The notes beneath the pieces were generated by a model. It did not search any database, had not been told where the DNA came from, and saw nothing but the letters and a program-made list of their open reading frames with translations. A stretch of DNA of 36,947 bases from a virus: IMG/VR virus record IMGVR_UViG_3300028747_000003, positions 1 to 36,947 of that record; one strand, written 5' to 3'. This document shows, piece by piece, positions 1-36,947 of this stretch (the stretch's first letter is position 1; the number at the start of each line of letters is the position of its first letter). A program made the position numbers and the translations under genes.

Positions 1-71
1 TCCTGCGACGACCATGAAAGGTTGTCGTCTTTGTAGTAGCCACCCACAATGGGGAAGGTGGACTGCTTCAT
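1..71 (-). CDS. gp10-like DNA stabilisation protein, 5' fragment (duplicate of the start of 35479-36891)
   Basis: These bases encode the first 23 or so residues (MKQSTFPIVGG...) of the gene that is complete at 35479-36891. It is cut only because the circular map was opened here; it is not a separate gene. Confidence 0.9.
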   Translation of the reverse strand, partial: MKQSTFPIVGGYYKDDNLSWSSQ

Positions 72-127
72 CCTATATACCAATTAGAACCATTGATCGA
101 GTTCAGCGCTTGACGCCTACCACCAGG
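1..127. repeat. Left copy of 127-bp terminal direct repeat
   Basis: Bases 1-127 are identical to 36821-36947. A perfect overlap of exactly 127 bp is what a de Bruijn assembler with k = 127 leaves on a circular contig, so it most likely marks circularity and is not a biological terminal repeat. A circular map fits headful packaging of circularly permuted DNA, as in P22. The repeat holds the start of the gp10-like gene and the end of the gp4-like gene. Confidence 0.95.
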
Positions 128-490
128 AATCGGCGCATCCAGAATCGGCTGGATTGGCGTTGCTACCATCTGGTCACGCCATAGGTCATTGAGGCTGGCA
201 ACGGCTACTTGGGCGACTCCTGGTAATGGTGTGACGCCATATTCAGGCGCAAGCGTCATCGCCAAGTTATAAGCGACGGCTTGTTCGGCTTCCACCGGAA
301 TAGGCATTTCATCATCTGGCGCAGAGACGGGCGACCAACCCAAAGACAGCAGGTCAGCCTCCCATCGTTGCATCATGGCGTTCAGCGCGTCAATCGCCGT
401 ACCCATATCACGAGGCCGCACATCTTGTGAGGGATCGATGACCTGAATAAGGCGAAGTGAACGTCCGACGATCTTGACGACGGTTGTCAT
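68..490 (-). CDS. P22 gp4-like head-tail adaptor / tail accessory factor
   Basis: A 140-residue protein between the coat gene and the gp10-like gene, where P22 has gene 4. The family binds under the portal ring and extends the connector after DNA packaging. The N-terminal half has the family's helical pattern (around residues 28-55, ALNAMMQRWEADLL, then PIPVEAEQAVAYNLAM), with a Pro/Gly-rich C-terminal tail. Its stop overlaps the ATG of the gp10-like gene (GGATGA), so the two are translationally coupled across the map junction. P22 gp4 also has muralytic activity in some reports; nothing here shows a catalytic site. The assignment rests on gene order and general resemblance. Confidence 0.75.
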   Translation of the reverse strand: MTTVVKIVGRSLRLIQVIDPSQDVRPRDMGTAIDALNAMMQRWEADLLSLGWSPVSAPDDEMPIPVEAEQAVAYNLAMTLAPEYGVTPLPGVAQVAVASLNDLWRDQMVATPIQPILDAPIPGGRRQALNSINGSNWYIG

Positions 491-493
491 GGT

Positions 494-802
494 TTAGGCC
501 ATGATGCCGGCGGCTTTAAGTTTCGTCAGGATCGCGTTTAGCTCGGTAGCAAGCGTGGCGAAGTTGGCGTTTAGAATGGGCTGACTGAAACTAGTTCCTA
601 CATCGACAATGGCAGTGGCCGGCGTTCCCGGACCTACACTCGTCAACGCTGCTTGGTCAGCCGATTGCAGAACGACACCAGCAACGGTCGTGGTCGCAGC
701 GGGCGCATTTTCGCCAACGAGAGACACGATATCGTTGATGGAGACGGTAGCCTTACCGCCATTGTTCTGCGATGCGTAAAGAAGGGTGTTAAGGGTTGTC
801 AT
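494..802 (-). CDS. Head fibre / decoration-like protein
   Basis: A 102-residue protein that starts with a strong Shine-Dalgarno (GGAGCAAATC before ATG). The centre is rich in Thr, Ala and Val (TTTVAGVVLQSADQAA), and the C-terminal helix LATELNAILTKLKAAGIMA resembles the end of small phage head-fibre proteins (Phage_fiber_2 type). It sits three bases upstream of the gp4-like gene in the capsid operon. A role on the capsid surface is inferred from position and this end motif; it could be another small structural protein. Confidence 0.5.
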   Translation of the reverse strand: MTTLNTLLYASQNNGGKATVSINDIVSLVGENAPAATTTVAGVVLQSADQAALTSVGPGTPATAIVDVGTSFSQPILNANFATLATELNAILTKLKAAGIMA

Positions 803-811
803 GATTTGCTC

Positions 812-1087
812 CTAAGCCGACTGATTGAATCGGAGGAAAGTGAAAGTAAGATCACTTCCAGATAGATCAGAACCGCCATTTTGCTGCATCGTGTTATCGG
901 TAACCACAATCGTTCGAAACGATGGTGTTAAGTTTCCTCCGATAGGAACGCCATCATTAACATTGGTTTGATCCACGCTAAGCAAAACATCTCCGGCCTT
1001 CACGCCCGATAGCGTGAAGGTTGTTTCATCAGAAGAAACACCATTTCCGGTAAGTTGAATTATCTGAATCGGCGAATAAAGAGTCAT
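812..1087 (-). CDS. Small capsid-operon protein of unknown function
   Basis: A 91-residue protein if it starts at MTLYSPIQ, with GGAA six bases upstream. An in-frame ATG at 1099 would add MEIH but has no Shine-Dalgarno. Sequence such as SSDETTFTLSGVKAGDVLLS and VNDGVPIGGNLTPSF suggests an all-beta fold, as in decoration or stabilisation proteins. It lies between a 62-residue protein and the head-fibre-like protein and just after a UUCG hairpin. I do not recognise the family. Confidence 0.65.
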   Translation of the reverse strand: MTLYSPIQIIQLTGNGVSSDETTFTLSGVKAGDVLLSVDQTNVNDGVPIGGNLTPSFRTIVVTDNTMQQNGGSDLSGSDLTFTFLRFNQSA

Positions 1088-1104
1088 ATGAATTTCCATG
1101 GAAA

Positions 1105-1124
1105 GAGAGCCCCGAAGGGCTCTC
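1105..1124 (-). terminator. Intra-operon hairpin with UUCG tetraloop
   Basis: Read on the - strand this is GAGAGCCC-TTCG-GGGCTCTC, an 8-bp perfect stem closed by a C(UUCG)G loop, followed by TTTCC. The T-run is short, so it is more likely a partial terminator, attenuator or RNA-stability element than a full stop. It separates the coat/62-residue pair from the downstream head-completion genes, and could set high coat expression relative to adaptor. Confidence 0.7.
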
Positions 1125-1134
1125 AGGATTGGTT

Positions 1135-1323
1135 TTAGCCTTCACTTTGCGTGACGACATTGCCAGTGGGATTAACCCACAACTGACCAACAACATGCGG
1201 ATCAGCTCCGGGAAGGTCGCCCATAAAAACCGGGCTAGTTTCCACAGTGCCTACGCCAATAGGCGCACTCCACCAATAGCTTTCAGAGCGCTGGGCAACA
1301 CTAGGGTTAGTTGGATTAGTCAT
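1135..1323 (-). CDS. Small protein downstream of the coat gene
   Basis: 62 residues with an excellent Shine-Dalgarno (GGAG six bases before ATG), directly after the coat gene. Trp-, Pro- and Gly-rich (ESYWWSAPIGVGTVETS, VVGQLWVNPTGNVV). No family recognised. Position and strong initiation signal suggest an abundant small capsid component such as a decoration protein; this is inference only. Confidence 0.65.
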   Translation of the reverse strand: MTNPTNPSVAQRSESYWWSAPIGVGTVETSPVFMGDLPGADPHVVGQLWVNPTGNVVTQSEG

Positions 1324-1333
1324 GATTTACTCC

Positions 1334-2539
1334 TTATGCCGGGGTGAAGTCGGACGGATCGTTAGTGATACGCGCAGCCCATTCAGGACGAAGCGCACCG
1401 AAGGCGTACATGATGTCGAAACGGGTCAGGTTCATGTCATTGACGATGCTGGAACCTTCTGTCACACGCATCGAGACACCGTTGTACTGACGTCGCGAGG
1501 TTTTCCAGCCAGCCAATTCCGGCAGATCAACCGTCGCAAATGCGAAGGCTTCCGGGCGATACGCCAAGGACACGCCGTAGGACGAGCTTGCCGTCTGATC
1601 GATGGTAATGACCGCATTGTCTGCTGGTAGCGCCGTGACGTTCTGCTCAGAACCCGTGAGGGTCAGTGCCGGATAGATGCCGATGGAACCCGCGCCTCCA
1701 GCATAGTTGGCCGTGACGACGAACTGACGCAGATAGCCAAGATTCGCCTTGGTCTGCGGATGGACGGCGAACACACCGGCAAAGGTGATGATCGTACCGA
1801 CCGGAACCGCACCCGTGCCGGTATCTACCACAATGGACGATCCAGCCTGATTTGCACCGTTGACCAGATAACCCGCGCCAGCACCGTTTGTAAAGACTGG
1901 CATCACGGTCGAGCTGTTCCAGTCATAACCGGCGGCACGACCCATCACACCATCTTCGTACTGCGTATCAAGCTGCTTCTGCGAGTTGAACAAGCCAGCC
2001 AGAGCCGGAACCAGAGTGGTTTCGGACGTGGTGTTCATCAGCATCTTCATGGTAGACGGACCCGCGCCGTTGTCCATGATGAGCTTTCGACCAATGTTCG
2101 CCCATGCAAGCTGCGTCCACTGTGCCGCGCCACCGGGACCGGTCTGGTTTGGAATCGATTGCAACGCAAGATTCTGCACAGCGGCTTCAACCGTGACAGC
2201 CAAGTCCGCGACCTGCTGGCTCAGATAGCGAGCATCGAACTCTTCGATATCCAGCGCCAATTCGGAACTGGTGTATTGGACGGAGAAGTTCAACTGATCG
2301 ATCACCTTCACATTACGGATGATCGTTTCCAGTGGGGCAGGAGCCGCAACGCGGCCTGAGGTAATGACGGCATGCTGCGGAACAGCAACACGCAAGGTAT
2401 CGCCAATCGCTGGCGCACCTTCTTTGAACTCCGACGCATACGTGCGCGGGATAGTCTTGATGAAGGAGAGATTTTCGCTGAACCGCATCAATGCGCGGTC
2501 AGCGATCATGTCAGTGGTGAGTAGCTGGTTACTAGCCAT
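1334..2539 (-). CDS. Major capsid protein, P22 gp5-like
   Basis: A 401-residue protein (P22 gp5 is about 430) in the expected place after the scaffold gene. The N-terminus MASNQLLTTDMIADRALMRF with NLSFIKTI matches P22-type coat proteins, which adopt the HK97 fold with an extra inserted domain. The region IITFAGVFAVHPQT (around residues 253-266) resembles that Ig-like insertion domain, and ...SYGVSLAYRPEAFAFATVDL resembles the later part of the family. It assembles with the scaffold into a T=7-type procapsid in P22; the triangulation number here cannot be read from sequence. Confidence 0.9.
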   Translation of the reverse strand: MASNQLLTTDMIADRALMRFSENLSFIKTIPRTYASEFKEGAPAIGDTLRVAVPQHAVITSGRVAAPAPLETIIRNVKVIDQLNFSVQYTSSELALDIEEFDARYLSQQVADLAVTVEAAVQNLALQSIPNQTGPGGAAQWTQLAWANIGRKLIMDNGAGPSTMKMLMNTTSETTLVPALAGLFNSQKQLDTQYEDGVMGRAAGYDWNSSTVMPVFTNGAGAGYLVNGANQAGSSIVVDTGTGAVPVGTIITFAGVFAVHPQTKANLGYLRQFVVTANYAGGAGSIGIYPALTLTGSEQNVTALPADNAVITIDQTASSSYGVSLAYRPEAFAFATVDLPELAGWKTSRRQYNGVSMRVTEGSSIVNDMNLTRFDIMYAFGALRPEWAARITNDPSDFTPA

Positions 2540-2561
2540 TTTGAAGCCTCATAGGAAGGAT

Positions 2562-3455
2562 TTAGCGCCCTCCCTGCTTCTTCCAAGCTTTGATGCGGTC
2601 AGCCGTGGACATCCCTGGATCGTTGATGTCTACACTGGGCTTACCCGCACCTGAGATTGTCTTCACAGGCGGCGGCGCAGAAGTGGTTTTCTTGGCAGTC
2701 ACAGGCTTCGGCGTTTCCGCCGTTTCTTCACCCTCGAACCGTTCGGCCAACTTGGCGATTTCTCGAACCTGCTGTAAGCGCGGTAACGCATTGATGCGCT
2801 CGGCTTCTTTCATGTTCGTGGCTAGATGATGGGCAATCTCAAGATCGTGTTCGTCACCCATGAACAACTCGGTCAGCGGTTTGTAGGCCGGATCGGTATT
2901 CAGTTTTGACGACACAATGTCATCCCAAGCACCATCGCCAGCCTTTTCCTCAAAGGCATCGACATGCGACTTGAACGATTCTTGGGCTTCAGCCTGTTTC
3001 CTCTGCTCCGCTTCCTGTTTCGCTGCATGGTCTTTTCGCTCAAGAGCCTGTTCAACGCGATATGCGATGTACTTGTCCTGATCGAAGTCGAAGTCCTGTA
3101 ACGTTTTCTCGTGCGACGCGGCCTGCGGTTGTGGTGCAGACTCGTGCCTTACGGGTTCGCGCTTTTGGATTTCTTCCAGTACAGCAGCACGGGTGCGGGC
3201 TTCGGTGACTTGCCGTTCCCTTTCTAGCCTTTCCTTCATCCAGCGAGGCAGGCGTTTTTCGCCTTTCTGTGGAGAGTCCGCGTCTAGAGCGTCGCTTTCC
3301 CCTTCCGGGGGCTTTGCAGCTTCCGGTTTCGGCTCTGGCTTAGGCGTCTGTCGTGCCGTGATATTCGGCGTTTCAGCAGCCTTAGAGCTGGTATCGATTG
3401 ATTTCAGCTCAGGTTGAGCTACCGGTGCCGTTACACCGTTGGTTTCGTCGGTCAT
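2562..3455 (-). CDS. Scaffolding protein, P22 gp8-like
   Basis: 297 residues if it starts at MTDETNG, ten bases after an AAGG Shine-Dalgarno; an upstream in-frame ATG at 3485 lacks one. Highly charged and helical: a Pro/Lys/Glu-rich N-terminal third (QTPKPEPKPEAAKPPEG), long amphipathic coiled-coil stretches (about residues 75-165), and a basic C-terminus (STADRIKAWKKQGGR) like the helix-turn-helix that binds coat in P22. It lies directly upstream of the coat gene. It should direct procapsid assembly and leave before or during packaging. Confidence 0.8.
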   Translation of the reverse strand: MTDETNGVTAPVAQPELKSIDTSSKAAETPNITARQTPKPEPKPEAAKPPEGESDALDADSPQKGEKRLPRWMKERLERERQVTEARTRAAVLEEIQKREPVRHESAPQPQAASHEKTLQDFDFDQDKYIAYRVEQALERKDHAAKQEAEQRKQAEAQESFKSHVDAFEEKAGDGAWDDIVSSKLNTDPAYKPLTELFMGDEHDLEIAHHLATNMKEAERINALPRLQQVREIAKLAERFEGEETAETPKPVTAKKTTSAPPPVKTISGAGKPSVDINDPGMSTADRIKAWKKQGGR

Positions 3456-3505
3456 GATGTTTACCTTTTGTGCTGGCAATGTCAAGGCGTGCCAGCATCA
3501 CCCCA

Positions 3506-3814
3506 TTAAGCGATACAAGCCCAAAGAACTTTGCAAGCAATGTGAATTGCCTGATCAGTGTTAATTCCAATCTTCTTTTCACACTTTGCATGGTCAGTTA
3601 GTGCATGAACGACAATCTCAGCCGCGCCGAGCCACCAAACGCCCGTAATCAATGCCACAAAGCCGCCGTGGATGAAGGAATGCGCCAATAGGCAATGCCA
3701 CCACGGAACATAACCGGGGCCTGTTCTGCATTTCCCCATTGCCAAGAAATCACCTTGCAGCGGGTAATCGGCAATAAAATGGGCAGCTATTAGTAGGAAT
3801 AGCATGTAAGCCAT
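3506..3814 (-). CDS. DUF3307-like small membrane protein
   Basis: 102 residues with three or four likely membrane segments. Shows the DUF3307 pattern: FIADYPLQGDFLAMGK near residue 13, then HSFIHGGF, HALTDHAKCEKK and TDQAIHIACK, with conserved His and Asp spaced along the helices. It overlaps the portal stop by ATGA and precedes the scaffold gene, so it is co-translated with the capsid module. The function of DUF3307 is not established. A membrane protein in this place is unusual for the P22 order; it may be an inserted cargo gene. Confidence 0.75.
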   Translation of the reverse strand: MAYMLFLLIAAHFIADYPLQGDFLAMGKCRTGPGYVPWWHCLLAHSFIHGGFVALITGVWWLGAAEIVVHALTDHAKCEKKIGINTDQAIHIACKVLWACIA

Positions 3815-5976
3815 CAGAATCCACCTGTATACGTGTCAGGTGAAGATGGACCAATCGGACCTTCATGCGGCACAGCGAAGCCCACTGGCTGCTGTGGCAT
3901 GAGGGCTGCCCCGTTCTGGATCATCGTGGCGTGACCATCGGCCTCGGTGCCGGGAATCTTGGCGACGAGACTGGCGGTCTTGGCTTCTTCCAGCTGCACC
4001 TGCGTCTGTGTCTTGGCAGCGATGTCCTGCGCGCGCGCCGTCGCGAGCGTGGCTTGTGCCTGATGATGGGCAGCCTGCGCAATGACCTGCGGCGGCGGCG
4101 GTGCGGGCGGCGCGGGCGGCGGATCGTTCGGTCCTGGCGGGATAATGCCCTGCTTGACCAGCGCCGTACGAATCCACTCCACAGCATCGTCAATGCCTGG
4201 AACGTCCATCGACTTCATCATCAGGTATTGGCCGATAGCGCCAACAGGTCCCGGCGTCTGCGCCACGGTCTGCGCGAACTCCGCCAGTTCCATGCGAGCC
4301 GTCTCGTAAGACTTTCCGACCGTTACCGTCACATCGTACTTACCGCGTGAGAGGTCGTTTTCGACGTATTCCTTACCTGTGACCGGATCAGTGACCATCT
4401 TGTTGATCGTGACGTATTTCTCAGCCAGATCAGGCCCCAGAATGCGTATGGAGCGTTCGGCATCATAGTAATGCGGGATAGCGTCCACCAGAATCTCACC
4501 CAGCCGTTTGAGTGCTTTAACCTGATTGTCCACATAGACGAAGTTGACCACTTCCGCTTGAGCATTGCGCGCCATGATCGCGCGACCGCTGGTTTCATTT
4601 GACTGGCTTCCTACCGACGCGTCATACACACCGGTCGTAGCCTTCATCTCATCGACGGTGATATTGGACAGGTTCGCGAGGGCTGAAGGTAGCTGCGCCA
4701 TCGGTTCGCGTGAAGGACCGCCTGGTGCGTTAGGGTCAGCGTTGAACAGCAATACCGGCGGATCGTCATAGCCTAGTCGTTCGTAATAGCTTTCCAGACC
4801 TTTGATCATTGCCGGAGTAGCTTTAAGCGGGCTGTTCGGAAGCTTGGCGACCACCTCCACCATCGAAGACATTTCAAAGTTGTGAATGGTCTGCGAGTCA
4901 CGGGCAAAGCGCGTCATTCCTGAGTAAATCTGCTTGCCATCGATACTGATTAGATCACCCCATTGCGGAACAATCGGGATCATCGAACCACCCCATTTCG
5001 TCGGTTCTTCGAGCTTTCCATTGCCTGATACAGGGCACGAATAGATCACGTCCACATCGACTTCGCGAGTGGATTTGATCGTTACTGGTGGCGTGGCAGC
5101 CGGTGGAGGAATAGCTGTAGCGCCAGCTGGTGCCGTGGCTGGATCAACAGGAGGCATAGATTTAGCTGCATCAGCTTGCGCTTTCTGATAACCCTCATAG
5201 TCTTCTTCATCGACAATCGAGCCATCGGAAAGCAATAGGATCGTCTTGGGTTGCTTCTCTGCGTACCAGTACTCGGCAATGCGCACCATATCTTCGGTGC
5301 ACCACAATAGGTCGCTATCACTGTCAGTCCGGGCTACATCGAAGTCCACCACTTCCGCATTAGGCCAACGTGCTGTGAATGTTGCCTTTGGAATCAGTTC
5401 GGAAATGAACCAATATCGCGCGTCGGATCTGTCGAACTTTCGTGCAGATGGATCGCAAAACACGGTCATTGGATCAAGCACCGCTTCGATCTTCAGACAT
5501 TGGTCGAACGTATCAGGTGACTCATAGTCCGACTTGACGCGCAGAACGCCATAGCCGCCGCCACACGACCACTGGAAGGCAGTGTCATAGGCGTTGTCAG
5601 CCGACGAATCGACCTCGATATTTTTGATCATGCCGTTGAGGACTTCTGCCGTGTCAACGTCCTCGTCATTGGACGCGCGGCATTTAATCTCTGGCTTGTT
5701 CTTTAGCTGCTGCCCGGTCACTCGGCGAATCAACTGGCGAACCCGATTGAACTCGTAGTTCGGCTTGTTGCGGCGCTTGGCCGTGAGATGAGCGTCCCAT
5801 TGATGCCCAGCCACAAAGGCGAACTTCATGTCTTCGACGCACTGCCGACGTTGTTCGGTGTCGAACGTCATAGCATCAGAGGCGCGCTCAAGCATCTCTT
5901 TTGTCCACGAATCTTTCTCGACCACTTTCTGCTTGGTTTCACCACCCGTTGAACGGTAGGTCTTGGACTTAGCCAT
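3814..5976 (-). CDS. Portal protein, P22 gp1-like
   Basis: 720 residues, close to the 725 of P22 gp1, which forms the dodecameric ring for DNA entry, exit and headful sensing. Characteristic stretches are FVAGHQWDAHLTAKRRNKP, YEFNRVRQLIRRVTGQQ and NPAPG-type loops followed by SNETSGRAIMARNAQAE. The C-terminal part is Pro-rich (PPGPNDPPPAPPAPPPP) and then helical with many Gln, like the barrel domain of P22 portal. The start at 5976 has GGAG seven bases upstream and overlaps the terminase stop by eight bases (ATGGCTAA); an upstream in-frame start at 6009 is less likely. Confidence 0.92.
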   Translation of the reverse strand: MAKSKTYRSTGGETKQKVVEKDSWTKEMLERASDAMTFDTEQRRQCVEDMKFAFVAGHQWDAHLTAKRRNKPNYEFNRVRQLIRRVTGQQLKNKPEIKCRASNDEDVDTAEVLNGMIKNIEVDSSADNAYDTAFQWSCGGGYGVLRVKSDYESPDTFDQCLKIEAVLDPMTVFCDPSARKFDRSDARYWFISELIPKATFTARWPNAEVVDFDVARTDSDSDLLWCTEDMVRIAEYWYAEKQPKTILLLSDGSIVDEEDYEGYQKAQADAAKSMPPVDPATAPAGATAIPPPAATPPVTIKSTREVDVDVIYSCPVSGNGKLEEPTKWGGSMIPIVPQWGDLISIDGKQIYSGMTRFARDSQTIHNFEMSSMVEVVAKLPNSPLKATPAMIKGLESYYERLGYDDPPVLLFNADPNAPGGPSREPMAQLPSALANLSNITVDEMKATTGVYDASVGSQSNETSGRAIMARNAQAEVVNFVYVDNQVKALKRLGEILVDAIPHYYDAERSIRILGPDLAEKYVTINKMVTDPVTGKEYVENDLSRGKYDVTVTVGKSYETARMELAEFAQTVAQTPGPVGAIGQYLMMKSMDVPGIDDAVEWIRTALVKQGIIPPGPNDPPPAPPAPPPPQVIAQAAHHQAQATLATARAQDIAAKTQTQVQLEEAKTASLVAKIPGTEADGHATMIQNGAALMPQQPVGFAVPHEGPIGPSSPDTYTGGF

Positions 5977-8254
5977 GGAATAGCTCCGAGCGCTGGCCGA
6001 AGCCTTCACGGGTGAATTGGGTGGTAAAGGAGATGTTTGGCATAGCGCCGAGGTTTAGCGTGGCGTAGTCAACGGCAATTAGCCCAGCTGCATCAGCGGA
6101 GTGGCTTGACCAATCATGGTGGGGACCTAAGCCGATATTGCGGTTCTCATCGCGCTTTTCGTGATACCAGCCCAGCGCTGATCGTCCTGCTTCGGTTTTC
6201 TTCTCATCGAACCACATAGAAGGAAAAGCTCTACGCATAGCTTCGATGCGCCTGGAAGCGGCACCTGCACCCATATTGGGAATGACACGCACATCGAACT
6301 GAGCTTCCATCAACGCACTTTGATAGCTCACCTGAAATACCTTGTCGTGCTGTGCTCCATCGTGAGGAAGAACAAGCTCAGCCTTACCGTAACCGTGATC
6401 GCGTAGCCACTGGACATGCACGCTCAAAGGTTGACCAACAGTCTCATAGTGATCCAGCACGCGTATCTCTTTGCCAATGAACTGGACGATCCAGATAGCG
6501 CATGCGTCAGCTTTGGCACCCGTTCCACCAATGTCCCAATAGGCACGTAGTGTCATTAGAGGGTCGGCAGATAGATTGCCAATGCGGCCTTGTTCCTTGG
6601 CTTCGGCTAAGGCTTTGGCGTAATACGCACCCTCCACGGAGCGTTTATAGCCACCTTCCCATATGTGATCGTACTGATCTGGCCGCTCCTCAAGGTCGCG
6701 CAAGCGCTCACGTTCCAGTTTTGCGGGGAACTTGGGGTTATCGCGCCAATTAAGCTCGACCATCCGCACGAGAGAGTCAGTCGATAGCCGAAATCGCTTC
6801 TCGACGGCGTCAACTTCACGCTCGGGGTTCCATGTCACCCAAAGCTCAGCGTTCCAGTCCGTTCCTTCCTCACGCAACGTTGGTATCAGCGTAGACCACG
6901 CATCGTTCGTGACCGGGCTTGCCTCATCGACCCAGCAAATCAGAATGCGACCCTTTGATTTGATGCTGGCGATGTTCCGATCTAGACCGGAGAATGCGAA
7001 CGAGATGCGCCCATCCTTTGACTTGATGTACTTATCGCCTACATCGTAATAGTCAGCTAGCCATTGTTCGTCTTGAATCGCCCGCTTCACTTCCTCAAGG
7101 CTGGAATCCTCAAGGCTATTCATGAACAGGCGAGCGCAGACGATGATGCCGCTAACGCCAGACGATCCAAACATCATCCCGCGTACTGCTGCCATCTTGG
7201 CGAATGATCGTGTCTTGCCTGAGTTGTGGTTGACGATACCGTTTGACAGGTAGTTCTCAAGCACCGGCACATGTAAATCCCAATACACAAGGCGGTCGTG
7301 CTTGCAAATGCTTTGTATGCCAATCAAACTATGGCGGTCGTGAACACAACTGGGAGAAAACCATGAACTATCGTGAACGCCGAGCCGAGGCATGCCGGGA
7401 ATTGTTCGCTTCTTTCCATCCTGACTTTTCAGGTTGTCGTGATAAAGACCGAGCGAATGAAATTCTTGAGATGGCTCGCGAAGGAATGTTTTCTGCTGAT
7501 ATAGCGCAACGTCTCGGCATAACTCCAAAGGCTGTGCAGAAGCTTTACCGTCGCTATAACTTCCCTCAGCTACAGAACTTTTCGCCGCCGCTGCGAGAAG
7601 AACGCGTTGGCTGGACAGGTGGCGTGAAGGAAGTTCGCGGGTATCTGTATTCTCGTTCGCCAGGTCATCCGCGTGCGTCCAAGTATGGGAACTATGTTGC
7701 GGTTCACCGACTTGTGATGGAGAAGAAACTAGGACGATATCTGAAAGGATCGGAGGTTGTTGATCATATCGACGGGAATACGAGAAATAACCACCCGGAT
7801 AACCTTCGTGTTTTTCCGAATAATGCGGAGCATCTTCGCGTGACGCTGAAAGGCCGTGTTCCGAATTGGTCGCCGGAAGGCAAAGCTCGGATGGGGACGC
7901 CACGTAAACCGAATCAGCCATCGTCAAATCTTGAAGCTCAACCCAGCCTCGATTCGTCAGAAAGCGATGCTCGTCCGTTACAGACATTGACCGACCATCC
8001 AGAAGAGTCACCAAGTAAAGCTGTTGCTCGTCATATGGAATGGATGGAGTAGCTGGAGCTATAACGACTCGACCATCCAGCACCGAGTAAACGCTGCCTC
8101 CTTTGAACTCGCTTATCTTCACTTGACCTGAAGGCGTGTCGATAAGCGTATCGGGGTGGCAGCAGCCGCGCCCACCAAAAGCCCCACGGACGTCTGCTGC
8201 TCCCAAAAAGATAGGCCGTAGCTTTGGAGGAAGCTGGACAGTGACTTCGGTCAA
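5969..8254 (-). CDS. Terminase large subunit interrupted by an intein in Walker A
   Basis: 761 residues as translated, about 447 after splicing. It starts with TTG inside the small-terminase stop (CCTTGACC). Residues 1-30 and 345-761 form the packaging motor: the spliced product restores Walker A GGRG-SGKT, Walker B is ILICWVDEA (D443, E444), and the nuclease half contains YWDIGGTGAKADA, LPHDGAQHD and HHDWSSHSADA, the acidic-residue pattern of Terminase_3/6-type RNase H-like nucleases. It drives ATP-powered headful packaging at the portal. The unspliced protein should lack a working P-loop, so packaging depends on protein splicing. The intein and its antisense gene are annotated separately. 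Confidence 0.95.
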   Translation of the reverse strand: MTEVTVQLPPKLRPIFLGAADVRGAFGGRGCCHPDTLIDTPSGQVKISEFKGGSVYSVLDGRVVIAPATPSIPYDEQQLYLVTLLDGRSMSVTDEHRFLTNRGWVELQDLTMADSVYVASPSELCLPATNSEHGLSASREDAPHYSEKHEGYPGGYFSYSRRYDQQPPILSDIVLVSSPSQVGEPQHSSHTWTHADDLANENTDTRELPSRHLSSQRVLLAAAAKSSVAEGSYSDGKASAQPLELCRDVALYQQKTFLREPSQEFHSLGLYHDNLKSQDGKKRTIPGMPRLGVHDSSWFSPSCVHDRHSLIGIQSICKHDRLVYWDLHVPVLENYLSNGIVNHNSGKTRSFAKMAAVRGMMFGSSGVSGIIVCARLFMNSLEDSSLEEVKRAIQDEQWLADYYDVGDKYIKSKDGRISFAFSGLDRNIASIKSKGRILICWVDEASPVTNDAWSTLIPTLREEGTDWNAELWVTWNPEREVDAVEKRFRLSTDSLVRMVELNWRDNPKFPAKLERERLRDLEERPDQYDHIWEGGYKRSVEGAYYAKALAEAKEQGRIGNLSADPLMTLRAYWDIGGTGAKADACAIWIVQFIGKEIRVLDHYETVGQPLSVHVQWLRDHGYGKAELVLPHDGAQHDKVFQVSYQSALMEAQFDVRVIPNMGAGAASRRIEAMRRAFPSMWFDEKKTEAGRSALGWYHEKRDENRNIGLGPHHDWSSHSADAAGLIAVDYATLNLGAMPNISFTTQFTREGFGQRSELFHG
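7223..8164 (-). mobile_element. Terminase intein (314 residues) with no sense-strand endonuclease
   Basis: Residues 31-344 of the terminase precursor. Block A starts CCHPDTLIDTPSG, with Cys31 as first residue and D/T at positions 5-6. Block B is SVTDEHRFLT with the TxxH motif (T93, H96). The end is VYWDLHVPVLENYLSNGIV then NHN, with penultimate His343, terminal Asn344 and Ser345 as the +1 nucleophile. Removing 31-344 leaves a canonical Walker A, which fixes both junctions. The splicing parts are about residues 31-120 and 315-344. The intervening 190 or so residues show neither LAGLIDADG nor HNH motifs and are Ser/Gln/His-rich, because they are the antisense of an HNH gene. Confidence 0.95.
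7363..8052 (+). CDS. HTH-HNH homing endonuclease nested antisense in the terminase intein
   Basis: 229 residues. The ATG has GGGAG six bases upstream; an in-frame ATG at 7243 would add 40 residues without a good signal. Residues 33-66 form a helix-turn-helix (SADIAQRLGITPKAVQKLY). Residues about 92-158 form an HNH nuclease: YVAVHRLVMEKKLG (H115), EVVDHIDGNTRNNHPDNLRV (D134, H135, N139, H144), then NNAEHLRV. The tail is Ser/Pro-rich. It cuts DNA, and by family habit would cleave intein-free terminase alleles so that repair copies the intein in. The gene lies wholly within 7223-8164 on the strand opposite the intein; its strand is also opposite to all late genes, so it needs its own promoter, which I cannot place confidently. 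Confidence 0.9.
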   Translation: MNYRERRAEACRELFASFHPDFSGCRDKDRANEILEMAREGMFSADIAQRLGITPKAVQKLYRRYNFPQLQNFSPPLREERVGWTGGVKEVRGYLYSRSPGHPRASKYGNYVAVHRLVMEKKLGRYLKGSEVVDHIDGNTRNNHPDNLRVFPNNAEHLRVTLKGRVPNWSPEGKARMGTPRKPNQPSSNLEAQPSLDSSESDARPLQTLTDHPEESPSKAVARHMEWME

Positions 8255-8502
8255 GGCTTGTCCATGTCAACGAGCTTGATGGAGTGAACTATCTGGAAGG
8301 GATTATCTGGGTCTGTAGACATTTCAACGCTCGATAGGTCGGGAACTGATTTCCTTAACAAAATTTCAGCTGACTTAAGCTGTGTTGCGGTAAGATCACG
8401 CTTACCCTCGAAATGGTCATGCAGCCCACGGATTAACATACTCGCCTGTATCTTGGCGCGTATCTCATCACTGTGTTTTGGGCGTAGTGTCCGTGCAGCC
8501 AT
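8251..8502 (-). CDS. Terminase small subunit
   Basis: 83 residues directly upstream of the large terminase, overlapping its TTG start by four bases. The pattern AKIQASMLIRGLHDHFEG, LTATQLKSAEILLRKSVPDL then SSVE is the common signature of short small-terminase proteins, which recognise the packaging site and regulate the large subunit. It is shorter than P22 gp3 (162 residues) and lacks a visible N-terminal HTH. The upstream 74 bases (8503-8576) are AT-rich and may hold a late promoter, but no convincing -35/-10 pair is seen. Confidence 0.8.
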   Translation of the reverse strand: MAARTLRPKHSDEIRAKIQASMLIRGLHDHFEGKRDLTATQLKSAEILLRKSVPDLSSVEMSTDPDNPFQIVHSIKLVDMDKP

Positions 8503-8576
8503 TCGTATAAGTCTCGCGTCTCTTAGTCGTTAATATAGTTGCTAACCAGTTCATTAATTAGGCAAATAAAAAGGTC

Positions 8577-8741
8577 TTACAAGCCCTTGGTATCGATGTC
8601 GATTGGTTCAATATCAGGTTTTACATCTTCCATTTCCATGAGGATTTTCAATACATCGTTGTCAATGATTTCCGCCAGTGAATTCACTACCTTATCCAGG
8701 GCTTTGGTTAATTCGATTTCGTATTCTTCCAAAATTTTCAT
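8577..8741 (-). CDS. Small acidic protein, unknown function
   Basis: 54 residues (MKILEEYEIELTKALDKVV...), strongly acidic with an amphipathic helix and a Pro/Asp/Ile-rich tail. A GGTGAG signal lies seven bases before the ATG. An in-frame GTG at 8753 overlaps the preceding stop (GTGA) and is an alternative start. Last gene before the terminase genes. Confidence 0.6.
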   Translation of the reverse strand: MKILEEYEIELTKALDKVVNSLAEIIDNDVLKILMEMEDVKPDIEPIDIDTKGL

Positions 8742-8749
8742 ATCAGCAC

Positions 8750-8950
8750 TCACCTTACTCCCGCATAGTACATCGCCCGGCCCATAACGACAGAATGACG
8801 CCGTAGCGCCATGGTAATGCAGTAGGTGAGGTAGGTTTGGCTGGAAACGGTGCTTTTCTTCGATGGCCTACGAACTAGCTTGCCATCAACAATGTCCATG
8901 TCTTCGTATCCCGTGAGGTAGCCAATTTTCTTGGTCGTCATGTCAGTCAT
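8750..8950 (-). CDS. Small basic protein, unknown function
   Basis: 66 residues starting at MTDMTTKKIGYL, chosen because its ATG overlaps the preceding stop (CGATGA). The C-terminal half is polar and helical (CITMALRRHSVVMGRAMYYA). No family recognised. Coupled to the gene upstream. Confidence 0.6.
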   Translation of the reverse strand: MTDMTTKKIGYLTGYEDMDIVDGKLVRRPSKKSTVSSQTYLTYCITMALRRHSVVMGRAMYYAGVR

Positions 8951-9162
8951 CGACCACCGTATGGTGTGATCCAGCATGCAAGCGAATGACGCCAGTTGTC
9001 TATGCGTGAATTGATTCGATCCTTGGCTTTCTTCCAGCGTGAGCGCGTGTCCGGCTTAGGCTGCGCCCACAATGGCCGTGGTATTCCTTTGAGGAAATCC
9101 ATTTCTACCTTCAAGTACGCGGTAGCACGTTCTGCAATCATCTGTGGCGTCAGAATTTCCAT
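8947..9162 (-). CDS. Small protein, unknown function
   Basis: 71 residues with a very strong Shine-Dalgarno (AAGGGAGG, then CTAAT, then ATG). MEILTPQMIAERATAYLKVE predicts a long helix, followed by a Trp/Arg/Lys-rich basic part. No family recognised. It continues the chain of small genes that precede the terminase. Confidence 0.65.
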   Translation of the reverse strand: MEILTPQMIAERATAYLKVEMDFLKGIPRPLWAQPKPDTRSRWKKAKDRINSRIDNWRHSLACWITPYGGR

Positions 9163-9163
9163 A

Positions 9164-9292
9164 TTAGCCTCCCTTGAACCACTTCATCGGCTTATCGGCA
9201 ACCTTGCTGGTCGTTTTGGGGCTATTGGACTTCGCGGCGGCTTTCTTAGTCGCTACCGTCTTGGGCAACGTCGATTTGCTTTTCATCTTCAT
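9164..9292 (-). CDS. Short lysine-rich protein
   Basis: 42 residues, MKMKSKSTLPKTVATKKAAA followed by more Lys/Ser/Thr and ending MKWFKGG. AGAGGA lies six bases before the chosen ATG, which overlaps the previous stop by ATGA. Very basic and probably disordered, so nucleic-acid binding is possible, but nothing more can be said. Confidence 0.55.
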   Translation of the reverse strand: MKMKSKSTLPKTVATKKAAAKSNSPKTTSKVADKPMKWFKGG

Positions 9293-9456
9293 GCGCATTC
9301 CTCTAGGAAATTCATGGCTTGTTCGTGCTGACGGTGCTTTACATCCATTGTCATGTAGGTCGTGACCAATGCGTTGATCAATTCCCTCTTGGATAGCGAA
9401 CGCAAATCACGCGATCCCCACATACCCATAAACGGCAACTCTTCTTCGTCGTTCAC
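9289..9456 (-). CDS. Small protein, unknown function
   Basis: 55 residues starting with GTG, which overlaps the previous stop (AAGTGA). The sequence MGMWGSRDLRSLSKRELINA followed by a helical, Met- and His-rich C-terminus has no match I can name. Tight coupling at both ends supports it as a real gene despite its size. Confidence 0.6.
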   Translation of the reverse strand: MNDEEELPFMGMWGSRDLRSLSKRELINALVTTYMTMDVKHRQHEQAMNFLEECA

Positions 9457-9677
9457 TTGAACCCTCGTGAGCTACGGTGACTATCGAGCTTGGCGCGTGC
9501 CTTGGCTTGGATCGTATCGGCTGTCTTGGCGGATATATTACCTGCATTCTTGGCACGTGTTGCGCCTGAGATAGCGGCACGGGCGTGGTTCGCGTCATTG
9601 ATTGGGAATGATCGTCCCTTACCTGCGAAATCCGATTTGGGCAACGCTTTACGGGCTTTGGTAGTGAGCTTAGCCAT
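9453..9677 (-). CDS. Conserved small phage protein (KALPKSDFAGKGRSFPI type)
   Basis: 74 residues. The N-terminal pattern KARKALPKSDFAGKGRSFPI followed by NDANHARAAIS belongs to a widespread small phage/prophage protein often found near structural genes; its function is unknown to me. GAGG lies five to seven bases before the ATG. It is basic and Ala-rich with predicted helices in the second half. Confidence 0.7.
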   Translation of the reverse strand: MAKLTTKARKALPKSDFAGKGRSFPINDANHARAAISGATRAKNAGNISAKTADTIQAKARAKLDSHRSSRGFK

Positions 9678-9685
9678 ATCAACCT

Positions 9686-10471
9686 CTAGGGATATTGGAT
9701 AGTGTAAGGCCCATTGCTTGAGCCGTAGATAGCATTTGGAAAGATCGGTCTGTCTAATACCTCAAACTGGAACTGTTGGCTAGTGATTTCGCCATTGCTC
9801 CATGTAGCCGTCGCTTGCAATGCTCCCCATCCCGCATAATTGAACGCAGCATCACACGCTACTGTGCGGTTTGTGGACTCTATACGGGCATTCGATATAT
9901 TGATCGACCACGGGCTTGTGCAGTCCCACCGGACAGCCACAATTGTTACACCTAAAGGCATAGCCCCATTGAAGTCTGCCACGCAACAGCGCTTGGAAAA
10001 CCTACGGATACGCCTAGACTCATTCCGTGCCGCTGTATAGCCACTCACGAACGACCGCGTAACACGGCCTAGCTCGCCACAATCGGGCGTTGATGGCGCA
10101 GGTGGCGCAGGCGGATTAGCCGTAGGCGTCAGCGTAGCCGTATCGGAAGCACAGCCCGAACCGGGGTTGACCGTGACTTCATAGCTGGAACCGCCTGTGG
10201 GCAAAGTGGCGCTGTACGCTGTAGGCGTTTCGCTCAGGGTGACATTCAGCAGGCTAACCGTGGTCGAACCGTTGAAATAACTGACGTTGGCTGTCGTGAT
10301 CCCTGCCACGCTAGAACCCGTAAAGGCGATGGTGTCACCGGTTGCCACGCTCCCCGTGTAAGCCAGTGTCGTCTCGTCGTTCACGACCACGTAACTTGTG
10401 CCATCCCAGCAGGCGGGTGGCGTATTCGTGCCATCCGTGAAGTTGGCGGCTGTGGTGAAAAGGTTAGCCAT
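9686..10471 (-). CDS. Putative Ig-like/beta-rich virion-associated protein
   Basis: 261 residues. Residues about 30-115 are Thr/Ser/Gly-rich beta sequence (TGDTIAFTGSSVAGITTANV) like a bacterial Ig-like domain, followed by a Pro/Ala linker (TANPPAPPAPSTPD). A Cys- and Arg-containing second part ends ATWSNGEITSQQFQFEVLDR and YGSSNGPYTIQYP, an end I associate with phage structural or surface proteins. Its start overlaps the glycosyltransferase stop by eight bases (ATGGCTAA). The pairing suggests the protein may be the glycosyltransferase substrate or share its surface role; that is inference. Confidence 0.55.
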   Translation of the reverse strand: MANLFTTAANFTDGTNTPPACWDGTSYVVVNDETTLAYTGSVATGDTIAFTGSSVAGITTANVSYFNGSTTVSLLNVTLSETPTAYSATLPTGGSSYEVTVNPGSGCASDTATLTPTANPPAPPAPSTPDCGELGRVTRSFVSGYTAARNESRRIRRFSKRCCVADFNGAMPLGVTIVAVRWDCTSPWSINISNARIESTNRTVACDAAFNYAGWGALQATATWSNGEITSQQFQFEVLDRPIFPNAIYGSSNGPYTIQYP

Positions 10472-11003
10472 GCAGTTTTCTCACCAAGTCCGCGTGCTGT
10501 GGGTACAGTTTACGCGATCCTGACGGATTTATGCGGTAGTTGTAAACCCTGTCGGGCAAGTCAATGCCTGGGCCGAAGCCATCTGCATGACGGCTCAAGG
10601 CTTCATCGCTCAATATCGGCCATGCTCCAAAGTCAAAGCCATTCAGCACATCGCGGCGGTAGATTCGCAAGTTCTGCCGATTGTCAAAGAGGCGTGGCTT
10701 GCCGTTCTGCCAGACCGTCTCCCGCGTGTAAACAGCAGGAGCGCCGGATTGCAAGCTATCCCTCAACACAGAAAACGCATTTGGCTCTAGCCAGTCATCG
10801 TCGTCTACCGTGGTTACGTAGGGGTGCGAACCCATCGCGTAGCCATGCTGGCGGGCGTGACCAATATGACCATCTATGTAGGGAGCCAGATGGACTTCGA
10901 CCGCGTAGGGAAGCGATACACAGGCGTCAATGAGGCTATACAAGCACCGATCCACCCACGTCACGGGCGTTTTCGGGCTGATAATGACATGCACGTCAAG
11001 CAT
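10464..11003 (-). CDS. Small GT-A glycosyltransferase, family 2-like
   Basis: 179 residues if it starts at MLDVHVIISPKTP; a longer frame runs into the neighbouring tRNA and is rejected. The N-terminus is the Rossmann-like first strand, residues 63-71 are VTTVDDDDW, the DxD metal- and sugar-nucleotide-binding motif, and later come RRDVLNGFDFGAWPILSDEA and the Arg-containing end. It would transfer a sugar from a nucleotide donor; the acceptor is unknown. At 179 residues it is a minimal GT-A domain without a membrane anchor, so a soluble protein or DNA target in the infected cell is plausible. It lies between the tRNA cluster and a beta-rich protein. Confidence 0.75.
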   Translation of the reverse strand: MLDVHVIISPKTPVTWVDRCLYSLIDACVSLPYAVEVHLAPYIDGHIGHARQHGYAMGSHPYVTTVDDDDWLEPNAFSVLRDSLQSGAPAVYTRETVWQNGKPRLFDNRQNLRIYRRDVLNGFDFGAWPILSDEALSRHADGFGPGIDLPDRVYNYRINPSGSRKLYPQHADLVRKLHG

Positions 11004-11005
11004 AA

Positions 11006-11082
11006 TGGCAGCGCGGGCAGGATTTGAACCTGCAATACTCGACTTCAAAGGACGATGCCTTACCTGATTTGGCTACCGCGCT
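11006..11082 (-). tRNA. tRNA-Gln(TTG)
   Basis: Folds as a cloverleaf: acceptor AGCGCGG/CCGCGCU with discriminator G and encoded CCA, D-stem GCC/GGC, anticodon loop CUUUGAA (anticodon UUG), T-arm GCAGG-UUCAAAU-CCUGC. The anticodon stem (UCGUC/GUCGA) has one U-U mismatch. Reads CAA codons. Confidence 0.9.
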
Positions 11083-11164
11083 GTAGGTAACCTGAAACAT
11101 CTCACGACGTGACAGGCTCAGTGCAGGGCGTCTAGGGGGATAGACAGAAATCCCTACAGAATTT

Positions 11165-11252
11165 TGGCGGAAATGGAAGGATTCGAACCTTCGCGCCCTT
11201 TCGAACGTACCGGTTAGCAACCGATTGCCTTCATCCACTCGGCCACACTTCC
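11165..11252 (-). tRNA. tRNA-Ser(GCT)
   Basis: Class II tRNA with acceptor GGAAGUG/CAUUUCC, the Ser-type D-arm start GGCCGAGUGG, anticodon stem AUCGG/CCGGU and loop UUGCUAA (anticodon GCU), a long variable arm, T-arm GAAGG-UUCGAAU-CCUUC and encoded CCA. Reads AGC/AGU. Confidence 0.93.
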
Positions 11253-11258
11253 TAAAAA

Positions 11259-11345
11259 TGGCGGAAGGTTGAGGAGTCGAACCCCTACCGTTTCCAGTCC
11301 CTCCGGGTTCAAACCGGATTGCCAGCCAACCTAGCGGAACCTTCC
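11259..11345 (-). tRNA. tRNA-Ser(TGA)
   Basis: Acceptor GGAAGGU/ACCUUCC with encoded CCA, anticodon stem UCCGG/CCGGA, loop UUUGAAC (anticodon UGA), variable arm ACUG-GAAA-CGGU, T-loop UUCGACU. The outermost T-stem pair is A-A and the D-arm is atypical for Ser, so the amino-acid identity rests on the anticodon and the long variable arm. Confidence 0.85.
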
Positions 11346-11354
11346 TTAATAACA

Positions 11355-11543
11355 TCAAGCGATATGTCTGACGCTGATCGAATCATTGCGCAAGTGCTTG
11401 GTCTGTGCAAGTGCATCTTGAGCATTCAGATGCATCAAATACTTTGTGCGCTCTTCCATCGCAAACCGAGCTATAGCCTTGTCCGCTTCGCTCAATACGA
11501 ATTCGAAGTCCATCGTTTTCTCGTTATCGCTGATCTTGATCAT
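11355..11543 (-). CDS. Small protein, unknown function
   Basis: 62 residues starting MIKISDNEKTMDFEFVLSEA, with AAGGA seven bases before the ATG. Acidic and helical (EADKAIARFAMEERTKYLMH). A longer frame begins at 11729 but its upstream part runs antiparallel to nothing known and overlaps the well-supported gene at 11554-11769. Lies next to the tRNA cluster. Confidence 0.6.
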   Translation of the reverse strand: MIKISDNEKTMDFEFVLSEADKAIARFAMEERTKYLMHLNAQDALAQTKHLRNDSISVRHIA

Positions 11544-11553
11544 GATATTTTCC

Positions 11554-11769
11554 TTAGCCTGCATTGAACGATGCAAGAATGATGCCAGATTCTCCGTCAT
11601 AGACATCCCAAAGAAGCTTAGCTCTGACATTCTCAGATTTACTTGACCAAGAATCATAGAAATCTGGATGAAACTCTTTGGCTGATTTTTCGTCAATTGC
11701 CGCAACAACACATCCATCAAATGTGTCATAGCCTTCGTTTTCTTCTTGTGTAAGTAACCAAAGTTTCAC
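11554..11769 (-). CDS. Conserved small phage protein (MKLWLLTQEENEGYDTFD type)
   Basis: 71 residues starting with GTG that overlaps the previous stop (AGTGA). The N-terminus MKLWLLTQEENEGYDTFDG, then VVAAIDEKSA and the end GIILASFNAG, form a common pattern in phage early regions. No function is known to me. Small alpha/beta fold expected. Confidence 0.75.
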   Translation of the reverse strand: MKLWLLTQEENEGYDTFDGCVVAAIDEKSAKEFHPDFYDSWSSKSENVRAKLLWDVYDGESGIILASFNAG

Positions 11770-12008
11770 TTTCTACCCTCCGACCTGTGCATATCTTCGC
11801 GCAAATCCTGCACCCTTAGCTCGTTGCACCGCTGGTCGCTATGCTCGATTTCAGTTCGAAGTGTATCGATTAGCGACGACTTGTCCGATTCTTGGTTATG
11901 CACGATCACCGGTCCTCCGATGCCCATCGCCGCCATCAGGGCGTAGACCATCCACTGCGGGACTGGCTTCGGACTGTTTAGGCGATGCGTTGGTAATTCG
12001 TCGGTCAT
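11766..12008 (-). CDS. Single-pass membrane protein, unknown function
   Basis: 80 residues from MTDELPTHR. One hydrophobic segment around residues 20-37 (WMVYALMAAMGIGGPVIV) and a charged, helical C-terminal half (SLIDTLRTEIEHSDQRCNEL) that may form a coiled coil. The first 113 bases overlap the end of the next upstream gene in another frame. Possibly a small inner-membrane factor; no family recognised. Confidence 0.55.
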   Translation of the reverse strand: MTDELPTHRLNSPKPVPQWMVYALMAAMGIGGPVIVHNQESDKSSLIDTLRTEIEHSDQRCNELRVQDLREDMHRSEGRK

Positions 12009-12231
12009 CACCTGATCCTGTGAGCTTCTTGGCTTCCATCTTACGGCGCTTTATTTCCTTGCGATAGTAGTCTGCATTGCTCTGCATTTTCTTTGCCGTA
12101 TCCCGCGTGGATTTTTCCAAAGCGACAAGTTGGGTCAAGTCAAAAAATTCAACTGGGTAGCCAAGCAATTGTGATTGTTCAGATTTACGGTTTATCCGGT
12201 CTGAGATGGCTTTGGATTCGCGGACTGTCAT
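11896..12231 (-). CDS. Charged helical protein, unknown function
   Basis: 111 residues. Residues 1-80 are a strongly charged helix-rich stretch (SKAISDRINRKSEQSQLL, DTAKKMQSNADYYRKEIKRR). The last 30 residues are Gly/Asp/Pro-rich and share DNA with the start of the membrane-protein gene downstream, so this tail may have little constraint. The start overlaps the previous stop by ATGA. Confidence 0.55.
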   Translation of the reverse strand: MTVRESKAISDRINRKSEQSQLLGYPVEFFDLTQLVALEKSTRDTAKKMQSNADYYRKEIKRRKMEAKKLTGSGDDRRITNASPKQSEASPAVDGLRPDGGDGHRRTGDRA

Positions 12232-12401
12232 GGATTGCCTGCCCTGCTTTTCGCTAAGTTGGATTTCTTCACTTCCTGAGAAAGAATCACGCGTTCTTTA
12301 GGTGTCATGGAGGCAATAGCGAAATCGGCGTCTTTGTATGTGATGCCATGTTTTTTCGCGAGATGATTCGTTAGGCGACGTTTAGCTGCTGAATGGGTCA
12401 T
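12228..12401 (-). CDS. Small basic protein, unknown function
   Basis: 57 residues (MTHSAAKRRLTNHLAKKHGI...). Basic N-terminal helix and a second helix SMTPKERVILSQEVKKSN. Start overlaps the preceding stop (TGATG) and its own stop overlaps the next start (ATGA), so it is coupled on both sides. No family recognised. Confidence 0.6.
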   Translation of the reverse strand: MTHSAAKRRLTNHLAKKHGITYKDADFAIASMTPKERVILSQEVKKSNLAKSRAGNP

Positions 12402-12604
12402 CAGAAAAGGCCTTCAATAGCGCGGTCAAACTCATCAATGTTTTGATCGATCAGCTCACGCAAACCGGGATATTCTGGCTGTTCCTTTGACTGCTGCCAG
12501 CCGATGTAACCAAACGAAACCTCTTTCGGTTCAGTGTGTCCATCGCCATAGTTGCGCATCTGAGATTCCAGCCAGTCCAATCGTTCGCGGTCGGTATGTT
12601 CCAT
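12401..12604 (-). CDS. Small acidic phage protein (DRERLDWLESQ type)
   Basis: 67 residues starting MEHTDRERLDWLESQMRNYG; the TDRERLDWLE start recurs in small proteins of phage early regions. Acidic, with a helical end (LRELIDQNIDEFDRAIEGLF). It begins two bases after the GIY-YIG gene stop and ends in a TGATG overlap. Confidence 0.65.
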   Translation of the reverse strand: MEHTDRERLDWLESQMRNYGDGHTEPKEVSFGYIGWQQSKEQPEYPGLRELIDQNIDEFDRAIEGLF

Positions 12605-12605
12605 C

Positions 12606-13091
12606 TCAAAACGCCTCAATCGCTTTATTGACTATATCCACCAGCGTTTGGCCTTCGCGGCGGTACTTTTCTAGCTTGGCTACGTTGGTAGGCGTAAACC
12701 AGACACCGATAAATTTATCTCCCTTGGCGAGTCTAGATTGACGCGCTTTGGCTTGATATTGGTTTTCTTTGATGCGGATCATGGTTTCTCTAGCAGGAAC
12801 ATCTTTGCGAAATGGCGCAGCTGTCCCCGGTGGATAAACGTTAAAACCACTCGGGTACATTGAGTTCATCGCTAAAACCCACTTTTTCTCTAGTTCGTTT
12901 AGCTGGTAAGGGGAACATGTTTCCAATATCGCTTTTTCAAAACTTTTCCACCCAAATTCTTCTATCGCATCCGCTATTTTCCCACTACTTCCTCTTTTGT
13001 GGCCTAAAAACCTTTGCTCTATATCAATGCTTTGACCTACGTATGTTTTACCTGTCGCAACATGCTTTATGGAATAAATTCCGCAAGTCAT
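12606..13091 (-). CDS. GIY-YIG endonuclease
   Basis: 161 residues. The N-terminus is CGIYSIKHVATGKTYVGQS, the GIY...YVG core with catalytic Tyr, then DIEQRFLGHKRG carrying the conserved Arg, and EKAILETCSPYQLNELEKKW with the metal-binding Glu region. Family members are free-standing homing endonucleases or domains attached to DNA-binding parts. The C-terminal 70 residues (KDKFIGVWFTPTNVAKLEKY-like) look like a ribbon-helix-helix or similar DNA-binding region. Start overlaps the RHH-gene stop by ATGA. Confidence 0.88.
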   Translation of the reverse strand: MTCGIYSIKHVATGKTYVGQSIDIEQRFLGHKRGSSGKIADAIEEFGWKSFEKAILETCSPYQLNELEKKWVLAMNSMYPSGFNVYPPGTAAPFRKDVPARETMIRIKENQYQAKARQSRLAKGDKFIGVWFTPTNVAKLEKYRREGQTLVDIVNKAIEAF

Positions 13092-13246
13092 GGTTTAACC
13101 TTTTCCAAAGAATCTTCAATTGCTCGGCGCACAAATTCAGCCACTGGAACGCCGGTTGTCTTTTTTTGATTTTTAAGTCGGCCAACCATTTCTTGAGAGA
13201 GAAAAATATTCACTCTAACCATCGGTACAACTATGTCGTTTTTCAT
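13088..13246 (-). CDS. Ribbon-helix-helix DNA-binding protein
   Basis: 52 residues from MKNDIVVPM. The strand VRVNIFLS, helix QEMVGRLKNQKKTTG, and turn plus helix VPVAEFVRRAIEDSLEK match the CopG/Arc RHH fold. It probably binds an operator as a dimer. A 10-bp palindrome lies just upstream, consistent with autoregulation. The Shine-Dalgarno is weak; an in-frame ATG at 13285 adds an unlikely MCMIYVYIITGIK. Confidence 0.75.
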   Translation of the reverse strand: MKNDIVVPMVRVNIFLSQEMVGRLKNQKKTTGVPVAEFVRRAIEDSLEKVKP

Positions 13247-13262
13247 TTTTATGCCAGTGATG

Positions 13263-13272
13263 ATGTATACAT
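13263..13272. promoter_or_regulatory. ATGTATACAT palindrome, candidate RHH operator
   Basis: A perfect 10-bp palindrome inside TGATGTATACATATATCA, in the 87-bp gap upstream of the RHH gene (13247-13333). Gaps are rare in this operon, so it probably holds a promoter or operator. Binding by the RHH protein is inference. Confidence 0.35.
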
Positions 13273-13333
13273 ATATCATGCACACTTATATGCTTACGTC
13301 AACACCTAAATATCGAACGACAGGGTTTAGCTA

Positions 13334-13579
13334 TTAGAAAAGCGAATATCCTGGCTCAGTTTTAGCGTTACTGCCAGCTTTTTCAATTGATTCACAAAGC
13401 TCGCGATGCATTTTTTCTTCCCTATCTTCAAGACGCTGTTTTTCTCTACGAACGTCTAGTACGCGTCTGGCTTCGCCTTGAAACTCTATGGGCATTTTGC
13501 AGATAGCTTCATCTTCGTTAGCTCGTATCTGATTGGCAATGACACCTTGCATGATGGCTATATATGCTGATTCAAACAT
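13334..13579 (-). CDS. Coiled-coil protein, unknown function
   Basis: 81 residues. A first helix (AYIAIMQGVIANQIRANED) is followed by a very charged coiled coil from about residue 35 to 70 (REKQRLEDREEKMHRELCES). Overlaps the VRR-NUC gene end by eight bases. No family recognised. Confidence 0.55.
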   Translation of the reverse strand: MFESAYIAIMQGVIANQIRANEDEAICKMPIEFQGEARRVLDVRREKQRLEDREEKMHRELCESIEKAGSNAKTEPGYSLF

Positions 13580-13877
13580 GATTAACTCCTGTGACTAATC
13601 GGATTGCCTCACCAACTGTATAAATCACGTGTACCTCGCAGCCAACACGGGCTATCTCAGCATGCATCTTGACCTGGGCGGCCGTTAACTGGCGATCTAG
13701 GCGGGGTTTCAGCGGGTTCTTGACCTCGATCATCCACATGGAATGTCGATAGCAGGCGAGAAGATCGCAAACACCACCACCCGCGCCAGATAGATCCATC
13801 ACGAATACGCCTATTTGACGCAATGCAGCGACAATTTCCCTTTGATTTTCGTCGGTTCGACGCTTGTGGTGGATCAT
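13572..13877 (-). CDS. VRR-NUC-like PD-(D/E)XK nuclease
   Basis: 101 residues from MIHHKRRTDENQREIV, start chosen because ATG overlaps the preceding stop (AGATGA). The core is helix REIVAALRQIG, strand VFVMDLSGAG, then VCDLLACY (catalytic Asp) and MWMIEVKNPLKP (E-x-K), then a final strand EVHVIYTV. This is the compact single-domain VRR-NUC/Hjc-like nuclease frequent in phages, which cuts branched or flapped DNA. It may resolve recombination intermediates made by the ERF/YqaJ system. A longer TTG start at 13919 is possible. Confidence 0.8.
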   Translation of the reverse strand: MIHHKRRTDENQREIVAALRQIGVFVMDLSGAGGGVCDLLACYRHSMWMIEVKNPLKPRLDRQLTAAQVKMHAEIARVGCEVHVIYTVGEAIRLVTGVNHV

Positions 13878-14131
13878 CTCGGCTGAAACCATGAAAATGG
13901 GTTTATTGTTCTCTTCCAATTAAGTCCACTCATCTGTTGGGATGCCATTGAAGGATTACTAGGCATGCTAGGCCAAGCGTTTTGCATTGATGCAATAAAA
14001 CGATTAAGACTTACTCGGCATTCGTCATAAGCCTCTTTCGGCGTTCGACCATTTCCTGAGCATGGGCTACCGGGAAGGAAGCAATACCAACCACCATGGC
14101 TAGGCTTAATGTGATATTTGTTCGGTCTCAT
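13874..14131 (-). CDS. Small protein, unknown (GGWYCFLPGSP motif)
   Basis: 85 residues: HIKPSHGGWYCFLPGSPCSG then RTPKEAYDECRVSLNRF, followed by a Ser/Met/Asn-rich tail. The opening (a strand pair followed by a helix with PKEAYDE) resembles HicB-like partial RNase H folds, but the similarity is weak and no toxin partner is adjacent. Start and stop overlap neighbours by ATGA. Confidence 0.55.
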   Translation of the reverse strand: MRPNKYHIKPSHGGWYCFLPGSPCSGNGRTPKEAYDECRVSLNRFIASMQNAWPSMPSNPSMASQQMSGLNWKRTINPFSWFQPR

Positions 14132-14412
14132 TTCCTATCCTCCATAGCCTGCCACGTACGGAAAACACCTTCAGCCAGTGCAAGTCGAAGCTGATCACGC
14201 GTATAACCCGATTTAACCGCACCATCGCATTTCTGATGGCATGGATAGCAGCACCAAGCGCCGATAGCGTCAGACGACTTGTAACCGCGTCCTGAGAGTC
14301 CTGCAAGAGAGTAGTGCGCAAGAATTGTCGTTTCACCTCCGCCGTCACAGCCTTCTAAGCGAACCATGCAAGGCTGACCTCTTGCCGCTTTACGCGCTGG
14401 CGTGGTTTTCAT
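14128..14412 (-). CDS. DUF1364-type zinc-binding nuclease-like protein
   Basis: 94 residues. ARGQPCMVRLEGCDGGGETT, then ILAHYSLAGLSGRGYKSSD, IGAWCCYPCHQKCDGA, and RLALAEGVFRTWQ are the ordered motifs of DUF1364 proteins in lambdoid and related phages. These have an HNH-like arrangement of Cys and His (C15, C22, H33, C54, C55, C58, H59) and are usually called putative nucleases. Likely involved in phage DNA metabolism or recombination, alongside VRR-NUC. Confidence 0.8.
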   Translation of the reverse strand: MKTTPARKAARGQPCMVRLEGCDGGGETTILAHYSLAGLSGRGYKSSDAIGAWCCYPCHQKCDGAVKSGYTRDQLRLALAEGVFRTWQAMEDRK

Positions 14413-14609
14413 GGTGAACTTCCGCCTTTCATAAACTGATCGGCATAGATTTTCATCTTTACAGGATCACTCCATGGCGATAGCGCGGAAGAAGGTTCAT
14501 CCCATTTAGTGAAAGCCATCGTGATGATGGTATCCCAATCATTTTTAGTAGGCATAGGCATTTTCCCAGCGAAACCGCGAAACCAGTAAGCGAATTCATT
14601 CGACGTCAT
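14409..14609 (-). CDS. Conserved small phage protein (MTSNEFAYWFRGF type)
   Basis: 66 residues starting MTSNEFAYWFRGFAG, a start widely seen in phage early genes, with a strong GGGAG Shine-Dalgarno five bases upstream. WDTIITMAF forms a helix. Function unknown. It overlaps the RMF-like gene end by 14 bases. Confidence 0.7.
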   Translation of the reverse strand: MTSNEFAYWFRGFAGKMPMPTKNDWDTIITMAFTKWDEPSSALSPWSDPVKMKIYADQFMKGGSSP

Positions 14610-14778
14610 TTTTTCTCTCCCTTTCCGCGTCCAGCCAGCCTTTTTCCCAGAATGCTGTGGCCCAATGCGAGTCACGGGCCATCGAAAGTCGGTAAGGACA
14701 CATGTATTTTTCCAAACCAGCCTTATAGTCAGCATATCCACGATTGATGCAGGTGATGCGGTCGTATAGGTCGGTCAT
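14596..14778 (-). CDS. RMF/CrpP-like small protein
   Basis: 60 residues. The spacing RGYADYKAGLEKYMCPYRLS ... HWATAFWEKGWLDAE follows ribosome modulation factor and related phage/plasmid proteins (GY-x-AG-x(3-5)-CPY-x(7-11)-W-x-x-GW). RMF dimerises 70S ribosomes into inactive 100S particles in stationary phase. Whether this protein binds ribosomes is unknown; family members in phages are uncharacterised to my knowledge. Coupled to its neighbours by ATGA. Confidence 0.55.
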   Translation of the reverse strand: MTDLYDRITCINRGYADYKAGLEKYMCPYRLSMARDSHWATAFWEKGWLDAERERKNDVE

Positions 14779-15002
14779 GGCGATTTCTCGCGATGCGTGA
14801 TTAACGCGATCATCAGACCGTTTCTACGCAAATCCATCTCTTTCTGAATCTCAGGGTGCATTTCCAAGATTGCCTTTTTCACGGCATCGTCTATGGATGG
14901 CTCAATTGCAGCCAACGCTTTACCTTTGAGTTCGTCAAACATCTTCTTGCAAAACATATCCAGCAATAAATGATCGATCTTCACGCTTTCGTTGTTTTCC
15001 AT
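14775..15002 (-). CDS. Helical protein, unknown function
   Basis: 75 residues, mostly amphipathic helices (HLLLDMFCKKMFDELKGKAL and IDDAVKKAILEMHPEIQKEM). Starts five bases after a TAG. No family recognised. Confidence 0.6.
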   Translation of the reverse strand: MENNESVKIDHLLLDMFCKKMFDELKGKALAAIEPSIDDAVKKAILEMHPEIQKEMDLRRNGLMIALITHREKSP

Positions 15003-15004
15003 GG

Positions 15005-15217
15005 CTATGCATTCTCCCGTAATTTGAATTGATCCGGCCTATCCAGCTTTCTCACCCTAGCAATCGTACCGTCAGCGTGAAGCGCTCTCGTTGCGCTACT
15101 CACACCCATCCAGGAACAGTCCGTAAGCTGGCATAACTCCCCGATATCCCTAGGACCATCGGCTAGCGCGGTGATGATCTTTAGGGATTTGGGCGAGCGG
15201 CGGGATTTGGCGTTCAT
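15005..15217 (-). CDS. Small winged-helix DNA-binding protein
   Basis: 70 residues from MNAKSRRSPKSLKIITALAD. ALADGPRDIGELCQLTDCS followed by GVSSATRALHADGTIARVRK and a beta wing is a typical winged HTH. Probable small regulator. Starts after the phosphatase stop (TGACGATG). Confidence 0.7.
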   Translation of the reverse strand: MNAKSRRSPKSLKIITALADGPRDIGELCQLTDCSWMGVSSATRALHADGTIARVRKLDRPDQFKLRENA

Positions 15218-15219
15218 CG

Positions 15220-15681
15220 TCAAAAGTTTCCCTCTGCAACTTGAAAGCATGGAACGGCGTTGGATCGCCACATCGAAACAACTTGGTTTCTATCGTCAAA
15301 AACAGCAACCAAGCGCCTACGATCTTCGTCAAGCATGCCATCCCACCATTCCTGCTTGACCACATTGTCAGCCCTATAGTCTCCCTCTTGCCGCATAACC
15401 AAAGCGGTATCTAGGTCATGCGTCATGAAGTTGGTATTTTCTATAAGCCATTTAACGGTTTTGTCTCTCACTTCCTCACTACGCCCGCTGAAAATCCAAA
15501 TATCGGCAGAGTGCCTAAGGCGCTCCATCGTCGCAATCACCGCAGGAATGGGTAAATCTCGGTTACACGCTGCGTAAAATCTACGCCAACGGTTAGGGTC
15601 ATGTTTCTCATCGAGAATATGCTTGCGATGCTCGATGTTTGCCAAAGTCCCATCTAAGTCAAAAATGTATAACGGCTTCAT
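15220..15681 (-). CDS. HAD-family polynucleotide 3'-phosphatase-like protein
   Basis: 153 residues from MKPLYIFDLDGTLANIEHR. Motif I is DLDGT (nucleophile and acid Asp at residues 8 and 10), motif II is IFSGRSEEVRDKTVKWL, and the end VVKQEWWDGMLDE, LVAVFDDRNQVVSMWR supplies the Lys and acidic motif III/IV. These match the phosphatase half of T4 polynucleotide kinase, which removes 3'-phosphates from RNA or DNA ends. There is no kinase domain and no ligase gene nearby, so it stands alone. Start overlaps a 14-residue reading frame by ATGA. Confidence 0.85.
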   Translation of the reverse strand: MKPLYIFDLDGTLANIEHRKHILDEKHDPNRWRRFYAACNRDLPIPAVIATMERLRHSADIWIFSGRSEEVRDKTVKWLIENTNFMTHDLDTALVMRQEGDYRADNVVKQEWWDGMLDEDRRRLVAVFDDRNQVVSMWRSNAVPCFQVAEGNF

Positions 15682-15722
15682 ACCCAATCCCTCGCCATAG
15701 CCTCGCCGATGATGTAATTCAT
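15678..15722 (-). CDS. 14-residue coupled micro-ORF
   Basis: MNYIIGEAMARDWV, whose ATG overlaps the upstream stop and whose TGA overlaps the phosphatase start. It fills exactly the gap between two genes, as expected for a coupling peptide or a genuine microprotein. No other evidence. Confidence 0.35.
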   Translation of the reverse strand: MNYIIGEAMARDWV

Positions 15723-15907
15723 AGCCTGCATCTACCATCTAACTTCGCTTTATCGTGATAGTTACGCTTCAAAGCCTCTTGCCGCAACCATAGGCGACAT
15801 TCGGTTTGTGCAGGTTCTTTCAGTTTGTCGATCAATGGACCCCATCGTCGGAAGTTAGGTTCTATTTGCATGATATTCAGGGCCTCGGTTAGATGATGGT
15901 AGATCAC
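15719..15907 (-). CDS. Small protein, unknown function
   Basis: 62 residues from a GTG overlapping the previous stop (GGCGTGA). Contains EPNFRRWGPLIDKLKEPAQT and a basic end (LRQEALKRNYHDKAKLDGR). No family recognised. Confidence 0.6.
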   Translation of the reverse strand: MIYHHLTEALNIMQIEPNFRRWGPLIDKLKEPAQTECRLWLRQEALKRNYHDKAKLDGRCRL

Positions 15908-16110
15908 GCCAGTCCCCAAATAATCGACCTCTTGCGCGATCTCGGCCCCCAGCCCATCGGAGCTACCAGTAAATGACGCATGAGCCTTAAAAGTGACTTT
16001 CTGGCCGTCTCAAAGGCTATCGATAGGCAGCGCGACAGTTCATTGATTGACATGGGTCGAAGTCTTAAAGCTTTCAGGATGCGGATGCGGAGACGTTCAG
16101 GTCTTAGCAT
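15904..16110 (-). CDS. Small winged-helix DNA-binding protein
   Basis: 68 residues from MLRPERLRIRILKALR, with GGAAG seven bases upstream. LRPMSINELSRCLSIAFETA followed by KSLLRLMRHL is a helix-turn-helix with recognition helix, then an Arg-rich beta wing. Very basic. It resembles the wHTH protein at 15005-15217 in design; both may regulate the leftward genes. Confidence 0.65.
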   Translation of the reverse strand: MLRPERLRIRILKALRLRPMSINELSRCLSIAFETARKSLLRLMRHLLVAPMGWGPRSRKRSIIWGLA

Positions 16111-16487
16111 GGTGTTACTTCCTTCGATCTTGGAAAACGTGAATAGAAAGCACTGCGCTTCTTGTTCTCCTTTTTCTTGCAACCTTTCCTAACCTTTTCC
16201 ATGGAAATTTCCATAGTTGTTCCAGAAGCAAGCGAAGCAATCAAATCACGTAGAAGTTGATTGTTGGAAAAATACTCTCCCTTCTTTCGACAGAAAGAGA
16301 ACATTTCATGCAACTTGTGTTCGATCGCGTAAGCCTGACTTTCCGAGCCGATATGATGAGCATATAGAATCTTTAAGCGTGACGAACTTCCGGTCTGAAG
16401 CCCTTTCAAGCGAGCTTCTACATCATTGGCTTTACCGATCTTCACATTCCCGAACTGGTCACATTGCTGAATGAAATATATATGCAT
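16104..16487 (-). CDS. T5orf172/GIY-YIG-like nuclease
   Basis: 127 residues. MHIYFIQQCDQFGNVKIGKA, DVEARLKGLQTGSSSRLKIL, then a His/Glu-rich helix AYAIEHKLHEMFSF and KGEYF match the T5orf172 branch of the GIY-YIG superfamily (Y-x-x-x...VKIG, R, E-x-x-x-H). Family members cut or bind DNA; several are mobile. The C-terminal 35 residues are very basic (KGCKKKENKKRS). Strong signal GGGAGACAAG before ATG. First gene after the long non-coding gap, so it probably begins its own transcript. Confidence 0.8.
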   Translation of the reverse strand: MHIYFIQQCDQFGNVKIGKANDVEARLKGLQTGSSSRLKILYAHHIGSESQAYAIEHKLHEMFSFCRKKGEYFSNNQLLRDLIASLASGTTMEISMEKVRKGCKKKENKKRSAFYSRFPRSKEVTPC

Positions 16488-16746
16488 TCTTGTCTCCCAT
16501 ACTCAAGTCATAGATGCCTTTGGGGCACCTAGCCGGAAACAACCACCTCTGGTACTCCTACCACCTTTGTCCACATCGGTTCGTCATCCTGACCTTTCCG
16601 ACAAGCCCTTCGGTGCCCACTTGAATGGTTTTACTTAGCGCCGACATCAAAGCGCTTGGTAGAGAGTCAGTCTATTCTGGGTTCGCCCGACCTTTGGCAA
16701 TAAGCTAACGCGCCCTGACGGCAAGTTATTACGAATCACCCAGGGG

Positions 16747-16776
16747 TTGCATTGCACCTTATTGGTGCGCTAGGAT
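16747..16776 (+). promoter_or_regulatory. Candidate + strand promoter
   Basis: TTGCAT at 16747-16752 and TAGGAT at 16771-16776, separated by 18 bases, match sigma-70 elements moderately. The first inverted repeat fills the spacer, so a bound repressor would block it. A transcript from here would meet the terminator about 80 bases later. Confidence 0.35.
16753..16769. promoter_or_regulatory. Inverted repeat 1 (TGCACC-N5-GGTGCg)
   Basis: 17-bp dyad TGCACC TTATT GGTGCG. Together with the copy at 16782-16798 it forms a pair with centres 29 bp apart, close to three DNA turns, as in cooperative repressor operators. Confidence 0.6.
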
Positions 16777-16781
16777 GGTTT

Positions 16782-16798
16782 TGCACCGCAATGGTGCA
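16782..16798. promoter_or_regulatory. Inverted repeat 2 (TGCACC-N5-GGTGCA)
   Basis: Perfect 6-bp arms, TGCACC GCAAT GGTGCA. Same arms as repeat 1. The binding protein is not known; the Cro-like, RHH or wHTH proteins are candidates. Confidence 0.6.
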
Positions 16799-16827
16799 TT
16801 ACATCCAGCTACTTGTCCTAGCTGACA

Positions 16828-16865
16828 CGCCGGAACCTTTGCGGGGTTGCCGGCGTTTTCTTTTT
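16828..16865 (+). terminator. Rho-independent terminator, + strand
   Basis: Stem CGCCGG/CCGGCG extended by AACC/GGTT with a TTTGCGG loop and one bulged G, followed by TTTTCTTTTT. Strong on the + strand only; on the - strand no T-run follows. It would end a short + transcript or protect against rightward read-through. Confidence 0.8.
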
Positions 16866-16880
16866 ACGCTTCCGTGAGAT

Positions 16881-16982
16881 TCATGTCAATACCGCGCAAG
16901 ACGTATATCGCCGCTGAGCGAGTTCTAGGATGTATTCGCACCAGCGGAGTTGGCGGATGTAGTGGGTGGGAGTGTGGGTCAT
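16881..16982 (-). CDS. Short protein, unknown function
   Basis: 33 residues (MTHTPTHYIRQLRWCEYIL...) whose ATG overlaps the previous stop (AAATGA). The end is immediately followed by another overlapping 6-codon frame and then the terminator hairpin. Coupling is the only support. Confidence 0.35.
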   Translation of the reverse strand: MTHTPTHYIRQLRWCEYILELAQRRYTSCAVLT

Positions 16983-17164
16983 TTTGGATGGTCCGGGCAT
17001 GGTTGCCACATGTAAGGTGGGTCAATTTTTGACCAATCGGTTAACGTCTCAATAAGCCACACTCCGTGCCGACTATCAAACATCGCAACAGCAGGACTTA
17101 TCAATTTTCTTGTACTGACCAAAACTGGTTCGTCTTGTGGGCAAGTAATCATGTTTTGCCACAT
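16979..17164 (-). CDS. DUF551-like small protein
   Basis: 61 residues: DEPVLVSTRKLISPAVAMFD, a strand-rich middle, then WSKIDPPYMWQPCPDHP, where the W-x-P-C/L-P end is typical of DUF551 proteins in phage early regions. Function unknown. A second protein of this kind lies at 17500-17685. Confidence 0.6.
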   Translation of the reverse strand: MWQNMITCPQDEPVLVSTRKLISPAVAMFDSRHGVWLIETLTDWSKIDPPYMWQPCPDHPK

Positions 17165-17165
17165 A

Positions 17166-17354
17166 TCATTTCACCTCTGGCTCGGTTATGAGTAAAGGTA
17201 CGTACTGATCAATCCACGCGTTGATATCTCGCTTCAACTCATCACAAACCTTACTATCGTCAAGTGCCGCACTCATCCATGCGCCTAAATCAACGTCTTG
17301 CTGTGACCATGCGCGCGTGCTGTGTGGCAATCGTGGGAAATTGTCCATCATCAT
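17166..17354 (-). CDS. Small protein, unknown function
   Basis: 62 residues from MMMDNFPRLPHS; the ATG overlaps the preceding stop (GGATGATGATG), so the exact Met is uncertain. Contains DVDLGAWMSAALDDSKVCDE and a Trp-containing helix. No family recognised. Confidence 0.5.
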   Translation of the reverse strand: MMMDNFPRLPHSTRAWSQQDVDLGAWMSAALDDSKVCDELKRDINAWIDQYVPLLITEPEVK

Positions 17355-17503
17355 CCCCAGTAAACGAACTTTCGTCCACGCCACATGCGAACCTTCCTAC
17401 GGTCATATAGGCGTGGAATCATACGGCAATAAATTTCGCCAAGATTTCTGATGGATTCCGCAATTCCGTCTATAGTCACGGAATCGGTAGCTATGTAGTT
17501 CAT
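17351..17503 (-). CDS. Small basic protein, unknown function
   Basis: 50 residues from MNYIATDSVTIDGIAESIRN, start overlapping the preceding stop (CGATGA). C-terminus Arg/Trp-rich (RRKVRMWRGRKFVYWG). No family recognised. Confidence 0.55.
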   Translation of the reverse strand: MNYIATDSVTIDGIAESIRNLGEIYCRMIPRLYDRRKVRMWRGRKFVYWG

Positions 17504-17685
17504 CGCTTCACGTTTTCCTTGGTTATGGGCAACGGTGGCAAATGCATCCAATACATCATCTCGTCGTTAAAAACGTCATAGTTGTACCAGCCATCAACCC
17601 AGTGAACGACATCACAAATGTGGCCGTCTGTAGCAAGAATTTCTGTGCCATCTCGCGGCGCAGTTTCTATCGTTTGCCAGTCCAT
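17500..17685 (-). CDS. DUF551-domain protein
   Basis: 61 residues: MDWQTIETAPRDGTEILATD then VVHWVDGWYN and YWMHLPPLP. The WQTIETAPRDGTEIL start and W-x-x-LPPLP end are the DUF551 signature, common in phage and prophage early genes. Role unknown. Start overlaps the previous stop (TGATG). Confidence 0.8.
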   Translation of the reverse strand: MDWQTIETAPRDGTEILATDGHICDVVHWVDGWYNYDVFNDEMMYWMHLPPLPITKENVKR

Positions 17686-17837
17686 CAGTGCGAACTCCTC
17701 ACGACAGCCACTCTACCGCAGCATTCTTCAGCCAGTTCGCGAGCCTCAGAACGCTTGGCGCAGACGATGATGAGTTCGGCGGTGGTCGGATCGTAGACAA
17801 TCCAAGCGATGATTTGACCATCTTCATGTTTGTTCAT
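17685..17837 (-). CDS. Small protein, unknown function
   Basis: 50 residues (MNKHEDGQIIAWIVYDPTTA...). A very strong Shine-Dalgarno, GGAGGTAAGAA before ATG, and ATGA overlap with the Cro-like stop. A helix with KRSEARELAEECC follows a beta pair. No family recognised. Confidence 0.6.
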   Translation of the reverse strand: MNKHEDGQIIAWIVYDPTTAELIIVCAKRSEARELAEECCGRVAVVRSSH

Positions 17838-18025
17838 TTCTTACCTCCTGAGACGCGCTTGTGCAACTTTAGAAGCTCGACTCCAGCACCATAGAGAGGT
17901 TGCCTAGTCTTGCCTGTACTTAGGTCATGCACGCTGTTTTTCTTGAGGCCAGCATGATCGCCTATGTATTGAAGCGTATGCCTCTCGCGAAGCTTGTTGA
18001 CAATGTCTTGCCAGTTGTCCCGCAT
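17834..18025 (-). CDS. Cro-like helix-turn-helix regulator
   Basis: 63 residues. WQDIVNKLRERHTLQYIGDH followed by AGLKKNSVHDLSTGKTRQPL is an HTH with recognition helix KKNSVHDLST, and YGAGVELLKLHKRV forms the last helix, as in short Cro/C1-type proteins. First gene of the leftward unit, facing the rightward unit across 126 bp, the place for a regulator of both. AGAGGG lies eight bases before the ATG. No CI-type partner is seen, so a lysis-lysogeny switch is not established. Confidence 0.75.
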   Translation of the reverse strand: MRDNWQDIVNKLRERHTLQYIGDHAGLKKNSVHDLSTGKTRQPLYGAGVELLKLHKRVSGGKK

Positions 18026-18151
18026 GTTGCAACCCTCTGTTTGTTATGCGTGTACGATACGCCGAATTTATTTTTGCGCAAGGGTATTGCAAACCAGTTC
18101 GGCAGGGCGTACAGTTCACCCATCGGCCACCACCTGGCCATGGAGCGAACG
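18026..18151. promoter_or_regulatory. Divergent early control region
   Basis: 126 bp between the two diverging units. For the - strand, TTGCGC and TATCGT sit 16 bases apart (reverse complement of about 18051-18078). It contains the 15-bp dyad GCGTGTACGATACGC (18048-18062) over the presumed leftward -10, a further GCGTAC half-site at 18107, and GGCCA-CCACC-TGGCC (18125-18139) just before the rightward start. No clear rightward promoter is visible. Confidence 0.5.
18048..18062. promoter_or_regulatory. Imperfect dyad, candidate Cro operator
   Basis: GCGTGTACGATACGC has near-symmetric arms GCGT-x-T / A-x-ACGC around GTAC. It lies 23 bp upstream of the Cro-like gene, over its presumed -10, which would suit autoregulation. 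Confidence 0.4.
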
Positions 18152-18928
18152 ATGAACCAGATCGTAGAGATTCTTCCCGACCGCCTTGCTGCCGTGATGC
18201 AGCGCGAACTCAAGTCTGGCAGCCACGACAACTTCGAAGCCGGCCTATGCTTCATGGAAGGCGTCAGCTATGTCGCTGGCGAACCGTGGAGCGATACCCC
18301 GCAGTGCGCCTGCCCAGTCATCGCGACCTTCCTGCGTGGATGGAACGATGCACTGCCAGATGCTCGCCGCACTGAACTGCTCCGCGACCTGATTCCGCGT
18401 CTCGTCGGATCGAATTCCACACCAGAAGTGGAGCTGAAACGCTCACTGTTAGCCGCTGATTGGTTGGTGCGCACCCATACACCTGCATGGCTTCGTCTTG
18501 CTGGACTGACCGCACAAGCTGATGCGTTGGCTGGACTGCCGGAAATTACCGCGATGGCGCAGATACCGGGCATCAAGCCTGCGATAGAGGCGGTGCGCCG
18601 AGATGCATCCGCTGCTCGGGCCGCTGCTGGGGACGCTGCTTGGGACGCTGCTGGGGACGCTGCTTGGGCCGCTGCTCGGGCCGCTGCTTGGGACGCTGCT
18701 TGGGCCGCTGCTCGGGCCGCTGCTTGGGCCGCTGCTTGGGCCGCTGCTTGGGACGCTGCTTGGGCCGCTGCTGGGGCCGCTGCTCGGGCCGCTGCTTGGG
18801 CCGCTGCTGGGGACGCTGCTGGGGACGCTGCTGGGGACGCTGCCAAGAAAAAACTCGCGCCCACCGTCGATGAACTCCAAACGTCCGCCCTCGCGTTGGT
18901 CGCGAAAATGCTGGACGTGCAGGCATGA
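18152..18928 (+). CDS. Protein with a long Ala-rich (AA[W/R/G][A/D])n repeat domain
   Basis: 258 residues from MNQIVEILPDRLAAVM, with GGAG seven bases upstream; longer in-frame starts lie in the control region. Residues 1-150 are a globular helical part (NFEAGLCFMEGVSYVAG, LLAADWLVRTHTPAWLRLAG). Residues about 154-229 are nineteen four-residue repeats, Ala-Ala-(Trp/Arg/Gly)-(Ala/Asp), which would make a long helix or helical stack with Trp and Arg along one face. The last 29 residues end VDELQTSALALVAKMLDVQ. First gene of the rightward unit. Function unknown; similar Ala/Trp/Arg repeat tracts occur in other phage and bacterial proteins. Confidence 0.8.
   Translation: MNQIVEILPDRLAAVMQRELKSGSHDNFEAGLCFMEGVSYVAGEPWSDTPQCACPVIATFLRGWNDALPDARRTELLRDLIPRLVGSNSTPEVELKRSLLAADWLVRTHTPAWLRLAGLTAQADALAGLPEITAMAQIPGIKPAIEAVRRDASAARAAAGDAAWDAAGDAAWAAARAAAWDAAWAAARAAAWAAAWAAAWDAAWAAAGAAARAAAWAAAGDAAGDAAGDAAKKKLAPTVDELQTSALALVAKMLDVQA
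18611..18838 (+). repeat. 19 tandem copies of a 12-bp coding repeat
   Basis: Unit GCTGCTNGGGMC without any indel across 228 bp. Only two positions vary: N is T, C or G (Trp, Arg, Gly codons) and M is C or A (Ala or Asp codons). All six frames are open through the array, which explains long spurious frames around it. Confidence 0.98.
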
Positions 18929-19071
18929 CCACCAACCGCACCTTCCGCTGCCGCATCGCCCGAATGAACGACGGCGCGATCCAGACGATGAGCTACATCG
19001 GACCGATGGATGGCGTGCCGGTTGGCTGGTCGATCGTGATGCGCCGCGTGGCGATGAAGGTGGCGGCATGA
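18925..19071 (+). CDS. Small basic protein, unknown function
   Basis: 48 residues (MTTNRTFRCRIARMNDGAIQ..., then GPMDGVPVGWSIVMRR). The ATG overlaps the repeat-protein stop (GCATGA) and its stop overlaps the next start. No family recognised. Confidence 0.6.
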   Translation: MTTNRTFRCRIARMNDGAIQTMSYIGPMDGVPVGWSIVMRRVAMKVAA

Positions 19072-19415
19072 GCGCGCATACTTCTGAACCTTGGACAATC
19101 ATAACTGATCCAGCTATGAAGCATGGCGATTGGTTTGACAACGGCGGCTACCGAATCGATGCAAAAGATGTTGAGCAACTTTGCTATGTGTGGAATGCAA
19201 GTAATAGATTGCTGCATGATCATGCTCAAGAAGATGGACCGCGATTTGGAAGTGATGAAGGCGAAGCAAACGCATGCCTAATCGCAGCCGCGCCAGATTT
19301 GCTTGAAGCTTGCAATCTTTTGCTTAATTGCATGTATTTAGCTGGATGGGATGATGATTTCGCAGCAAAGAAAGCACGCGAAGCCATCGCCCGCGCTACC
19401 GGAAAAAAATCATGA
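19068..19415 (+). CDS. Conserved phage protein (NACLIAAAPDLLEA type)
   Basis: 115 residues from MSAHTSEPWTIITD. EGEANACLIAAAPDLLEACN is a widespread motif of phage early proteins without known function, here with EPWTI at the N-terminus and a C-terminal helix KKAREAIARATGKKS, both usual for the family. Coupled by ATGA on both sides. Confidence 0.75.
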   Translation: MSAHTSEPWTIITDPAMKHGDWFDNGGYRIDAKDVEQLCYVWNASNRLLHDHAQEDGPRFGSDEGEANACLIAAAPDLLEACNLLLNCMYLAGWDDDFAAKKAREAIARATGKKS

Positions 19416-19768
19416 ACGTAGCCCAAGCTCAGGCTATCTATGACAACAGTATTGATCTAATGGCTGAAATTAACGACAGCTTGGAAAGAAAGGAAGCTTC
19501 TATACGGTATGGCATCGAATCCGATGCTGAATTGCTCGGTGAAGCGGTAGCCGATTACTACGCCGGCAACGAGCATTGCGACCTGCTGACCGAATTCACG
19601 CTGGCGCTATGCGGCGCTGAGAAGTTGGTTGATGCCATTGCTCACGGAGATGGCCTGCCAGATTCTGAGTTGCAGGCATTCCGCGCGCTGTGCCGGCAGA
19701 TTGAGGAAGCCAAGCGTCGGACAACGATAGCAATTTCGGAAATGGTTGAGAAGGAGATGTCGAAGTGA
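19412..19768 (+). CDS. Helical acidic protein, unknown function
   Basis: 118 residues, nearly all helix (MNVAQAQAIYDNSIDLMAEI, LTEFTLALCGAEKLVDAIAH). Ends in a charged helix. Coupled by ATGA to the previous gene and by GTGA to the next. No family recognised. Confidence 0.6.
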   Translation: MNVAQAQAIYDNSIDLMAEINDSLERKEASIRYGIESDAELLGEAVADYYAGNEHCDLLTEFTLALCGAEKLVDAIAHGDGLPDSELQAFRALCRQIEEAKRRTTIAISEMVEKEMSK

Positions 19769-19956
19769 ATGTTTTCAAGTTTTTCTTGATCGTTATTTTT
19801 CTAGTCATTGTTCTTGGCTTCGTTATTCCGTTTCTTGTAAGTGCAAATGATGATATGAGCGTTGGTATTGGTATCGTCATATTGCTCGCACTTCTCTACA
19901 TACCCGCTCGAATGATCGAGCGGAAATTCAAACCCAAGGGAAATATCACACCATGA
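19765..19956 (+). CDS. Two-helix membrane protein
   Basis: 63 residues, GTG start overlapping the preceding stop. Membrane segments at about residues 4-26 (FKFFLIVIFLVIVLGFVIPF) and 32-47 (VGIGIVILLALLYIPA), then a basic tail ERKFKPKG. It is coupled to the SPFH lipoprotein gene, so the two may work together at the membrane. Confidence 0.65.
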   Translation: MNVFKFFLIVIFLVIVLGFVIPFLVSANDDMSVGIGIVILLALLYIPARMIERKFKPKGNITP

Positions 19957-20822
19957 AATCCATTCGTTCGATTGCTGTTCTGTCTGTCCTGACGCTGGCC
20001 CTGACTGGATGCTATAGCCGCGTGCCTGCCGGCAACGTTGGTGTTCAGTACAACAAATACGGCAGTAACAAAGGCATTGATCTTCAAGTACGTGAGCCTG
20101 GATCATATTGGCTTTCGTACAACGAAGAAATTGAGTTGTTCCCGACGTTCTTGCAAACCTACAATTGGACGGCAAGCTCTGGCGAAGGCAACGCAACGGA
20201 TGAGAGCTTCACATTCCAGACTGGCGATGGTATGCCTGTAAATGCGGACATTGGCATCACCTACCAAATCGAAGCTCAAGCTGCCCCAAAGGTATTTCAA
20301 GAGTTTCGCCGAACTGTCACTGAAATCACAGATACATTCATTCGCAATGATGTTCGTGATCAGCTTTTGCGTAATGGTTCACAACTCAAGATTGACGACA
20401 TGATAGGCAACGGCAAAGCCGCTTTGATGGATCAAGTGCAAGCAGGCGTTAAATCCGATATGTCGAAATATGGCATCCAAGTCGATAAGGTTTTCTGGCT
20501 CGGGGCTCCGCGTCTGCCAACTGCTGTTACGAACGCTATCAACGCAAAGATTCAGTCAACACAGATGGCAGAACAGCGTAAGAATGAAGTCGCACAGGCA
20601 ACTGCTGAAGGACAGAAAGAAGTGGCTCTCGCACAAGCACGCGCTACGGCAACTGTTGCCACTGCGCAGGCTGAAGCTCAGGCCATCACACTCAAAAACA
20701 ATGCGCTAAAGGACAACCCTGCATTGATCGAGTTGACAAAGGCGCAGCGTTGGAATGGTCAGCTTCCGACGACCGTCATGGGACAAAACGTTACTCCATT
20801 TCTGACGCAATCTGTCAAATAA
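19953..20822 (+). CDS. SPFH/band-7 (prohibitin-like) lipoprotein
   Basis: 289 residues. A signal peptide ending in lipobox LALTGC (Cys20) is followed by VPAGNVGVQYNKYGS, the usual opening of the SPFH domain, which runs to about residue 190 (DGMPVNADIGITYQIE). A long Ala/Gln/Glu coiled coil follows (NEVAQATAEGQKEVALAQAR). SPFH proteins oligomerise at membranes. Phage copies are common, but their role is not well known; protection of the infected cell or membrane scaffolding are possibilities. The lipobox predicts periplasmic placement on a lipid anchor. Confidence 0.88.
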   Translation: MKSIRSIAVLSVLTLALTGCYSRVPAGNVGVQYNKYGSNKGIDLQVREPGSYWLSYNEEIELFPTFLQTYNWTASSGEGNATDESFTFQTGDGMPVNADIGITYQIEAQAAPKVFQEFRRTVTEITDTFIRNDVRDQLLRNGSQLKIDDMIGNGKAALMDQVQAGVKSDMSKYGIQVDKVFWLGAPRLPTAVTNAINAKIQSTQMAEQRKNEVAQATAEGQKEVALAQARATATVATAQAEAQAITLKNNALKDNPALIELTKAQRWNGQLPTTVMGQNVTPFLTQSVK

Positions 20823-20863
20823 CCCACCCAACACAAGCCGGTTAGCGGCGAGAGGATTTAGAC

Positions 20864-21031
20864 GTGAGCAACATGTCTTATTGCAGGTTTCAGAACACGG
20901 CAAGCGATCTACGCGACTGTTTGGATAATTTTGATGACGATGATCTTTCGGATGAAGAACGTAAAGCGCGCCGCAGAATTATCCGCATGTGTGTCGATAT
21001 AGCTTCCGATTACGGCGACGAAGAATCCTAA
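20864..21031 (+). CDS. Conserved small phage protein (MSYCRFQNTASDLRDCLD type)
   Basis: 55 residues from a GTG with GAGGA eight bases upstream; the internal ATG would give MSYCRFQNTASDLRDC. The CRFQNT-x-x-DLRDC motif is very common in phages near recombination genes; no function is known to me. Acidic centre (NFDDDDLSDEERKARRR). Confidence 0.8.
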   Translation: MSNMSYCRFQNTASDLRDCLDNFDDDDLSDEERKARRRIIRMCVDIASDYGDEES

Positions 21032-21067
21032 CCCACCCCACCGCCCAGCGGAAATTTGGTGATTGAT

Positions 21068-21766
21068 ATGAGTAATTTAGCGACAGTTGAGAATGATGAT
21101 CACGGCACCGTTTCTCCCATGTTCGCCATGATTGAGCGCGCTGCGCGTGATCCTGCCGTCGATATCGACAAGCTCGAACGGTTGATGCTGATGAAGGTCA
21201 ATGCGGACGCGTTACAGGCTCGCGGAGCTTATGACGATGCTATGGCCGAACTTCAGCCTGAGTTGCCTGTCATCGCCGAGAGAGGCCAAGCTGACCGTTA
21301 TTCCTTTGCCAAGTGGGAAGATATCAACGTGGCTATCAAGCCGGTACTTATGCGACATGGTTTCGCTCTGACATTCCGCACCGACTTTGCCGATGGAATA
21401 GCTATTACTGGCGTTCTTTCGCATCGTGCTGGACACCGTGAAGAAACAACGATAAAACTCCCAGCCGATGCTAGCGGAAATAAAAACCCTGTACAGGCTG
21501 TCGCATCAAGTGTCAGCTACGGGAAGCGATATGCGGCCAGCGCGTTGCTCAACCTGACCAGCCATGGTGAGGATGATGATGCTTACACCGCAACGGTGGA
21601 AAGGGTCACAGAGGATCAGGAAATCCAGATCAACGATATGCTGGAAGCAACCAATTCCGACAAAGCCAAGTTCCTTGAATGGCTGAAGATTGACGGCGTA
21701 TCGAAGATCCCAGCGAAACGCTTCGATGAGGTGATGAAACTACTTAAGGCGAAGGTTAAAAAGTGA
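21068..21766 (+). CDS. erf: ERF-family single-strand annealing protein
   Basis: 232 residues from MSNLATVENDD. The ERF core is about residues 10-170: a helix LERLMLMKVNADALQARGAY, then FAKWEDINVAIKPVLMRHGF and VQAVASSVSYGKRYAASALL ending LLNLTSHGEDDDAY, the family's most conserved part. P22 Erf anneals homologous single strands and circularises phage DNA. It is paired with a YqaJ exonuclease directly downstream, the usual two-component recombinase. Symbol by similarity to P22 erf. Confidence 0.92.
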   Translation: MSNLATVENDDHGTVSPMFAMIERAARDPAVDIDKLERLMLMKVNADALQARGAYDDAMAELQPELPVIAERGQADRYSFAKWEDINVAIKPVLMRHGFALTFRTDFADGIAITGVLSHRAGHREETTIKLPADASGNKNPVQAVASSVSYGKRYAASALLNLTSHGEDDDAYTATVERVTEDQEIQINDMLEATNSDKAKFLEWLKIDGVSKIPAKRFDEVMKLLKAKVKK

Positions 21767-22380
21767 GGATCATCGAATGCCAACAAGGCACACCCGAATG
21801 GTATGCCGCTCGCCTTGGTATACCAACCGCGTCCGAGTTCGACAGTATTATAACGCCGAAAAAGGGTGATCTTGCCGCTGCTCACGAGGGCTACATCGAT
21901 CAGTTGATTGATGAGTCCGTGCGTGTAGATGCTGAGCGCGCCTTTAAGGGCAATCAACATACGGAGCGAGGCAAGGAGTTAGAGCCAGAAGCGCGAGACC
22001 TCTACGCGTTTCTGCGCGATGTCTCACCACAGGTTGTCGGCTTCATTCTCAACGATTCCGAGGATGCGGGCTTTAGTCCAGACTCCCTCATTGATGACGA
22101 TGGTGGTCTTGAAATCAAGTGTCCCGATGGTCCTACGCATGTTGGCTATCTTCGTGCTGGAAACATTCCAGACAAGTACAAGCCACAGGTTCACGGAAGC
22201 ATCCTTCTGAGCAAACGCAAGTGGTGGGACTTCATGTCTTATTGCCCCGGACACAAGCCACTGATTGTTCGTGTAGTGCCGGACGCATTCACCGAAAAGC
22301 TAGCCATGCATTTGAATTTCTTCGTAAAAAAGCTGGCTATAGAAAAACAGAAATTACTTGGAGAGACCAATGGGCATTAA
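21763..22380 (+). CDS. YqaJ-type recombination exonuclease
   Basis: 205 residues, GTG start overlapping the ERF stop. The order QGTPEWYAARLGIPTASEFD, RGKELEPEARDLYAF, then GFSPDSLIDDDGGLEIKCPD holds the active site of lambda-exonuclease-fold nucleases (Asp109-region, E-x-K), followed by YKPQVHGSILLS with the conserved Gln. It resects dsDNA ends 5' to 3' to give the single strand used by ERF. Confidence 0.93.
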   Translation: MRIIECQQGTPEWYAARLGIPTASEFDSIITPKKGDLAAAHEGYIDQLIDESVRVDAERAFKGNQHTERGKELEPEARDLYAFLRDVSPQVVGFILNDSEDAGFSPDSLIDDDGGLEIKCPDGPTHVGYLRAGNIPDKYKPQVHGSILLSKRKWWDFMSYCPGHKPLIVRVVPDAFTEKLAMHLNFFVKKLAIEKQKLLGETNGH

Positions 22381-22639
22381 GACCAAATTCGATGCGGTAG
22401 CCGCCAAGAAATATACCAATGGCGGAGACGAAGAAAAGACGCAATGGATCAACGTTGGTCGGGGCGTCGAGTGGGATGAAGGCGGCATTGAAATCGAGTT
22501 GAACGCCGTTCCTGTAGGCGCGTGGTGGAACGGTAAAATCAAGCTATTCGTACAGAAGCCAAAGAATCAAAACAGTGCATCAAATCGTTCGCCAGCAGCA
22601 TCGGTCGATGACTTTCAAGATTCTTCGATTCCCTTTTGA
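22370..22639 (+). CDS. SSB-like protein with acidic C-terminal tip
   Basis: 89 residues from MGIKTKFDAVAAKKYTNGG, GGAGAG four bases upstream, overlapping the exonuclease by 11 bases. The body is beta-rich (TQWINVGRGVEWDEGGIEIE, GAWWNGKIKLFVQK), followed by a disordered linker and the end DDFQDSSIPF, closely like the SSB tip DDDIPF that recruits recombination and repair proteins. It sits between exonuclease and NinB, so a role in protecting ssDNA during recombination is likely. The OB fold itself is not certain from sequence. Confidence 0.65.
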   Translation: MGIKTKFDAVAAKKYTNGGDEEKTQWINVGRGVEWDEGGIEIELNAVPVGAWWNGKIKLFVQKPKNQNSASNRSPAASVDDFQDSSIPF

Positions 22640-22641
22640 TC

Positions 22642-23061
22642 ATGGCTCAGACCTTCCTACTTCCCGAAAAAGACCGTGATCGCATCGCTGCAAACATGCA
22701 TGCGTTCGTCCTTTCAACGACGCCAGGAAAGAAGGTTCGTGTGACTGTAGAGGTTTACCGAAAGTCACGGTCTAACCAACAATCGCGTTACCTCAACGGT
22801 GTGGCATATAAGCTCTTAGGCGAAGCCACAGGATACGAAAGAAACGATATTAGCGAATATCTTTGCTTAATTTATTTCGGCGGGAAAGATAAGAAAGTTC
22901 CAGGTGGTAAAATTGTCCAAGTTCCACTACGCACAACAACGACAAACGAACAGGGCGAGCGCGACGTTATGAATACGGTGGACTTCGCGGCCTATGTGGA
23001 TTTTGTGCAGCGATTCGGCGCTAAGCATGGTGTTTATATCCCCAATCCGGATGAGGAATAA
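22642..23061 (+). CDS. ninB: NinB-like recombination mediator
   Basis: 139 residues from MAQTFLLPEKDRDRI. VRVTVEVYRKSRSNQQSRYL, then AYKLLGEATGYERNDISEYL and TVDFAAYVDFVQRFGAKHGV ending IPNPDEE match NinB (Orf of lambda), which binds ssDNA and SSB and helps load the annealing protein. It fits directly after ERF, exonuclease and SSB-like genes. Symbol by similarity. Confidence 0.9.
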   Translation: MAQTFLLPEKDRDRIAANMHAFVLSTTPGKKVRVTVEVYRKSRSNQQSRYLNGVAYKLLGEATGYERNDISEYLCLIYFGGKDKKVPGGKIVQVPLRTTTTNEQGERDVMNTVDFAAYVDFVQRFGAKHGVYIPNPDEE

Positions 23062-23064
23062 TTT

Positions 23065-23328
23065 ATGACCCGCGAACAGAGGTTGAGGGATTTGGTTGCG
23101 GAGTGGAATTCTATTGGCGATGAGTACGGTCCGAACTTTGACCGTAATGGCGTAAATATCTTTTGCTCTGATGAACTCGAAGCCATCCTTAAGGAAGGAA
23201 GTGAGGAATGGTTGCCAAAAAGACTTATGGAATATGAAGGAAATGAATATGCTCGGGGATGGAACTGCTGCTTGGAAACGATTAGAGATTCCATCTCAAA
23301 ACAGATGCCTAATGGGGTTGCGAAATGA
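23065..23328 (+). CDS. Hypothetical protein A of a tandem related pair
   Basis: 87 residues: MTREQRLRDLVAEWNS, then LEAILKEGSEEWLPKRL and a C-terminal helix CLETIRDSISKQ. Shares its opening helix pattern and E-x-x-SE-x-WLP motif with the next gene. Function unknown. Three-base gap after NinB, and its stop overlaps the next start. Confidence 0.65.
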   Translation: MTREQRLRDLVAEWNSIGDEYGPNFDRNGVNIFCSDELEAILKEGSEEWLPKRLMEYEGNEYARGWNCCLETIRDSISKQMPNGVAK

Positions 23329-23714
23329 CCCACGCACAGAGACTGATGAAGTTGGTTGAGAAGGCTTGCGTTGCTCATTACGAAAACTGGTCAAAGTTCC
23401 ATCAATGGGAGCGTGAGGCTTTTCGTAAACATATGCAGGTAACTGTCGAATCCATCCTCAGCGAAGAGAGTGAGGGATGGTTGCCTTGGGATGAGAATAA
23501 TCCTCCTGATCCAGGTGAATATTTCGTTTACCACTCGCGATTTATTCAGCCCGGTGAAAAACTTTGGAGTTACAGAGCAATCGGATATGGGCCGAAGAAA
23601 CATGACGTCATTTGGTTTAACGACGGAAATCGTCCTGCTGACGGACCACCTGAGTTTTATTGCCCTACCCCTAAATTCCCCGGATTGAACACATCATTGG
23701 AGGAAAGCAAGTGA
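23325..23714 (+). CDS. Hypothetical protein B of a tandem related pair
   Basis: 129 residues: MTHAQRLMKLVEKACVAHYE, then ESILSEESEGWLPWDENNPP, followed by an extra domain with GEYFVYHSRF and VIWFNDGNRPADGPPEFYCP. This second part, with strands and a W-x-P-like end, resembles the DUF551/DUF4339-style small modules of phages. The first 45 or so residues look like a copy of protein A. Confidence 0.65.
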   Translation: MTHAQRLMKLVEKACVAHYENWSKFHQWEREAFRKHMQVTVESILSEESEGWLPWDENNPPDPGEYFVYHSRFIQPGEKLWSYRAIGYGPKKHDVIWFNDGNRPADGPPEFYCPTPKFPGLNTSLEESK

Positions 23715-23896
23715 TTCGATTAATTACTAAAAGCCGACTTAATGACGTGATCACACGCGCAGAAATAAAAGGCTGGCATGTCGGGTACTGGGAAGGGCGA
23801 CGCGACTTGCAAAAAGAATTCAATGATCAATGGGCATGGGAGAACGAACAGCGCGGTTTCGATGCCGCCCTAGACAAAGGAAACGAGCATGACTAA
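23711..23896 (+). CDS. Small charged protein, unknown function
   Basis: 61 residues from GTG overlapping the previous stop. Rich in Trp, Arg, Asp and Glu (EIKGWHVGYWEGRRDLQKEF, WAWENEQRGFDAALDK), with two helices ending in G-x-D-A. Overlaps the next gene by eight bases. Confidence 0.6.
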   Translation: MIRLITKSRLNDVITRAEIKGWHVGYWEGRRDLQKEFNDQWAWENEQRGFDAALDKGNEHD

Positions 23897-24656
23897 CCCG
23901 ACCTCCAGTGAAGTGCGTGAACGCGTTAAGTGGGAATATGACAGCTGGGGTTCTACTACTACTACGCAGATGCTCGAAAGCTATGCAGACCTCCTATCCA
24001 CGATGGAGAAGACGGAGCCGGCAGGGTATCTGTATACGTTACACATGGAGGATGGCCAAACGTCAAGCCTCTACACAAAGGTCGATGAAAATCCATTCGG
24101 CAAGTGTGGCGAAGATTATTCGCATGAGTATCACGTTACATCGAAGCCGATGTTCTTTCACCCAACCATATCCACCGAACAAGCCACTCGCCCCGCAGCG
24201 GATGGTGATCTGGTTAAGTACCATCCGGCGCCGAACGCAGCATCGCCTATGGTCCCAAGTAGCCCAACGCACAACCTGCAAGTTATCGGGTCAAAAATGC
24301 GAGATGAGATTGCTGCAATCATCCGACTTGCGGATGGTGAGTCGGTAGCGCAGGGGTATGTGACTAAAGTTGGTAGTGGCTATACCAAGCCAAATCTTCC
24401 CGTGGGCAGCTGGGAAAATCGTGCATTACTAGCTGAAGAACTTTGCCGTGCATACAAGATACAGATTGATCTACTAGCCGCCCAGCCTCGCGCAGTGCCT
24501 TTTATAGAAACTGCGCCTTTTTACTGGACCCATGGAGGTGACGTTAAGCAAGACACCGACACTGCCTATTGTGTTGGATGGAACGATTGTCGAAATGCCA
24601 TGATTCGCACCACTCCATCCGATCCCCTCGCAGTGTCACAAGACGCTGAGGGTTAA
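23889..24656 (+). CDS. Hypothetical phage protein, last gene of the rightward unit
   Basis: 255 residues. Residues about 40-125 contain AGYLYTLHMEDGQTSSLYTK, ending in a Pro-rich stretch; residues about 130-205 are helical (SKMRDEIAAIIRLADGESVA, NRALLAEELCRAYKIQIDLL); the end has DTDTAYCVGWNDCRNAMIRT. The modules occur separately in several phage early proteins of unknown role, so this may be a fusion of two small domains. Its stop overlaps the end of the leftward unit. Confidence 0.6.
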   Translation: MTNPTSSEVRERVKWEYDSWGSTTTTQMLESYADLLSTMEKTEPAGYLYTLHMEDGQTSSLYTKVDENPFGKCGEDYSHEYHVTSKPMFFHPTISTEQATRPAADGDLVKYHPAPNAASPMVPSSPTHNLQVIGSKMRDEIAAIIRLADGESVAQGYVTKVGSGYTKPNLPVGSWENRALLAEELCRAYKIQIDLLAAQPRAVPFIETAPFYWTHGGDVKQDTDTAYCVGWNDCRNAMIRTTPSDPLAVSQDAEG

Positions 24657-24869
24657 AACCCCACTTCCCAATATATCCACACAGCTGTCGTTACCGGAGG
24701 TGATCCCGCTAGCGTGATGTAACGCGCTTGAATACCAAATGTAGTTGCCGAGAAAATACCCGAAGGTGTCGCATAGACGCCTGCCGCATTACCGATATTG
24801 ACAAGAGGGCTAATGGAGGCGGCGAAGTTAGAGGCTGAGATTAAACATAAAGTTCATTAGTCTAGACAT
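24653..24869 (-). pseudogene. Frameshifted small fibre-type gene at the end of the tail cassette
   Basis: An ATG overlapping the LamG-gene stop (TGATG) opens MSRLMNFMFNLSL and hits TAA after 13 codons. One nucleotide out of phase, from 24853 to 24653, lies an open stretch of 66 codons reading SNFAASISPLVNIGNAAGVY and continuing TPSGIFSATTFGIQARYITL to WIYWEVGF, beta-rich and tail-like but with no ATG, GTG or TTG near its beginning. Joining the two needs a +1 shift before the TAA. Decay, a sequencing indel or real frameshifting are possible. Confidence 0.5.
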
Positions 24870-25561
24870 CAACTATTAGGGAAAGGGGCAGTAGGGACCG
24901 AGTAGTTACTCGTTGTATAGCGTGCGATACCGTTAGTGACACGCGACTCATCTGTGTAACCTATCCATCCTAATTGTGCGGATTCGCCCATGACATTTCC
25001 ACCCGTTATGCTGCTTCCAATGTTTGCTGTTATCGTGGTCGAACTTTGAAAAATTCCGTTGACGTGGGCATAAACCAAACCGGATGATCGACACAGGCTA
25101 TAGAAAAACCAATTAGCGACACCCGGCAAAACAAATCCCGTTAAAGCATTGGCGCTATTTATAAGACAGCGTCCTGACGTTGGGCTGTCCATATAAAGCG
25201 CCAGAAATTCATTGATGCCACTTTGGATGCTGAAAGCAGGTGAACCACCGGTTGAAGATGACGTATAAATCCAGCACTCAATGGTGAAATCCCCCGTAAA
25301 AAGAAAATCACTCGTAGGCGCATTGAAAATAAAATCCGAACCAATTGCGTTGTATCCGCTGGTCGATCCAAATTTAGATTGTGTGTTGCTTGTTATTGGA
25401 TGCGCGGTAGTTCCCCACGACCGAGCCGGTATTTGGTCAATAAACGACGTTCCACCGTTAGCTCCCTCAAAATGCAAAAGAGAAACGACATAGGCAAAAT
25501 AAGGATCAACGGGTCCTACAGCTTGATGATTTTTGCGGCAACGGGCGGAAAGAATGCTCAT
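24869..25561 (-). CDS. LamG/concanavalin-like lectin-fold tail protein
   Basis: 230 residues from MSILSARCRKN, start overlapping the preceding stop (CTATGA). LLHFEGANGGTSFIDQIPAR, DFTIECWIYTSSSTGGSPAF, and WFFYSLCRSSGLVYAHVNGI then TDESRVTNGIARYTTSNY form the ordered motifs of LamG-type jelly-roll domains in phage tail proteins (LHFEG, FTIECWIY, W..Y...R....YVNG, IDEVRVT-like). It probably binds a surface sugar as part of the adsorption apparatus. Third gene of the fibre cassette. Confidence 0.8.
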   Translation of the reverse strand: MSILSARCRKNHQAVGPVDPYFAYVVSLLHFEGANGGTSFIDQIPARSWGTTAHPITSNTQSKFGSTSGYNAIGSDFIFNAPTSDFLFTGDFTIECWIYTSSSTGGSPAFSIQSGINEFLALYMDSPTSGRCLINSANALTGFVLPGVANWFFYSLCRSSGLVYAHVNGIFQSSTTITANIGSSITGGNVMGESAQLGWIGYTDESRVTNGIARYTTSNYSVPTAPFPNS

Positions 25562-26148
25562 AGAATCTGCCACGTATCGGTAGCCACTTGACGTGCATAA
25601 CGTGAGTCATATTGCGCCGTTGTTGCGGCTCCCCACGCATCGACAAGCGTCACGCCTGCGCCACCCGCAATAGTTACGGCACCCGCGCCCCATTGAGACA
25701 CCATGATCTGCGAACCTACCGGGGCAGCGACAGAACTATGCGGCGGTATCGTGATCGTGGAGGCACTGGCGTCGGTAACTTGAATGTCTTGAATCGCGCC
25801 TGTCGTTGGGAAATCAGTCAGCAGTAGCGTGTAAGAACCTGTTTGCGCGTTGACGGTAATGAGCGACTGCCCACCTCCGCCGCCACCCGTCGATGGTGCC
25901 CATATCGGACTTCCCGAGGCCAGGGTAAACACATAACCATCTGTCGTTGCGCCAAGCCGCATGGGCGCACCTGCCGTACCGCCAATGATGACATCGCCTA
26001 CCGTCGTCATGGGGTTAGTGAGCGTCGTCCCTCGCATGGCTGAAACGGTCGTCTGCGCAGTCACGCCGCCTTGTTCAATCGGGACGATTTCAGTTCCCGT
26101 GAGCGTACCGGCAGCGGGTAGTGCGTCAAATTTGATATATGTCGTCAT
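25558..26148 (-). CDS. Tail-fibre-associated protein
   Basis: 196 residues. MTTYIKFDALPAAGTLTGTE followed by IVPIEQGGVTAQTTVSAM is the repeat-type opening of phage fibre N-termini (V-x-Q-G-G-V-T-x-x-T). A Gly linker (STGGGGGGQS) leads to a C-terminal beta domain (TGSYTLLLTDFPTTGAIQDI) with the fibre-end style W-Q-I-L. Coupled by ATGA at both ends between the large fibre and the LamG protein. Likely part of the receptor-binding tip or an intermediate segment. Confidence 0.7.
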   Translation of the reverse strand: MTTYIKFDALPAAGTLTGTEIVPIEQGGVTAQTTVSAMRGTTLTNPMTTVGDVIIGGTAGAPMRLGATTDGYVFTLASGSPIWAPSTGGGGGGQSLITVNAQTGSYTLLLTDFPTTGAIQDIQVTDASASTITIPPHSSVAAPVGSQIMVSQWGAGAVTIAGGAGVTLVDAWGAATTAQYDSRYARQVATDTWQIL

Positions 26149-27677
26149 GGGATCATTATCGCGCCAGTATCGGTGACAAACCCTTCTACGCCATCGGGCG
26201 AGAGGACGTAAGCGACCGTGGCCGCCCCTGCGTTAGTGTAGCGAGCATCGGCTAGCCAGTGGAAAATAGCCGGCTGACCAGCGGCAGAACTCGCGGGAGA
26301 TGTCCCGGCGACACCAAATGCACCATCCCCCGTGTAGGTTATGCTGGATAACGTCCAGTCCGTCGCTGTACTGGCGTTTCTGACCATCGCATTGGTTGCC
26401 GACGGGTTATACAAGGTGACGGCTGGCGCAACGCGCTTGGTCGTTTTGAAGCTTACTGAAGCGACAGCCTGGAAAGCCGATGCGCCCACCACTTGGGGCA
26501 CATACACACAGCCAGCGGTTCCGGCATTTTGAGCTGGGATTGTGGCTTGCGGGAAAGACTTTTCCAGAAACCGCTGGCACTTTTCCAGTTCGTTCGCATT
26601 GTCTGGACGCGTAAACGAGGCTGGAATTGTCGTCAGTGAAAGCGTGCCAAGAACAAAGGTTCCCGACTGATGGCCCAGGCTATCGGTGCGTGAGTCGTAA
26701 TAGGCTCCGGCATCAAACCAGATGACCACGGCCAGCCAGTCGGTATCAGGCGTCCCTAGCGGCACTGTTATTTCAGGGATAGCTACGGGAATACTGACAA
26801 GGTTAACCCCAGCGGCAAGTGTGATTTTGGTTGTTCCAATACCGTCAACCGATCCACCACCGGTGCCCATGTACTGCACGAGATCAACGGCAATCGTCAG
26901 TGCAGACGCCACATAGACCTGAAACTGCACAAAGGCCGATTGTCCCGCCAGCGTGCGAACGCTTTCGATAAGCTGAAGATATTGGCAGAAATCGGTATCG
27001 GCTGAGCCTGCACCGACAACGATCTGCGTCAGGTATTGTGGATCGCCTTGAAATAGACCTAGAGCGGCGTTGACGCGGCTTGTAACGGCTGTCGCACCCT
27101 GCTGAAACGTCAGCCAGCCATCGGCGGTGTAGCCCGTGCCTGTGAGCGTCGTAGCCACCTGCCAGTTTTGCAGCCATCCGTTAATCAGGTAGTTCTGTCC
27201 ACCACCACCGGATACCGGGAAAAGGGTGATGTCATCCACACGACCCTTCGCATCCACAGTCACCACGGGATAATGACTGGCATCGCCATATGTCCCCGCC
27301 GTCACACCGGTATCGGACAAGTCAAGCTGCGCCATGTCATCAACAAAGGCCGCGCTGAAGACCTGCCAGCCACGGTTACCCGCTGTCAAACAGCCATAGA
27401 ACGACAAGGCAGGCGGGGAACTCGTATCACCGATCAGGGAAATCTGCACCAAGCCGCCGACCATGCTATTGCCGGTCATGCCGATAGAGTCTTGGGCCTT
27501 GAGGTTAAAGCCGCCCGGTATCGCATTGACCTGCTTTTGGAGCGCCGTGATTTCAGCCTGGATCGACGTGGTGTCAATCGCGTTTAGGCTGGCGAACCAA
27601 TCGCGCCATGAACGCGTCGCTATCCCCCCCGCTTCGGTAACGGGCGATTGCGCAGAAGGGAAAAGATCGTTACTCAC
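26145..27677 (-). CDS. Tail fibre protein with carbohydrate-binding-like domain
   Basis: 510 residues from a GTG that overlaps the small membrane protein stop (GGCGTGA); VSNDLFPSAQSPVTEAGGIA is a typical podovirus fibre start. Residues about 20-60 form a short coiled coil (IDTTSIQAEITALQKQVNAI). The centre has YLINGWLQNWQVATTLTG and a beta sandwich (about residues 160-320) like phage-tail carbohydrate-binding modules. The C-terminal third is a second beta domain (EKCQRFLEKSFPQATIPAQN). Main candidate for host recognition. The track start further upstream is a TTG inside the neighbour gene. Confidence 0.8.
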   Translation of the reverse strand: MSNDLFPSAQSPVTEAGGIATRSWRDWFASLNAIDTTSIQAEITALQKQVNAIPGGFNLKAQDSIGMTGNSMVGGLVQISLIGDTSSPPALSFYGCLTAGNRGWQVFSAAFVDDMAQLDLSDTGVTAGTYGDASHYPVVTVDAKGRVDDITLFPVSGGGGQNYLINGWLQNWQVATTLTGTGYTADGWLTFQQGATAVTSRVNAALGLFQGDPQYLTQIVVGAGSADTDFCQYLQLIESVRTLAGQSAFVQFQVYVASALTIAVDLVQYMGTGGGSVDGIGTTKITLAAGVNLVSIPVAIPEITVPLGTPDTDWLAVVIWFDAGAYYDSRTDSLGHQSGTFVLGTLSLTTIPASFTRPDNANELEKCQRFLEKSFPQATIPAQNAGTAGCVYVPQVVGASAFQAVASVSFKTTKRVAPAVTLYNPSATNAMVRNASTATDWTLSSITYTGDGAFGVAGTSPASSAAGQPAIFHWLADARYTNAGAATVAYVLSPDGVEGFVTDTGAIMIP

Positions 27678-27820
27678 GCCACATGAACGCCCGTGAGAAG
27701 GATCGCCAGCATGTAGACCGCAAAGGCCATCGGAAGCCAACCAACGCGTGAGGGAACGTTAAACGCGCCAAGTAACGCTAGAATCAGGGCAACCAATACA
27801 AGAATCGTGAAAAGAGTCAT
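27674..27820 (-). CDS. 48-residue two-helix membrane protein
   Basis: MTLFTILVLVALILALLGAF then NVPSRVGWLP and MAFAVYMLAILLTGVHV: two membrane helices with a short polar loop. Its ATG overlaps the o-spanin stop and its stop overlaps the tail-fibre GTG. In a lysis cassette such a protein could be a second holin or an antiholin; sequence alone does not decide. Confidence 0.7.
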   Translation of the reverse strand: MTLFTILVLVALILALLGAFNVPSRVGWLPMAFAVYMLAILLTGVHVA

Positions 27821-28128
27821 GGTTTTTTCTCTGGTTGAAGTTGGGCAATCTTATGCAAATGGTCGATATCGATCTTGAGCGCTGTCTGCAATGCTAGGAC
27901 ATAGGTAGCCATGGTGCCATTGTTAAGCGTTTCGGGGAAATCGGGCATCTGGCACGGATCAGGCGTAACTTTCGGACAAAGCAAGCCGTTTGGTATGGCC
28001 TTGTACGATGGAATATATTTTGTGACTGTTTGCGTCTTAACGGCTACCGGCGTTGGCGCGCAACTGGGAAGCCACGGAAATATCAACAGACACAACAGAC
28101 CACGCTTTAGATTCGGGATGATTGGCAT
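27817..28128 (-). CDS. o-spanin (Rz1-like lipoprotein)
   Basis: 103 residues from MPIIPNLKRGLLCLLIFPWL, giving a basic start, hydrophobic core and lipobox LPSC. The first 92 bases overlap the i-spanin gene in another frame, the Rz/Rz1 arrangement. The mature part has Pro-rich segments (CAPTPVAVKTQTVTKYIPSY) and ends in a helix. Outer-membrane subunit that joins the i-spanin to fuse the membranes at the last step of lysis. A longer frame from 28203 lacks the signal-peptide start. Confidence 0.85.
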   Translation of the reverse strand: MPIIPNLKRGLLCLLIFPWLPSCAPTPVAVKTQTVTKYIPSYKAIPNGLLCPKVTPDPCQMPDFPETLNNGTMATYVLALQTALKIDIDHLHKIAQLQPEKKP

Positions 28129-28477
28129 AAATGCTTTCCAATGTGGATTGCGCTTTCTTGGCTTTCGCCTGCTGAAGTTGTGCGTAGTCATTTGCTGCGT
28201 CAAGGTATGTCTTGGAATTAGCGACTTCCGTATTCATTGCGTCAGCCCATCCCTTGTTCGCTAACTGTAATTGCGCAATCGTTGCCAGATTCGTTTTCTG
28301 TGTGTCTTCAAAGGCCGTTACAGATGCTTGCAGGGTTGAGGCATTCTTTTCCTCATGATCGAGACGGATCGTCTGTATGGCGCAGCCAGCAACCAGTAGA
28401 ACGATGGCATAGACATACCAGGGAACAATCGCCCACCACTGACCTGTGACTTCTTCTGCTGTCGTTATGATGCTCAT
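28037..28477 (-). CDS. i-spanin (Rz-like)
   Basis: 146 residues from MSIITTAEEVTGQWW, overlapping the lysozyme stop by ATGA. One membrane anchor (YVYAIVLLVAGCAIQTI, about residues 19-36) followed by a long periplasmic coiled coil (DHEEKNASTLQASVTAFEDT ... YAQLQQAKAKKAQSTLESIY). Inner-membrane half of the spanin complex. The o-spanin gene begins inside its 3' end. Confidence 0.85.
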   Translation of the reverse strand: MSIITTAEEVTGQWWAIVPWYVYAIVLLVAGCAIQTIRLDHEEKNASTLQASVTAFEDTQKTNLATIAQLQLANKGWADAMNTEVANSKTYLDAANDYAQLQQAKAKKAQSTLESIYANHPESKAWSVVSVDISVASQLRANAGSR

Positions 28478-28950
28478 GGGACATTTAATCCTTGCAGACA
28501 AAGCGCCTGCTCTGCTTGTCGTCGGTTAAGCAAACCTTGAGATTTTTTGCCACCTGCATAGATATATAGAAGCATGTCGTTGCAACCTTGCAGTGTGTAG
28601 CCCTCGTTGATTTTTCGAAGTACCGAAGATCGGTTAAACGCGGTGTCACCAATATTGTAGCCAAGATCAGCCATGGCAGCACGTCGTGTTTCCGGTACTA
28701 AAACTTTGAGATGATCATCTACATTTTGCAGCGCATGCGACATGGAACCTTGGAACATCGCGGCGCACTCTGCGGGTGTAGCAGTCATTCCTAGATAAAC
28801 ACCTTTAGTCTCACCTGTGCAGATCGTCGGAACGCCTCCAATGTCTTTGTAGGCCTTATAGCGAGTACCTTCAAAGTAAATGCCTAAGGCTGACGCAATA
28901 GCAATCGCCGATCCACCGGTAATTTTCAACCATGGCTTATTGGTCGCCAT
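28474..28950 (-). CDS. SAR endolysin, phage lysozyme GH24
   Basis: 158 residues. The N-terminus ITGGSAIAIASALGIYFEG is a weakly hydrophobic Gly/Ala/Ser-rich signal-arrest-release segment. The catalytic triad follows at once: Glu27 (YFEG), Asp36 (AYKD) and Thr42 (VPTI), with the E-8aa-D/C-5aa-T spacing of the R21/P1 Lyz type. NIGDTAFNRSSVLRKINEGY and GLLNRRQAEQALC complete the fold. It is exported by Sec and held inactive in the membrane until the holin depolarises the cell, then cuts peptidoglycan glycan. Overlaps the holin end by 14 bases. Confidence 0.93.
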   Translation of the reverse strand: MATNKPWLKITGGSAIAIASALGIYFEGTRYKAYKDIGGVPTICTGETKGVYLGMTATPAECAAMFQGSMSHALQNVDDHLKVLVPETRRAAMADLGYNIGDTAFNRSSVLRKINEGYTLQGCNDMLLYIYAGGKKSQGLLNRRQAEQALCLQGLNVP

Positions 28951-29182
28951 CGGTAGGCCGGATGTTGTTCTGTTTGATGATGCGAGCTAAGCCACCAATA
29001 AAAAAACCTAGTCCGCACAGACACAACGTAAGACGGAAACCGAAAATTCCGATGAACTGTGTCATCGTTGCGCTTAAGGTTAAGCCGGCGACAACGAAAG
29101 AGAAAATAACACCACTTCCGGCAAACCAAACGGACCAAAGTTTTCCGATAGTTTTCCAATCGTGAACAAGCTCAATCTTCAT
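28937..29182 (-). CDS. Holin-like membrane protein
   Basis: 81 residues. HDWKTIGKLWSVWFAGSGVI and the following helices (about residues 17-39 and 44-67) give two membrane segments and a charged tail (RIIKQNNIRPTDGD). The start, with HDWK then W-S-V-x-F/L, resembles small phage holins placed just before SAR lysozymes (DUF7940-like). Probably a pinholin-type trigger for the SAR lysozyme. Start overlaps the previous stop by ATGA. Confidence 0.8.
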   Translation of the reverse strand: MKIELVHDWKTIGKLWSVWFAGSGVIFSFVVAGLTLSATMTQFIGIFGFRLTLCLCGLGFFIGGLARIIKQNNIRPTDGDQ

Positions 29183-29523
29183 GCTTGTGCTCTGTATTCA
29201 TGGATCATCTGGTGAAGATCAAGTAATCCCCAGCGAAACTTATCCACATCAACTACGGTAGGTATCTTGAATATCTCATCGCCAATATGTTTTTCTACAA
29301 TCTCTGTAGCGTCATGCAATATATAACAAATAAGTGCCATCTTTTGCTTTAGTGGGTCTTTCTCCAACAGCATCTCAATGCCTGATTTGAGATTAACTCT
29401 AGCATTCTCTACAAGCATCAGCATGGCTTGTGGTGCATCAGTATACTTATGAGCGTAAAATAACAGATCAGCCGCTTTGATTAGGGGTCCGTAAGACGGA
29501 TGATCAAACAGACTTTTAGCCAT
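29179..29523 (-). CDS. Helical protein between tail and lysis genes, unknown
   Basis: 114 residues from MAKSLFDHPSYGPL, start overlapping the tail-protein stop (TGATG). Entirely helical with several His and Leu (LIKAADLLFYAHKYTDAPQA, ICYILHDATEIVEKHIGDEI, HQMIHEYRAQA). The alternation of His and Asp could suggest metal binding, without proof. No family recognised. Confidence 0.6.
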   Translation of the reverse strand: MAKSLFDHPSYGPLIKAADLLFYAHKYTDAPQAMLMLVENARVNLKSGIEMLLEKDPLKQKMALICYILHDATEIVEKHIGDEIFKIPTVVDVDKFRWGLLDLHQMIHEYRAQA

Positions 29524-30296
29524 CAGACAGGCCCAATCGCTAGCCACTGAAAGGCTATAGCACTGATAATGGTATGAGAATTTGGTATCGCTGCAAAACC
29601 TGTGTCGCCATAAGCGAGAAATCCACTGGCTGTAAGGTTGCAGCAGTTAGTCGAAAGAATTCCTTCGATCGAGGTTGGCGACTGATTATTTGGCGTGGCT
29701 GCGACAAAGTAAGGTGTTCCACTGAATGCGATGGGAAAAGTGACATTCAAAGAGGTGTTACTCGTTCCACTGGCTGGAAATGTTCCATTGCCCCATTGAA
29801 TACGAGTTGTACCAACTACGATGGAGCCTGAATCTCCTGAAACAGGCGTGGCTGTCGTAGGTGTTTGCCAGAAAACGGATGTTCCATCGGTTGCAATCGA
29901 CTTACCGCTCTCGCCCGTAGGATCGGGCACCTGTAGGATCGTATCCCACGCCAAAACAGAGCCGTCATTCGTCAGCCACTCGCCAGCCACAAGGGATGGA
30001 ATGGTCTGGCCCGAACCTACATCTGGCTGAATATTGTTGAACGTGCGCGGATTTGCCCCTAGTGAGTCCGTAATGACAACCCCGTAAGCTGCACTTCCCC
30101 AAATATCAGTAGTCGGAACGCCCGAAGCATCCAGAACAACCGGGTTAGCATTAGGAATCGTCAGCGCTTGATCTGACCATGTGTTCTGCCGTGTGGTCAG
30201 ATCGGTTTCGTAGAAGTTTATTAGACCGCCAGCATTTACCGAGCCATCGGATAGGAAGTATTGTGGAAAGGGACCAAGCGGGCGATAAGATGACAT
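29523..30296 (-). CDS. Tail fibre/spike with P22-type head-binding-like start and gp53-like end
   Basis: 257 residues. The N-terminus FPQYFLSDGSVNAGGLINFY followed by TRQNTWSDQALTIPNANPVV, LDASGVP and GVVITDSLG is like the particle-binding part of podovirus tailspikes (G-x-I-x-x-Y...NP-V-x-L-D...G). The C-terminus TTRIQWGNGTFPASGTSNTS, TFPIAFSGTPYFVAATP and AFQWLAIGP matches gp53-like fibre C-terminal domains. It may be an adaptor that holds the longer fibre or a short spike. No depolymerase beta-helix is visible. Confidence 0.8.
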   Translation of the reverse strand: MSSYRPLGPFPQYFLSDGSVNAGGLINFYETDLTTRQNTWSDQALTIPNANPVVLDASGVPTTDIWGSAAYGVVITDSLGANPRTFNNIQPDVGSGQTIPSLVAGEWLTNDGSVLAWDTILQVPDPTGESGKSIATDGTSVFWQTPTTATPVSGDSGSIVVGTTRIQWGNGTFPASGTSNTSLNVTFPIAFSGTPYFVAATPNNQSPTSIEGILSTNCCNLTASGFLAYGDTGFAAIPNSHTIISAIAFQWLAIGPV

Positions 30297-32050
30297 TATT
30301 TTGGTCCAATATTGTTGGCGGGAATCGTTGCCGTAATCGGGTTTTGGTACTGCGCGATATTTCCGAGATTAGCCGACAAGATGTTAGGCACAGCTTGGGC
30401 TTGTTGCGGCATTAGAGCGTTGTATAGTGCCTGACTTCTAAGTCCCGACTGAATGCCTCTTGCAGCCAACAAGGTCCCAGCAACGCCTGGAAGCGCTCCT
30501 GTATATACGCCCGCACCAATACCGCCTAGCGCACCCAAGCCTTTAAGCGATTCAACTCCTAACGTACGCGCTGCGGTTCCTGAATCAGGAATGGACTGTT
30601 TAAGAAAATGCTGACCGATCATGGCAAGAGTGCCCAAATCGCCACGATTACCTGTCGCCATCGCATTTTTACCTGCACCTGACGCAGTTATAACGCCCAT
30701 AAGCTGACCAGGTGGGATATTTCCGTCCTGCGCCTTGGCAACTAGTGGTGTGAGCGTCTTGATGTTCTGCCAGATGCCGCGTGCGTCGGCCAATTCAGAA
30801 GCGTCGGCTGGACTCATTTGGGACTGTATGGCATCACGCAATTTGTCCTGCAAAAGGCCAGCATGATATGCCAATGGACCGTCAGATGCTGCCATGCGTC
30901 CCAAAGAACTATCGAGTCCCTGAAATTCTTGGCCAGTTATCGGCTTTGTTCCGCCATTCGATAGATTGACTACCTGATCGACAGCCGAACGGAGCGGTTG
31001 AGCATTAGTTATGCCAGTTTCCCTCACACCAGTTTCAGCAATCTGATTTAAATCATGCACAAGTCCCGGATCAACGCTAAGCGTATTATTCCCTAAAACA
31101 TTATCAAAGCGCTGACTTACTGCCTGTTTAGAAGCCTGAAATACATCTGGCGTGACCTGAGGCGATGAAGGAAGACCAATAGTTTTACCAACCGCATTGT
31201 TAAACTGGGTTTGCTGTTTCGCCGCATTGGCAGCCGCACCACTAAACGGGATGATGCTCGTCGTGGAATCGGCTAGTTTCATCGGTAGCGACTTAGAAAG
31301 TTGCGGCGCGGTAATGTCTATGCCCATATCTGCCGCTTGCTGTGCGAGTGCCTGACGCGTTGCAGGAATGGCGCCAGCCAAAAACCTAGCCGTAGCCGTT
31401 CCAGCCGCACCCGCACCACTTGGCAGCATGCCGGCGCCGATGCCAATAGCCATTTGAGCACCGGGACTTAACCCTGCTTCTTTTGCTAGGTATGATCCGG
31501 TTGATCCAGACGTTGCCGCTGCGAGTTGAGTGCCAGGATTTGCAGCGAGTGTCGTTCCAATATTTGCCACAGTCGGACTCACTGCACCAGACAACGCACT
31601 CCCCAGCCCAACACCCGATACTGCCCCTCCTAGACCTTGGGACAAAGCACTTGCATATCGTTCTGATCCATTCTGAGGCGTGACTTGCGGTACACCCGCC
31701 GCATTCAAGGCCATATCTGTAGCTTGTGACGTATTTCCAAGGCGATATTTTGGATCAATTCCAAGACCACTTTCAGCCGCATTGACGCCATACACGATAG
31801 GGTCATTGACAGCGCCGATAAGGCTAGTTGCGCCATGCGCCAAAGCGCGGCCAGTCAACGCCGTAGCGCGGCCAAGTTGATCGAGTGCCGATGGGTCTTG
31901 CGCTGGTGTAGAAACAGAAGGCGATACGGGTGAAGTAGACGAGGCAGCATCACCCTGCATCGAATAACCAGGTGGTGGTGGTGGAACAGCCGACGCAGTT
32001 GCAGTCTGCAACTGATAACCATCTGGCGGTGGTGGAATCGATCCGTCCAT
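30296..32050 (-). CDS. Internal virion / DNA ejection protein, P22 gp16-like position
   Basis: 584 residues (P22 gp16 is 609). Pro-rich N-terminus with two PPPP-DGY/PGY motifs (IPPPPDGYQL, VPPPPPGYSM), then helical and Gly/Ala-rich segments (GGAVSGVGLGSALSGAVS, MAIGIGAGMLPSGAGAAG) that could enter membranes, and a polar C-terminal half. Located after the transglycosylase ejection protein, sharing a one-base stop/start overlap (TAATG). Expected to leave the capsid with DNA and help form the trans-envelope channel. Similarity to gp16 is by size, composition and order, not by motif. Confidence 0.7.
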   Translation of the reverse strand: MDGSIPPPPDGYQLQTATASAVPPPPPGYSMQGDAASSTSPVSPSVSTPAQDPSALDQLGRATALTGRALAHGATSLIGAVNDPIVYGVNAAESGLGIDPKYRLGNTSQATDMALNAAGVPQVTPQNGSERYASALSQGLGGAVSGVGLGSALSGAVSPTVANIGTTLAANPGTQLAAATSGSTGSYLAKEAGLSPGAQMAIGIGAGMLPSGAGAAGTATARFLAGAIPATRQALAQQAADMGIDITAPQLSKSLPMKLADSTTSIIPFSGAAANAAKQQTQFNNAVGKTIGLPSSPQVTPDVFQASKQAVSQRFDNVLGNNTLSVDPGLVHDLNQIAETGVRETGITNAQPLRSAVDQVVNLSNGGTKPITGQEFQGLDSSLGRMAASDGPLAYHAGLLQDKLRDAIQSQMSPADASELADARGIWQNIKTLTPLVAKAQDGNIPPGQLMGVITASGAGKNAMATGNRGDLGTLAMIGQHFLKQSIPDSGTAARTLGVESLKGLGALGGIGAGVYTGALPGVAGTLLAARGIQSGLRSQALYNALMPQQAQAVPNILSANLGNIAQYQNPITATIPANNIGPK

Positions 32051-34146
32051 TATTCAGGCACCCATGCAGTTCCATTCCACACAACGGCATGCCCCATCGA
32101 ATTGACGGCACGCGGTTGAGCGGATTGATTAGGCAAACCCGCCGTGCTGGTCGCAGCACCCATGCCACCGGGCTTGGAAAACTGCGGTAGCTTGTTGTTC
32201 GGGTCAAGTCCGATAACTTTCAAGGCATTCGCCTGAGCCGCACGGCTGAGCAATGACGTACCCGGTGACGCCGGACCCAAAACGCTGTCGCGCTTGTCCT
32301 GCATCTCGTTGACCTTGTCATTCATGAAGGCGGCAACTTTGGCGAGCGCCACATTCCGGTTAGGATCATTCGGGTTGAGATTGGACAACATGTCATCGAC
32401 CTCACCCTGAGATGCAACGCCACCCTTGATCATCTTGGAAGCCTCACCCGCAAGCAGGGTTTTCGCCTGATTCCATGCCTTCAGAGCGGGCGCAGACATA
32501 GTATTAGTGGCTGAACCCAACGCATTCTCCACGGCATTAACTGCACCGATATTATTAGGAAGGCGACTTGATATGTCCGCCATATCACTAAGGTGATCAA
32601 GCGCAGTTTGAGCCGCTGTTAGCGTACCGCCCGACTTGCCAACAGCACTCGATGCCAGATCGTTCAACACCGTCTTATTCTGATCGTACTGCTGAGCGCT
32701 GAAATTCGGATTGATCTGCATGGCCCGCTGGATAATCGGCTGCAATGTGGGCTTCGATAGAGAATAAGCACTCAGAGGCAACTTATAAGCTGCCAAAGCT
32801 TGCGCTTCCGCCTCATCACCAGCGGATAACGGTGCATCGGCATCGCCAGCCAGTTTACCGGTTGTAAGATACGATTGATGCTGGTCAGCATTCACAGGAA
32901 CGCCCTGCTTAATAAGCTGCTGAACTTCAGCTTCGCGCTTCTGAATAAGGTTTTCTTGACCTAACTTAGCCGCAGCGGAATATTCACCCTGGCCAAGCGG
33001 CGAAGCTGCACTACCTGCATTACTCGATGCGGCACCATTCGCCTGAATAGCCTTATCTACATTACCTGGACCAGCGTTGTAGGCAGCAAGTGCGGCAGCG
33101 GGATCGCCATTGTATTTGGCAAGCAACTGGTTGATGTATTGCGTACCGCCAGCAACGTTCTGTTGAGGATCAAGCGGGTTTTGCACGCCAAGACCTGCCG
33201 CTGTGGCAGGCATAAGTTGCATTAAACCTTGTGCGCCGGCTGAGCTAACCGCGTTCGCATTTCCGCCCGATTCCTGCTTGATGATGGCTTGAATAAGCGC
33301 TTGACTGGCCGTACCGTCTGCATTGGTCGCCGGTTGACCGCCAAGGTTCGCCAGCACTGAAGGAACATATTTCTGCGTTTCAGGCGGTAGCGCGGACAAG
33401 ATGCCACCACCTGGAGCTGGTTGATTCGGCTGTGCCGTACCTGCGCCAGTTGCGGGTGCTTGCGATACGCCGCCTTGTGAAGTGGCCGCACCGATGGGAG
33501 TAAACCCTTTAGTGGTCACATAACCTTGCGCAAGGATAGGCTGACCGTCTGGCCCCGTTTTGCCGGTATTGTAATTATCGACGTATTTAGGCTGCTCAGA
33601 CGCACCCGGGCCCTGATATACGACCTTCCCGGTAGTTGGATCAACTAATGCTTCACCTTGCCCCACCTTGACCGGAGATGCACCAGCTGATTGTCCAAGC
33701 TGAGCAATCTGCGCCTTGATTGACGTCAATCCTGGCACAGCATCCGCATAGGTATCGGGAATTTGATGACCATTAGCCTCAGCAAGTGGCGCAAGATAGG
33801 GTTTCACAGCCGCCTGATACACCTGCTCTTTAGCAGCGTCTGTAGGCTGTTGATCCATATAATTCATCGCATTGCTAAGTCGCGTTAGCTGCGTATTTCC
33901 CGCGTTCTGATAAGCCGCTGCTTGTGTCGGATCAATGGCTGCTACTTGTGCGGTTGCCGATGGATCGCCAGCAATCACTTGGGGCGCAAGAGAACGTATC
34001 TGTTGCTGATCACCCAAGGCTTGCTGATACGCCTGCTGTTTCTCGGCATAGATATTATTGGCTTGCGCCGTCTGCTGTCCCTGATTGAAATTTCCTACAA
34101 TGTTTGCAGGATTAACAGCAGTCGATTCATCAAAAATATTAGCCAT
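32050..34146 (-). CDS. Ejection protein with SLT lytic transglycosylase domain
   Basis: 698 residues. Residues 1-270 are Gln/Ala-rich helix and linker. Residues about 284-366 form a goose-lysozyme-type SLT domain: [20 protein letters not shown] (catalytic Glu292), [18 protein letters not shown], and [20 protein letters not shown]. The rest is helical and Gln-rich and probably inserts during ejection. It should cut peptidoglycan locally so DNA can cross the cell wall. P22 has its muralytic activity elsewhere; here it is fused to an internal protein, as in T7 gp16-type systems. The start has a Shine-Dalgarno-poor AT-rich context but follows a 9-base gap. Confidence 0.88.
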
Positions 34147-34154
34147 ATCGATCC

Positions 34155-34754
34155 TTAGGAAACGTTGTAACCGTTACCGGATGAGCTTCCGTAAGTGGTC
34201 GGCGTGTAACTGCTCTGATTCTGCGTATATTGTCCGTAAATGTTTCCAAGCTGTCCAAGCGTGCTATTAACCGCATTAGCTTGGCCGGCATAACTGGATG
34301 CATTGGCTTGACCAATGTTGTTTTCCTGCGCACCGATCTGGTTCGCAGTCTGCTGACCTACGCCAGCAAATGCACTGGATGCCGAATTACCTTGCTGCGC
34401 CACACCAGAAATCTTGTTCCAGTAGTTATTAGCGTACTGCGTGGCAAGTCCCTGACCAAGCGAGATTGCATCAGCTGTCTGACCACCACCCCACACGTTG
34501 CCAGAAGCCGCACCATTCGCTGTAGAAGCTTTCTCACCCTGACTCAGGGCGAACTGGTAATCCGGTGAATTGGCAAATCCTGAGGTATTTCCAGAGAGAT
34601 ACTGATTCTCAAGGTTGACAGCATTCGAACCTGCATTGAGATACGGCTGCGCATTAGCCGTATTCTCTCCATAAATTTTGTTCTGTTCGGCAATAGCAGC
34701 ATTAGACGCGTTGGTCTGCGCCTGTGCACCAGCACTCGCGGCGTTGGAGGACAT
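34155..34754 (-). CDS. Small ejection protein, P22 gp7-like; start uncertain
   Basis: 199 residues from the first in-frame ATG ([20 protein letters not shown]). Ala/Gln/Asn-rich helices with many small residues and a Gly/Ser/Tyr-rich end, typical of P22 gp7-type DNA transfer proteins; it lies first of three internal-protein genes. The reading frame continues upstream to a TAA at 34812-34814, reading [20 protein letters not shown], which looks like the hydrophobic N-terminus such proteins usually have. The best ribosome binding site (34843-34847) serves an ATG beyond that TAA. See finding. Confidence 0.75.
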
Positions 34755-34811
34755 GACGCCTGAGGCGAGAGCAGCGCCTCCTACAATGGCTGCGCCCCAA
34801 ATTTCCGCCAG

Positions 34812-34877
34812 TTAGCTTGCATTCATAATTTTCATTATGAAGCCTCCGAGTTGTATTTTCATAGTGAGCTTGTTCAT
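34812..34877 (-). CDS. Leader frame in phase with the ejection protein, ended by TAA
   Basis: 21 residues MNKLTMKIQLGGFIMKIMNA plus S. Its first ATG overlaps the oxygenase-like stop (GCATGA); an internal ATG at 34835 has GGAGG seven bases upstream. The TAA is followed in the same frame by the ejection-protein sequence. It could be a broken 5' end, a translated leader, or a readthrough site. Confidence 0.45.
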   Translation of the reverse strand: MNKLTMKIQLGGFIMKIMNAS

Positions 34878-35482
34878 GCGAATTCACCTGCCGCGTTTAA
34901 CTTGTGAAAGTGGCTAACCCAGACCAATCGTCCTGACTCGCTATCCTTGCCAATACCTTCTAGCGGATACCGCGAATGAAACAAAGGCGCTTGAAATATC
35001 AGCGCACGGTTCTTTTTACCACGCACCATGTCCGTCTGTATCCATTTGTCCGGATCGCGTGAAACCATATCGCTTTTCAGTTCGTCCAGAATGCCCATCG
35101 CTTGCATTTCGGCAAATCCTGGCATCGCGTTTAATCCCGTGCGCTTATGCGTGAAGAACGCAGTCCCTGATTCTTCTTCATGATTGGTCAGATATGCCAC
35201 GCACGTATGGTTCCCCGACTCCCGATCACTGTGTATATACGCTCGTTCCATGCCTTCATTGGTGACGCGGAAATACATCGTATTGGGTACAACCACGCCA
35301 TTAACTGCCCGCATGATTGAGGCGACCATAAGTGCGTGATCACCCCAAAATCCCATGCCTTCATAGACTGAACTACCTACTTCACCTTTATTTGGTCGCC
35401 ACGTATCAAATCCAGCAGCAAACACCGATGACTTGACGCGATCAAGTGCCTTACAGAAGTCATCGACAACGAGATAGCTCAT
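34874..35482 (-). CDS. DUF6445-like 2-oxoglutarate/Fe(II) oxygenase-fold protein
   Basis: 202 residues. AYIHSDRESGNHTCVAYLTN holds an H-x-D metal motif, FFTHKRTG follows, and ALIFQAPLFHSRYPLEGIG gives the distal His with Arg-Leu-Val-Trp (SGRLVWVSHF) downstream, the 2OG-Fe(II) dioxygenase order. YEGMGFWGDHALMVASIM near the N-terminus fits DUF6445. The substrate is unknown. It sits between the gp10-like and ejection genes, coupled by ATGA on the upstream side, so it may hydroxylate a virion protein or act on the cell at entry. Confidence 0.7.
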   Translation of the reverse strand: MSYLVVDDFCKALDRVKSSVFAAGFDTWRPNKGEVGSSVYEGMGFWGDHALMVASIMRAVNGVVVPNTMYFRVTNEGMERAYIHSDRESGNHTCVAYLTNHEEESGTAFFTHKRTGLNAMPGFAEMQAMGILDELKSDMVSRDPDKWIQTDMVRGKKNRALIFQAPLFHSRYPLEGIGKDSESGRLVWVSHFHKLNAAGEFA

Positions 35483-36891
35483 CCTACGGTTCCTTGAAGT
35501 ACTGCTGCACCACCCATCAAATCTCGCCTACGTGGGCTGGAACAACTCACACGATATGTCCGGTTATATGTCGATCCTTGGCGTGTAAAAACAATGCGCT
35601 TTCCATATTCACCGGTTGCGCCAATATCTTCCTGATCCCAGTTGGACCAATTATAGCCACCATCGTCTGAGTATTGGATACGAACATAATGATCCACATC
35701 ATCCGACAACTGGCCAAGCGCCATAATCAGTTCAACCCGTGAAACAATCACGCGATTATGGTTATTAGACAATACACCGTTGGTGCGCTCAGAGATGAAA
35801 TTGATATCACCCTCAGTGAATGTATCCCAATCAACAACCCATAATGTGCCATTCTGAAAATCACCGGCAATCCACTGGTTATTCCAATACACCATTCCGC
35901 TAATACGCCAGCGGTTCATTTCGTAAGAGCCGCGACGATGCCATTCGTCAGCAGAGACGTCATAACCCCATGTCTGACCATCAGGGAATGTCCAGTAACA
36001 GACTTTATGTCCCTTGTCCTCCCACACAAACGCGAAAGCTTGTGACCAGTTAAGACCACTAATGGCCTGCTCAATCGGACGTGTCGATTTACGTATCGGG
36101 GAATAACCTGAGAGACAGTAGAAAATACCATCATCGCCAAGCCAATAGACGGTGTTGTCCATATTGGCGACGGTATACGTTCCAGCGCAACCACGCGTCA
36201 GAGAAATTCCCTTAGTTCGGATTGGCTGTTCTGCATTGGAGGTGACTTGAAAGAATTCTGTACTACGCGCTGAAAAGATGATCAGTTCGTTATTGCTGAC
36301 GGCCATCGACACCATGAGGTCAGGCGCAACTTCCGATGTGAAACGGTCCAGCTCGTTGTAGGTCAATGCGTCATCAGGTGCAGAATTGAACGCAAAGCGC
36401 CGTGTCGGATCGATCTGCACCAGATAGCTGCCGATATAAACGCAGATGATTGCGCCTGGATAGCCGTCATCCGTGATCTTGGTGAAGGTGCTTAAGCTGG
36501 TATTCCACACATAACCCGACTGGCCATTGACGATCAGTAGTTCATTGCCACCATCCGCTAAAAGGTTATCGGCAAAGTACACGCGACCCACGCTAGGAAT
36601 CGTTCCAAGCTCCGTACAGACGCCTTTGATGCTGATGCTATAGAGCGATTTGGCGACGACGGCGAACAACGTTCCTTCGCAGTTGTAGACGCCACGCACT
36701 GGAGAATCAGGAATCGTCGCACCACTCGTTACCAAGGCGCGCAAACCGGGCGGTGTAACCAATGTCGAAGGCGTGCGTGTTCCCGCTTTCTCTGCGGATG
36801 TGGGAAGCCAGTTAAGCGTGTCCTGCGACGACCATGAAAGGTTGTCGTCTTTGTAGTAGCCACCCACAATGGGGAAGGTGGACTGCTTCAT
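35479..36891 (-). CDS. P22 gp10-like packaged DNA stabilisation protein
   Basis: 470 residues, close to P22 gp10 (472). MKQSTFPIVGGYYKDDNLSW with QDTLNWLPT, TPPGLRAL, RGVYNCEGTLFAVV, GNELLIVNGQSGYVW, and TNAEQPIRTKGISLTRGC are the ordered family motifs; the fold is a beta-propeller-like hub under gp4 that closes the portal channel. The ATG overlaps the gp4-like stop; a TTG at 36903 in the same frame is less likely. The gene's beginning is duplicated at 1-71 because the circle was opened there. Confidence 0.92.
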   Translation of the reverse strand: MKQSTFPIVGGYYKDDNLSWSSQDTLNWLPTSAEKAGTRTPSTLVTPPGLRALVTSGATIPDSPVRGVYNCEGTLFAVVAKSLYSISIKGVCTELGTIPSVGRVYFADNLLADGGNELLIVNGQSGYVWNTSLSTFTKITDDGYPGAIICVYIGSYLVQIDPTRRFAFNSAPDDALTYNELDRFTSEVAPDLMVSMAVSNNELIIFSARSTEFFQVTSNAEQPIRTKGISLTRGCAGTYTVANMDNTVYWLGDDGIFYCLSGYSPIRKSTRPIEQAISGLNWSQAFAFVWEDKGHKVCYWTFPDGQTWGYDVSADEWHRRGSYEMNRWRISGMVYWNNQWIAGDFQNGTLWVVDWDTFTEGDINFISERTNGVLSNNHNRVIVSRVELIMALGQLSDDVDHYVRIQYSDDGGYNWSNWDQEDIGATGEYGKRIVFTRQGSTYNRTYRVSCSSPRRRDLMGGAAVLQGTVG

Positions 36892-36947
36892 CCTATATAC
36901 CAATTAGAACCATTGATCGAGTTCAGCGCTTGACGCCTACCACCAGG
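36821..36947. repeat. Right copy of 127-bp terminal direct repeat
   Basis: Identical to bases 1-127. Contains the start of the gp10-like gene and, at 36888-36947, a second copy of the last codons of the gp4-like gene. Removing either copy gives the circular genome of 36,820 bp. Confidence 0.95.

Follow-up and report, generated by a model that had tools for sequence, protein, structure and literature searches.

A viral terminase intein with a putative HNH homing endonuclease gene encoded on the opposite strand

The window analysed here is the whole 36,947-nucleotide stretch of IMG/VR virus record IMGVR_UViG_3300028747_000003, and the features of the locus under study are collected in Table 1. 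The terminase large subunit precursor ORF on the - strand matched Terminase_3 (60.3 bits) and phrog_3717 (8.5e-51), and it also matched Intein_splicing at 37.7 bits, or 41.0 bits when the insert was taken alone, against a Pfam cutoff of 35.8. In precursor numbering the insert runs from C31 to N344 and is followed by S345. It meets the criteria for an intein, namely a Hint domain and in-frame insertion, with splicing being inferred; the initial annotation had placed a complete intein in the terminase at exactly these coordinates, and was correct in doing so. An AlphaFold model of the intein gave a Hint fold together with a disordered linker of about 185 residues, and resembled DnaB mini-inteins (1mi8, TM 0.85 by target length). 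Block pLDDT was 94-98 in the Hint N part and 94-97 for residues 281-314, as against about 35-59 in the linker. C1, H66 and N314 were invariant in 31 intein sequences, 29 of which matched Intein_splicing at E up to 0.01. As had also been claimed, the sense frame of the window intein gave no match to a LAGLIDADG or HNH family, and no endonuclease (HEN) family was found in the sense frames of the 31 inteins. A HEN-bearing (bifunctional) intein was rejected because the criterion of an endonuclease in the same polypeptide is not met, the sense linker being poorly conserved and predicted to be disordered. A group I intron carrying an antisense HEG was likewise rejected, as there was no Rfam group I match at 6900-8500 with E up to 1 and the precursor frame is open throughout.

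Table 1. Features of the terminase locus (positions within the window).
Feature	Position	Strand	Evidence or remark
Terminase large subunit precursor ORF, intein inside	5969..8254	-	761 aa
N-extein, 30 aa, ending G-G-R-G of Walker A loop	8165..8254	-	sequence; contiguous with C-extein in empty alleles L087-L090
Intein, 314 aa, Cys1 ... His-Asn314, +1 Ser	7223..8164	-	942 bp
Hint N part, residues 1-90, blocks A and B	7895..8164	-	
Sense linker, about residues 91-274, antisense of HNH core, stop-free	7343..7894	-	predicted disordered
Hint C part, blocks F and G, ending V-N-H-N	7223..7342	-	intein wobble substitutions
C-extein, starting S-G-K-T, stop included	5969..7222	-	
Antisense HTH-HNH_3 endonuclease gene, 229 codons plus stop	7363..8052	+	HNH_3 1.6e-12; phrog_10730 7.3e-25
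HNH core, codons 1-177	7363..7893	+	purifying selection as HNH protein
HNH C-terminal tail overprinted on Hint N part	7894..8049	+	
Shine-Dalgarno-like GGGAG	7352..7356	+	precedes ATG at 7363

The product of the antisense gene was predicted by AlphaFold to be a folded HTH-HNH protein, with HTH-like helices plus an HNH fold. Its best match in the PDB was I-HmuI, which was weak (E 0.22), and HTH Pfam models also matched only weakly, below their cutoffs. An HNH_3 match was found in 25/25 members scanned, with the core residues invariant. The gene meets the criterion for an HNH homing endonuclease (HNH_3) encoded separately; DNA cleavage is inferred. It had been suggested that the nuclease is made before the late genes are on, and this is not supported, as no sigma-70-like promoter for the HNH gene was found on the + strand at 6900-8300 and there are no transcript or protein data.

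Further inteins with an antisense HNH, for which a search had been proposed, proved to be numerous. When surveyed from the HNH side, 201 of the 263 classified records (among the matches listed) contained a single ORF that ran antisense to the HNH and included both the Hint N and the Hint C blocks; these records fell into 110 clusters at 90% intein identity, or 131 at 99%, and all 201 shared one codon phase. From the intein side, 109 of 118 loci (among the matches listed) had an intact antisense HNH in the same phase with 0 stops. HNH sequence read in sense, named at the outset as a result that would refute the antisense reading, was not seen: among the matches listed, this HNH lay in sense between Hint blocks in 0/263 classified records, and the profile of this HNH detected a sense HNH in 0/118 intein-side loci. 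A split intein or fractured gene was rejected, since the element is a single ORF in the 201 records and the class with Hint N and C blocks in different ORFs held 0 of the 263 (among the matches listed). These figures cover the matches listed and are not censuses: many surveyed loci are the same contig fetched twice, the A3 and A4 queries contain linker sequence, the 118 loci keep four without an N and C pair, and eight loci in which only one Hint half was found (L240, L277, L039, L248, L255, L061, L062 and L064) were left out of the 201. We had also considered that the HNH was decayed in L061-L064, which was wrong, the HNH ORF being intact. A few relatives lack the HNH (L370) or have only part of it (L449), as a homing cycle allows. 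Nine GenBank phage records match the element. None of the 22 HNH relatives on contigs of bacterial or archaeal genomes had Hint blocks (among the matches listed), and the HNH of L037 had no match in plasmids at E 1e-8, the window HNH not having been queried.

Comparison of the window with its relatives indicates how the overlapping DNA is constrained. In the HNH core, substitutions at HNH positions 1/2/3 numbered 14/6/76 against L005 and 20/7/77 against L006, whereas in the tail they numbered 3/13/1 against L005, which corresponds to intein wobble. The model shows most of the tail as disordered. Selection on the HNH protein covers roughly residues 1-177 and leaves out the last ~50 of the 229 residues, which are not conserved as HNH protein; on these counts the DNA beneath them evolves as Hint coding sequence. 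The claim of an intact 229-residue antisense HTH-HNH protein with its own start and Shine-Dalgarno sequence is upheld by the HNH_3 match and by GGGAG before the ATG, but does not extend to those last ~50 residues. Most substitutions in the sense linker fall at intein second positions, and those in the Hint N part fall mostly at intein wobble. In 34 sequence pairs, core substitutions were highest at HNH wobble (that is, intein second positions) in 34/34, while flank substitutions were highest at intein wobble in 30/34 for the N flank and 34/34 for the C flank. Ties count as highest here, and the pairs share no locus but are otherwise not phylogenetically independent. From this change of peak position between core and flanks we infer that both frames are selected, with the Hint flanks under purifying selection.

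The same conclusion can be approached through stop codons, and here it bears on the view that the + strand ORF is merely a fortuitous antisense frame of an intein-encoding region of which the - strand alone is expressed. In GC-rich genes a long antisense ORF may be no more than chance, and the missing + strand promoter at 6900-8300 would fit this view. When synonymous codons were permuted with the HNH amino-acid sequence held fixed (using HNH domain matches, not whole ORFs), 716.8 stops (sd 14.4) were expected in the intein frame across 110 HNH domains and 0 were observed; for the window HNH core the intein frame was stop-free in 0.06% of 5000 shuffles. By comparison, free-standing HNH relatives, 54 in number and 49 after identical HNH DNA was dropped, had stops in the same antisense phase in 46/49, with 347 observed and 386.9 expected in the 48 that were shuffled, one further row having been left out. 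The three rows without a stop (L022, L029 and L165) count against the homing-intein reading preferred below. Dipeptides F[IMTNK], which are forbidden in this phase, were absent from the antisense HNHs (0 observed, 81.6 expected) and occurred in the free-standing HNHs at 42 against 46.7 expected. A Shine-Dalgarno-like match of at least 5 nt stood in the expected zone at the start in 58/110 cluster representatives, compared with 5/109 internal-start controls, although 20/110 relatives had no match of at least 4 nt at the candidate start, which counts against the homing-intein reading. We conclude that a fortuitous ORF is to be rejected on the codon-position data and the stop and dipeptide statistics; the enrichment at candidate starts, the HNH-wobble peak in the core and the HNH_3 match with invariant core residues also speak against it, and we give it next to no credence.

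A second possibility is that the element no longer splices, the terminase being split by a nuclease gene with remnants of Hint on either side. L277, which keeps the HNH and is without most of the Hint N part, could be read in this way. Across the 110 clusters, however, Cys1 is kept in 108 (the remaining two ORFs run off their contigs), the final His-Asn is kept in 105, and S, T or C occupies +1 in all 110. The purifying selection on the flanks also counts against a relic. So does the precursor frame, whose continuity across the HNH restricts the synonymous codons and dipeptides that can be used, a price that would be hard to explain if the full-length precursor were not produced. We regard loss of splicing as very improbable.

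Intein-free terminase alleles, whose recovery had been proposed as a check, were found in L087-L090, which lack exactly this insert and in which GGRG and SGKT are joined precisely at the junction. The intein was absent from 75 of 79 assessable related terminases (among the matches listed; L145 was left out of the empty-allele count). Presence of the element does not follow terminase kinship and varies among close terminases, because the window C-extein is 86.4% identical in DNA to that of intein-free L088, while the element is 84% identical to that of L005, whose C-extein is only 75% identical. Distances between Hint sequences track those between HNH sequences more closely than terminase distance accounts for (r 0.62, partial 0.51), with the proviso that in some clusters part of the Hint N stretch overlaps HNH tail DNA. 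In the HNH tree the antisense HNHs are not one clade (10 changes, with starred branches forcing at least 3). By the pattern used, the insertion site is a P-loop in 108/110 clusters, and the genes that carry the element in their P-loop codons are those of terminases and of a small number of other ATPases.

These results also bear on a third explanation, in which the HNH is selected as a free-standing selfish gene or for a phage function, such as competitor exclusion or help with cos cleavage, and the intein loop is simply a safe place for it to reside. It draws support from the 54 of 263 classified HNH records (among the matches listed) that have no Hint blocks around them, and from L165, in which a DNA methylase ORF without an intein has a related HNH inside it on the antisense strand; given L165, an opposite frame free of stops is not enough to prove partnership with an intein. 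Some phage HNH enzymes also work with terminase, as indicated for HK97 by the portion of the source available (PMC10448857). The correlated Hint and HNH distances, the near-constant P-loop site and the varying presence among close terminases are not what it would lead one to expect, and we consider it unlikely, though less so than the two alternatives above.

Our preferred reading, to which we assign a probability of about 0.84, is that the element is a homing intein with a separate antisense nuclease gene overprinted on its linker. The - strand would encode a terminase carrying a Hint protein-splicing domain, in which the loop that usually holds an endonuclease domain is replaced by the disordered stop-free linker of about 185 aa, and the + strand of the linker DNA would encode a separately translated HTH-HNH nuclease. 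This protein may recognise the Walker A (P-loop) coding sequence of an intein-less terminase in a co-infecting phage and cut or nick it; the 942-bp element would then be copied in by recombination, and the terminase precursor would self-splice. Splicing, cleavage, target site and + strand expression are all inferred from sequence. Points that weigh against this reading are the absence of a sigma-70-like + strand promoter at 6900-8300, the relatives lacking a Shine-Dalgarno-like match, the scatter of the antisense HNHs in the tree, the bacterial and archaeal relatives without Hint blocks, L165 and the weak I-HmuI match. The comparisons show two intact and selected frames, exact insertion with empty alleles and a correlated Hint-HNH history, and the models predict Hint and HTH-HNH folds. 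Together with 110 clusters in one phase, stop avoidance and the switch in codon constraint, they support the central claim of the initial annotation, that the nuclease is a separate opposite-strand gene inside the intein. In L061 the intein lies at Walker B and the HNH domains are ordered differently, which suggests a second origin of the arrangement. A broader proposal, which we hold only tentatively and at slightly less than even odds, is that these are widespread two-strand mobile elements of at least two origins (the main Walker A group and the Walker B L061), in which overprinted splicing-protein and nuclease genes constrain one another in one antisense phase, the nuclease is expressed independently of and before the parasitised late gene, and spread occurs via P-loop codons across unrelated ATPases. 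Frame-preserving antisense insertion of HNH genes may be wider still, as the methylase ORF of L165 illustrates.

The usual picture of an intein homing nuclease is a domain that is synthesised, and set free, together with the spliced protein. In the element described here the genetic link between splicing and nuclease expression appears to be broken while the insert remains single and compact, and the same DNA apparently codes for two proteins. With 110 clusters (among the matches listed), it is an unusually clean and replicated case of selected antisense overlapping genes, in which constraint switches strand at domain edges and the nuclease never uses certain dipeptides. As cultured phages carry the element, splicing, homing and antisense expression are directly testable. 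In Pseudoalteromonas phage PHS3, where terminase and HNH lie at 17336-19314 of KX912252, the annotation gives the HNH a gene of its own next to a shortened terminase, and in four Ymer-group records the precursor is annotated 'hypothetical protein'; such labels hide the arrangement. No prior description of such an intein was found in the annotations or literature searched, most subscription papers and preprints being outside the scope of that search.

Several known systems share parts of this organisation. Free-standing phage HNH homing endonucleases (phrog_10730 and others) likewise combine an HTH with HNH_3 and have their own start and Shine-Dalgarno sequence; unlike the intein HNHs, 46 of 49 distinct free-standing relatives do not keep that antisense frame open. 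Fractured genes, attributed to Dassa et al. in 2009, are reportedly split inteins whose halves are separated by a free-standing endonuclease, and so have a separately encoded nuclease within an intein; the window intein gene differs in that it is unbroken, would splice in cis and has its nuclease antisense. The group I intron of Didymium squamulosum L2066 also nests an antisense nuclease gene within the element, so far as the accessible part of the report describes it (PMC9548176). Group I introns splice at the RNA level, unlike the intein, and a group I intron HEG presumably need not keep a protein frame open on the other strand. HEN-bearing inteins, as described in the available parts of the reports on mycobacteriophage TerL (PMC5050341) and VMA (PMC8966425), likewise have a Hint domain with the nuclease nested between N- and C-blocks, and those of TerL occupy P-loop or Walker B sites as here. 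Their nuclease is one domain within the same polypeptide, whereas in the window it would be a separate opposite-strand protein and the sense loop consists of a linker of low conservation. The phage terminase intein of L374 has a Hint domain and HNH_3 as in the window, but its HNH_3 is in sense, in the same polypeptide and at another terminase site.

The initial annotation of the window, a virus record of 36,947 bases, had described a complete intein in the terminase, with no endonuclease in its sense frame and an intact HTH-HNH gene, start codon and Shine-Dalgarno (SD) sequence included, on the opposite strand, and each of these elements was recovered (see the table). The Intein_splicing (Pfam) match to the terminase ORF exceeds the model cutoff, a family search found no endonuclease family in the sense frame of the intein, and GGGAG lies 7-11 bases upstream of the HNH ATG. 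The intein model reaches pLDDT ~94-98 at residues 1-90 and 281-314 and ~35-59 between them, and its confident part resembles DnaB mini-inteins (1mi8, TM 0.85 by target length). Confidence in the HNH model is fair up to ~residue 178, except for weakness at ~71-90, and its tail is mostly disordered; because the model's best PDB match, the HNH homing endonuclease I-HmuI, has an E value of only 0.22, assignment to the family is based on Pfam and PHROGs. The alignments behind both models were shallow (31 rows for the intein, 25 for HNH).

Features of the window and of related loci (L-numbers)
Feature	Position	Strand	Remarks
Window, large terminase ORF, 761 aa	5969-8254	-	Intein inside
Window, intein, 314 aa	7223-8164	-	Cys at 1, His-Asn at end, Ser at +1
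Window, HTH-HNH_3 protein, 229 aa	7363-8052	+	Opposite the intein
Window, three tRNA genes	11006-11345	-	Gln-ttg, Ser-gct, Ser-tga
Window, GIY-YIG homing-endonuclease-like gene	12606-13091	-	Pfam 5.1e-10
Window, T5orf172/MUG113-like gene	16104-16487	-	
Window, protein with long Ala/Trp-rich short-repeat region (AAWAAAWDAAWAAA...)	17927-18928	+	Long ORFs in several overlapping frames
L022, HNH	4977-5519	+	
L029, HNH	4962-5477	+	
L061, intein	4954-5859	-	Walker B-like site of another terminase
L061, HNH	5061-5672	+	
L165, DNA methylase ORF, 989 aa	1523-4489	-	N6_N4_Mtase 53 bits; Nitrospira MAG contig
L165, HNH relative	3055-3450	+	Antisense inside the methylase ORF
L264, terminase	1593-4883	-	Second Hint match (Hint_2, residues 506-548) beside Walker A intein
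L277, locus	1-2241	-	Most of Hint N part missing, antisense HNH kept
L370, locus	2091-2876	+	
L374, locus	2003-4627	+	
L449, element	1699-2331	+	Shortened to 633 nt; part of linker and antisense HNH missing

Further antisense-HNH inteins, a search for which had been proposed, proved numerous. Records were pooled from HNH-based scans, a terminase scan and two phage records, and profile HMMs trained on the first inteins were used to classify them. We found that 201 of 263 HNH records, window included, carry the N and C parts of the Hint (protein-splicing) domain in one ORF antisense to HNH, and these form 110 clusters at 90% intein identity. Hint blocks in separate ORFs around HNH, or flanking HNH in sense, occurred in none of the 263; 54 have HNH without Hint blocks, including all 22 from genome contigs, and eight a single Hint half only. 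Insertion is ahead of the S/T/C-x-K of the P-loop in 96/110 clusters and after G-K in 12, with variants in two. When the first 420 aa of each C-extein (the host-protein part following the intein) were matched to families, phrog_2 (terminase large subunit) alone was matched by 62/110, and most other frequent matches were terminase large subunit families too, although the union of families was not counted. L040 resides in a primase-helicase-like protein (CHC2, Toprim) and L021 in a TraG/TraD-like ATPase. In all 110 clusters the stop-to-stop HNH ORF approaches the C-end of the intein to 140 nt or less, and the best start within the expected zone is found a median of 128 nt inside that end, directly beyond the C-block.

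Reverse scans with intein alignments (A3 and A4) rather than HNH as queries listed 118 loci, of which 109 have an intact antisense HNH, in one phase throughout and with no stops; L449 is partial, this HNH is missing from L370, L373, L374 and L375, and the remaining four lack the N+C pair. The queries contained the linker and the contigs overlap the HNH scans, so this sample is not fully independent. The initial annotation had held that homologues with HNH-like sequence read in sense would refute it; none of the 263 classified records is of this kind. As a contrast, L374 carries HNH_3 in sense within a phage terminase intein of conventional architecture, at another terminase site. The L370 intein occupies the same site after G-K, no HNH was detected on either strand by this family's profile, and its antisense frames contain stops. 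L449 is possibly a decay stage, and the loss in L277 may reflect either splicing decay or deletion.

The overlap phase is the same in 201/201 records and 109/109 intein-first loci, with HNH codon positions 1, 2 and 3 opposite intein positions 1, 3 and 2. Across the HNH domain the intein frame has no stops in the 110 representatives, against 716.8 expected when synonymous codons are shuffled within each gene (sd 14.4, lowest of 100 shuffles 681), and these genes have many stops in both remaining antisense phases (means 9.9 and 7.9). Same-phase stops are present in 46 of 49 distinct free-standing relatives (347 observed versus 386.9 expected, 48 shuffled), the exceptions being L022, L029 and L165. 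The antisense ORFs of L022 and L029 (184-263 aa) have no Hint blocks, and their stop-free frames could have arisen by chance in GC-rich sequence or be remnants of a former intein. In this phase a stop necessarily results wherever Phe precedes a codon beginning with A, which forbids F[IMTNK] dipeptides; HNH contains none (81.6 expected), whereas reversed-order dipeptides are normal (77 versus 82.0) and free-standing relatives have 42 versus 46.7.

Between the window and the related locus L005, substitutions at HNH positions 1/2/3 number 14/6/76 in the HNH core, against 3/13/1 in the tail and 1/8/1 and 4/18/4 in the flanks, which is intein wobble. Constraint switches at ~7343-7402 and ~7883-7942, roughly coinciding with the domain edges and the limit of HNH homology. 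In 34 pairs with no locus in common, the core has 512/367/1306 substitutions, peaking at HNH position 3 in every pair (ties counted), and at intein positions 1/2/3 Hint N has 227/205/622 (position 3 top in 30/34) and Hint C 136/83/328 (34/34). Because substitution positions differ by region in this way, the core is judged to be conserved as an HNH protein and the Hint blocks as an intein, with the sense linker held open and otherwise largely free. An SD-like match of at least 5 nt was found at a start in the expected zone in 58/110 representatives versus 5/109 internal-start controls; 20/110 lack a 4-nt match. We conclude that, as far as sequence comparison can show it, both reading frames are selected.

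Intein-free terminase alleles, also sought at the suggestion of the initial annotation, were common. A C-extein search of viral sequences listed at least 80 terminases, and with L145 left out because its sequence is cut, 4 of the 79 covering the Walker A region have the intein and 75 do not; the four are L084-L086, on contigs known from the HNH scan, and L091, the contig of L006. The closest empty alleles among the matches listed, L087-L090 (C-extein 94% aa identity), join both window flanks in their DNA exactly at GGRG/SGKT with nothing between. C-extein DNA identity to the window is 86.4% for the empty L088, 75.0% for L005 and 74.6% for L006, whereas the element is 84.2% identical in L005 and 83.1% in L006, so its distribution does not track terminase relatedness, as expected of a mobile element. 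These identities alone are no proof of transfer, as double coding could also slow divergence of the element.

Hint and HNH distances are correlated over 104 clusters (Spearman 0.62, partial 0.51 given terminase distance; 0/500 permutations as high), and therefore the two travel largely as a unit. The antisense label is strongly clustered on the HNH tree (10 changes versus 42 in shuffles); since starred branches force at least three changes, some exchange or repeated gain is likely. The L061 intein, with the same match in L062 and L064, has no stops across its antisense HNH (7.9 expected). We read that HNH as nuclease first and HTH-like part second, and it is nearest to a free-standing HNH in a poorly resolved tree; with moderate confidence we regard L061 as a second, independent origin. 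No Hint blocks were found around the HNH of L165, which shows, at the level of sequence, that a frame-preserving antisense HNH can exist without an intein.

Nine phage records match an HNH of this family with a query coverage of at least 80%, namely those of seven Pectobacterium phages, of Dickeya phage Setonix and of Pseudoalteromonas phage PHS3. Antisense Hint blocks were confirmed in Ymer, PHS3, Sabo, Taid, Setonix and Amona; Abuela, Pappous and Koroua are counted by HNH match alone (Abuela also has an intein match). Hint blocks are absent from three other phage HNH relatives (PSTNGR2lys, ctXG6705 and BILI). The PHS3 record gives one gene for HNH and another for a shortened terminase, and the precursor is named a hypothetical protein in the Ymer, Sabo, Taid and Amona records. 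The words 'intein', 'HNH', 'homing' and 'endonuclease' are all absent from the main text of the Ymer paper (PMC11445585).

We consider the element to be a homing intein with a separate antisense nuclease gene, at a probability of roughly 0.84, slightly lowered from 0.85 because the L165 arrangement has no intein. Two selected reading frames, exact insertion, correlated history and empty alleles are demonstrated at the level of sequence, the folds are predicted, and splicing and cleavage are inferred. In a mixed infection the HNH protein would cut or nick the uninterrupted P-loop sequence in phages without the intein, and repair would copy the element into the intein-less allele; the terminase precursor would splice. 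Having its own gene, the nuclease can be expressed at a time and level other than those of the terminase; no + strand promoter-like site was found at 6900-8300 of the window.

Dassa et al. reportedly described, in 2009, split inteins with a nuclease lying between their two halves. The initial annotation knew of no described intein of the present architecture, and the literature available gave no case of an intein with an antisense endonuclease gene, most subscription journals and preprints not being covered. Phage terminase inteins at P-loop sites (PMC5050341) and antisense homing endonuclease genes in group I introns (PMC9548176) are already known. The element follows the same homing logic as homing inteins, but their defining feature, a nuclease within the intein polypeptide, is absent here.
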